Source: Ruminococcus sp. (GTDB taxonomy: Bacteria > Bacillota > Clostridia > Oscillospirales > Ruminococcaceae). Taken from it: DNA of 39,513 nt. Under the pieces are notes generated by a model, which had not been told where the DNA came from, did no database searches, and was given only the letters and a program-made list of their open reading frames with translations. Positions within the stretch are counted from its first letter, which is position 1. Each line of letters opens with the position of its first letter. This document shows positions 1 through 39,513 of this stretch, one piece after another. The stretch lies in contig JAFWTA010000002.1 in NCBI GenBank assembly GCA_017519145.1, positions 1-39,513 on the forward strand. The letters are read 5' to 3'. Both the position numbers and the translations under genes were made by a program.

Positions 1-165
1 CACAGTCCCTTTGGAATCCCTTACATAGGCTCGGCGTACTTATTGCGCTGTAAGCGATGTACAAATACCATTTTTGATATTATTAAGCGAGTTTACGAGC
101 GACAACGTGGCAAGCGGTCGAGCTGGCTCAGCTCGAAATTATGATTTAGCTTAGAAGCCGAAAAA
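1..165. other. window edge, unassigned
   Basis: No gene can be assigned. The plus-strand frame starting at base 1 stays open to a stop at 142-144 (47 codons), so it could be the tail of a gene that begins before the window, but a run this short is not unusual by chance. Bases 118-136 form a hairpin (TCGAGCT, 5-nt loop, AGCTCGA). Confidence 0.2.
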
Positions 166-190
166 TAAAAAAAGCTCCCGAGGGAGCTTT
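164..190 (-). terminator. terminator of the Xre/CPBP operon
   Basis: Bases 171-178 and 183-190 form a perfect 8-bp stem (AAAGCTCC with GGAGCTTT) around a CGAG loop. Read on the minus strand it is followed by a T-rich run, so it terminates the minus-strand operon that ends at 209. Confidence 0.85.
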
Positions 191-208
191 GATAAAAATA
201 TCTTCGGA

Positions 209-601
209 TCATTTGGGAAAGCCGTTGAGAATAACGTATATCACGAATGAGATAATATCGACGAGCATGACTGCTCCGAGAACTATGCCTGCAATTTTCA
301 GACCCTTTCTGACTTTCTTTCCGTTATCTTCGGTGAGGAGCTTTTCTTTTATATCTGTGTACAGCTCCGACTTTGCCGACTGCGGGGCAGGGGCAGGCTC
401 GGGAGCCTTGTCCAGCACCAGCTCGTCCAGAGAGATACCGAACAGGTCGCTGATGGCAATGAGCTTTTCCATATCGGGAGTTGAGTCGCCCACCTCCCAC
501 TTTGAGACGGTCTGCCTTGATACGTTAAGACGGTTTGCAAGCTCTTCCTGCGAAAAGCCTTTCTGCTTGCGAAGCTCGTAGAGCTTGTTGTTGAATTCCA
601 T
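209..601 (-). CDS. Xre-family HTH regulator with C-terminal membrane anchor
   Basis: This is a 130-residue DNA-binding regulator. Residues 1-60 form an Xre/Cro-type helix-turn-helix domain, with the recognition region FSQEELANRLNVSRQTVSKW near residues 16-35. An Ala/Pro-rich linker (about 65-75) and a charged stretch lead to one strongly hydrophobic segment (about 100-125) near the C-terminus. The predicted topology is a cytoplasmic N-terminal DNA-binding domain held at the membrane. The gene starts 3 nt after the stop of the upstream CPBP protease gene, so the two are almost certainly co-transcribed. Tethered Xre proteins are known in Firmicutes, but the target here is unknown. Autoregulation through the palindrome upstream of the operon is an inference. 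Confidence 0.9.
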   Translation of the reverse strand: MEFNNKLYELRKQKGFSQEELANRLNVSRQTVSKWEVGDSTPDMEKLIAISDLFGISLDELVLDKAPEPAPAPQSAKSELYTDIKEKLLTEDNGKKVRKGLKIAGIVLGAVMLVDIISFVIYVILNGFPK

Positions 602-604
602 ATT

Positions 605-1543
605 TCACGCCTGCCTTTCTGTATTGTTTCTTTTATACATATGCCACAGCAGAACAGCTGCCGCAGCCAGTACCGCAGCGGTGATGATACTTGCCTCTAT
701 GCCGTATCTGCCGCCGTTGAAAAGGTTTTTGCCCGATGTACTCATATTTATAACAGCCCATGAGCCTTCACTTCCGCTGAGATCAAGTCCCAGAATGCAG
801 CTGAGACAGAAATTCCACATGGAATGCAGTCCGCAGGCAGCCCAAATGCTCTTTGTACGGAGAGTCAGCAGAGAGAATACACATGAGATAAGGATGAGAC
901 AGAGCACACCCGGGAATATATACTCGGTTTCAAAGCTGCACAGCGTACCCATGTGGGGAAGTGCGAATGCGGCAGCACTTGCGCCCACAGCAGCAGGGAG
1001 AGATACCTTATCCTTCAGCGAGCAGAAAACCAGTCCTCGGGAAAGAAGCTCCTCGGCTGCTCCCTGAACGGTGTATCCTCCGAACATGAGCAGCATTGTT
1101 ATATCGAAATTCGCGGAAAAGCCGCTGAATTTTATTGTTCCTGTAACCATTATAGCAGAAACCGCGGTGATAATCAATACAATTCCCATACCTGCGCCCA
1201 TGAACCAGCCCGAGATCTTTTTGGTTATGCCCATTTCATTCAGCTTCCTTTTCACGACAAGCTTCCAATAGAGAATGCATACAGCAATGAGAACGATCAT
1301 ACCGTAAAGCTTTAATAGCATCATAACATTGTCGCTGAACATTTCTCCCTTTAAGAAGTTCCTGCCGCAGAGGAACAGTCCTCCGATGACAAGTCCCTCC
1401 GCAAGAAAAATCCCTGCCAGATAGCACAGGAAAAATGCCAGCAGCTTTTTTGTGATGAGCAAAGCCGACGGCATATCATCTTTGCTGTTGAAAGGGCTTA
1501 TATTTTTTATGAAGCCTTTCACGGGACACGATGATCTTTTCAT
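605..1543 (-). CDS. CPBP family intramembrane metalloprotease
   Basis: This 312-residue polytopic membrane protein carries the three CPBP (CAAX protease/bacteriocin-processing, Abi-type) motifs: EExxxR at E164-E165-R169, FxxxH at F193-H197, and a final HxxxN at H240-N244. Those Glu and His residues are the expected metal-binding and catalytic set, so the enzyme appears intact. Hydrophobic segments span about 30-60, 72-95, 110-135, 145-165, 180-200, 208-230 and 275-300. The family cleaves prenylated proteins or peptides, or serves in peptide maturation and self-immunity; the substrate here is unknown. It is the first gene of a two-gene operon with the membrane-tethered Xre regulator. A ribosome binding site (AGGAGG) lies just before the start at 1543. 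Confidence 0.9.
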   Translation of the reverse strand: MKRSSCPVKGFIKNISPFNSKDDMPSALLITKKLLAFFLCYLAGIFLAEGLVIGGLFLCGRNFLKGEMFSDNVMMLLKLYGMIVLIAVCILYWKLVVKRKLNEMGITKKISGWFMGAGMGIVLIITAVSAIMVTGTIKFSGFSANFDITMLLMFGGYTVQGAAEELLSRGLVFCSLKDKVSLPAAVGASAAAFALPHMGTLCSFETEYIFPGVLCLILISCVFSLLTLRTKSIWAACGLHSMWNFCLSCILGLDLSGSEGSWAVINMSTSGKNLFNGGRYGIEASIITAAVLAAAAVLLWHMYKRNNTERQA

Positions 1544-1558
1544 AAATGATACCTCCTT

Positions 1559-1575
1559 CTGTCACAGTGTGACAG
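1559..1575. promoter_or_regulatory. perfect 17-nt palindrome, candidate operator
   Basis: CTGTCACA-G-TGTGACAG is a perfect inverted repeat with 8-bp arms and a one-base centre. It lies between the minus-strand promoter (-10 at 1593-1598) and the ribosome binding site of the CPBP gene, so a bound protein would block the operon. It could also form an RNA hairpin next to the ribosome binding site. Confidence 0.65.
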
Positions 1576-1592
1576 TTTTTTCTTATGCTTCC

Positions 1593-1621
1593 ATGGTACC
1601 ATTTCTGCCCCGAGGAGTCTA
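1593..1621 (-). promoter_or_regulatory. promoter of the CPBP/Xre operon
   Basis: On the minus strand there is a -35 TAGACT (1616-1621), a 17-bp spacer and a -10 TACCAT (1593-1598), the latter preceded by TGG as an extended -10. The -35 matches consensus at only four positions, so this is a moderate call. Confidence 0.55.
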
Positions 1622-1742
1622 CCAATCGCCGCAGGCAATCTGTCAACGGGGCTTAACATTTGTGTAAAAAGCCGTTGCACGCCCGATCTTTCGGGGATTT
1701 CTTCAAGGACTGCGGAGTTCGCTTTCAGACTCGTGTTCGGGG

Positions 1743-1795
1743 TTGACATATGAGCCGCAGGGGAGTATAATAAACAAAAGTGCAGTTGTCTGCAC
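1743..1795 (+). promoter_or_regulatory. consensus promoter of the LRR gene with inverted repeat at +1
   Basis: TTGACA (1743-1748), a 17-bp spacer and TATAAT (1766-1771) form an exact sigma-A consensus promoter. Just after the expected start site, GTGCAG-TTGT-CTGCAC (1780-1795) is a perfect inverted repeat that could be an operator or a 5' stabilising hairpin. The 315-base stretch 1544-1858 holds only these divergent promoters and repeats. Confidence 0.85.
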
Positions 1796-1858
1796 AAAAA
1801 CGGGATATGATACCCTTGTTACATCTAAGCAAAAAACATACAAGTAAGGAGTGTTATT

Positions 1859-3241
1859 ATGAAAAAGACTTCATCATTCATTTTATCATTTGCAATTGCA
1901 GGGGCATTTGCATCATTCAGCGCAGAAGCATACGACAGTTCAGCTATCAGGGCTGTCAAGATAGTTGAACACGGAGACTACGAGCTTGAAGACGGTTCAT
2001 CGGTACACTATTCCATCGACGAATTTGACAACGTATCCATCGGACGCTATAATGGCAGCGGCGGTGACGTTGTGCTCCCGTCAGAGATAAACGGAAAAAC
2101 AGTCAACGGGATATCATCAAATGCGTTTTACGGCTGTAAAGAACTGACCTCGGTCAAAGTACCCGACAGTGTAAAAACTATCTCAATGTATGCCTTTGAA
2201 GGCTGCAGCAGTCTGACTTCCGTAAATATCCCCGACGGCGTATCAGAGATCTCCCACAGTCTTTTCAAGGACTGCACAAGCTTACAGTCCGTTCAGCTTC
2301 CCGACAGTATCAGAGATATTGATTATGAAGCCTTTGAAAACTGTACCTCATTGACCGACATAAATATTCCCGACGGAGTTGAGTATGTCATGGGAAATGC
2401 TTTTGCCAACACAAAATGGTACGAAGAACAGCCTGACGGAATGGTCGTTATAGGAAAAACCGTGTATAAATTCAAGGGAACTATGCCTGATAATACATCT
2501 GTAACTGTCCCTGATGATATAAAGCTTATCAGCGGCTCAGCCTTTGCTGACTGTTCGGGCATGACAGAGGTAAAGCTCCCCGAGGGACTTGAGGTCATAG
2601 AAAACGATGCTTTCTCAGGCTGCAGCGGTCTTATCGCAGTGACTCTTCCTGATTCTCTCATGGATATGGGACACTATGTTTTTGAGGGCTGCACAGGACT
2701 TACCTCAATAACCATTCCCGAGAATGTCAAAGTTTTTGGCTACGGAATTTTCAGGAACTGTACGGGACTTACTTCCGTAAATCTCCCGAGCGAGCTGATC
2801 TCGATAACCGAGAGTACCTTTGAAGGCTGCACAGCTCTTGAATCGCTTACAGTGCCCGACACTGTGGAATACATTGGTGATAATGCTTTCAAGGGCTGTA
2901 CAGAGCTTACGGAATTGATCGTGCCGGTAAGAAAAGAACTGTATTTTGGCGAGAATATATTTGAGGGCCGCACTGACAAGCTTACGATCTACGGATACAA
3001 GGATACGGATATCGAGAAGTACGCCAAGGATAACAATATCAGATTTGTGGTGCTGAACGACGACGGTTCAAAGCCTGCAGCAACAACTGCTACAACAACT
3101 GCTGCTGCAAAGACGACAGCTGCCACCACCGCAAATAATAACTCTCCCCAAACAGGTGACAGCGGTGCTGTGGGAATAGCTTTGACAGGCATAGCGGCAG
3201 TATTATTATCCGCAGCAGCATACAAAAAGAGAAAAGACTAA
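1859..3241 (+). CDS. secreted BspA-type leucine-rich repeat surface protein
   Basis: This 460-residue exported protein begins with a signal peptide (about 1-24, cleavage likely after SAEA). Residues of about 55-385 are tandem 23-residue LRR_5/BspA-type repeats with the recurring pattern of PDSV/PDGV, I, AFxGC and LTSV; one repeat near 170-200 is interrupted by a short insertion. A Thr/Ala-rich linker (about 395-425) follows, then SPQTG at 429-433, a hydrophobic segment and a KKRKD tail. This resembles a sortase substrate with Ser in place of the usual Leu of LPXTG. Such proteins mediate adhesion or protein-protein contacts at the surface; the ligand is unknown. The start is supported by an AAGGAG site about 10 nt upstream. 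The gene is monocistronic, with its own consensus promoter and terminator. Confidence 0.93.
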   Translation: MKKTSSFILSFAIAGAFASFSAEAYDSSAIRAVKIVEHGDYELEDGSSVHYSIDEFDNVSIGRYNGSGGDVVLPSEINGKTVNGISSNAFYGCKELTSVKVPDSVKTISMYAFEGCSSLTSVNIPDGVSEISHSLFKDCTSLQSVQLPDSIRDIDYEAFENCTSLTDINIPDGVEYVMGNAFANTKWYEEQPDGMVVIGKTVYKFKGTMPDNTSVTVPDDIKLISGSAFADCSGMTEVKLPEGLEVIENDAFSGCSGLIAVTLPDSLMDMGHYVFEGCTGLTSITIPENVKVFGYGIFRNCTGLTSVNLPSELISITESTFEGCTALESLTVPDTVEYIGDNAFKGCTELTELIVPVRKELYFGENIFEGRTDKLTIYGYKDTDIEKYAKDNNIRFVVLNDDGSKPAATTATTTAAAKTTAATTANNNSPQTGDSGAVGIALTGIAAVLLSAAAYKKRKD

Positions 3242-3252
3242 AATAATACAGC

Positions 3253-3284
3253 AAAAGTCCCCGGAGCCGCAGGGACTTTTCTTT
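3253..3284 (+). terminator. terminator of the LRR gene
   Basis: AAAAGTCCC (3253-3261) pairs with GGGACTTTT (3272-3280) around a 10-nt loop, and the stem runs into a T-rich end. It is nearly symmetrical and could work in both directions. Confidence 0.85.
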
Positions 3285-3409
3285 GTGCCATAATAATTCA
3301 GAGCTTATGCTGAGAGCCTGACTTTGTGATGATATGGAAATATTTGCAGAGAAGGCAGATGAATTACGGAAAGATCTTTAACTTAGGAAAAATAATGTAA
3401 AAATGCCTA

Positions 3410-3462
3410 TTGACAAACAGCGGATCATATGATATTATATGAATAGATGTTCATATGTTCAT
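3410..3462 (+). promoter_or_regulatory. promoter and operator-like repeats of the methyltransferase gene
   Basis: TTGACA (3410-3415), a 17-bp spacer and TATTAT (3433-3438) make a strong promoter. ATCATATGAT (3424-3433) is palindromic inside it. At the start site lie an inverted repeat, ATATGAA-6 nt-TTCATAT (3437-3456), and a tandem direct repeat of ATGTTCAT (3447-3454 and 3455-3462). This dense symmetry suggests a repressor site. Confidence 0.75.
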
Positions 3463-3496
3463 TTATGACAGAGCATATCTTACAGGAGGTTTTTCC

Positions 3497-4108
3497 ATGA
3501 GCAAAAAAGTATTCTGGGACAGGATATCACCGATCTATGACCTGTTTGAAACGATCTACAACAGAAAGGTCTTTACGGGAACAGGAGCGAAGGTCGCTGA
3601 GATGATAGATACTTCGGATAATGTACTGGAATGTGCCTGCGGAACAGGTGCTATAACTGTTTATATAGCGCAAAAATGCCGAAAGCTTATTGCGACGGAT
3701 TATGCTGTCGGAATGTTAAAGCAGGCTGAAAAAAAGTGCCGTATGTACCGTAATGTTACGTTCAGGAGAGCGGATATAACGAATTTGAAGTACAAAGACG
3801 AAAGCTTTGATAAGGTGATCGCAGGAAATGTTATACACCTGCTTCCCGATCCTGAAAAGGCTTTACACGAGCTTGAACGGGTAGTAAAGCATGGCGGCAG
3901 GATCGTTATCCCGACATACATAAATATGTCAAAAAAATCAGGCAGGCTGGCAGTAAGGCTCATTGAAATGCTGGGAGCTGATTTCAAAAAGCAGTTTGAT
4001 ATGGATTCCTACAAGAAGTTTTTTTCGGATATGGGATATAAAAATGTGAAATATCATGTTGTGAACGGAAGGATGCCATGTGCGATAGCTGTGATCGTGA
4101 AGGAATGA
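3497..4108 (+). CDS. class I SAM-dependent methyltransferase (UbiE-like)
   Basis: This is a 203-residue cytoplasmic methyltransferase of the Rossmann-like class I fold. Motif I is VLECACGTGAIT (about 43-54), with E45 and the GTG loop binding SAM; an acidic residue ends strand 2 (D68), and D93 lies in motif II. The length and the pattern through HLLPDPEKALHELERVVKHGG match the UbiE/COQ5-like group (Methyltransf_11/25). The substrate cannot be read from the sequence. The start was set at 3497 because AGGAGG lies at 3484-3489; an in-frame ATG at 3455 is only about 10 nt from the expected transcription start and has no ribosome binding site. The gene stands alone between its own promoter and terminator, under a repeat-rich operator-like region, which would fit a stress- or drug-responsive function, though that is inference. 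Confidence 0.88.
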   Translation: MSKKVFWDRISPIYDLFETIYNRKVFTGTGAKVAEMIDTSDNVLECACGTGAITVYIAQKCRKLIATDYAVGMLKQAEKKCRMYRNVTFRRADITNLKYKDESFDKVIAGNVIHLLPDPEKALHELERVVKHGGRIVIPTYINMSKKSGRLAVRLIEMLGADFKKQFDMDSYKKFFSDMGYKNVKYHVVNGRMPCAIAVIVKE

Positions 4109-4116
4109 TGGATATA

Positions 4117-4194
4117 TAGAAGCCCTTAGCCTTTAGATTTTAGCCATAAGGAAGCGGCTTTGCCGCTTTATTATCGGGCGGATAATATCCGCCC
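4117..4194. repeat. composite intergenic repeat, copy A
   Basis: A segment with repeated TTAGCC-like words (from about 4117) is followed by AGCGGC-TTT-GCCGCT and then by the perfect palindrome GGGCGGAT-AAT-ATCCGCCC (4176-4194). The first part matches a second copy at 23240-23275, also between genes and also followed by a strong palindrome. Confidence 0.6.
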
Positions 4195-4250
4195 CTGCTG
4201 ACGGCTTAGTACCAAGATAGATTCAAAGATCAATGAAAATATGATACAGA

Positions 4251-4280
4251 AAGTCCCCGCATTTGCGGGGACTTTTATAT
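4251..4280 (+). terminator. terminator of the methyltransferase gene
   Basis: AAGTCCCCGC (4251-4260) and GCGGGGACTT (4265-4274) form a perfect 10-bp stem with a 4-nt loop, followed by TTTATAT. It lies 140 nt after the stop codon. Confidence 0.8.
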
Positions 4281-4302
4281 TAGAAAAAATCTTAGAAAAT
4301 CA

Positions 4303-4336
4303 ACGAAAAAAGCACTTCTGAAAATTCAGAAGTGCC
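4303..4336 (-). terminator. terminator of the tRNA cluster
   Basis: On the minus strand GCACTTCTGAA pairs with TTCAGAAGTGC (arms at 4325-4335 and 4312-4322) and is followed by a run of T. It ends the Gly-Arg-His tRNA transcript. Confidence 0.85.
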
Positions 4337-4346
4337 TGTTTCATGA

Positions 4347-4422
4347 GGGTGGGAGATGGGATTCGAACCCACGGTCTTCGGGACCACAATCCGACGCTTT
4401 AACCAGCTAAGCTACACCCACC
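4347..4422 (-). tRNA. tRNA-His (GTG)
   Basis: The minus strand folds as a cloverleaf with anticodon loop TTGTGGT (anticodon GTG, His), T-loop TTCGAAT closed by GTGGG/CCCAT, and a D-arm containing AGCTGG. An extra 5' G fits the encoded G-1 typical of tRNA-His. CCA is not encoded, unlike the other two tRNAs here. One acceptor-stem position reads as a U-U mismatch. Confidence 0.95.
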
Positions 4423-4435
4423 ATATTCAATAAAT

Positions 4436-4482
4436 AAAAACGAAGCTCTCCATTAGATGGAGTCATATAACGGAGAGTTTCG
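4436..4482 (-). terminator. terminator-like hairpin between tRNA-Arg and tRNA-His
   Basis: On the minus strand CGAAACTCTCC (4472-4482) pairs with GGAGAGCTTCG (4441-4451) in an 11-bp stem with one G-T pair, directly followed by TTTTTATTTATT. An alternative smaller hairpin (CTCCAT with ATGGAG, 4448-4462) lies inside it. It would reduce readthrough into tRNA-His or guide processing. Confidence 0.65.
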
Positions 4483-4485
4483 ATG

Positions 4486-4562
4486 TGGCGCGCCTTGCTG
4501 GATTCGAACCAGCGGCTTACTGCTTAGAAGGCAGTTACTCTATCCAGCTGAGTTAAAGGCGC
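4486..4562 (-). tRNA. tRNA-Arg (TCT)
   Basis: The minus strand gives acceptor GCGCCTT/AAGGCGC with discriminator G and an encoded CCA end. The anticodon loop CTTCTAA (anticodon TCT, Arg) is closed by ACTGC/GCAGT, and the T-arm is GCTGG-TTCGAAT-CCAGC. All stems pair well. Confidence 0.97.
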
Positions 4563-4565
4563 ACA

Positions 4566-4592
4566 GAAAACTTTAGCAGCCAAAGCTGCTAA
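4566..4592 (-). terminator. terminator-like hairpin between tRNA-Gly and tRNA-Arg
   Basis: TTAGCAGC and GCTGCTAA (4573-4580 and 4585-4592) form a perfect 8-bp stem with a 4-nt loop. On the minus strand it is followed by AGTTTTC, a short T-run, so it could cause partial termination or serve as a processing hairpin. Confidence 0.5.
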
Positions 4593-4595
4593 GAT

Positions 4596-4669
<74 letters not shown>

Positions 4670-4689
4670 ACGGCGTTTCAACAGAAAAT

Positions 4690-4718
4690 ATTGTATCATA
4701 ATCAGAGCTGATTGTCAA
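4690..4718 (-). promoter_or_regulatory. promoter of the tRNA cluster
   Basis: On the minus strand TTGACA (4713-4718), a 17-bp spacer and TACAAT (4690-4695) lie about 20 nt before tRNA-Gly. No comparable promoter is visible before the other two tRNAs. Confidence 0.9.
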
Positions 4719-4740
4719 TAGCAGTTTTGAAAAACAGTCA

Positions 4741-5074
4741 CATTGACTAAAATTTTGCGGGATACTGCCTTGACGAAAGTCAAAATGCTGATTATGGCTT
4801 GCAGAGCAGAAAAAAATTGAAAACTTTTGTCACAATTCGGGCTTTTGAAACGTCTAATTATATAGGAAGCCATCTCCCTGAAAAGTTAAGTGACAGATTT
4901 GTTATGAAAAAGTCACGTTAATGTCATCTTGACATTGTATGATATAAGAGAACTATGAAAAAGGACGCTGAGAGCGGTCATTAAAGACAGCTTTCGTCCC
5001 TGATGCATCTCTGTATCGCGGTGCTTATATATATTCCATATAGTAAAGAAAGTGTAAAAATCTACCGCGAGATA
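4741..5074. other. gene-free AT-rich region with inverted repeat
   Basis: No credible reading frame or RNA gene was recognised in these 334 bases. The only clear structure is an inverted repeat, AATGTCA-TCT-TGACATT (4920-4936), and a weaker one pairing GGACG with CGTCC around 4963-4998. Either could be an operator or part of a small RNA, but no properly spaced promoter was found beside them. Confidence 0.4.
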
Positions 5075-5103
5075 TTGACAATGGTTTGTCAATGATGTAT
5101 TAT
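5075..5103 (+). promoter_or_regulatory. promoter with inverted repeat over the -35
   Basis: TTGACA (5075-5080), a 17-bp spacer and TATTAT (5098-5103) form a strong promoter. The -35 is itself the left arm of the inverted repeat TTGACA-6 nt-TGTCAA (5075-5092), so a dimeric protein bound there would cover it. The leader to the gene start at 5230 is about 115 nt. Confidence 0.8.
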
Positions 5104-5229
5104 ATTAAAATGAGGGGAAGTACCTCACGGCGGCTGCTCTTTTTTATAGTACACATAAAATTTGCGCCCGATGCACGAAAATGGACTTCTTAACTGTGTA
5201 TATGGTGTGGTGTGTTCAGGAGTGGTACT

Positions 5230-5826
5230 GTGAAAATAATGAAGACCACAGCTTATCTGTGGATAGGAGCTGCAATGGGTATTGCAGGACAGTTCCTCGG
5301 GGAGCTGCACGGAAATGTTCCGCTGTGTGTGAGCAATCTCATCTCGGATATGACCATATGGCCGCTGGTGATACTGCTGATAATACACAGGGACGTTGAT
5401 GCAAAGACAATGCTCCGCGATGTGTTCCTTACATTTCTCGGACTGGACATTGGCTACTACGGATATGCAGCGGTCAAGCATACGATAGAGTATGCAAAGT
5501 TCGGCGGAAGCCTTTCTTCTGCGATGTTCTCCGATGTCCCTGACCTTATAGCCTACACGGCTCTCGGTACTGCGGCGGCAGCATGGGGCTGGCTCATGGT
5601 AAAGCTGCTCCGCAAGAAGAAGGCTCTCCTTTATAATATAATGGTACTCCCTTTCATAGCAGTCCAGCTGCTGTTCATAGCAGGTGACATCATCTCATGG
5701 GAATACCGCTGGTCCATGGCACTGCTTGGTGCGGGATGCCTTGCGGTCATCATATACCTTTATACAGTAAAGTCTCCGCTGAGAAGGAGAAATGATACAG
5801 TTTTAAACTGCCCGGTGGCAGCATGA
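5230..5826 (+). CDS. multi-pass membrane protein of unknown function
   Basis: This 198-residue protein was not recognised. It has about six hydrophobic segments, including an N-terminal one (about 8-25), a second near 38-52, further ones near 62-80 and 95-115, and two after 128, and it ends in a short basic, polar tail (SPLRRRN and onward). The start was set at the GTG at 5230, 7 nt after AGGAG (5218-5222); the ATG at 5239 is too far from it, and the GTG at 5212 lies before it. The gene sits between a strong promoter and the first sugar-transport operon on the same strand. No terminator with a T-run separates it from that operon, so it may be co-transcribed, with a 134-nt spacer that contains a stem-loop. 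Confidence 0.7.
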   Translation: MKIMKTTAYLWIGAAMGIAGQFLGELHGNVPLCVSNLISDMTIWPLVILLIIHRDVDAKTMLRDVFLTFLGLDIGYYGYAAVKHTIEYAKFGGSLSSAMFSDVPDLIAYTALGTAAAAWGWLMVKLLRKKKALLYNIMVLPFIAVQLLFIAGDIISWEYRWSMALLGAGCLAVIIYLYTVKSPLRRRNDTVLNCPVAA

Positions 5827-5848
5827 TATAGTTAAAATAAAAAAATAT

Positions 5849-5917
5849 GTCTGACCTTCGTCTTTTGGGGGTTCTCGGGACACTTATCTACAGAGAACGA
5901 TGTGATGGAGGTCAGAC
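5849..5917 (+). other. two-tier stem-loop in the leader of the first sugar operon
   Basis: GTCTGACCT (5849-5857) pairs with AGGTCAGAC (5909-5917), and inside it GTTCTC (5871-5876) pairs with GAGAAC (5893-5898). The internal loop has 13 and 10 nt. No T-run follows, so it is not a standard terminator. It could be a processing or stabilising element, or a structured leader. Confidence 0.55.
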
Positions 5918-5960
5918 AGAAAAACTCAGAACAAAAGACATTTTGTGAGGTTGTATTCAG

Positions 5961-6845
5961 ATGAAAAACAAGACCCGAAATCAATGCGGAAGGAGGGGCG
6001 AGCGGGTATTCAGCAATATCTGCGTCATGCCCAGCCTTATAGGAGTGATGATATTCTTCTTCATTCCTTTCTGCATAGTAATTTACTACTCTCTTATCAA
6101 CAACCCTGTTCTAAAAGAATTTGTAGGTATAGAGAACTACACAAAGCTCTTCCACAATGCGGCTTTCACCAAGGCTGCGAAGAACACAGCGTTCTTCTCA
6201 CTGGTGTCGGTGCCGCTGTCGGTGATACTGGCTCTGGGACTGGCAATGCTCCTTGAGAGAAAGATCCCCGGAAAAAGCGTGTTCCGTACATTCTTCCTCA
6301 GCCCTCTCATGGTGCCTACGGCTTCCGTAGTCCTCGTGTGGCAGGTGCTGTTCCACAATCACGGTACCGTAAACCAGATCATCGAGCATTTCGGCGGTCA
6401 CACCGTTGACTGGCTGAAATCCCCCTACGGACAGGTGGTCATCATCCTGATGTTCCTGTGGAAAAATCTGGGATACAATATGATACTTTTCATGTCGGCG
6501 CTGTGTGCGATACCCCGCGACATCATCGAGGTAGCAGACCTTGAGGGAGCAAGCGGCTGGTACAAGTTCGTACATATAAAGCTCAGATACCTTTCACCGA
6601 CTATTCTTTTCGTGCTTATCCTTTCAATGATAAACTCCTTCAAGATATTCCGCGAGGTATACCTGCTGACGGGAAATTATCCTCAGGATAAGCTGTATAT
6701 GCTCCAGCACTTCATGAACAATACCTTCAACAGTCTCGATTATCAGAAGCTGTCGGCGGCTGCGGTGCTGTTTGCACTTATTATGATAGTGATAATGGCT
6801 GTCCTCCTCATCGCGGAGAACATCTTCGGAAAGGATGTGGAGTGA
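5961..6845 (+). CDS. sugar ABC transporter permease (MalF/UgpA type)
   Basis: This 294-residue inner-membrane permease has six hydrophobic segments. A cytoplasmic EAA-type loop at about 190-213 (EVADLEGASG, then the KLRYLSP region) would dock onto the ATPase; it is slightly divergent, with EVA instead of EAA. The N-terminus has the pattern CVMPSLIGVMIFFFIPF typical of carbohydrate-uptake class 1 permeases. It is the first of a permease pair, followed directly by a MalG-type partner. Sugar identity is unknown. The ribosome binding site is weak (GAGG at 5947-5950), which may lower expression or reflect regulation by the structured spacer upstream. Confidence 0.93.
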   Translation: MKNKTRNQCGRRGERVFSNICVMPSLIGVMIFFFIPFCIVIYYSLINNPVLKEFVGIENYTKLFHNAAFTKAAKNTAFFSLVSVPLSVILALGLAMLLERKIPGKSVFRTFFLSPLMVPTASVVLVWQVLFHNHGTVNQIIEHFGGHTVDWLKSPYGQVVIILMFLWKNLGYNMILFMSALCAIPRDIIEVADLEGASGWYKFVHIKLRYLSPTILFVLILSMINSFKIFREVYLLTGNYPQDKLYMLQHFMNNTFNSLDYQKLSAAAVLFALIMIVIMAVLLIAENIFGKDVE

Positions 6846-6846
6846 T

Positions 6847-7752
6847 ATGAAGCCGAAAAAAATTGGTGTAAGGGAACGCCGGAAGGTATTCAACATCTTC
6901 GTGTTCCTGTTCATACTGGCGGCGGCAGTATTGTTCCTGTTCCCGACGGTGCTTACGATAGCAAACTCGTTTATGACCTCAAACGAGATATCCGCCAACT
7001 ACGGCTCGATGTTCTCGAACATGACCGAGGAGAAAAAGACCTTCATCTCACAGAACGTGAACCTGAAGTTCATTCCCGACAAGGTCACCTTTGCTCAGTA
7101 CAAGGCGGTGCTGGTACAGAATTCTGACTATCTCATGAAGTTCTGGAATTCAGTCATACTGACAGTTCCCATCACAGTGTTCCAGATGATAGTGGCAATA
7201 CTCACTTCCTATGGTTTTGCAAGATATCCCAACAAATTCAAGAGCATCATCTTCTTTGCATATATCATACTGATGATAATGCCCTATCAGGTAACTCTTG
7301 TGCCGAACTTCCTTGTTGCTGAAAAGTTCAATATGCTCGACACAAGACGAGCCATAATCCTCCCCGCCATATTCTCACCCTTCAGCATATTCCTGCTGAC
7401 AAAGGTAATGCGCCGTATACCCATCTCCTATGTGGAGGCGGCTAAGCTTGACGGCGCAGGCGAGCTGAAGATACTTACCAAGATATACGTTCCGCTGTGC
7501 AAGGGCGCCATCGCTTCCATCGCTATGCTGGTATTCATCGACTACTGGAACATGGTGGAGCAGCCTCTGGTCCTTATGAAGGACGCAGCTTATCACCCCC
7601 TTTCGGTATTCCTCTCCCAGATAAATACGGGAGATATCGGTCTCGCCTTTGCGGTGGGAGTGGTATACATGATACCGACGGTGCTGATGTTCCTCTACGG
7701 AGAGGATTACCTCATAGAGGGAATAACCTACTCGGGCGGCATCAAGGGTTGA
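6847..7752 (+). CDS. sugar ABC transporter permease (MalG/UgpE type)
   Basis: This 301-residue permease is the partner of the preceding gene. It has an N-terminal membrane segment (about 15-40), an extracellular loop of about 55 residues, and then the transport core. A clear EAA loop lies at about 197-219 (EAAKLDGAG, then KIYVPL), which contacts the ATP-binding subunit. The ATG at 6847 was preferred: it follows the upstream stop (6843-6845) and a GGAG, whereas an in-frame ATG at 6835 lies inside the upstream gene. No ATPase gene is present in the operon, as is common in Firmicutes that share one MsmX/MalK-type ATPase among many importers. Confidence 0.93.
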   Translation: MKPKKIGVRERRKVFNIFVFLFILAAAVLFLFPTVLTIANSFMTSNEISANYGSMFSNMTEEKKTFISQNVNLKFIPDKVTFAQYKAVLVQNSDYLMKFWNSVILTVPITVFQMIVAILTSYGFARYPNKFKSIIFFAYIILMIMPYQVTLVPNFLVAEKFNMLDTRRAIILPAIFSPFSIFLLTKVMRRIPISYVEAAKLDGAGELKILTKIYVPLCKGAIASIAMLVFIDYWNMVEQPLVLMKDAAYHPLSVFLSQINTGDIGLAFAVGVVYMIPTVLMFLYGEDYLIEGITYSGGIKG

Positions 7753-7821
7753 TGAAAAGTTGATAAATGCGGTCTACAATACAATTAACAGAGCTATTCT
7801 CTCAGAAGGAGTAATCATAAT

Positions 7822-9552
7822 ATGAACGAAACAAAAGAAGTCAAGGATATATCTGCGGACAGCGGCGATAAAGAGACAAAGTCGCCCGCAAAAAGGAGAG
7901 AGCTCATAAAGACTCTCATCATAGTCTTTCTTGCCATCATGCTGGTGCTGACATTCTTCTCAAACACCATCATGAACAGGTCTCTGCCTGAGATATCGAC
8001 AGAGACAGTCGCTTCGGGAAAGCTTACCGAGCGTATCGAGAAGCGCGGCACCGTTGAAGCAAATCAGGCTTACAACGTCACCGTTGACGGCAACAGAGTC
8101 ATCGAAAAGATACATATAAAGACAGGTCAGGAGGTAAAGAAGGACGACGTTCTCTTTACAGTTAATACAGTGGACAACGAAAAGCTGGAGACAGAAGAGA
8201 CTGCGCTGGATACTCTCAAGCTTGAGTATGAGACAGCACTTCTCAAGGAGCCGCTGGATTATTCCTCCGAAAACCAGAAGATAAAGGCAGCCCGTGAAGA
8301 GCTCAACGATCTCATCGCAAAGCGCGACGCTGCAAGAGCAAATGACAGCAATGCAGCTTACGCAAAGGAAGAGTACAGACGCAACAAGTCAGAGCTTACA
8401 AGGCTTGAGGGCATACAGGAGAAGCTCCAGTCAACTATCAAGGCTATCGATGCCGATTCATATATGGATGCAGCTCCCGAGTACAGCGGCAACCTTGCTG
8501 CACTGTGCTCAGAGTACATGAATGCCGACGCCGACTACAAGTCCGCTTACGAGACCTATCAGATGGCTCTCGAGAGCGGCGAGAACGTGGAGAGCGCAAA
8601 GGCAGAAGCTGACGAAAAGGAAGCTGCAAGGAACTCCGCAAGAGAAAACTACATGAATGAGAAGAACAACATCCGCGGCGATCTTGTTTCACAGCTTGGC
8701 GATATCAGCGGTTCCATGGCTTCTCTCTCAGAGGCTGTTGAGAACTATACTGCCGAATACGGCGAGGGCGGCACAGATACATATGCTGCTCTGGCAGCTT
8801 CTGTTACCGAGAAGCAGAGCGCTCTTGAGGAACTTATCATAGAGCTGGAAAACACCAAGCGCAAGAACTCCATCACGGATAAGAAGGAAAACCTCGGCAT
8901 AGAGTCCAAGAAAAAGGCTCTTGAAAAGCAGCAGGAAAAGGTGGATAAGCTGAAAAAGGAAGCAAAGTCCACTGAAGTCAAGTCAAAGTATTCGGGTGTC
9001 GTAAGCTCCATAAACGTACAGCCCGATGCCACCACAACTCCCGAAGAGACTCTTGCTGTCATAGACCTTGCGGATGAGGGCTTCACAGTTGAAATAACTG
9101 TTGAGAATGAAAACCTCAAGAAGATCAAGAAGGGCATCGAAGCAGAGATAGTCAACAACTGGAACGGCGATATCAAGGCTGTTCTCAAGGAAATAAAGAG
9201 CGACAGCTCAGCAGGCGCAAAGAACAAGACACTGGTGTTCAGCGTTACGGGCGACGTTCAGACAGGCGACAGCCTCGACCTTTCCATACCGCTGGGAAGC
9301 GGCACCTATGATGCCATCGTTCCCAAGAACGCAGTTTACCCCAGTGATAAGGGACACTACGTTTATACCGTCCGTTCAAAGAATACTCCTCTCGGAAACC
9401 GCTACTATGCAGAAAAGGTAGAGGTGAACGTAGAGGCTTCGGATACGGCATCATGTGCTGTATCGGGCGGATTGAACAGAGGTGACTATATCATCACTGC
9501 TTCAAGCAAGCCCCTGAAGTCAGGTGATCAGGTCCGCATGAAGGATAAATAA
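7822..9552 (+). CDS. HlyD/MacA-like membrane-fusion (adaptor) protein
   Basis: This 576-residue protein has a cytoplasmic N-tail, one membrane segment (about 30-48), a beta domain with a lipoyl-like half (about 60-110), a long Ala/Glu/Lys-rich coiled coil (about 110-390, interrupted near 215-235 and 300-330), the second lipoyl half (about 395-425, KYSGVVSS), and a C-terminal beta-barrel region. This is the order found in HlyD, MacA and RND adaptor proteins. In Gram-positive bacteria such proteins usually pair with a MacB-type exporter, and the next gene does encode a MacB-core-like protein. Its place inside a sugar importer operon is unusual. A strong AGAAGGAG ribosome binding site precedes the start. 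Confidence 0.85.
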   Translation: MNETKEVKDISADSGDKETKSPAKRRELIKTLIIVFLAIMLVLTFFSNTIMNRSLPEISTETVASGKLTERIEKRGTVEANQAYNVTVDGNRVIEKIHIKTGQEVKKDDVLFTVNTVDNEKLETEETALDTLKLEYETALLKEPLDYSSENQKIKAAREELNDLIAKRDAARANDSNAAYAKEEYRRNKSELTRLEGIQEKLQSTIKAIDADSYMDAAPEYSGNLAALCSEYMNADADYKSAYETYQMALESGENVESAKAEADEKEAARNSARENYMNEKNNIRGDLVSQLGDISGSMASLSEAVENYTAEYGEGGTDTYAALAASVTEKQSALEELIIELENTKRKNSITDKKENLGIESKKKALEKQQEKVDKLKKEAKSTEVKSKYSGVVSSINVQPDATTTPEETLAVIDLADEGFTVEITVENENLKKIKKGIEAEIVNNWNGDIKAVLKEIKSDSSAGAKNKTLVFSVTGDVQTGDSLDLSIPLGSGTYDAIVPKNAVYPSDKGHYVYTVRSKNTPLGNRYYAEKVEVNVEASDTASCAVSGGLNRGDYIITASSKPLKSGDQVRMKDK

Positions 9553-9565
9553 GGTGGTGGACCTT

Positions 9566-10720
9566 ATGAGACCCTTAAAGAAAAAACTTACCATAGCAGC
9601 TGCTGCGGTCAACGCCGCCGCTATTATCGGAGCTGTGGTGCTGACGGCGCTGGGAAGCAGCGCTGCAAAGGCACAGAGCTACAATTATGCGGCAGACCGG
9701 TGGAGCAGCAGCGAAAAGAGCGAATACAGCCAGATAAGCTGTTTCTTCAGTCCCGATGCGGGGTTCAGTACCAACAGCGCAGGCGGTGTGAAGAACACGC
9801 TGCTCTCGGCACTGAAAACAGTTTCGGTGGAGCCCGTGGAGGGCGTTGATCTCGTCCCCGACGCTTACAGCGCCGTAGCAGGCACGGCAACGGTCTCGGG
9901 CGATGCCAGCGGCCGTTCGGAAGCAGAGCTTACCGCAGTGGGCGGGGATTACTTCTTTATGTTCCGCGACTTCAGGCTGCTGAGCGGCTCCTTCTTCGGC
10001 GAAAAAGACCTTATGCAGACAGGAGCGGTCATCGACAGACAGCTTGCGTGGAATCTTTACGGTTCCGATGAAGTCGCAGGCATGAACATCTATATAAACA
10101 ATGTCAAACTCTTTATCTCGGGAGTAGTAGATACTCCTTCAACAAAGCCTGAGAAGCAAAGCGCAGACAAAACTCCGAAGGCTTATATATCCTACTATGC
10201 TGCGGGACTCATCTTCGGCAGCGCCTCCGAACAGGGCGGCGTATCCGATACGGATACTGCGGTCCCCGAGTTCAGAAAGGTTACCTGCTATGAGTGCGTA
10301 GTCCCCGAGCCTGTTGAGAATTTCGGATACAGCACCGTAAAGGAGCATCTGGCAACAGAGTACAAGGGAAAGATCAGCATAGTCAACAACACAGAGCGAT
10401 TTACACCGAAAAAGAGGGTAAAGGCTCTGAAAAAGCTTGGCGATTCTGTCGTCGCAAAGGACGGCATCGTTTATCCCTTCTGGGAGAACGCATCAAGAAT
10501 GGTGGAGGTCAAGCTATCACTCATCTACGGAGCACGAAGACTGCTCCTTATCATACCGCTGATAACGGCACTGTGCCTGATAGTAATGGGATACAGATTG
10601 TTCCAGCGGAAAAAAGAAGGTCTGAAGAAAGCTGCGGCGGATGGCATCGAGGCGAAATGGAGATCGCTGAAGAGCCATATGCCGAAAAAGGCTGAGCAGA
10701 CCGCAGAAAAAGAAAGCTGA
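9566..10720 (+). CDS. MacB-core-like membrane protein (incomplete FtsX-type permease)
   Basis: This 384-residue protein has an N-terminal membrane segment (about 8-30), a large extracytoplasmic domain (about 35-310) with the MacB periplasmic-core pattern (GGDYFFMF, LLSGSFF, GAVIDRQLAWNLYG, INNVKLFISGVVDTP), one C-terminal membrane segment (about 322-345) and a basic tail. True MacB/FtsX permeases have four segments; here the final three are reduced to one and no ATPase gene is near. It may therefore be a structural partner of the adjacent adaptor rather than an active permease. The ATG at 9566 was chosen because AAGGTGG (9551-9557) sits 8 nt upstream; GTG codons at 9554 and 9557 overlap that site. 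Confidence 0.75.
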   Translation: MRPLKKKLTIAAAAVNAAAIIGAVVLTALGSSAAKAQSYNYAADRWSSSEKSEYSQISCFFSPDAGFSTNSAGGVKNTLLSALKTVSVEPVEGVDLVPDAYSAVAGTATVSGDASGRSEAELTAVGGDYFFMFRDFRLLSGSFFGEKDLMQTGAVIDRQLAWNLYGSDEVAGMNIYINNVKLFISGVVDTPSTKPEKQSADKTPKAYISYYAAGLIFGSASEQGGVSDTDTAVPEFRKVTCYECVVPEPVENFGYSTVKEHLATEYKGKISIVNNTERFTPKKRVKALKKLGDSVVAKDGIVYPFWENASRMVEVKLSLIYGARRLLLIIPLITALCLIVMGYRLFQRKKEGLKKAAADGIEAKWRSLKSHMPKKAEQTAEKES

Positions 10721-10786
10721 GGCACAGACCGAGGCAGCAAAAGAAAGTTCAATAAAAAATAAAAATCTGAAAAAAGAGGGATTATT

Positions 10787-13195
10787 ATGGAAAAAACATT
10801 TCTCAAACGCATTACAGCATTCTCCGCAGCACTTACAGTTATCGCAGGATCAGCAGTATCCTGCTCTAAGAGTGACAAGCCATCAGAAGGCAAGGTGAAG
10901 GACGCAGCTCAGCTCATGGCCGGTTCATACAAGACCCAGCAGATCGACTGCGATATCGTCAACCCTACTTCTATTGCAAGGATCGGTGACGATAAGATCG
11001 TCATTACAGGATTTGATGAGAGTAGGAATATTCCTACATTATACCTTACCGATAATGGTTTTTCGGAATTCAAGGAAATAAAGACAGAGCTTCCCGAGGT
11101 AGTGGATCAGGAGGTAAGCTACGATCCCTGTGTTGCACCCGACGGAGATATCATGATACTTGCTACATTTACCGATTACGGCGACGGTGAGAAGCCCGAT
11201 TTTGAGTCTCCCGACTTCAATCCCGACGAGTTCGATTATGAAGCGTACTATGAGAATATGTCATATTCATACAAGCTCTATGTTGTTGACATCGACGGAA
11301 AGGTAAAGTCCTCAGCCGATGTAACAGGTCTTGAGGAATTTCAGGACGACGAGAGCGGAAGCCTCAATATCGGCAGAGCTTCAGCTATAGGCGGCGGAAA
11401 GATGATCGCCACTGCATGGGGCGAGATGGAGGATTATAACATCATAATCAACTCCGACGGCAAGGTAGAAGGCGAGCTTGATCTCGGAAACAGCAACTAC
11501 ATCGACAGCTTCACCGCTATCGATGATGATACGATCGCAGTATGCGGCTATTTTGGCGGCAAGGAGTACGTCAAGTACCTCGATGCCGGAACTCTGAAGG
11601 AGACAGGCGAGCAGATCGACCTCTCGGAGGCAGGCCTTGAGGGTCAGATGGGAAGCGTGTTCAAGGGAACAGGCGACTATAAGCTCTATATAAACGGCTC
11701 ATCGGGTCTCTTCGGAATCACTGAGGACGGAAAGTCCACAGAGATCGTAAACTGGCTCGACTCTGATCTCGGCGACGGCGGTATACAGTCACTTGTCATT
11801 CTCGATGACGGTGATTTCGTGATCTGCTATAACGACTACAGCGGCGGAGACTTCGGCAACAGCGGTGCTTCGCTTTACAAGCTCACAAAGCGTGATGCTT
11901 CCGAAATGGAGAACACAAAGGTCATCACTGTCGGCGTTCTCTATGACGACTGGGCTGTAAAGGAGAAGATTTCCGCATACAATAAGAAGAATGACGATAT
12001 CCGCTTCAAGATGGTGGATTACAGCAAGTACGACAACTACGAGGAAGAGACAGGCAAGACACTGTCATCGGGCGCAGATCAGCTCAAGAAGGATATAGTT
12101 TCAGGCAATGCACCCGATATGATCGTTTCATATAACGGCGCTATCATCAGCAGCCTCTACAACAAGGGACTCTTTGTTGACCTCTATGAGTACATGGACA
12201 AGGACAGCGACATCAACAAGGACGACATCATGCCCAACGTGCTCAATGCCTGCGAGATCGACGGCAAGCTTCTCTCTATCGCACCGTCATTCAATGTAAG
12301 CACAATGATCGCCAAGAAGAAGTTTATTGATAAGGAAAACTGGACTCCCGATGACCTTATCGAGGCATATGAAAACCTTCCCGACGGTATGAGACTTACA
12401 TCACTCGACTGCAAGGAGCAGATGCTCTCATTCATGATGGGTGTTCTCAATAACTGTATAGATTATCAGAAGGGCACCTGCAACTTTGATACTCCCGAGA
12501 CAAGAAAGCTTCTTGCTTTCGTAGACCAGTTCCCGTCAAGCGAAGACCTTGTGGACTGGGAGGATCAGAGCGCTATGCAGGAGATGTTCTCCGAGGACAA
12601 CTTCAAGGAGGACAAGGTACTTGTTCAGGAGCTGTACATCTCAGACTTCCGCGAGTACACAAGAGAGGTCAAGGGCAGATACAAGGGCGATGACATCGTA
12701 TTCGTCGGCAACCCCACAACAGACGGCAGAGGCGCTGTTCTTTCACTTGACAAGCACTTTGCTATCCTTTCCAACGCAGAGGACAAGGACGTATGCTGGA
12801 ACTTCATCAAGGAATTCCTGTTACCTGCTGAGGACGGCGAGGAGAGTATGTACAGCTACGGCTTCCCCTCACTGAAGTCGGAATTCGACAAGCTTGCTGA
12901 CGAGAGCATGGAAAAGCCCAAGTACAAGGACGAGAACGGCAAGGAAGTAGAAGAAGATCTCACATACTATACGTCTTCCAAGGAGGTCAAGGTAGATCCT
13001 CTTACAAAGGAAGAGAGAGACTTCATCGTTGATTACATCGAGAGTGCTGACAACGTATCCGCTGACTTTGACCCTGAGGTCGAGTCCATCATAGAGGAAG
13101 AAATAATGGCATACATTGGCGGAGAAAAGACTGCCGATGAGGTCATCGATCTTATCCAGAGCAGAGTTTCAATACTCGTAAGCGAGCAGAGCTGA
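10787..13195 (+). CDS. lipoprotein: beta-propeller-like domain fused to sugar-binding protein
   Basis: This 802-residue lipoprotein starts with a signal peptide and a lipobox-like AVSC (Cys26). Residues of about 45-370 form repeated beta segments with strong internal patterning (for example the PDGDIMILA and DDGDFVICY strands), most like a beta-propeller. From about 380 the pattern is that of an extracellular solute-binding protein (family 1): ITVGVLYDD, then SGNAPDMIVSY, FVDLYEYMDKD, SIAPSFNVSTMIAKK, and a helical region near WNFIKEF (about 670-680). It probably captures the sugar for the two permeases at 5961 and 6847. The propeller may bind a partner or a polymer. It is the last gene before a strong terminator. 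Confidence 0.85.
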   Translation: MEKTFLKRITAFSAALTVIAGSAVSCSKSDKPSEGKVKDAAQLMAGSYKTQQIDCDIVNPTSIARIGDDKIVITGFDESRNIPTLYLTDNGFSEFKEIKTELPEVVDQEVSYDPCVAPDGDIMILATFTDYGDGEKPDFESPDFNPDEFDYEAYYENMSYSYKLYVVDIDGKVKSSADVTGLEEFQDDESGSLNIGRASAIGGGKMIATAWGEMEDYNIIINSDGKVEGELDLGNSNYIDSFTAIDDDTIAVCGYFGGKEYVKYLDAGTLKETGEQIDLSEAGLEGQMGSVFKGTGDYKLYINGSSGLFGITEDGKSTEIVNWLDSDLGDGGIQSLVILDDGDFVICYNDYSGGDFGNSGASLYKLTKRDASEMENTKVITVGVLYDDWAVKEKISAYNKKNDDIRFKMVDYSKYDNYEEETGKTLSSGADQLKKDIVSGNAPDMIVSYNGAIISSLYNKGLFVDLYEYMDKDSDINKDDIMPNVLNACEIDGKLLSIAPSFNVSTMIAKKKFIDKENWTPDDLIEAYENLPDGMRLTSLDCKEQMLSFMMGVLNNCIDYQKGTCNFDTPETRKLLAFVDQFPSSEDLVDWEDQSAMQEMFSEDNFKEDKVLVQELYISDFREYTREVKGRYKGDDIVFVGNPTTDGRGAVLSLDKHFAILSNAEDKDVCWNFIKEFLLPAEDGEESMYSYGFPSLKSEFDKLADESMEKPKYKDENGKEVEEDLTYYTSSKEVKVDPLTKEERDFIVDYIESADNVSADFDPEVESIIEEEIMAYIGGEKTADEVIDLIQSRVSILVSEQS

Positions 13196-13263
13196 TAACA
13201 GCACTGTATAATAATTCATGTTATTCACATATTTTCGTATATAAATACAACCTCCTTATTTTT

Positions 13264-13300
13264 GGCGCTGCCGCCCGAACAACGGCAGCGCCCTTTCCTT
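13264..13300 (+). terminator. terminator of the first sugar operon
   Basis: GGCGCTGCCG (13264-13273) and CGGCAGCGCC (13283-13292) form a perfect 10-bp GC-rich stem with a 9-nt loop, followed by CTTTCCTTTA. It is a strong hairpin with a T-rich but imperfect tail. Confidence 0.85.
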
Positions 13301-13368
13301 TATGTATGATCCTGCAATTGATTATACATATGAGCTTATAAAAAAATCAAATATTTTTTGTCTAACTA

Positions 13369-13415
13369 TTGACAAATTTCTTTAAAGGTGGTATACTTTA
13401 GGTATTATAATACCT
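13369..13415 (+). promoter_or_regulatory. promoter with 16-nt palindrome at +1
   Basis: TTGACA (13369-13374), a 17-bp spacer and TATACT (13392-13397) form the promoter. The perfect palindrome AGGTATTATAATACCT (13400-13415) covers the expected start site. A related promoter, including TATACT and TACCTTTAGG, precedes the paralogous gene at 14353. Confidence 0.85.
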
Positions 13416-13432
13416 TTAGGGAGGATTTTATC

Positions 13433-13837
13433 ATGGATAATAATTACAACAACGACAACAATCAGCAGAATATGTCTACTGATCCTTATGCACAGGGCGG
13501 CGGATATGTTCAGGATCCTTACAACAACGGCGGATTTCAGCCTCAGGGCAGCAAGGGCAAGGCTATTGCTTCAATGGTACTCGGTATCTGCGCAGTAGTT
13601 TTCGGCTGCTGTATATGGGCATGGCTCGGTCTTATCCTCGGCGCTATCGCTATCGTTCTTGGCGTAATGGTAATCAAAAACAACGAAGCAGGCAGAGGAA
13701 TGGCTATTGCAGGTCTCGTTTGCGGTATCGTTGGTGCTGCAACAGGTATAGTTTCTATTATCCTCGTTGCAGTTGTAGGTAACTCACTCAAGGAGTGGGC
13801 AGAGGAGCTCCAGAACAGCGCTCTTTTCATCAAGTAA
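13433..13837 (+). CDS. DUF4190-type small membrane protein
   Basis: This 134-residue protein has an Asn/Gln/Tyr-rich hydrophilic N-terminus (about 1-40) and two or three hydrophobic segments. The pattern SMVLGICAVVFG ... LGLILGAIAIVLGV ... AGRGMAIAGLVCGIVG is that of the DUF4190 family. The function of that family is unknown; members are membrane proteins often found with TM2 or DUF2752 proteins, as here. The ATG at 13433 is preceded by AGGGAGG (13418-13424). The gene shares its N-terminal start and promoter style with the gene at 14353, so the two are paralogues. Confidence 0.85.
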   Translation: MDNNYNNDNNQQNMSTDPYAQGGGYVQDPYNNGGFQPQGSKGKAIASMVLGICAVVFGCCIWAWLGLILGAIAIVLGVMVIKNNEAGRGMAIAGLVCGIVGAATGIVSIILVAVVGNSLKEWAEELQNSALFIK

Positions 13838-13840
13838 GAT

Positions 13841-14236
13841 ATGCCTAAACGTCTGAGAATAATAATAGGTGCAGCGGCGCCTCTGGCGGCGATCGTCCTA
13901 TTCGCTCTCAGGGATCATATAATAGGGCTTGAGAAGCACTTCCCCGAATGTTATGTACATAGGGTCACGGGGTTCTGGTGTACAGGCTGCGGAAATACAA
14001 GGAGCGTCAACGATATGCTCCACCTTCATTTCATCACAGCCCTGCGCGACAATCCTGCAATGCCTTTTTTAGCGTTCCTGCTTTTTATGCTGTATCTGGA
14101 AACAGTTATCGGCATCAGCGGCAAAGAGGTAAAGCTGCTTCCCCGTAAAACAGCTGTATGGGTAACGGTTATCGTGGCTTTCGGCGTGTTTTATGTAGTC
14201 AGGAATATATTTCCCGTGCTGGGCCCTGTATCTTAA
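13841..14236 (+). CDS. DUF2752-type membrane protein
   Basis: This 131-residue membrane protein carries the DUF2752 signature: C37 followed by TGFWCTGCGNTR (about 43-54), giving three cysteines in a possible metal- or redox-active loop between the first membrane segment (about 5-24) and two later ones (about 73-92 and 108-125). The biochemical role of the family is not established. It begins 3 nt after the stop of the DUF4190-type gene, so the two are co-transcribed and possibly translationally coupled. Confidence 0.85.
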   Translation: MPKRLRIIIGAAAPLAAIVLFALRDHIIGLEKHFPECYVHRVTGFWCTGCGNTRSVNDMLHLHFITALRDNPAMPFLAFLLFMLYLETVIGISGKEVKLLPRKTAVWVTVIVAFGVFYVVRNIFPVLGPVS

Positions 14237-14246
14237 AGATGACACA

Positions 14247-14282
14247 AATAAGCTCCCGTATTTATGCGGGAGCTTATTTTTA
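14247..14282 (+). terminator. terminator after the DUF2752 gene
   Basis: AATAAGCTCCCG (14247-14258) and CGGGAGCTTATT (14267-14278) form a perfect 12-bp stem with an 8-nt loop and a T-run. The next promoter's -35 starts only a few bases later, at 14287. Confidence 0.92.
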
Positions 14283-14286
14283 TATA

Positions 14287-14340
14287 TTGACAATTTTCGC
14301 CGAAAATGGTATACTTTATTTATTAAATAGTACCTTTAGG
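14287..14340 (+). promoter_or_regulatory. promoter of the second DUF4190-type gene
   Basis: TTGACA (14287-14292), a 17-bp spacer and TATACT (14310-14315) form the promoter. The spacer contains the inverted repeat ATTTTCG-C-CGAAAAT (14293-14307). TACCTTTAGG (14331-14340), which overlaps the ribosome binding site, is identical to 13411-13420 in the first promoter. Confidence 0.85.
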
Positions 14341-14352
14341 AGGGTCATTTAA

Positions 14353-15051
14353 ATGGATAATAATTACAACAACGGACAGCAGGAGGAAAATCAGAACCTG
14401 ACCGATCCGCAGGAGGAGATAACGGGATATATTGACGGCCCCGATCCGAATGCTCCTCAGGGCGGCTATCCCAATAACAGTGCTCCTTACGGACAGCAGC
14501 AGGGCGGTTATCCCGGCGGCGGTGCTCCCTACGGACAGCAGCAGGGCGGCTATCCCAACAGCGGTGCTCCCTATGGACAGCAGCAGGGCGGTTACCCCAA
14601 CGGCGGTGCTCCCTATGGACAGCAGGGTTATCAGAACAGACCTGCCCCCAATTACTACGGACCTCAGAATCCATATCAGCAGGGCTATCAGAATGGTCCC
14701 AATCCCAATTACTATGGCCCTCAGAATCCGTATCAGAATATTCAGAACCCCTATCAGGCACCTCCGGAGGGCAGCGTGGGAATGGCTGCGGCTTCGATGG
14801 TGCTGGGTATCATAGGACTGCTTATTTCGTGCTGCCTGTATCCTATCACTGTAATACTGGCTATTATCGGTCTTATTCTGGGTGCAGTCGCTATCAAGAA
14901 AGGCCCCGCAGGCAGGGGAATGGCTGTTGCAGGTGTCGTTCTTTCACTGATCTCACTGGCTTTCGCAGTACTGCTCATTATCCTTATGGCTATGGCAGGC
15001 ACCTCATCTGTATGGGATGCTATTGAGTCGGTAAGCCTTATAATACACTAA
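14353..15051 (+). CDS. DUF4190-type membrane protein with repeat-rich N-terminus
   Basis: This 232-residue protein starts with the same MDNNYNN as its paralogue at 13433. Its hydrophilic half (about 1-138) is built from repeats: four 14-residue units of the type GGYPNxGAPYGQQQ (42-nt units from 14461, 14503, 14545 and 14587) and then two 19-residue units of the type QGYQNxPxPNYYGPQNPYQ (57-nt units from about 14626). The C-terminal part has the DUF4190 membrane pattern (SMVLGIIGLLIS ... AGRGMAVAGVVLSL). Low-complexity Gly/Tyr/Gln/Pro segments of this kind are flexible and prone to phase separation or surface display; which side of the membrane it lies on is not clear. It has its own promoter and terminator. 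Confidence 0.85.
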   Translation: MDNNYNNGQQEENQNLTDPQEEITGYIDGPDPNAPQGGYPNNSAPYGQQQGGYPGGGAPYGQQQGGYPNSGAPYGQQQGGYPNGGAPYGQQGYQNRPAPNYYGPQNPYQQGYQNGPNPNYYGPQNPYQNIQNPYQAPPEGSVGMAAASMVLGIIGLLISCCLYPITVILAIIGLILGAVAIKKGPAGRGMAVAGVVLSLISLAFAVLLIILMAMAGTSSVWDAIESVSLIIH

Positions 15052-15067
15052 GACAATAATTCATCCT

Positions 15068-15103
15068 CCCCGAGTGTTCAATGAGCGCTCGGGGCAGTTT
15101 TTT
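15068..15103 (+). terminator. terminator of the second DUF4190-type gene
   Basis: CCCCGAGTG (15068-15076) pairs with CGCTCGGGG (15086-15094), with one G-T pair and a 9-nt loop, followed by a T7 run (15097-15103). The T-run also forms the start of the 95-bp repeat region. Confidence 0.88.
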
Positions 15104-15332
15104 TCTGCGGACGTTGATTTATTTGAATTTATACGTTATAAGCGGCGAGCCGCCGTCCCCCTGTTTCGCAGCAATGCTTTGCGTAAAAGCACTTTTTCTG
15201 CGCGCATCTTGCTTTATATCAGATTATATGATATAAGCGGCGAGCCGCCGCCCCCCTGTTTCGCGGCAATGCTTTACATAAAAGCACTTTTTCTCCGCGG
15301 ACGTTGATTTATTTAAATTTATATGATATAAT
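15098..15332. repeat. 95-bp tandem repeat, about 2.4 copies
   Basis: The word AGCGGCGAGCCGCCG recurs at 15141 and 15236, and the surrounding sequence repeats with a 95-bp period. The part before the first copy (15107-15140) matches 15297-15330, two periods later. Each unit holds a GC-rich hairpin (CGGCG-AGC-CGCCG), a CCCCCTGTTTCGC block and a word ending in AAAAGCAC, then T5. The last partial copy provides the promoter of the flippase gene. A short open frame across it (15074-15307) simply encodes the repeat. Confidence 0.85.
15304..15332 (+). promoter_or_regulatory. promoter of the flippase gene
   Basis: TTGATT (15304-15309), a 17-bp spacer and TATAAT (15327-15332) lie at the end of the 95-bp repeat region, about 45 nt before the start codon. 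The matching place in the first repeat copy reads TTGATT, 17 bp, TATAAG (15114-15142), a weaker version of the same promoter. Confidence 0.8.
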
Positions 15333-15377
15333 AGTTTGTGTATAATACTATCATGTAAACTGTTCGGAGTGTGGAAA

Positions 15378-16808
15378 ATGAATAAATACAAAAAGCTTGC
15401 TCTTAATACAGTCGTCTTTGCAATAGGAGTGTTCGGCTCAAAGATACTGGTCATCCTGCTGACAAGACTGTATGCACATAATATCGACGATGTAAACAGC
15501 GGCGTAAAGGACCTCCTTGAGACTACTCTGCTCCTCATACAGCCTGTGTTCACATTTGCGCTTCAGGAGTACCTTATCCGCTTCGGTCTCGATAAGGCCT
15601 ACGACAAGAGAGAGGTATTCACCACCTCAAGCATGATAACTCTGGGAGGAATGGCGCTAATGGCAGTATGCGTCCCCATAATGCGAGGGCTGCCTGCGCT
15701 GAACTTCCTCAAGGGCTATACACTGCTGTTCATAGCCTATACCGCTATGTCGTCACTGCGTATGCTGTGCCAGAACTTTGTCCGCTCAAGGGATATGGTA
15801 AAGCTTTTCTCCCTTGACGGCATACTGACCACTCTGACCTTCTTCCTGTTCAACATCATGTTCATATCAAAGATGCACATGGGCGTCAAGGGCTTCCTCC
15901 TTGCGGTCATCCTCTCGGACAGCTGCTCCGTCGTCTTCCTGTTTGTTGCGGCAAAGCTCCGCGACTTCATGAACAGAGAGTACTTTAACCCCGACCTTGC
16001 AAAGGAAATGATGCGCTTTGCAGGTCCTCTTATCCCCACCATAGTAATGTGGGCGATAACCTCGCTTTCCGACAGGCTTTTCCTCAGAGTGATGCACAGC
16101 GACTACCATGAGCTGGGGGAGGGCGCTGTAGGTCTTTACGGCTATGCCAACAAGATACCCAACCTCATTTCCGTGGTCTCCACCATATTCTTTCAGGCGT
16201 GGAGTATGTCAGCCATAACAGAGAACGACTCCGCAGACAGGAACAAGTTCTATGAGAGGGTGTTCTCAGCCTATGAAGCCATAATGTTCATGGCAGGCGC
16301 AGGACTTCTCCTCATAATCAAGCCCGTTACTTCTTTCCTTGTTCCCTCGGACACGTTTGCGGTGTATGAAAATGTTTACATCTACACTCCCATACTTGTT
16401 GTGGCAGTAATATTCATGTGCTTCAACCAGTTCCTCGGCAGCATCTACACCGCCACCAAGCACCCGAAAAACGCCTGCTGGACAGCTCTTGTTGCCTGCG
16501 GCATAAATATTCCCATGAACTACTTCCTGATTCCGCTCTGGGGCATACAGGGCGCTGCTGTGGCAACTCTCCTCAGCTATCTCATCTGCTTCTGGGCGAG
16601 AATAATCGACGCGAGGTACTATGTACCCTTCAGGTTCAATGCCATAAAGAACCTCATCAATACGGGAGTGCTGATGGTAATGGCGGTGCTTATCATAGGA
16701 GCACCCAAGCTTTATCTGCTGTGGGTATTCCTGCTGTTCGCGTATATCATGTTCACAAACTATCAGGCAATAATCGACACAGCCAAGAAGCTTCTCAGGA
16801 GAAGCTGA
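15378..16808 (+). CDS. polysaccharide flippase (Wzx/MATE-like)
   Basis: This 476-residue protein has about 12-14 membrane segments along its whole length and begins like O-antigen/teichoic-acid type flippases (NTVVFAIGVFGSKILVILLTRLY). It belongs to the MOP superfamily of oligosaccharidyl-lipid flippases. Its likely role is moving lipid-linked glycans across the cytoplasmic membrane for a capsule or wall polymer. No glycosyltransferase genes are adjacent, so the glycan cannot be named. The ATG at 15378 has GGAG (15366-15369) 8 nt upstream; an in-frame ATG at 15336 has no such site and lies too near the promoter. It is followed 54 nt later by deoD and may be co-transcribed with it. Confidence 0.88.
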   Translation: MNKYKKLALNTVVFAIGVFGSKILVILLTRLYAHNIDDVNSGVKDLLETTLLLIQPVFTFALQEYLIRFGLDKAYDKREVFTTSSMITLGGMALMAVCVPIMRGLPALNFLKGYTLLFIAYTAMSSLRMLCQNFVRSRDMVKLFSLDGILTTLTFFLFNIMFISKMHMGVKGFLLAVILSDSCSVVFLFVAAKLRDFMNREYFNPDLAKEMMRFAGPLIPTIVMWAITSLSDRLFLRVMHSDYHELGEGAVGLYGYANKIPNLISVVSTIFFQAWSMSAITENDSADRNKFYERVFSAYEAIMFMAGAGLLLIIKPVTSFLVPSDTFAVYENVYIYTPILVVAVIFMCFNQFLGSIYTATKHPKNACWTALVACGINIPMNYFLIPLWGIQGAAVATLLSYLICFWARIIDARYYVPFRFNAIKNLINTGVLMVMAVLIIGAPKLYLLWVFLLFAYIMFTNYQAIIDTAKKLLRRS

Positions 16809-16862
16809 AAACGGTCATGACGGGACACCGTCCCTTATAAACAACAAAGGAGGAATCATATC

Positions 16863-17573
16863 ATGCCGACACCACATAACAATGCAAAGAAAGGCGACAT
16901 CGCCAAAACAGTTCTCATGCCCGGAGACCCCCTGAGAGCAAAGTTCATCGCCGAAAATTACCTTGAGGACCCCGTCTGCTACAACGAGGTAAGAGGTATG
17001 CTGGGCTACACGGGCAAGTACAGGGGAGTTCCCGTATCCGTGCAGGGAAGCGGCATGGGTATGCCTTCCATAGGTATATACTCGTGGGAGCTTTTCAACG
17101 AGTACGGCGTTGAGAACATCATCAGAGTAGGCACCGCCGGAGCCATCGCGGACAATGTTCAGCTCCGCGACGTCGTTATCGGAATGAGCGCCAGCACCAA
17201 CTCTGCCTACGCTTCACAGTACAGACTTCCCGGCACATATGCTCCCACAGCCTCATGGAGCCTTATCTCCGCAGCGGTAAAGGCTGCACAGGAGAAGGGC
17301 GGAAGCTTCCATGTGGGCAATATCTTCTCCAGCGACACCTTCTACGATGACGCCGACAGCCTTGCACAGTGGCAGAAAATGGGCGTGCTGGCTATCGAGA
17401 TGGAGGCGGCTGCACTCTACATGAATGCCGCAAGGGCAGGGAAGAACGCTCTCTGCATACTGACTGTTTCGGACTGCCCGCTGAAAGGACTTTCCACAAC
17501 TGCCGAGGAGAGACAGACCACCTTCCGCGACATGATGGAAATAGCTCTGGAGACCGCATATTCCGTAAAATGA
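16863..17573 (+). CDS. deoD: purine nucleoside phosphorylase DeoD-type
   Basis: This 236-residue cytoplasmic enzyme matches the hexameric DeoD family in length and motifs. It splits purine (deoxy)nucleosides with phosphate into a base and (deoxy)ribose 1-phosphate for purine salvage. Visible active-site residues include H5, G21, R25, R44 and R88 for phosphate and ribose binding, E179-M180-E181 for ribose, and S203-D204, with the Asp as the proton donor to the base. AAAGGAGG (16846-16853) precedes the ATG by 9 nt. It follows the flippase gene, with a small GGGAC-ACC-GTCCC hairpin between them that lacks a T-run. No other nucleoside salvage genes are nearby. Confidence 0.96.
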   Translation: MPTPHNNAKKGDIAKTVLMPGDPLRAKFIAENYLEDPVCYNEVRGMLGYTGKYRGVPVSVQGSGMGMPSIGIYSWELFNEYGVENIIRVGTAGAIADNVQLRDVVIGMSASTNSAYASQYRLPGTYAPTASWSLISAAVKAAQEKGGSFHVGNIFSSDTFYDDADSLAQWQKMGVLAIEMEAAALYMNAARAGKNALCILTVSDCPLKGLSTTAEERQTTFRDMMEIALETAYSVK

Positions 17574-17587
17574 AAATTTCAGAGTAA

Positions 17588-17633
17588 TTTAAGGTAACTT
17601 TAAGATTATTTTAAGGTTGGATTGGTATATTAT
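17588..17633 (+). promoter_or_regulatory. promoter with three 11-bp-spaced TTTAAG repeats
   Basis: TTTAAG occurs at 17588, 17599 and 17610, exactly 11 bp apart (one helical turn), followed about 12 bp later by a -10 TATTAT (17628-17633). Direct repeats at this spacing beside the -10 are typical of OmpR/PhoB-family response regulator sites replacing the -35. No protein gene follows; a terminator comes about 60 nt downstream. Confidence 0.6.
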
Positions 17634-17639
17634 TAGTGG

Positions 17640-17716
17640 ATTAAGTAATCCCCCAATTCCCCTTCTATATTTATTCATTTTATTTGTATAGCTATGCAGT
17701 GATGCATAGCTTTTTA
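17640..17716 (+). ncRNA. candidate small RNA, about 75 nt
   Basis: The expected transcript from the promoter at 17588-17633 starts near 17640 and ends at a perfect intrinsic terminator: AGCTATGCA (17690-17698), loop GTGA, TGCATAGCT (17703-17711), then T5. The 50-nt 5' part has no credible reading frame. It contains two unstructured C-runs (CCCCC near 17650 and CCCC near 17660), like the C-rich seeds by which some Gram-positive small RNAs bind ribosome binding sites. Function and expression are inferred only. Confidence 0.5.
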
Positions 17717-17739
17717 CTTTATACGGATATATGGGCATA

Positions 17740-17781
17740 AAAAGGCGCAGCAGCTCCCGAACGGAAACTGCTGCGCCTTTT
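17740..17781. terminator. bidirectional terminator
   Basis: AAAAGGCGCAGCAG (17740-17753) and CTGCTGCGCCTTTT (17768-17781) form a perfect 14-bp stem with a 14-nt loop and T-runs on both strands. It terminates the minus-strand ABC operon and backs up the terminator at 17690-17716. Confidence 0.92.
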
Positions 17782-17802
17782 CATGGGGAAAGGGAAGAGG
17801 AA

Positions 17803-19143
17803 TCAATCCTCGATGGTTTTGCCTTTTTTCTTAAATCTGGACTTCTGTCCGAGGTTCAGCGACATGGTGAGTATCTTGTCTGACTTGAAAAGCTTCAGTG
17901 CGAAGAACATCACCACTGCGAATACTATTATCTGATACACCAGACCTATCCATAACTCGGTGGTATTGCCGAACATGAGATTGGGAATGGCGGTGAAAGT
18001 ATGAGTAAAGGGGATAGCGTAAACTATGAACTTAGGTACCGTGGGGAGCGAGTTCACATCTGTGAACATGGTCACGAACCATGGTATCATTACCATCATC
18101 ATTATTGGAAGGAGCATTGTCTGCGCCGACTTTGAATCGTTTACCAGTGCGCCAAGTATAATGGAGATCGCAAGGCAGATCATAATGGTGATGAAGAGCT
18201 GAACTCCCACAATGAGATAATCCGTAACGCCGAGATTAAGTCCCAGCTGCTTCATGGCATCTCCTGCAGAGAGGACTTTGCCGACCTTATCGGAAACACC
18301 GAGGTCGCTTGTTAAAGCTCCTGTCATGCCCTTTGAGTAAGCCGAGAAGCCGAACATCATAACGCCTGCATTGATGAGAGCTACGATAGCTGCTGCAAGC
18401 ATCTTTGCTGTTATTACGGAGCCTCTTGAAACAGGTGCCGAGAGCAGTGTCTCAAGGGTCTTGTCTATCTTCTCATTTGATATTGATGCTATCAGTGACT
18501 GGGATGTCATGAGAATGAGCACCATTATTATAATGGGGAGTATCATGTTTGTTGTGGTGATCTTGCTGAGAATGATACCGCTTGATATCTTTGCGGACTT
18601 ATCGGCGACTACCGTGTGGCTGACTACCGTAAGCTCCGACTCGATATGTTTGAGGTCCTCCTCAGAGACACCCTTCTGCTTCGATATCTCAATGGAAACA
18701 TACTTGTTTATGAGAGCCTCGGTGTTATCGGTCCCGCCTGTGAGACCGCTGAATGTAGAAGCGGACTTCAGCTTTGATACCGAGATTATCTCCGGCTTTT
18801 CACCGTTTGCCAGCTGGTCTGCAAAGCCCTTTGGAAGAACAACGTAGCTCTTGAAGCTGTTATCCTTGAAGCCTGAGGCGTAATCCTCGCCGTTTACGGT
18901 GACCTTGTTTACCTTGGCACCGCTGCTCTCCATGTCCTTTATCAGTTCATGGGTGACGTCGCTGTCGTCCATATCGCAGATATAGACGTTGGTGCTCTTT
19001 GCGTCCTCAGCAAGCTCGCTGGTGACGGACTGCATAACATTTCCCATTAGCCAGAAAAGGGCGAGGGAAACCACCAGTCCCATTATCATCTGAGCGTTTA
19101 TGAGCTCGGAGAGCTCTTTTTTCAGGAGGTTAATGAATTTCAT
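17803..19143 (-). CDS. ABC-2 type exporter permease (NatB-like)
   Basis: This 446-residue membrane protein has the ABC-2/NatB layout: one membrane segment near the N-terminus (about 18-40), an extracytoplasmic domain of about 165 residues, then five or six segments from about 205 to 425 (for example TNMILPIIIMVLILM). The phrase NEKIDKTLETLLSAPVSRG, between the second and third segments, is the cytoplasmic coupling loop typical of this family. It forms an exporter with the ATPase encoded just upstream, whose gene overlaps its own by 14 nt. Sodium export, as in NatAB, or peptide/drug export are both possible; the substrate cannot be read. Confidence 0.92.
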   Translation of the reverse strand: MKFINLLKKELSELINAQMIMGLVVSLALFWLMGNVMQSVTSELAEDAKSTNVYICDMDDSDVTHELIKDMESSGAKVNKVTVNGEDYASGFKDNSFKSYVVLPKGFADQLANGEKPEIISVSKLKSASTFSGLTGGTDNTEALINKYVSIEISKQKGVSEEDLKHIESELTVVSHTVVADKSAKISSGIILSKITTTNMILPIIIMVLILMTSQSLIASISNEKIDKTLETLLSAPVSRGSVITAKMLAAAIVALINAGVMMFGFSAYSKGMTGALTSDLGVSDKVGKVLSAGDAMKQLGLNLGVTDYLIVGVQLFITIMICLAISIILGALVNDSKSAQTMLLPIMMMVMIPWFVTMFTDVNSLPTVPKFIVYAIPFTHTFTAIPNLMFGNTTELWIGLVYQIIVFAVVMFFALKLFKSDKILTMSLNLGQKSRFKKKGKTIED

Positions 19144-19870
19144 TCTCTTTCACCACCCTTTCAAATACTTCCTCGAGGTTGGGAGCGTTGTAGCGCTCCT
19201 TCAGCTCGTCCGTGCGTCCCGTCACCATAAGGTGACCCTTGGCGATGATGCCTACACGGTCGGAAACGAACTCGATCTCGAGCATATTGTGTGATGAGAG
19301 AAGGAAAGACATTCCCTCTTCTGCGGCGAGCTTCTTGATGGTCTTTCGTATCTCGATGGCATTGAGAACGTCCAGACCGCTGGTGGGCTCGTCAAGTATT
19401 GCAAGCTTAGGCTTTGTCATAACAGCTCTCGCAAGGAGGAGCTTTCTTATCATGCCTCGGCTGTAGCTTCCTATCTTGTCATTGAGACGGTCGCCAAGTC
19501 CGCAGATGTTCTTTGCGCGGTCAACATAGCCGTTCAGTGTATCGATGTCCGATGTGAACAGTCCCGCCATGAATCTGAGGTACTTTATGCCCGTCATCTG
19601 TTTATAGGCGCCTGCCTCGTCGGGGAGGTAAGTAATGGACTCCCTTACTTTTTCGGGCGCTTTCAGGATGCTGTGTCCTGCAACAACTGCATCGCCTGAA
19701 GTAGGCTGGAGCAGTGTGGATATCATTCTGATTGTAGTAGTTTTGCCTGCACCGTTGGGACCGATGAGTGCGAATATCTCACCTTCGCCGATCTCGAATG
19801 AGACCTTGTCGGCGGCGAGGACTTTGGAGTACTGCTTAGACAGCTCTTTTACTTCGAGCACGTTTGCCAA
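19130..19870 (-). CDS. ABC transporter ATPase (NatA-like)
   Basis: This 246-residue cytoplasmic ATPase drives the ABC-2 permease encoded next. It has Walker A GPNGAGKTT (about 37-45), a Q-loop position reading YLPD (D instead of Q, as often varied in NatA-type proteins), signature SYSRG (135-139), Walker B LAILDEP (156-162) and the H-loop SSHNM. The start was set at a TTG at 19870, because AAGGAG lies 8 nt upstream; the frame remains open upstream to an ATG at 19981, but the promoter (-10 at 19931-19936) falls inside that extension. It is the first gene of a two-gene operon. Confidence 0.92.
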   Translation of the reverse strand: MANVLEVKELSKQYSKVLAADKVSFEIGEGEIFALIGPNGAGKTTTIRMISTLLQPTSGDAVVAGHSILKAPEKVRESITYLPDEAGAYKQMTGIKYLRFMAGLFTSDIDTLNGYVDRAKNICGLGDRLNDKIGSYSRGMIRKLLLARAVMTKPKLAILDEPTSGLDVLNAIEIRKTIKKLAAEEGMSFLLSSHNMLEIEFVSDRVGIIAKGHLMVTGRTDELKERYNAPNLEEVFERVVKENEIH

Positions 19871-19930
19871 GTCTATCGCTCCTTTTGTTATTAAGTTTTG
19901 TATCGGGATAATTGCTTTTTCCTCATTTTT

Positions 19931-19959
19931 ATGATAACACAAAAAGCAACAAATGTCAA
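19931..19959 (-). promoter_or_regulatory. promoter of the ABC-2 exporter operon
   Basis: On the minus strand TTGACA (19954-19959), a 17-bp spacer and TATCAT (19931-19936) lie about 60 nt before the TTG start at 19870. Confidence 0.88.
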
Positions 19960-20106
19960 TACAAAACGTAGAATGCAGCACAGATTTTACAGTTTTTTAA
20001 TAATAGTAAATTTCGTACTGTCCGGCAGCAAGATCGGCAGAAAATACTTGGGAAAACTCACAGATATTCGGCAAGGTATTTGTGCAGTTCGATCAGAGAA
20101 TACGTT

Positions 20107-20194
20107 ATTTAGCTAAATTGTGTGATGTAAAATATATTATTTATAATACGGACACATTCCGTTTCTTGACATTGTACTATAAATTTGATATACT
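20107..20194 (+). promoter_or_regulatory. promoter of the large sugar operon with palindromes
   Basis: TTGACA (20166-20171), a 17-bp spacer and TATACT (20189-20194) form the promoter. Upstream are a perfect 12-nt palindrome, ATTTAGCTAAAT (20107-20118), and an inverted repeat, ACGGA-CACAT-TCCGT (20148-20162), that ends 3 bp before the -35. Both are candidate regulator sites. The 450-base gap between the divergent operons holds no gene. Confidence 0.8.
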
Positions 20195-20213
20195 GACTAT
20201 TAGATGGAAAATT

Positions 20214-20284
20214 GCAGTTTGGCAGAACTGCGGTCAGGCTGACTGTGCGCATGATCCCCGACCGAGGGAGCTTGCGCTTTTTTT
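20214..20284 (+). promoter_or_regulatory. possible attenuator in the leader of the large sugar operon
   Basis: Downstream of the promoter lie a hairpin GCAGTT-6 nt-AACTGC (20214-20231), a smaller GTCA-GGC-TGAC (20233-20243), and a terminator-like stem: GCGCA (20247-20251) with TGCGC (20273-20277), an inner CCC/GGG, and a T7 run (20278-20284). The start codon comes only 35 nt later, so the structure would stop transcription before the operon unless relieved. Confidence 0.6.
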
Positions 20285-20318
20285 GTTTATTCGTCCGATA
20301 AAAGGGGGTGGAGCGGAA

Positions 20319-23237
20319 GTGAACAGATTATTGCAGAGACTTTTTTCAGGGGCAGCAGCCCTTGTTTTCTGCGGCACGTCACAGATATTCCCTGTGGCTG
20401 CCGAGGACACATCTGCACAGGCGGCAATGGCGGCGGACTACTACGCTATGGCTTCCCCCGACAGTGAGATGCTCAGCTTCGGGGACTACTATGATCTTCA
20501 TTCCGCAGAGCCCCGACCCGATACGGAAATAGTCATAGAGGGAGCGGACTATGCTTCTTCGGCAGGGGGAGAATTCCGCAAGGGCAGCTTCACCGACGAC
20601 TTCGGCGAGGAGCGCGGCAATGTGCTGCTCTGGAACAGCGCCGACGGCGAGGTATCCTATCGCTTCACGGTGCCCGAGACCGGAAATTACTGCCTTTCGG
20701 CGGATTACTGCCCCATGATATCGAACAGCACCTACATAGAGCTGGGGCTGGAGATAGACGGACAGGCTCCCTATGATACCGCATCAAGGCTTACACTCGG
20801 CAGGGTATGGGTCAACGAAAAGGACATATACACGGATATACGCGGAAATCAGGTGCGTCCTGCTCAGGTGCAGAAGTCGGCGTGGAGGAGCTGCTTCTTC
20901 GGTGACGTTGACGGACTTTTCAGCGAGCCTCTGTTCTTTTATCTGGAAAAAGGCTCCCATGAGCTGAAGCTGACCTCGGAAAGGGCTCAGCTCGCCATAG
21001 AAAGGCTGTGCTTCTGCCAGCGTGAGGAGCTTCCCGATCACAGCAGCTATGCAGCTTCCGCAGGCGCGGATATCACCGTTGAGGGCACAGCCTCCGCACT
21101 TTTCAGGATAGAGGGGGAGAATGCGGCGTTCAAGTCCGACCCGACGCTCTATCCCACATACGACAACAGCAGCTACCTTGCCTCGCCCTCTGACCCGAGG
21201 AAAATGGTCTACAACACCCTCGGCAGCGGAAACTGGAAAAAAGCGCTCCAGTCCGTCACATGGGAGATACCTGCGGAGGAGACAGGTGTAGGGGGCTGGT
21301 ATAAAATAGGCATAAAGGCACGGCAGGATCAGATAAGAGGCTTCGACTCCGAGCGCCGTATCTACATCGACGGCAAGGTGCCATGCAAAGAGCTTGACGG
21401 CGTGAAGTTCCACTACGATACGGACTGGTCTGTGACTACACCGAAAAGCGGCGGCGAGCCCGTGTATATCTGGCTGGAGGGCGGAATGAGCCATACCATT
21501 ACAATGGAGGCTGTCCCCGGCGAGATAGGCGGCTGTCTCCGCAGGCTTGACAGTGCCGTAAAGGAGCTTAACACCTATTACCGCAGAGTTCTGATGATAA
21601 CGGGACCCGCTCCCGATAAATACACGGATTATTACGTTCACGAGAAGATACCCGAGCTGGTGGACAAGTTCACCGGCATCTCCGCCGAGCTCAAGGACGT
21701 TCAGAAGGAGATAGAGTCTATTTCGGGCAGCAGCGGCACCGAGGCGGCTGCCATAGAGAATATGGCGGTTATTCTTGACAAGTGTACTGCCAAGCCCCTG
21801 AAGATACCCTCGTATCTTTCGCAGATAAAGACAGGTATCACCTCACTTTCAGCGTGGATGAGAGACAACCGCGACCAGCCCCTTGAGGTAGACTATATCG
21901 AGTTCGCGTCCGCGGACCGCAGCTTCACAAGCTGTAAGGAGAAGCTGGGCAAGTCGCTGAAATTCGGCTTTGAGGGCTTCATCGGTTCATTCTTCGAGGA
22001 CTACACCACCCTCTCCGATGTTTCGGGCGAGGACGCCATCGACGTCTGGGTGGCTCTGGGCAGAGATCAGGCACAGGTGGTCAAGGAGATGACGGAGAAC
22101 CAGTTCATGCAGGAAACAGGCATACCCGTTTCCGTTAACCTTGTTACAGGCGGCGTTGTGGAGGCCACTATTGCGGGAAAGGGGCCCGACGCGGCACTTT
22201 TCCTCGGGGGAGAGTTCCCCGTAAATCTGGCAGCCCGTGACCTTCTTGTGGATCTTTCTCAGTTTGACGACTTTGAGGAGGTAAAGGGACGCTTCCAGAA
22301 AAACGCCATGACGCAGTACACCTACAACGGCGGCTGCTACGGAATCCCCGTCAGTCAGACCTTCCCCATGATGTTCTACCGCACCGATATACTGACGGAG
22401 CTGGGCTTCACCTCTCCGCCCGAGACATGGAGCGGACTTATCGATATGCTGCCTGCGCTCCAGCGCAGATATATGTCGGTGGGACTTGTCCTGCCGCCCA
22501 ATGATATATCTCCTGCCACGGAATGCGGCCATACCTTTGCAATGCTGCTGCTCCAGAAGGGGCAGAACTACTATAACCCTGAGCAGACCGCCTCCGCTCT
22601 GGACACCACCGCGGCGGTGCAGTCCTTTGAGGAGTGGACGGACTTCTACACCAAGTACAGCTTCGAGCAGGTCTACGACGGGTTCAGCAGGTTCAGGACA
22701 GGGGAGTACCCCATAGTTATCGCGAATTATACCTTCTTCAACCAGCTTACCGCCGCTTCTCCCGAGATAAACGGCCTGTGGGACTTCTGTCCCGTGCCCG
22801 GCACCGAGAGAGAGGACGGAACTGTTTCCCACGCGGCAAATTCAAGCGGCTCGGGAGCGGTCATCTTCAAAAAGGTGAAGAACAAGGAGAACGCATGGCG
22901 CTTTATCAAGTGGTTCACAGACACCGAAACACAGGTGAGGTATGCCGCTCAGATAGAGGGACTCATGGGAACTATGGGAAGATTTGACACGGCGAATACC
23001 GAGGCTCTCGGGCAGATGTCATGGTCGTCCGACGAGCTTGCAAGGCTCCGCGCCCAGCAGGAGGAGCTGACGGAGATACCCGTTACCCCTGCGTCCTACG
23101 CGGTTACCAGAAATATCATGAACGCCTTCCGCGAGACCATCAACGAGGGCGCAAATCCCCGTGATACCCTTATATGGTACAACAGGGACATAAACGACGA
23201 AATAACGCGAAAGCGTAAAAACTTAGGACTTGAATAA
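20319..23237 (+). CDS. large multidomain extracellular solute-binding protein
   Basis: This 972-residue secreted protein starts with a signal peptide (about 1-29, cleavage near PVAA-ED; no convincing lipobox). Two beta-rich modules follow, at about 65-240 and 258-410, each beginning with a similar phrase (EIVIEGADY, LFRIEGENA) and resembling carbohydrate-binding jelly-roll modules. A helical, coiled-coil-like linker (about 410-530) leads to a family 1 solute-binding domain (about 555-950: GKGPDAALFLGG, GGCYGIPVSQTFPMMFYRTDIL, ENAWRFIKWFTD). The GTG start at 20319 follows GGAG by 5 nt, and the frame's upstream part lies before the promoter. It would capture a glycan for the adjacent permeases. 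The missing lipobox suggests it stays at the membrane by other means or is shed. Confidence 0.85.
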   Translation: MNRLLQRLFSGAAALVFCGTSQIFPVAAEDTSAQAAMAADYYAMASPDSEMLSFGDYYDLHSAEPRPDTEIVIEGADYASSAGGEFRKGSFTDDFGEERGNVLLWNSADGEVSYRFTVPETGNYCLSADYCPMISNSTYIELGLEIDGQAPYDTASRLTLGRVWVNEKDIYTDIRGNQVRPAQVQKSAWRSCFFGDVDGLFSEPLFFYLEKGSHELKLTSERAQLAIERLCFCQREELPDHSSYAASAGADITVEGTASALFRIEGENAAFKSDPTLYPTYDNSSYLASPSDPRKMVYNTLGSGNWKKALQSVTWEIPAEETGVGGWYKIGIKARQDQIRGFDSERRIYIDGKVPCKELDGVKFHYDTDWSVTTPKSGGEPVYIWLEGGMSHTITMEAVPGEIGGCLRRLDSAVKELNTYYRRVLMITGPAPDKYTDYYVHEKIPELVDKFTGISAELKDVQKEIESISGSSGTEAAAIENMAVILDKCTAKPLKIPSYLSQIKTGITSLSAWMRDNRDQPLEVDYIEFASADRSFTSCKEKLGKSLKFGFEGFIGSFFEDYTTLSDVSGEDAIDVWVALGRDQAQVVKEMTENQFMQETGIPVSVNLVTGGVVEATIAGKGPDAALFLGGEFPVNLAARDLLVDLSQFDDFEEVKGRFQKNAMTQYTYNGGCYGIPVSQTFPMMFYRTDILTELGFTSPPETWSGLIDMLPALQRRYMSVGLVLPPNDISPATECGHTFAMLLLQKGQNYYNPEQTASALDTTAAVQSFEEWTDFYTKYSFEQVYDGFSRFRTGEYPIVIANYTFFNQLTAASPEINGLWDFCPVPGTEREDGTVSHAANSSGSGAVIFKKVKNKENAWRFIKWFTDTETQVRYAAQIEGLMGTMGRFDTANTEALGQMSWSSDELARLRAQQEELTEIPVTPASYAVTRNIMNAFRETINEGANPRDTLIWYNRDINDEITRKRKNLGLE

Positions 23238-23239
23238 AT

Positions 23240-23340
23240 AAGCCCTCAGCCCTTAGCCGTTAGCCATCAGGGGAGCGGCTGTGTTTCTTGCAGGGCTGAG
23301 TTCGGCTATCATATGTAGGGAACGCCGCCCTCGGCGTTCC
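23240..23340. repeat. composite intergenic repeat, copy B
   Basis: The start (about 23240-23275) repeats AGCCCTTAGCC, TTAGCCAT, AGG and AGCGGCT words seen in copy A at 4117. It is followed by a perfect palindrome, GGAACGCCG-CCCT-CGGCGTTCC (23319-23340), without a T-run. It sits inside the large sugar operon between the binding protein and the first permease, so as RNA it may affect the ratio of the two. Confidence 0.6.
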
Positions 23341-23368
23341 GAAAAAATGCTGAAAGGAGTGTGAAAAA

Positions 23369-24286
23369 ATGGCGGTCAAAACTCAGAAGCGTGAGAAAGG
23401 CGCTCTCTGGCGCGATATAAAGCGCAATAAAGCCTGCTACGGTATGCTTGCGCCCTTTATGATATTCTTCATACTCTTTACGGCTGTCCCCGTGCTGATG
23501 TCCCTGCCTATGGGCTTTACGGACTTCGATATGGCAAGGCCGCCCAAATTCGTGGGGCTTTCCAACTTCACCACCCTTTTCTTCTCCGACAAGATATTCA
23601 TGCGCTCCATAAGGGTGACTATCGTATTCGCCCTGCTTACGGGACCTGTCAGCTATGTGCTGTGCTTCCTGCTGGCATGGCTCATAAACGAGATGCACCC
23701 GAAGCTCAAGACCTTCTTCACACTCATATTCTACGCCCCCTCAATGGCTAACGTGTATACGGTGTGGAAGCTTATTTTCAGCGGCGATATGAACGGTTAT
23801 CTCAACTCCTTCCTCATTGACCTCGGCATCATCAACGCTCCCGTGCAGTGGCTCACCGACGGCAGATACGTCCTCGGAGTCACCATAGTGGTGCAGCTGT
23901 GGATATCCCTCGGAGCAGGCTTTCTTGCCCTCCGCGCGGGCTTCCAGAACATCGACCGCTCCATGTATGAGGCGGGAGCCATCGAGGGCATACGCACACG
24001 CTGGCAGGAGCTCATATACATCGTTATCCCATCAATGGGACCCCAGCTCATGTTCGCGGCGGTAATGCAGATAGTGAGCTCCTTTACCGCAGGCACAGTC
24101 GCCCAGAACCTTGTGGGCTTCCCCAGTACCGACTACAAAGCCCATACCATCATGACCCATGCCTTTGACTACGGCTGGCAGCGCTTTGAGATGGGCTATG
24201 CCTCGGCTATATGTATGATACTTTTCGCTGCCATGTTCCTGCTGAACAAGCTCATCAGCAAGGTGCTGGGCAAGTATATGGACTGA
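23369..24286 (+). CDS. sugar ABC transporter permease (MalF/LplB type), first pair
   Basis: This 305-residue permease has six hydrophobic segments and the EAA loop YEAGAIEGIRTRWQE, then IPSMGPQLM (about 196-225), which docks on the ATPase. The N-terminal pattern CYGMLAPFMIFFILFTAVPVLMS is typical of CUT1 family permeases. AAAGGAG precedes the ATG by about 9 nt. It is separated from the binding-protein gene by 130 nt containing a strong palindrome, while its partner permease begins 12 nt after its stop. Confidence 0.93.
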   Translation: MAVKTQKREKGALWRDIKRNKACYGMLAPFMIFFILFTAVPVLMSLPMGFTDFDMARPPKFVGLSNFTTLFFSDKIFMRSIRVTIVFALLTGPVSYVLCFLLAWLINEMHPKLKTFFTLIFYAPSMANVYTVWKLIFSGDMNGYLNSFLIDLGIINAPVQWLTDGRYVLGVTIVVQLWISLGAGFLALRAGFQNIDRSMYEAGAIEGIRTRWQELIYIVIPSMGPQLMFAAVMQIVSSFTAGTVAQNLVGFPSTDYKAHTIMTHAFDYGWQRFEMGYASAICMILFAAMFLLNKLISKVLGKYMD

Positions 24287-24298
24287 GGAGGCGAAGCT

Positions 24299-25177
24299 GT
24301 GGCAGAGATAAATACCGCGAAGCTTCGCGGCTCAAACAGACAGGCAGGCAGAAAGTACGGCGGCAGTGTGGTCATATTCCTTTTCCTTGCACTGCTGGGA
24401 CTTTTCATGTTCCTGCCCATATATCTTACGGTCATAATGTCAATAAAGCCTGTGGAGGAGCTCTTTGTCTTTCCGCCCAAGCTCTATGCCGTAAGACCTA
24501 CCCTTGATAATTTCAGGGATATGTTCAGGGTGCTCCACCAGAACAGGGTGCCCTTTTCGAGATATGTGTTCAACAGCATATTCGTAACCGTGACGGTAAC
24601 GGTGCTTCAATGCGTGTTCTCGTCAATGGCGGCATTCGTGCTGGCAAAGTGCAGATTCCCGGGAAGCAAATTCATCAACGGCGTTATCGTCGTGGCGCTG
24701 CTGTACCAGAGCAGCGTAATATACATCATGCAGTACATCGTCATGGCAAAGCTCCACATGATAGACACCTACATGGCGCTGATATTCCCTGCCATAGCCT
24801 CGCCTATGGGACTTTTTCTCATGAGGCAGTCCATAAGTCAGGTGCCCGACTCCATGATAGAGGCGGCAAAGGTGGACGGAGCAGGACTTTTCCGCATATG
24901 CTGGCAGATAGTCATACCCAACCAGAAGCCTGCACTCATGACGCTGATAATATTCGCGTTTCAGGGCGCATGGAACATCCAGACAGGCTCCGTGGTGTTC
25001 AGGGAGCAGTACAAGACCCTGCCTACGGTGGTCACACAGGCGGCTTCCTCGGGACTTGCAAGAGCAGGCGTGGCAATGGCAGCGGCAGTTTTCCTGCTGA
25101 TACCGCCCATAGTCATATTCATGCTGGCACAGAGACAGGTCATCGAGACCATGGCGCATTCGGGAATAAAGGAATAA
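24299..25177 (+). CDS. sugar ABC transporter permease (MalG type), first pair
   Basis: This 292-residue permease starts at a GTG preceded by GAGGAGG (24285-24291) that overlaps the stop of the upstream permease gene, so translation is probably coupled. It has six membrane segments and the EAA loop MIEAAKVDGAGLFRICW, then IPNQKPALM (about 186-213). It ends in IETMAHSGIKE, matching the usual MalG-type tail. Partner of the permease at 23369. Confidence 0.93.
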   Translation: MAEINTAKLRGSNRQAGRKYGGSVVIFLFLALLGLFMFLPIYLTVIMSIKPVEELFVFPPKLYAVRPTLDNFRDMFRVLHQNRVPFSRYVFNSIFVTVTVTVLQCVFSSMAAFVLAKCRFPGSKFINGVIVVALLYQSSVIYIMQYIVMAKLHMIDTYMALIFPAIASPMGLFLMRQSISQVPDSMIEAAKVDGAGLFRICWQIVIPNQKPALMTLIIFAFQGAWNIQTGSVVFREQYKTLPTVVTQAASSGLARAGVAMAAAVFLLIPPIVIFMLAQRQVIETMAHSGIKE

Positions 25178-25211
25178 TATACGGTTCAACTGTCGGAAGG
25201 GAGTGAGGCAA

Positions 25212-26702
25212 GTGAAAAGATATACGGGCGTGTTTGCAGCGGCACTTGCCGCACTGACACTTTTGGCACCATGCTCCTCGGCGGCTTCGGGAGAGCCCTA
25301 CGAGAGCTATAACTATGACAACTGGGGGGACGCCATACCCTCACAGGCAGGATATACCGCAGACCGCGCTGTTTCGGGATTTGATCTCGGTGTGGGAGCC
25401 TTCAGCGACCCCGGCGACATCTTCTTTGACGATGAGGGCGTGCTCTACATCACCGATACGGGCAACAACCGCATAATCGCTGCGGACAGCAGTCTCGAGA
25501 AGGTCATAAAGGTATATGACCGCTTCACCATGCCCGACGGCTCCGAGACCACCCTCAACAAGCCCATGGGTGTTTTCGTGTCGGCGGAGAACGGCTTCAT
25601 ATACATTGCCGACAGCGATAATTCCAGAGTCCTCATCTCCGACAAGGAGGGCAATGTTCAGAGCGAGATAACCAAGCCCGAGTCCGGGGTCTATGATCAG
25701 AAGCGTACATTCCTGCCCCAGCGTGTCATCGCCGACAAGGGCGGCAACGTCTATGTGGTGCTGGGAAATATAACCACGGGCGCAGCAATGTTCGCTCCCG
25801 ACGGCAGCTTCTCGGGCTTTTACGGTGCAAACCGCGTGGAGCCTACTGCAAAGATAATCGGCAACTACATAAAGAGCATATTCATGTCCGACGAGAAGAA
25901 AGCCCACAGGACGAGAACTGTTCCCTCGGGCATAACCTCATTCGATATCGACGGGGACTTCATATTCACCTGCACAGCCTCGGGCACTCAGACCACCGAT
26001 ACGGTGAAGAAGCTCAACGCCGCAGGCAGGAACATCTTCGCCAACATGGAGCTTACCTTCGGGGACTACACTCCCATGTACGACACCTCGCGGAACAAGG
26101 TCCTCTCGCCGTCCATCGTGGATATCGACGTATCCGAGGACGGCTGCATAAACTGCCTTGACTTTACCACGGGCAGGGTGTTCCAGTACGATGAGGACTG
26201 CAATCTGCTGTTCATCACAGGCACCATCGCCAAGCAGACAGGCGGTTTTGACCATGTGGCGGCGGTGGAGTCCCGCGGCAGCGAGCTATATGTCCTCGAC
26301 TCAATGAAGGACACCATAACCGTGTTCAGGGAGACATCCTTCGGCAGCATAGTCCATGAGGCGGCGGCTCTCCACAATGCAGGATATTATGAAGAAGCCC
26401 TCGGACCGTGGCAGGAGGTGCTGAAAAGAGACGGCAACTACAACAGAGCCTATGTGGGAGTGGCTTCCGCTCTGCTCAGGCAGGGGGACTACAAAGGCGC
26501 AATGAAATATGCAAAGCTTGCGGATGCAGGCGATATATACAACAAGGCTTTCGAGGGCAGGCGCAGGGAGTTCCTCAAGGAGAACTTCCCCGTCATCGCC
26601 GCAGTCATCGTCCTTGCCGCAGGGGCGCTCATAGTCCGCGGCAGGCTGAAAAAAAGGCACAGAGCAGTTACTCATAAGGGAGAGGAGGAGCAGCAGTCAT
26701 GA
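25212..26702 (+). CDS. NHL-repeat and TPR membrane-anchored extracellular protein
   Basis: This 496-residue protein has a signal peptide (about 1-25), then a short conserved-looking block (YNYDNWGDAIPSQAGY, about 33-48), then NHL-type beta-propeller repeats (for example DPGDIFFDDEGVLYITDTG at 67-85 and MGVFVSAENGFIYIADSDNSR near 119-139). A TPR-like helical region follows near 390-440 (GYYEEALGPWQEVL), then one membrane segment (about 460-478) and a basic tail. The propeller faces outside with a C-terminal anchor. It probably binds a partner or a polymer; no catalytic motif is seen. The GTG at 25212 fits the AAGGGAG site better than the GTG at 25203. Its stop overlaps the next start (ATGA), indicating tight coupling. 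Confidence 0.85.
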   Translation: MKRYTGVFAAALAALTLLAPCSSAASGEPYESYNYDNWGDAIPSQAGYTADRAVSGFDLGVGAFSDPGDIFFDDEGVLYITDTGNNRIIAADSSLEKVIKVYDRFTMPDGSETTLNKPMGVFVSAENGFIYIADSDNSRVLISDKEGNVQSEITKPESGVYDQKRTFLPQRVIADKGGNVYVVLGNITTGAAMFAPDGSFSGFYGANRVEPTAKIIGNYIKSIFMSDEKKAHRTRTVPSGITSFDIDGDFIFTCTASGTQTTDTVKKLNAAGRNIFANMELTFGDYTPMYDTSRNKVLSPSIVDIDVSEDGCINCLDFTTGRVFQYDEDCNLLFITGTIAKQTGGFDHVAAVESRGSELYVLDSMKDTITVFRETSFGSIVHEAAALHNAGYYEEALGPWQEVLKRDGNYNRAYVGVASALLRQGDYKGAMKYAKLADAGDIYNKAFEGRRREFLKENFPVIAAVIVLAAGALIVRGRLKKRHRAVTHKGEEEQQS

Positions 26703-27328
26703 TGGATCTTACACAGAGACAGTGGGTGAAGTATGCTGTCATGCACCCTGTTGAGGGCTTCGAGGATATGCGCTGGAAGAAGTCGGGCTCGCTGAAGATA
26801 GCCGCCCTGATAATAGTGCTGCTCTTTTTCGGAGAGATAGCCTTCGGCAGGCTCTACGGCTTCCAGTTCTATATCGCCTACGACAAGACCTTCAATATAA
26901 TCCCCTATATCGTTCGGAGCTTCGTGCTTTTCGGCGCGTGGACAGTGGGGAACTGGTCGGTGTGTACCCTCCTTGACGGCGAGGGTACGCTGAAAAATAT
27001 CTGCATTTACAGTGCCTATGCACTCATACCATATACGGTACAGCTCTATATCAACGTCATACTCTCCCATTTTCTCATACGGGACGAGTATGTGTTCATG
27101 CAGATAATCGAGCTCATAGGCGTGGGATGGACGGTGATACTGCTGTTCTCGGCGATAAAGTCGGTTCATCAGTACTCCTTCGGCAAGACCGTCCTCGCCA
27201 TAGTGCTGACCATAGCGGCAATGCTCATCATGCTGTTCCTGCTGGTGCTGCTGATGTCGCTGATACAGCAGATCTTCATATTCATATCCACCGTTTACAC
27301 CGAGCTCTCATACAGGGCGCGTGTCTGA
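26699..27328 (+). CDS. YIP1-like multi-pass membrane protein
   Basis: This 209-residue protein has five hydrophobic segments (about 34-52, 66-88, 100-120, 133-155 and 163-195) and the N-terminal pattern VMHPVEGFEDMRWKKSGS, followed by membrane segments typical of bacterial YIP1-family proteins. The role of the family in bacteria is not established; it could be a membrane component or scaffold of the transporter. It overlaps the preceding gene by 4 nt (ATGA), with AGGAGGAG just upstream. Its conserved position beside NHL/TPR and DUF5696-type proteins is recalled from other Firmicutes and should be verified. Confidence 0.8.
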   Translation: MMDLTQRQWVKYAVMHPVEGFEDMRWKKSGSLKIAALIIVLLFFGEIAFGRLYGFQFYIAYDKTFNIIPYIVRSFVLFGAWTVGNWSVCTLLDGEGTLKNICIYSAYALIPYTVQLYINVILSHFLIRDEYVFMQIIELIGVGWTVILLFSAIKSVHQYSFGKTVLAIVLTIAAMLIMLFLLVLLMSLIQQIFIFISTVYTELSYRARV

Positions 27329-27340
27329 AAGGCGGTGCCC

Positions 27341-30136
27341 ATGGGAATGATACCGAAAAAGATCCTGCTTTGTCTCCTTGCGGCTGCGGTCATGACCGTT
27401 CCATGCAGCGCCTATGCAGACGGGGAGGACAATGAGACTGCCCCCGAGCTGACAGAGGAGGACACCGAGGAGACTGCCGCCGCCGAGGAGAAAGCGAAGC
27501 GCTCCGAGGCAGTGGAGAAGGCAGAGCTGTCCCGCGAGGACGCGGAGCAGTATCTGAAAAAGATAGGCTCTGCCGACGGCTTTGATGTTTACTTTAAGGA
27601 TAAGGACTTCGACGACGAGCTCTGGGAAAAGGCAGGCGGCAAGCCAAAGAGCAAAAAGGAATACACCGAGGAGCAGCAGCTCCTCTCAGACAAGATAGCC
27701 GAGCTGAAAAAGCTGGGCGAGCTTGTCATAATTGATACCAAGACAGGCAGGGCTGCGGCTTCATTCAAGAGCGGCAGCAAGTGCGATGAGGGCAGGCTCT
27801 GGGTCAGCGACGCAGGCAGGTTCTTCATCATCACCGACGAGGACACCACTAAAGTCGTAAGGCTGAGACAGGTGGTCTCCACTCTCGACAGCAGATATGC
27901 ATTCATCTCCTCTGACGGAAAGACAGTGGAGCTTCTTAAAAAGGACTTGAGGGGGATCGACGAGATCTTCACCTACGACGGCATAGAGGACGGCAGACGG
28001 ATATACACCTCGGGTGACAGCTTCGCATGGCTCACCGCCGACAGGAAGCACTTCCTCGGCGCATACCGCAGCGGCGCGGAGAATGAGAAGCTGCGCATGA
28101 TAGTTGACGACAGGAGCGCTGTTTTCGGCATAGAGGTAAAGGACACAGGCTATATATGGTGGTCATCCCCCCTTGAAGCCACACAGGACAGGGCTGCCAC
28201 AGCACTGCTTGCGGACGAGCTGCGCTCATCGAATGTGCTCCGCTACGGAGTGCCGCTGAAGCGCTCCGGCAACAACGTGCTTCGCTCGGGAAGCGAGAAC
28301 GACTGCTCATTTACCGTCAGGGACATAAAGAACGGCATCCGCGTGGAGTATGACTACAAAAGTGCAGGCTTCAGGGTGCCTGTGGAGTACACCCTCGGTG
28401 AGGACTGCCTCATTGCGGCTGTTAAGGTGTCCGAGATACAGGAGACCAATGCCGCCAATGTGGCTACGGAGATGACCGTGCTGGGAAGTCTGGGAGCTGC
28501 CTCCGACAAGGAGGAGGGCTACTACGTTATCCCCGACGGCTGCGGAGCGCTGGTGCGCTTCAACAACAACCGCTCCTTCCAGAACAACATCTATCAGCAG
28601 AGAGTCTACGGTAATGATGTTACCGCCGTGCCCCGGAACAAGGGTGCGGTGACGGGACAGATATACCTGCCTGTCTATGGCGTGGTCAAGGAGGATAATG
28701 CCCTGCTGGCAGTTGCCGCAAAGGGCGACTCAAACGCATATCTCACTGCCAATGTATCAAGGCAGTCGGGCAGCAGCTACAACATCTGCAATCTCTCATT
28801 CATTCTCCGCAGCACCGACAGCTTCTATATGTCGGGCAGCAGCAACGAGAAATACACAGTATTTGAAAGCGGCAGCATAAAGTCCGACGATATCGAGATG
28901 AGATACTATCCCATTTCCAAAAAGGGCGCGGACTACACCGATATCGCCGAAAGATACCGCAGATACCTCATGGAGGAAAAGGGCGTAACAAAAAGGAGCA
29001 CCGCAGGTGAGGCTCCCATGTATCTCACGCTCTACGGCGGAGTTATGAAGAAAAAGCCCGTTCTGGGCATACCCATATCCCTGAGGGCCTCCGTTACAGA
29101 CTACGGTCAGGCAGCTGATATCATCAGCAGCCTCGGCAGCGGCGGCGTGGAGGATATGGTCATTTCCTACAAGAACTGGACCAATGACGGCATAAAGAAC
29201 AAGGTGGACACCGATGGCAAGCCCTCGGGCAGGCTGGGCGGCAGGTCGGGCTTCGGAAAGCTCACCGACCTTATGAACGACAAGGGATACAGCTTCTATC
29301 CCGTGTCCGACAACAGGGATTTCTATTCGGGCAACGGCTACTATTCCTTTACGGATACAGCAGTCCGTGTTTCGGGCTCATATTCGAGGATAGTCAGCTA
29401 CGACAGAGCCTACGGCATACCCAATAAGTTCAGGAAGAATATGTCACTGCTCTCACCGAGCTATTTTGGCGAGGTGCTGGGGGATATCTCCGAGAACTAC
29501 CCGAAAAACGGCATTGAGGGAGTTTCTCTCGGCGACCTTACAAGCTCACTGTACGGAGACTACGGCAAGAAGGGCATCTCACGCGCAAAGGCTGAGGACC
29601 TCCTTGAGGAGGGGTACGGCAGGCTGGATGACAGCCTTGAAAACGGCATACTTGCCGATACTGCCAATGCCTATGCACTGCCCTATGTCAGCAGAATCAA
29701 GGACGTTCCCCTGAGCTCGGGCAGGTCGGATATCTTCGACGAGGACGTCCCCTTCTATCAGATGGTGCTCCACGGAGTCCTGCCCTATTCCTCGGAAGCC
29801 ATAAACGGCAGTGCCGACCCCGAGACCGCTGTGCTCATGGCGGCAGCAACGGGAAGCTGTCTCAGCTACGATATGATATACGAGGAGACAGGGGAGCTCA
29901 AAGACACTGAGCTGGATACGCTCTATTACGCGAATTATAAATACTGGACAGACACTGCCGCAAGGGAGCAGAGTCTCCTTGCACCCATGCTGGAGCAGGT
30001 GTCGGACAGCTTCATCACAGGCTATGAAAGGGACGGGGACATCATAACTACGGATTATTCCAATGGTATCACCGTCACCACCGACTTGGTTGAGCATACC
30101 GTGAGCTGGGACGGCGGAACCATAGAACTGAAATAA
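27341..30136 (+). CDS. secreted DUF5696-like protein, possible glycoside hydrolase
   Basis: This 931-residue exported protein has a signal peptide (about 1-26, SAYA-DG), an acidic, Glu/Ala-rich segment (27-65) and a large beta-rich region (about 90-550) that reads like the beta-sandwich placed before catalytic barrels in several glycosidase families. From about 560 (MYLTLYGGV) there is an alternating strand/helix pattern consistent with a TIM barrel: VEDMVISYKNW, GVSLGDLTS near 726 (a possible catalytic Asp at the end of a strand) and VPFYQMVLHG near 802. I believe it belongs to the family annotated DUF5696. Enzyme activity is an inference. The ATG at 27341 was preferred, since AAAGG lies 8 nt upstream; GTG 27335 and ATG 27347 are alternatives. 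Confidence 0.8.
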   Translation: MGMIPKKILLCLLAAAVMTVPCSAYADGEDNETAPELTEEDTEETAAAEEKAKRSEAVEKAELSREDAEQYLKKIGSADGFDVYFKDKDFDDELWEKAGGKPKSKKEYTEEQQLLSDKIAELKKLGELVIIDTKTGRAAASFKSGSKCDEGRLWVSDAGRFFIITDEDTTKVVRLRQVVSTLDSRYAFISSDGKTVELLKKDLRGIDEIFTYDGIEDGRRIYTSGDSFAWLTADRKHFLGAYRSGAENEKLRMIVDDRSAVFGIEVKDTGYIWWSSPLEATQDRAATALLADELRSSNVLRYGVPLKRSGNNVLRSGSENDCSFTVRDIKNGIRVEYDYKSAGFRVPVEYTLGEDCLIAAVKVSEIQETNAANVATEMTVLGSLGAASDKEEGYYVIPDGCGALVRFNNNRSFQNNIYQQRVYGNDVTAVPRNKGAVTGQIYLPVYGVVKEDNALLAVAAKGDSNAYLTANVSRQSGSSYNICNLSFILRSTDSFYMSGSSNEKYTVFESGSIKSDDIEMRYYPISKKGADYTDIAERYRRYLMEEKGVTKRSTAGEAPMYLTLYGGVMKKKPVLGIPISLRASVTDYGQAADIISSLGSGGVEDMVISYKNWTNDGIKNKVDTDGKPSGRLGGRSGFGKLTDLMNDKGYSFYPVSDNRDFYSGNGYYSFTDTAVRVSGSYSRIVSYDRAYGIPNKFRKNMSLLSPSYFGEVLGDISENYPKNGIEGVSLGDLTSSLYGDYGKKGISRAKAEDLLEEGYGRLDDSLENGILADTANAYALPYVSRIKDVPLSSGRSDIFDEDVPFYQMVLHGVLPYSSEAINGSADPETAVLMAAATGSCLSYDMIYEETGELKDTELDTLYYANYKYWTDTAAREQSLLAPMLEQVSDSFITGYERDGDIITTDYSNGITVTTDLVEHTVSWDGGTIELK

Positions 30137-30156
30137 TTACAGGGAAGGAGGAAAAT

Positions 30157-31095
30157 ATGAGCGGAAAGACTGCCCCTGCGGCAGAAAGCAGGAAAAAGCG
30201 CCGCGTAATGTCATATCAGCGGCGGAAATCAATGTACGGCTACGGCTTCATAAGCCTGTGGCTCATAGGAACAATACTGTTCTTCCTCATCCCTCTGGGA
30301 AAGTCGCTGTGGTACTCGTTCTGCGATGTTTCCGTAGAGCCCGGTGCGCTGAAAACGCAGTTCGTGGGACTGAAAAACTACAACGTCGTCCTCAATGAGG
30401 ACCCCTACTATACGGACTACCTTATCGACACCCTGCTGGAGACCCTGTGGAAGACACCGCTGATACTGGTTTTCTCCCTGTTCATCGCGGTCATACTCAA
30501 TCAGAAGTTCAGGGGAAGGACTCTGGCAAGAGCAGTTTTCTTCCTGCCCGTCATTATCGCCACGGGACCTGTTTTCAGAATAATCAGCGGCGATATGGAG
30601 TCCACGGGCAACGCAGGCGCCGAGCAGTTCTCCACCATGTTCTCCACGGACCTTGTGGGCGAGCTCATGGAGTTCCTCGGCATTTACGGCATAAGCGACA
30701 GGATGAACACCTTTATCACTGCTGTGGCGGACAACGTCTTCGGCATAGTCTGGAGCTCGGGAATACAGATTCTTCTGTTCCTTGCAGGCCTTCAGAACAT
30801 CTCCAAGGACGTCAGGGAAGCCGCACAGATGGAGGGAGCTACAGCATGGGAGTACTTCTGGAAGATAGTCTTCCCCTCGGTGAGCCCCTTCATACTGGCT
30901 AACCTTATATTCACCGTCATAGACTCCTTTACCAACCCCATGAACAGCGTCATGAACCGTATCGTGGCGATGAAGAATCAGTGGGAGTTCGGAGGAGCCT
31001 CCGCTATGGCGTGGGTGTACTTCGCCATAGTTCTGGGAGCCATAGGCGTTTTTGCATGGCTGACAGGCAAATTCATACAATACGAGACCGACTGA
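30157..31095 (+). CDS. sugar ABC transporter permease (MalF type), second pair
   Basis: This 312-residue permease has a long basic N-tail (about 1-25), six membrane segments and the EAA loop VREAAQMEGATAWEYFW, then FPSVSPFIL (about 223-252). It carries an extracellular insert of about 50 residues (about 145-195) between membrane segments, larger than in the first-pair permease. GGAAGGAGG precedes the ATG. It is 20 nt after the DUF5696-like gene, in the same operon. Confidence 0.92.
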   Translation: MSGKTAPAAESRKKRRVMSYQRRKSMYGYGFISLWLIGTILFFLIPLGKSLWYSFCDVSVEPGALKTQFVGLKNYNVVLNEDPYYTDYLIDTLLETLWKTPLILVFSLFIAVILNQKFRGRTLARAVFFLPVIIATGPVFRIISGDMESTGNAGAEQFSTMFSTDLVGELMEFLGIYGISDRMNTFITAVADNVFGIVWSSGIQILLFLAGLQNISKDVREAAQMEGATAWEYFWKIVFPSVSPFILANLIFTVIDSFTNPMNSVMNRIVAMKNQWEFGGASAMAWVYFAIVLGAIGVFAWLTGKFIQYETD

Positions 31096-31108
31096 GGAGG
31101 TGAGAAGC

Positions 31109-32140
31109 ATGGCTGATGAGACAGCTGCACCAAAGGTAAAGTCCGCCGAGGAGATAGGCGGAGGCATGAGCAGGCGTCAGCTGAAAAAGCTGCATATGCA
31201 GTCCATGACCCGTGAGGAGAGAGGCTATCTGCGCAGGAAGGCTGCCGCAGAGAAGGTCTGGCCCGTATTCAGGGCGGTCATACTCATCGGGCTGGGCTTC
31301 GTCATCATGTACCCTCTTATATATATGATAAGCTGCGCCTTCAGGGAGAGGGCGGACATGAGCGACCCCACCGTAATGTGGATCCCGCGGCACTACACGT
31401 TCAGGATAATAACCGAGACCATAGACGCCATGGACTACTGGAAGACGCTGGGGAATACCCTGCTGCTGAATATAGGCTGCTCGCTGGTGCAGGTCATATC
31501 CTGTGCCATAACGGGCTATGGCTTTGCACGTTTCGAGTTCAGAGGCAAGAAGCTGTTCTTTGCCATAGTCATAATGATGATACTGGTGCCAACGCAGGTA
31601 ATATCCCTGCCGCTGTACACCCTTTTCCGCTACTTCGGCATAAAGGGGCTTTTCAGCGTGAACCTCATCGACAGCAGGCTTACCATGTACCTGCCTGCAA
31701 TGACGGCAAACGGCATACGGGCGGGACTGATGATATTCATATTCAGGCAGTTCTTCAAGGGACTTCCCCGTGAGCTTGAGGATGCGGCGTACATAGACGG
31801 CTGCGGACCGTTCAGAACGTTCGTGAGCGTTATCGCGCCAAATGCGGCGCCTGCCTTTCTGACGGTGTTCCTGTTCTCGGTGGTGTGGTACTGGAACGAC
31901 TACTATGTGAGCAACACCTTCTTCACCAACACAAAGACCATAGCCCTCATGCTGACAAATCTGGACAATGAGCTGAAGATAAGGCTGTTCAACGACCCCA
32001 CTGTGCAGATAAGTCCGAGAGAGCAGATAGTCTGGAAGGAAGCAGGCTGCCTGCTGTCCATAGCGCCCGTGCTGCTGATGTATGTGTTCATGCAGAAGCA
32101 TTTCACCGAGGGCATAGAGCGCTCCGGCATCGTCGGATGA
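31109..32140 (+). CDS. sugar ABC transporter permease (MalG type), second pair
   Basis: This 343-residue permease has a long N-terminal hydrophilic region (about 1-50) before the first membrane segment, then the usual layout. The EAA loop is present as ELEDAAYIDGCGPFRTF, then IAPNAAPAF (about 225-254). The ATG at 31109 lies 8 nt after GAGGAGG; a GTG at 31100 overlaps that site. It ends in EGIERSGIVG, the usual MalG-type tail. It is the last gene before the terminator at 32149-32208. Confidence 0.92.
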   Translation: MADETAAPKVKSAEEIGGGMSRRQLKKLHMQSMTREERGYLRRKAAAEKVWPVFRAVILIGLGFVIMYPLIYMISCAFRERADMSDPTVMWIPRHYTFRIITETIDAMDYWKTLGNTLLLNIGCSLVQVISCAITGYGFARFEFRGKKLFFAIVIMMILVPTQVISLPLYTLFRYFGIKGLFSVNLIDSRLTMYLPAMTANGIRAGLMIFIFRQFFKGLPRELEDAAYIDGCGPFRTFVSVIAPNAAPAFLTVFLFSVVWYWNDYYVSNTFFTNTKTIALMLTNLDNELKIRLFNDPTVQISPREQIVWKEAGCLLSIAPVLLMYVFMQKHFTEGIERSGIVG

Positions 32141-32144
32141 TAAT

Positions 32145-32283
32145 AGTTGAGAGTTGAGAGTTATGGCAGCGCCCTGAGCGTATACATATACTCTCAGCTC
32201 TCTTTTTTATCGTATTTATAACAGCCGTGGGATCTTTCGGATAATGTGAGCGCAGCGAACACATTAACTCTCAACTTTCAACT
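32145..32283. repeat. MITE-like element with 19-bp terminal inverted repeats
   Basis: The left end AGTTGAGAGTTGAGAGTTA (32145-32163) is the reverse complement of the right end (32265-32283) with one mismatch, bounding 139 bp with no coding capacity. A run of ACTTTCA heptamers continues to about 32300. The element carries the operon's terminator. No target-site duplication is clear. Confidence 0.6.
32149..32208 (+). terminator. terminator of the large sugar operon
   Basis: GAGAGTTGAGAGTTAT (32149-32164) pairs with ATACTCTCAGCTCTC (32188-32202), with one G-T pair and one bulge, followed by a T6 run (32203-32208). It is part of the inverted-repeat element at 32145-32283. Confidence 0.75.
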
Positions 32284-32323
32284 TTCAACTTTCAACTTCA
32301 GTCTCCCGACTCTTAACTTTTTA

Positions 32324-32352
32324 TTGACAAGTTGCCTGTAAGAGCGTATAAT
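32324..32352 (+). promoter_or_regulatory. consensus promoter of the phosphodiesterase gene
   Basis: TTGACA (32324-32329), a 17-bp spacer and TATAAT (32347-32352) are an exact consensus promoter, about 33 nt before the start codon. Confidence 0.92.
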
Positions 32353-32384
32353 TTAAGTATATTCACTTGTCCGGAGTAAAACAT

Positions 32385-34199
32385 ATGAAAAAGATCCTGA
32401 AAAACACAGGTGTTTTCCTGAGAGCTGTCCCCCAATTTCTGATATTTGAACTTATTTTCAAGCTCCTGCTGCTGGCTATCGGTACCCCCGTGCTGACGCT
32501 GCTGCTGAAGCTGACCATGAAGCTCTCGGGCATAAATTACCTCAACGACGAAAACCTGCTTGTTTATCTGAAGCATCCCTCCACGATCATCGTTATCGTG
32601 ATGATGCTCTTTTGTTATGCCTTTTTCTCCTTTGTGGAGCTGTCCGCACTTGCCGCCTGCTTCTCATGCTTCGGCAAGGGTGAGCGGATATACACGGGAG
32701 GTATGTTCAGGACGGGACTGTGCGCCTTCGGAAAAGCCTTCAAGGGCTCGGGCATAGTTTCCTTCCTTGCGTATATGGCTGTCATGCCTCTGGCACAGTT
32801 CTCGCTGTCCTCGGGTATGTTCATGGCACCGCTGATGCCTGTGCTGAGGAGGATATTCTATTCTGTCAGCGGCAGTATGGCTATCGCCTCATACATACTT
32901 ATACAGCTATTGTTCATCATTCTGATGATAAGCGGAAGCTACAGTATACACTACCTCATACTGACAAAGTACTCCTTCCGCGGCTGTATCAGAAAGAGCC
33001 GCGAGAAGATGAGCGGTCAGCGCTTTAAAATGATAATTTCGCTGTTCCTGTGGAGCCTTGCCGTTGTGCTTATCATAGCGGCTGTCACATTCGGACTGAG
33101 CTTTATCATAGTATTCGTCATCAAGGGCTTTTCCGAGCCGAGAGCGGCTTTCGGAACGGCTCTGAAGGTGCTCCGCTACGCATGGAGCGTATTTACGGCA
33201 ATATCTGCGTTCTTCTCCGCACCTGCGGTGATGTGGTGGCTCACGAACAGATTTCTCGCCGACAACAAGGACGAGGAGCTGGAGCTGCCAAACAAGAGCA
33301 TAAAGAAGATGAAGCGCGGACACAGCGCTGTTCTTGTCACTGTCCTTATAGCGGCAGGACTTGTCATGAACCTGTCCTACTTCAGGGCACTGTATCGGGG
33401 AAATGTCAGCCTTAACGTGGGAGTACTCAGCAGGACTCAGGTCACGGCGCACAGAGGCTTCTCAAGGATAGCTCCCGAGAACACCCTGCCTGCCTTTGAG
33501 GCGGCTATGGACTGCGGCGCGGACTTCATAGAGCTGGATGTGCAGCTCACTGCCGATGATGTTCTCGTGGTCTGCCACGATGACAAGCTTGACCGCACCA
33601 CCGACGGCACAGGCAAGCTGAGCAGCTATACCTACGATGAGCTGATGCAGTTCTCCGCAGGCTCATGGTTCGGCAAGGACGGCGAGTTCGACGATGTACG
33701 CATACCCGCCATGACAGAGGTGCTTGACCTTGTGGGGAAGGACATCATGCTGAATATAGAGATAAAGCGCTCGGGAGACCCCAAGCGCACTGCCGAAAAG
33801 GTGGTGGAGCTGGTGGAGGAGTACGGCATAGTCAATTCCTGCTATGTGACCTCGTTCTCATATCCTGCCCTGAAAAAGGTGAAGCAGCTCAATCCCAAGA
33901 TAAAGACTGCCTTTATCGCCAACCTCGCCACGGCAACGTCCTATTCGCAGCTGCCCTATATAGACGCGGTGAGCATGAACTATCTCTTTGTCAACCAGAG
34001 CGTGGTCAACTCCGCCCACCATAACGGCAAGCGCATTTTTGTATGGACAGTTGACCGCCAGAGCGAGATGCAGAAGATGATGGCTCTCGGCGTGGACAAT
34101 ATCATCACCGACCGCCCCGACAGAGCTCTTGATGTGGTCAATTCCAAGTCGGTGGGCGACACTGTTCTGACTGTACTGAAATATATTTTCGGAAGCTGA
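32385..34199 (+). CDS. membrane-anchored glycerophosphodiester phosphodiesterase
   Basis: This 604-residue protein has an N-terminal membrane domain with about seven segments (about 10-345; the GPDPase_memb type) and a C-terminal GDPD catalytic domain (about 350-595). Catalytic motifs are intact: H356-R357-G, E365-N, E383-x-D385 and H398-D399, the metal-binding and acid-base set. The enzyme hydrolyses glycerophosphodiesters, from phospholipid or teichoic-acid turnover, to glycerol 3-phosphate and an alcohol. The final membrane segment places the catalytic domain outside the cell. The ATG at 32385 has GGAG 8 nt upstream. It is monocistronic as far as can be seen; no clear terminator follows. 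Confidence 0.92.
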   Translation: MKKILKNTGVFLRAVPQFLIFELIFKLLLLAIGTPVLTLLLKLTMKLSGINYLNDENLLVYLKHPSTIIVIVMMLFCYAFFSFVELSALAACFSCFGKGERIYTGGMFRTGLCAFGKAFKGSGIVSFLAYMAVMPLAQFSLSSGMFMAPLMPVLRRIFYSVSGSMAIASYILIQLLFIILMISGSYSIHYLILTKYSFRGCIRKSREKMSGQRFKMIISLFLWSLAVVLIIAAVTFGLSFIIVFVIKGFSEPRAAFGTALKVLRYAWSVFTAISAFFSAPAVMWWLTNRFLADNKDEELELPNKSIKKMKRGHSAVLVTVLIAAGLVMNLSYFRALYRGNVSLNVGVLSRTQVTAHRGFSRIAPENTLPAFEAAMDCGADFIELDVQLTADDVLVVCHDDKLDRTTDGTGKLSSYTYDELMQFSAGSWFGKDGEFDDVRIPAMTEVLDLVGKDIMLNIEIKRSGDPKRTAEKVVELVEEYGIVNSCYVTSFSYPALKKVKQLNPKIKTAFIANLATATSYSQLPYIDAVSMNYLFVNQSVVNSAHHNGKRIFVWTVDRQSEMQKMMALGVDNIITDRPDRALDVVNSKSVGDTVLTVLKYIFGS

Positions 34200-34241
34200 G
34201 AGTTTTTTCGGAAGTATCCGTCTAAATAATATGAGCGGCTA

Positions 34242-34270
34242 TTGACAGTATTATTGTGTGCTGATATAAT
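34242..34270 (+). promoter_or_regulatory. consensus promoter of the acyltransferase gene
   Basis: TTGACA (34242-34247), a 17-bp spacer and TATAAT (34265-34270) are an exact consensus, about 60 nt before the start codon. Confidence 0.92.
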
Positions 34271-34332
34271 TATAAATAATCGTGACGGAACGATACTGTG
34301 ATCAATGAATATAAAACATGGAGGTAAACACA

Positions 34333-35613
34333 ATGGAAAAGAAACAGAAGACTGCTGCCGAAAAGGAAGCGGTCAAAAAAGCAGCCGATACCAAGGGTAA
34401 AAAGCCCAAGGATACGGGCGCGGAGGTCAAGGCAGCCGAAGCGGAAGCACCCGCAGCTCCTGCTGTACCTATGAAGCCTTATTTCGCAGGAATAGACATT
34501 GTAAAGATACTTGCGGTAATGCTTGTTATCAGCGTACATTTCTTCCTGTATAACGGCTTCTACTACACACCTCTTACCAACACCTCGGCTGTGGGACCCA
34601 TCGCTATGCGCTGGTTTGCCTACACCTGCGTCCCTCTGTTCATGATATCCACGGGATACCTCATGAAGAACAAGACCCTCAGTGCAAAATACTACACGGG
34701 AATTATCAAGATAATCGTAATTTACCTTGTCATCAGCGTCATATGTCTGAAGTTCAAGCAGGACATCCAGCACTATGAATTCAAGAACTGGGACATATTC
34801 AAGGGCTTCCTTGAGTACAGCAACGCACAGTACGGCTGGTACATCAACTACTACATCGCGCTCTTCCTTGCTATCCCGTTCATCAACCTTGCGTTCAACG
34901 GCTGCAAGAACAACAAGCAGAAGTTCATAATGACCTTTACTGTTTTTGCATTTACCATACTGGCAAGAAGCTTTTTCCTCGGCTTTGACAGAGATACCCA
35001 GATAAAGGCTCTGCCCGATTATCTCAACGGTGCATGGCCTCTGGCTTACTACTATGTGGGCGCCTTCATACGCGACTGTCCGCCCAAGAGAACTATCCTC
35101 AACAAGCTTATCATCTTTGCCTGCTTCTGTGGTTCACTGGGCTTCCTTACATGGAGTACATACAAGCAGAGCGTTGCAAATGTGGCGGAGGATCAGCGCT
35201 TCGTGTCATGGCACTTCAACGACTACGGAACATACCCCGTATTCCTTGTTGCGGTCTGCATATTCCTGCTGCTCTTTGATATCACCACCAAGAACAAGGG
35301 CGTCAAGTTCGTGCTCCGTCAGCTTTCGGGAGTTACTCTTGCCACATACCTTATCTCCTACATCTTTGACAATCTGTTCTACAACAGCTGGCAGAAGGAC
35401 ATGAATTCCGAGCGCCATATCGGCTTCAACGAGAAGTACACCGAGGTGGGCGACCGTCTTGGTCACTGGTACGAGGTCGTGCCCAAGATATTCATATGCT
35501 CACTTATCAGCGCTATCGTTATCCACAAGCTCTATGACCTCTGCGTATTCCTTCTGAAGAAGGGCGTCGAGGCAGCCAAGGCTGAGAAGGAAGCGACGGC
35601 TGTCGAGAAGTAA
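34333..35613 (+). CDS. acyltransferase 3 family membrane protein
   Basis: This 426-residue membrane protein has an unusual Lys/Ala/Glu-rich N-terminal tail (about 1-48) and about ten membrane segments. The acyltransferase-3 pattern is visible in GIDIVKILAVMLVISVHF, with the key His at 69, and FMISTGYLMKNK. Such enzymes O-acetylate or otherwise acylate cell-wall or surface polysaccharides. A short Lys/Ala-rich tail also closes the C-terminus. The ATG at 34333 is 7 nt after GGAGGT (34320-34325); an in-frame ATG at 34318 overlaps that site. The gene lies alone between a consensus promoter and a terminator. With the flippase and the phosphodiesterase it fits a cell-surface polymer theme. Confidence 0.9.
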   Translation: MEKKQKTAAEKEAVKKAADTKGKKPKDTGAEVKAAEAEAPAAPAVPMKPYFAGIDIVKILAVMLVISVHFFLYNGFYYTPLTNTSAVGPIAMRWFAYTCVPLFMISTGYLMKNKTLSAKYYTGIIKIIVIYLVISVICLKFKQDIQHYEFKNWDIFKGFLEYSNAQYGWYINYYIALFLAIPFINLAFNGCKNNKQKFIMTFTVFAFTILARSFFLGFDRDTQIKALPDYLNGAWPLAYYYVGAFIRDCPPKRTILNKLIIFACFCGSLGFLTWSTYKQSVANVAEDQRFVSWHFNDYGTYPVFLVAVCIFLLLFDITTKNKGVKFVLRQLSGVTLATYLISYIFDNLFYNSWQKDMNSERHIGFNEKYTEVGDRLGHWYEVVPKIFICSLISAIVIHKLYDLCVFLLKKGVEAAKAEKEATAVEK

Positions 35614-35620
35614 AACAACG

Positions 35621-35659
35621 CTCCCGAGGGCGAAAAAACGCTCTCGGGAGGTTCTTTTT
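35621..35659 (+). terminator. terminator of the acyltransferase gene
   Basis: CTCCCGAGGGCG (35621-35632) pairs with CGCTCTCGGGAG (35639-35650), with one mismatch or wobble and an A6 loop, followed by TTCTTTTTC. Confidence 0.85.
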
Positions 35660-35732
35660 CTTAGAAAAGCACATATTGTTAAAACAAAATTATCGTTCAT
35701 TAAAAATTTACAAATACAATTTCTGCAAATTG

Positions 35733-35761
35733 TTGATTTATCCCTATATATGTGGTATAAT
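35733..35761 (+). promoter_or_regulatory. promoter of the S10 ribosomal operon
   Basis: TTGATT (35733-35738), a 17-bp spacer and TATAAT (35756-35761) lie about 320 nt upstream of rpsJ. Confidence 0.85.
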
Positions 35762-35766
35762 AGGTT

Positions 35767-36084
35767 ACGTTGAGTGCGCTGATATGCGCGCTGACTGCAG
35801 AAGATATGCGTTGAAGCGGAAGGTTGCTGCCGGTATGGCAGGTAATTTCCGTGGAGTATGTCCGATTTTAAACCGGGCGAATGGGATATCGAACACAGTT
35901 TGTGGTTATTCTTCACGCAGCTTGCGTATGCGTGGATTATGCTCTTTTTGTGCTCATATTTTGTTAAGACGGCTCGGAAAACAACGGTTTTTCGAGTTTT
36001 TTTATGAGATGAGGCATGAAACACACGGAAACGTGTGATATTCCAATCTGCGTCCCCGTAATTAATTCCAAGGAGGCGAAAATA
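35767..36084 (+). promoter_or_regulatory. structured leader of the S10 operon with terminator
   Basis: The leader contains hairpins AGTGCGC/GCGCGCT (35773-35792), CTGCC/GGCAG (35827-35841), CACA/TGTG (35894-35904) and CACGCA/TGCGTG (35914-35934). A terminator-like stem pairs CTCGG with TCGAG across an A-run/T-run (35973-35996), followed by T7 (35997-36003). No protein gene is credible in it. The arrangement fits transcription attenuation of ribosomal protein genes; the ligand, for example L4 as in some bacteria, is not known here. Confidence 0.65.
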
Positions 36085-36399
36085 ATGGCAGTCAACGAAA
36101 AGATCAGATTCAAGATCAAGGGCTACGATCACGCTACTGTTGATATTGCAGCAGCTAAGATCGTTGAGGCAGCTAAGAGAAGCGGTGCAAGAGTTTCGGG
36201 TCCTATCCCGCTCCCTACCGACAAGGAAGTTGTTACAATTCTCCGTGCTGTACACAAGTACAAGGACAGCCGTGAGCAGTTCGAGATGAGAACTCACAAG
36301 AGACTCGTAGACGTTATCCGTCCCACTGAGAAGACTTCAGCTGCTCTTGAGAAGCTTGAGATCCCCGCAGGCGTAGACGTTGTTATGGAAGTCAAGTAA
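36085..36399 (+). CDS. rpsJ: 30S ribosomal protein S10
   Basis: This 104-residue protein is full-length S10, part of the 30S subunit head; as NusE it also acts in transcription antitermination. The core phrases [23 protein letters not shown] and [10 protein letters not shown] are typical. The ATG at 36085 follows AAGGAGG; an in-frame ATG at 36016 has no such site. It is the first gene of the S10 operon. Confidence 0.98.
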
Positions 36400-36421
36400 T
36401 TGACCGAAATTACGCTTGAAA

Positions 36422-36483
36422 CTACCGCTCGGGAAGCGGGATGGCGGTAGACCGCCGGTCATGTTGATGTGTAAATCATCAAC
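36422..36483 (+). promoter_or_regulatory. competing hairpins in the rpsJ-rplC spacer
   Basis: CTACCGC (36422-36428) can pair with GCGGTAG (36444-36450), but the latter can instead pair as GGCGGT with ACCGCC (36443-36456), so the two are mutually exclusive. A separate hairpin GTTGATG-7 nt-CATCAAC (36463-36483) lies next to the rplC ribosome binding site. No T-run follows, so any control would act on translation or processing. Confidence 0.5.
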
Positions 36484-36508
36484 CAATAACCTATAGGAGG
36501 AAAAGAAA

Positions 36509-37141
36509 ATGCAGAAAGGCATTATCGGTAAGAAGATCGGTATGACTCAGATCTTCGACGAGACAGGAAAAGTTGTTCCTGTAACAGTAGTAGAAGCCGG
36601 CCCCTGTGTCGTTGTACAGAAGAAAACTGTTGAGAACGACGGCTATGCAGCTCTTCAGCTGGGCTACGGTGACGTAAAGGTACAGAGAGTTAACAAGCCT
36701 ATGAAGGGGCACTTCGACAAGGCTGACGTAGCTTGCAAGAAGGAACTCAAGGAGTTCAGACTTGACGACTGCGACGCTCTTAACGTAGGCGACATCATCA
36801 AGGCTGATACATTTGCTGTAGGCGACGCTATCGACGTTGTCGGCACCAGCAAGGGTAAGGGATTCGCAGGTGCTATCAAGCGCCACAACCAGCACAGACT
36901 CAAGGAAACTCACGGTACCGGCCCTGTTCACAGACAGGCAGGTTCAATGGGTGCTTGCTCATCCCCCTCAAGAATCTATAAGGGCAAGGGCATGGCAGGT
37001 CACATGGGCGCAGAGCAGGTTACTGTTCAGAATCTCGAAATCGTTAAAATAGACACTGAGAACAATCTCATCGCTATCAAGGGCGCTATCCCCGGTCCTA
37101 AGGGCGGTATCGTTTATATCGTTGACAGCGTAAAGGCTTAA
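36509..37141 (+). CDS. rplC: 50S ribosomal protein L3
   Basis: This 210-residue protein is a full-length L3, which binds 23S rRNA near the peptidyl-transferase centre. The family phrases [20 protein letters not shown] and [11 protein letters not shown] are present, with a central extension loop rich in Gly, His and Lys. TAGGAGG precedes the ATG. The 109-nt spacer after rpsJ is unusually long for this operon and is structured. Confidence 0.98.
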
Positions 37142-37158
37142 GGAAGGAGGAAGCGTAA

Positions 37159-37782
37159 ATGTCTACAATTTCAGTTTTTGATATGACAGGTAAGCAGGTT
37201 TCCGAGACAGAGCTCAACGACGAAGTTTTCGGAATCACTCCCAACGAAGGCGTTATGCACGCTGCAGTTGTTAATTACCTTGCAAACCAGAGACAGGGTA
37301 CACAGTCCACACTTACAAGAACAGAAGTAAGCGGCGGCGGAAGAAAGCCCTGGAGACAGAAGGGTACAGGCCATGCAAGACAGGGTTCGACCCGTGCTCC
37401 TCAGTGGGTACACGGCGGAATCGCTCTCGGCCCCAAGCCCAGAGATTACAGATATTCCCTTAACAAGAAGGTAAAGAGACTCGCAATGAAGTCTGCGCTT
37501 TCTGCTAAGGTTCTCGACAACAACATGATCGTTCTTGACGCTCTCACACTTGACGAGTACAAGACAAAGACAGTTGTTGAAATGCTCAAGGCTCTCGGCG
37601 TTGAGGGCAAGGCTCTCATCGTAACAGCAGAGGCTGATGCAAAGGTAGTAAAGAGCGCAGCTAACATCCCCGGTGTTAAGACTGCTGCTGTAAATACTCT
37701 TAATGTTTACGACATACTCAACTACGATAAGTTCATCGTTGTTAAGAATGCCGTTGGAAAGATCGAGGAGGTGTACGCATAA
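37159..37782 (+). CDS. rplD: 50S ribosomal protein L4
   Basis: This 207-residue protein is L4, which lines the exit tunnel and in some bacteria represses the S10 operon. The tunnel loop [21 protein letters not shown] is visible at about 56-76. GGAAGGAGG precedes the ATG. It overlaps the rplW start by one base (TAATG). Confidence 0.98.
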
Positions 37783-38075
37783 TGAAAGCAGCTCAGGACA
37801 TCATTCTGAAGCCCGTTATCACTGAGAAGTCAATGGATGAGCTCCAGAACGGAAAGTACACCTTTAAGGTTGCTAAGGACGCTAACAAGTCCGAGATAAA
37901 GAAGGCTGTAGAGCAGCTCTTCGGCGTAGAGGTTGCAAAGGTAAACACTATGAACTGCAACGGCCGCTCAAAGAGAGTCGGCAGATTCGCCGGCAAGACA
38001 TCTGACTGGAAGAAGGCTATCATCACTCTTACAGAGGATTCAAAGTCTATCGAGTTCTTCGAGGGTATGGTTTGA
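37782..38075 (+). CDS. rplW: 50S ribosomal protein L23
   Basis: This 97-residue protein is L23, at the exit of the ribosomal tunnel and the docking site of trigger factor and SRP. Family phrases include [11 protein letters not shown] and [23 protein letters not shown]. Its start overlaps the rplD stop by one base, giving coupled translation. The spacer after it holds a small hairpin, GGGAG-TAATG-CTCCC (38105-38119). Confidence 0.98.
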
Positions 38076-38149
38076 TCCCTACATTAGTATAAGTCAGAAA
38101 GTATGGGAGTAATGCTCCCGCGAAAAATGCATTAAAGGAGAAAGTTAAA

Positions 38150-38983
38150 ATGGCTATTAAAACATATAAGCCTACGACACCTTCGAGACGTCAGATGACT
38201 GTAACTGACTACTCGGTTCTGTCAAAGGTTGAGCCGGAGAAGAGCCTTCTCGAACCCATGAAGAAGAAGTCGGGAAGAAACAGCTACGGCCGTATAACAG
38301 TTCGCCACAGAGGCGGCGGTAACAGAAGAAAGTACCGCGTTATCGACTTCAAGAGAGACAAGGACGATATGATCGCTGTTGTTCAGACTCTTGAGTACGA
38401 TCCTAACAGAAGCGCATTCATCGCTCTCGTTCAGTACGAGGACGGAGAGAAGAGATACATCCTCGCTCCCAACGGCCTCAAGGTAGGCGACAAGATCGAG
38501 TCAGGCGCTGAGGCTGATATCAAGCCCGGCAACGCTCTCAAGCTCGCTGATATCCCCGTTGGTACATTCATCCACGCTATCGAGCTTTATCCCGGCAAGG
38601 GCGCTCAGCTCGTAAGAAGCGCAGGCAATCAGGCTCAGCTCATGGGCAAAGAGGACAACTACGCTCTTATCAGACTTCCTTCCGGCGAGATGAGAAAGGT
38701 TCCGATCGGATGCAAGGCTGCAATCGGTCAGGTTTCCAACATCGATCACGAGAACGTTAACTATGGTAAGGCTGGCCGTGTAAGAAACATGGGCTGGAGA
38801 CCTACAGTTCGCGGTTCTGTAATGAACCCCTGCGATCACCCCCACGGTGGTGGTGAAGGTAAGTCACCTGTCGGCCGTCCCGGACCTGTTACCCCTTGGG
38901 GCAAGCCCGCACTCGGCTACAAGACTCGTAAGAAGCATCACAGAACTGATAAGTTCATCGTAAAGCGCCGCAACGGCAAGTAA
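38150..38983 (+). CDS. rplB: 50S ribosomal protein L2
   Basis: This 277-residue protein is L2, essential for subunit joining and near the peptidyl-transferase centre. The C-terminal signature [17 protein letters not shown] and the phrase [19 protein letters not shown] near residue 40-58 are intact. AAGGAG precedes the ATG. Confidence 0.98.
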
Positions 38984-39005
38984 TCTGAAAGGAGGAACTG
39001 ATTAA

Positions 39006-39290
39006 ATGAGCAGAAGCATTAAGAAGGGACCTTATGTCCAGGAAGTTCTCCTGAAGAGGGTCGTTGCAATGAATGAAGCAGGTGAGAAGAAGGTCCTCAA
39101 GACATGGAGCCGTTCTTCAACAATATTCCCTGACTTTGTAGGTCACACATTTGCTGTACATGACGGTCGTAAGCACGTTCCGGTATATGTAACAGAGGAT
39201 ATGGTAGGTCACAAGCTCGGTGAGTTTGCTCCTACAAGAACTTACAAGGGCCACGCAGGCTCAAAGACATCCAACAACGGTAAGAAATAA
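39006..39290 (+). CDS. rpsS: 30S ribosomal protein S19
   Basis: This 94-residue protein is S19, in the head of the small subunit. Visible phrases are [40 protein letters not shown] and [20 protein letters not shown] precedes the ATG. It lies 22 nt after rplB. Confidence 0.98.
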
Positions 39291-39310
39291 GCGGAAGGAG
39301 GAGTTCAGAG

Positions 39311-39513
39311 ATGGAAGCAAGAGCTTATTTAAGAAATGCTCGTATATCACCCAGAAAGGTGCAGATTGTTCTGGATCTTATCAGAAACAAGCCTGTTGAT
39401 CTCGCTTTAGCTACTTTAGATCTTACTCCTAAGGCTGCAAGCCCTATCGTTGCAAAGCTTGTTAAGTCCGCTCAGGCAAACGCTGAAAACAACTTCAGCA
39501 TGGATAAGGATAA
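39311..39513 (+). CDS. rplV: 50S ribosomal protein L22 (partial, runs off the window)
   Basis: The first 67 codons of L22 are present and the gene continues past the window end. The phrases [20 protein letters not shown] and AENNFSMD are typical. AAGGAGG precedes the ATG by about 9 nt. Its place after rpsS is the standard S10-operon order. Confidence 0.96.

Follow-up and report, generated by a model that had tools for sequence, protein, structure and literature searches.

Adaptors of the MacA/HlyD type are known from exporters, as their partners, MacB has four transmembrane (TM) segments, and SigI/RsgI-type sigma systems sense polysaccharides. In one study of C. thermocellum, the binding protein CbpC showed no binding to any sugar tested and had a blocked pocket, and a mutant in its transporter grew normally (available excerpt of PMC9601137); an earlier study, as cited, found binding of cellodextrins by CbpC (excerpts of PMC3492117 and PMC3990059). 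A legend on five C. thermocellum sugar ABC loci, itself an excerpt of its source, names an acrA gene and leaves its locus unspecified.

The window (the whole stretch of DNA analysed, 39,513 nucleotides of a Ruminococcus sp. contig) contained at 5961-13195 five open reading frames (ORFs; A1 to A5), all on the forward strand, encoding two CUT1 permeases, an adaptor, a MacB-core protein and a solute-binding protein (SBP) of the lipoprotein type. The tie of a gut bacterium's sugar importer genes to two parts of the efflux-pump type, kept in many of its relatives, suggests an uptake or surface-acting machine, of which no description was found. The ORFs and flanking elements were:

5859-5887, + strand: promoter-like motif CGTCTTTT-N14-CACTTAT, 73 nt 5' of the A1 start
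5961-6845, + strand: A1, CUT1 permease of MalF/UgpA type, 294 residues; Pfam BPD_transp_1, 65.1 bits (cut-off 26.4)
6835-7752, + strand: A2, CUT1 permease of MalG/UgpE type, 305 residues; Pfam BPD_transp_1, 35.6 bits (cut-off 26.4)
7822-9552, + strand: A3, MacA/HlyD-type adaptor, 576 residues; HlyD_3, 29.1 bits (cut-off 22.2)
9554-10720, + strand: A4, two TM segments flanking a MacB periplasmic core domain, 388 residues; MacB_PCD, 37.9 bits (cut-off 27)
10787-13195, + strand: A5, lipoprotein, 802 residues; SBP_bac_8, 46.5 bits (cut-off 27), residues 396-694
13264-13292, + strand: terminator-like hairpin 3' of A5, 10-pair stem, -21.3 kcal/mol

The initial annotation had described a hybrid operon of five genes running in one direction, and this was borne out, with all ORFs present and each matching a Pfam family above its cut-off. 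A1 and A2 overlapped by 11 bases. The T-run of the hairpin was weak, and the hairpin was absent from a separate scan because its loop of 9 exceeded the loop limit of 8 of that scan.

Linkage was followed in a main set of 80 loci, the best among 584 relatives of the adaptor and consequently leaning to near kin, and in a second set (n = 17) that shares two records with it (L038 and L052 are L078 and L135). Of the main set, 79 loci had the MacB-like gene with the adaptor and 77 had the second permease, and where either was missing the locus lay at a contig end; a match to the SBP family was kept in 76. All five genes lay on one strand and within 3.5 kb of the adaptor in 71 loci; among the nine misses, five were at contig ends (L092, L120, L126, L129, L133), two were without the SBP (L066, L073), and the first permease was unrecognised in L083 and L107. 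The second set had the MacB-like gene in 17 of 17 loci, the permeases in 16 (the miss, L041, begins at a contig end) and the SBP in 13. Operons of some relatives carried several SBPs. Linkage of the adaptor and MacB-like genes to the permeases in other genomes, on which the earlier proposal had been made to depend, was clearly present in both sets.

Cluster B of the window (DUF5696, 20082-32140) was considered as part of the same machine and rejected, being contiguous in only two loci (L074, L116) of the best 80 of 584. As a separate observation, and a lead only, DUF5696 was strong in 13 of 15 carriers vs. 32 of 133 non-carriers, with seven weak matches excluded (Fisher p 3e-6, a value that ignores relatedness).

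Both permeases had six membrane segments by hydropathy. The best NCBIfam match of A1, which carried clade motifs too, was UgpA (100.9 bits, far under the equivalog cut-off of 335), and A2 carried the clade motif WNMVEQP and a recognisable EAA loop; the pair of BPD_transp_1 permeases with EAA loop that marks CUT1 systems was present. Adaptor-type permeases formed one branch (support 100/99) with private residues. Motifs with charged residues were nearly invariant across this clade, and the full clade motifs were absent from the CUT1 permeases compared. In the family, permG at 58% identity or above occurred in only 15 of 148 genomes, the same 15 that had strong adaptor matches, and the next best identity was 44%; permG at 44% or below occurred in 26 more family genomes, and loci were inspected in 17 of these, plus G142. 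In the phylum survey (398 genomes), 10 permG matches of at least 365 bits were found in 8 genomes, the next score being 227. All 10 lay beside an adaptor match among the matches listed (rows compared by eye); 4 of them were already rows of the query alignment, leaving 6 new ones from five genomes. At the next score level, four permG loci were without adaptor, and eight relatives chosen by permease score all had one (six full, two reduced). The genome searches scored only the best candidates per genome (15 for family permG, 6 for phylum permG, 4 for the phylum adaptor; 9 and 5 in two other searches). A chance neighbourhood was ruled out by co-occurrence in family and phylum genomes, locus linkage and the single permease clade.

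A3 had the lipoyl halves, hairpin and N-terminal anchor of RND/HlyD adaptors, with one N-terminal TM segment by hydropathy, a conserved membrane motif (LTFFSNTIMNxSLP) and an NCBIfam RND_mfp match (90.6 bits) slightly under its cut-off of 94.9. Between its lipoyl halves lay 271 residues, vs. 93 in E. coli MacA, a length compatible with extension into the wall zone. Three adaptors beside permeases of this clade (L186, L188 and, in L181, the second copy) had, on reading by eye, neither lipoyl nor hairpin parts; the association therefore does not require a tube. Across three branches, SBP size and adaptor hairpin length rose together (460/94, 770/187 and 807/275).

A4 matched MacB as a PDB profile (3ftj, E 5.8e-8), and MacB_PCD was found in 52 of 52 A4 homologues, among whose matches there was no FtsX family; no Walker motif was found in A4. 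Hydropathy gave two TM segments in A4 and, by the same looser count, five in E. coli MacB, in agreement with the earlier description of a MacB-core-like protein with few membrane segments. Two segments were also usual in the branch of the window (90 of 95 members counted; one in 3, three in 2), and the MacB-like subunit had more in most relatives outside it. Of the marks of MacAB or type VII ABC systems, A4 had the periplasmic core, and the four TM segments with an FtsX domain were absent. A MacB/FtsE-type ATPase, fused or adjacent, was not recognised by a motif scan of 120 operon runs, a scan that can overlook genes (a broken UgpC-like ORF in L180 escaped it). By two motifs, the 120 runs gave six ATPases of 370-392 residues, and two neighbours of 572 and 623 residues with 4-5 TM segments. 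An importer ATPase of the UgpC/MalK type lay inside the operon of six relatives (L190-L193, L175, L134; six of six by profile), and one MalK-type gene was found in the genome of the window, on another contig (UgpC match, 484.6 bits).

A5 was, like the SBPs of CUT1 importers, a lipoprotein (lipobox AVSC), and SBP_bac_1 also exceeded its cut-off. Its N-terminal ~350 residues are probably a beta-propeller, with weak WD40 profile matches at 146-301. The best solved relative of its binding domain was CbpC (7x0o; profile match, E 1.8e-34).

Of 108 loci tested, 34 had the promoter-like motif 5' of A1, the window among them, a count made on the defining loci themselves with a slightly looser form of the motif. 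It had 3 matches in the genome of the window; in the independent tests (own genome, other genes), the permF matches partly repeat the defining loci. In Ruminococcus, the operon had this rare motif in common with genes for other binding proteins and lipoproteins and with a gene pair for an ECF sigma and its putative anti-sigma; as in an ECF sigma regulon, the sigma behind the motif had Sigma70 regions 2 and 4. The motif is a putative promoter, which the sigma may bind, thereby controlling the operon in Ruminococcus. No known sensing domain was found in the adjoining one-TM partner of the sigma. Sigma control as a general trait was rejected, with one weak match (81.7 bits, with a stop) in 14 other carriers outside Ruminococcus and none in 26 genomes without a window-type cassette (a more distant cassette is present in two of these, G025 and G098). 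An inverted repeat at ~5850-5921, 5' of A1, had no Rfam match. Its arms were kept in L057 and not in most other loci printed, while the promoter-like motif inside it was kept in many, and its reading as a structured leader RNA was dropped for that reason.

Linkage, co-occurrence of permG and adaptor, the 100/99 clade, the importer ATPase, the EAA loops and the joint rise of SBP and hairpin size argue, with moderate confidence, for a CUT1-type ABC machine that would bear an outer scaffold derived from MacA and MacB, be driven by an importer ATPase and most likely serve uptake. A1 and A2 would form the membrane core, driven by a UgpC/MsmX-type ATPase encoded elsewhere in this genome and in the operon of some relatives. 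A3 and A4 would join them in a complex as a scaffold anchored in the membrane at its outer side, and would both dock and orient the wall-embedded A5 receptor (a propeller with a solute-binding domain) above the permeases. The direction would be inward, and the cargo most likely a glycan or glycoconjugate. Counted against this reading were the failure of CbpC to bind the sugars tested in one study, its blocked pocket and the normal growth of its transporter mutant; the loci in which no SBP of the A5 family was found adjoining the cassette (L042, L043, L046, L051, L066, L073); the second copy in the same genome (G000:C65), beside which no MacB-like gene was found; and the association of hairpin and SBP size, which was weak within branches, lay mostly between them and could reflect shared history. 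Of the earlier claim that uptake is coupled to a surface assembly, the union of importer and efflux-type parts in one conserved system was supported, and a wall conduit for polymers was not.

Such a conduit, with the adaptor as a tube leading long sugars through the wall to the permeases, would make use of the 271-residue stretch of A3, but is highly improbable given the short hairpins in L182-L193 and the adaptors that have neither lipoyl nor hairpin parts yet accompany permeases of this clade; the guiding of polymers through the wall was left unsupported. Two machines with nothing but the regulation of an operon in common, one a sugar importer of the ordinary kind and the other an exporter or sensor of the adaptor/MacB-like type, would suit the normal service of adaptors and MacB homologues in export or sensing (excerpt of PMC5985334). 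This is quite improbable in view of A4, which has only two membrane segments and no FtsX match, of the failure of the motif scan (120 runs) to recognise a MacB-type ATPase nearby, and of permeases that fall into a single clade tied to adaptors, with residues private to it and full motifs absent in the compared CUT1 permeases. An importer motor that transmits movement is unlikely: ATP use at the permeases would move the adaptor, the MacB core and the lipoprotein outside, serving to handle wall or glycans, to sense or to release the receptor, and net import would be slight or nil. This reading would agree with the near invariance of the charged permease motifs, with the blocked pocket of CbpC as nearest solved SBP (excerpt of PMC9601137), with putative control in Ruminococcus by an ECF sigma that has a membrane-bound partner and may bind the motif, and with MacB, which works extracytoplasmically without transport across its own membrane (excerpt of PMC5985334). 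However, SBP lipoproteins were kept in 76 loci of the main set, several of them in some operons, and the EAA loops and importer ATPase were kept as well.

A broader proposal, doubtful at present, is a distinct ABC class that would be no simple sugar importer, in which CUT1 permeases and a UgpC/MsmX motor would drive a wall-reaching assembly derived from MacA and MacB, with propeller receptors and, in Ruminococcus, its own ECF sigma, for mechanotransmission or signalling at the outer surface. Whichever its work, a clade-defining bond of adaptor, ATPase-less MacB core and importer permeases would widen the known uses of these parts, and may bear on 'sugar transporters' with no tested sugar bound, such as that of CbpC.

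Compared with SigI/RsgI systems, a sigma with an adjoining one-TM partner likewise seems to control an envelope regulon here, but the partner was without a recognised sensing domain. Transporter C of C. thermocellum (CbpC, Cthe_2125-2128) resembled the locus through CbpC, the protein of solved structure that best matched the binding domain of A5, and differed in that CbpC, with a solved chain of 438 residues, is without the propeller that A5 probably has. With the tripartite MacAB and YknXYZ systems (type VII ABC), the locus shared a MacA-type adaptor beside a MacB periplasmic core protein, whereas A4 had two membrane segments and neither ATP motif nor FtsX match, no MacB-type ATPase gene was recognised by the motif scan, and the parts were tied to importer permeases. 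With CUT1 importers that share an MsmX/UgpC ATPase (MalFGK2 and the MsmX systems of B. subtilis; excerpt of PMC7658222), it had in common the EAA permease pair, the lipoprotein SBP and a UgpC/MalK-type ATPase, in the operons of some relatives or elsewhere; it was set apart from them by an adaptor and a MacB-core protein as constant subunits, by residues private to its permeases and by a large SBP with a probable propeller.

The initial annotation had described a hybrid operon of importer and efflux parts, and this description held: the five genes of the cassette (cluster A) were co-directional, with intergenic gaps of -11, 69, 1 and 66 bases, and carried the domains as named. The window's genome comprised 65 contigs (3,168,983 bases); its nearest named kin among the matches listed was Ruminococcus flavefaciens ND2009 (L057; adaptor identity 85%).

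5961-13195, + strand: cluster A; two CUT1 permeases (A1, permF; A2, permG), an HlyD/MacA-type adaptor (A3), a MacB periplasmic core protein (A4) and a solute-binding lipoprotein (A5)
20082-32140: cluster B; two CUT1 permease pairs, a solute-binding protein (SBP) with an extended N-terminal region, and NHL-propeller/TPR, Yip1 and DUF5696 proteins
35803-35880: S10-Clostridia ribosomal leader RNA (47.3 bits), upstream of ribosomal protein genes

Among the loci listed, L074 (R. flavefaciens FD-1) and L116 carried clusters A and B side by side. The DUF5696 protein of cluster B scored 533 bits; no mention of DUF5696 was found in a full-text search of open-licence PMC articles.

The hybrid cassette is real, widespread in the group and coherent. 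The order permF-permG-adaptor-MacB-like was kept, contig permitting, in 16 loci from the family and phylum searches, except in L048, where adaptor and MacB-like gene were swapped. In these and one further locus, the MacB-like gene was present in 17/17, the permeases in 16/17 and the SBP in 13/17; the permease miss, L041, begins at a contig end, and permG of that genome lay on another contig. A scan of named genomes gave at least 596 pattern stretches, 584 of those listed being adaptor relatives. Adaptor and MacB-like genes were linked to the permeases in these genomes too: in the best 80 of the 584, the MacB-like gene lay near the adaptor in 79 (the exception, L126, breaks off after 242 bases), and permG did so in 77 (all three misses at contig ends), the SBP in 76 and permF in 74, with all five genes together in 71. 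L038 is the same record as L078, and L052 the same as L135. The SBP followed the cassette in most Ruminococcus loci, whereas several records from Lachnospiraceae and Clostridia had it in front. L087 holds a Ruminococcus-type cassette under the title Alistipes senegalensis MAG and is probably a mislabelled bin.

Among 148 family genomes, permG of at least 58% identity occurred in 15, the same 15 that had strong adaptor matches; the next-best permG had 44% identity. Eighteen further family genomes were examined, 10 chosen for a weak adaptor match and eight by permease score, and in the latter the adaptor stood beside the permeases in 8/8 (six full; two reduced, L186 and L188). By score, this was so in 22 of 23 more distant loci, L186 being recognised by eye. 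In 398 phylum genomes, 10 permG matches reached at least 365 bits, in eight genomes, and all others at most 227 bits; an adaptor match adjoined all 10, four of which were query-alignment rows and six, in five genomes, new. The adaptor was not found at four loci of the lower permG score group; L196 stops 1.5 kb past permG. In the permG tree, which had long outgroup branches, 50 adaptor-type rows fell to one side of a single branch (support 100/99), and 26 window-type rows formed one sub-branch (100/99), nearest to L190-L193 (91/91).

The permeases carried private motifs, WKNxGY and FKxFREx..GxYPxxxxYxLQHxxNN in permF and WNMVEQP and PLSxxL in permG, which hardly vary across 92 sequences of the window's branch and 23-24 from further away, apart from minor changes in some rows (e.g., L188). 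The full motifs were not found in E. coli MalF/G, UgpA/E or the window's two other permease pairs, in which single residues recur. Several motif positions align with MalF columns close to maltose-contacting residues. The adaptor had a conserved membrane motif, LTFFSNTIMNxSLP, and 271 residues between its lipoyl halves, as against 93 in E. coli MacA. Branch medians of this spacing and of SBP size increased jointly (94/460, 187/770 and 275/807; 9, 9 and 88 loci), with within-branch rank correlations of 0.33, 0.15 and 0.28. Reduced adaptors lacking lipoyl and hairpin parts occurred beside the clade's permeases (L186, L188 and L181:13142-13582), which raises the question of which adaptor part is essential.

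In A4, the core domain was flanked by one hydrophobic segment per end. All 52 A4 homologues scanned matched MacB_PCD, and FtsX was absent from their matches. Two hydrophobic segments were counted in 90 of 95 window-branch A4 proteins (one in three, three in two). The MacB-like subunits of more distant loci (n = 16) had three to six, mostly at least four, and their core region matched A4 in profile comparison (E 5.5e-13 to 1.4e-8); A4 is therefore best read as a probable reduced descendant. Under a stricter count, L178 and L180 had two segments, and no MacB-like gene was recognised in L170, L179 or L187. The window's own genome holds a diverged second system copy (L170:12371-17662; SBP, two permeases and adaptor), beside which no MacB-like gene was found.

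A promoter-like motif, CGTCTTTT-N13..17-CACTWAT, preceded A1, when counted in a looser form, in 34 of 108 loci, the window included (L038 and L078 being one record). Searched on both strands, the 4.25 Mb of locus sequence held 38 matches. Motif-positive loci were Ruminococcus-titled records or came from genomes of the same genus; the one exception, L068, bears the title Oscillospiraceae bacterium. The window's own genome had three copies, one ahead of A1 and the others ahead of:

L206:8377-10556 (contig C36): ECF-type sigma factor with an overlapping one-TM partner
L205:6845-9632 (contig C27): two large lipoproteins, no family assigned

For the outer ~400 residues of the sigma partner, no Pfam match exceeded its cut-off. 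Beside the lipoprotein pair lies a divergently oriented GH95 glycosidase gene, possibly hinting at fucosylated glycans. In 100 genus genomes, 219 motif copies occurred in 79 genomes (reversed pattern, 27). The next gene was read for 70 copies: 30 loci (six permF, six sigma, four A5-like SBP, seven lipoprotein, one of them weak, and seven none) and 40 more in list order (nine, 12, five, six and eight, respectively). A one-TM partner followed, overlapping or adjoining, all 19 sigma ORFs of at least 190 aa (18 distinct genes). Further A5-like SBPs with the motif ahead of them were encoded elsewhere at L210, L212, L213, L233, L243, L244, L246, L258 and L262, and several receptors may serve one transporter. 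The sigma factor was not found in 13 of 14 other carriers outside the genus (a weak match in one), so the sigma link looks like a later lineage trait added onto an older cassette.

Import is the default reading of the machine's work; the main rival is mechanical or signalling work outside the cell instead. A UgpC/MalK-type ATPase was encoded within the operon of L190-L193, L175 and L134, the last a member of the window's branch. Five scanned operon ATPases had NCBIfam UgpC scores of 431-468 bits (cut-off 432; L175 1.3 bits below), and that of L191 was assigned by Pfam only. The window's own genome (94% complete) had a single MalK OB domain match, in a protein with a UgpC score of 484.6 bits; in B. 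subtilis and S. pneumoniae, one such ATPase is common to several sugar importers, according to excerpts of PMC7658222. The best match of a 47-SBP profile was C. thermocellum CbpC (7x0o, 1.8e-34). In excerpts of its study (PMC9601137), CbpC bound no sugar tested, its pocket was obstructed by a loop, a mutant grew normally, and an acrA gene is named in a figure legend on five sugar ABC loci, its locus not given there; in contrast, earlier G3-G5 binding is cited (excerpts of PMC3492117, PMC3990059). The N-terminal part of the profile matched WD40 weakly (0.003-0.008), and Pfam propeller matches were single and weak, so an N-terminal propeller is graded probable.

The initial annotation had also suggested a possibly undescribed envelope machine, and full-text searches of open-licence PMC articles found no description of such a system. 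According to excerpts of PMC4446572 and PMC5985334, adaptors associate with exporters and with MacB-like partners. Compared with MacAB, the cassette showed no recognisable MacB-type ATPase, no FtsX match and a different segment number, and for these reasons it was classed outside MacAB and filed as a CUT1 importer variant with MacA/MacB-derived outer subunits.
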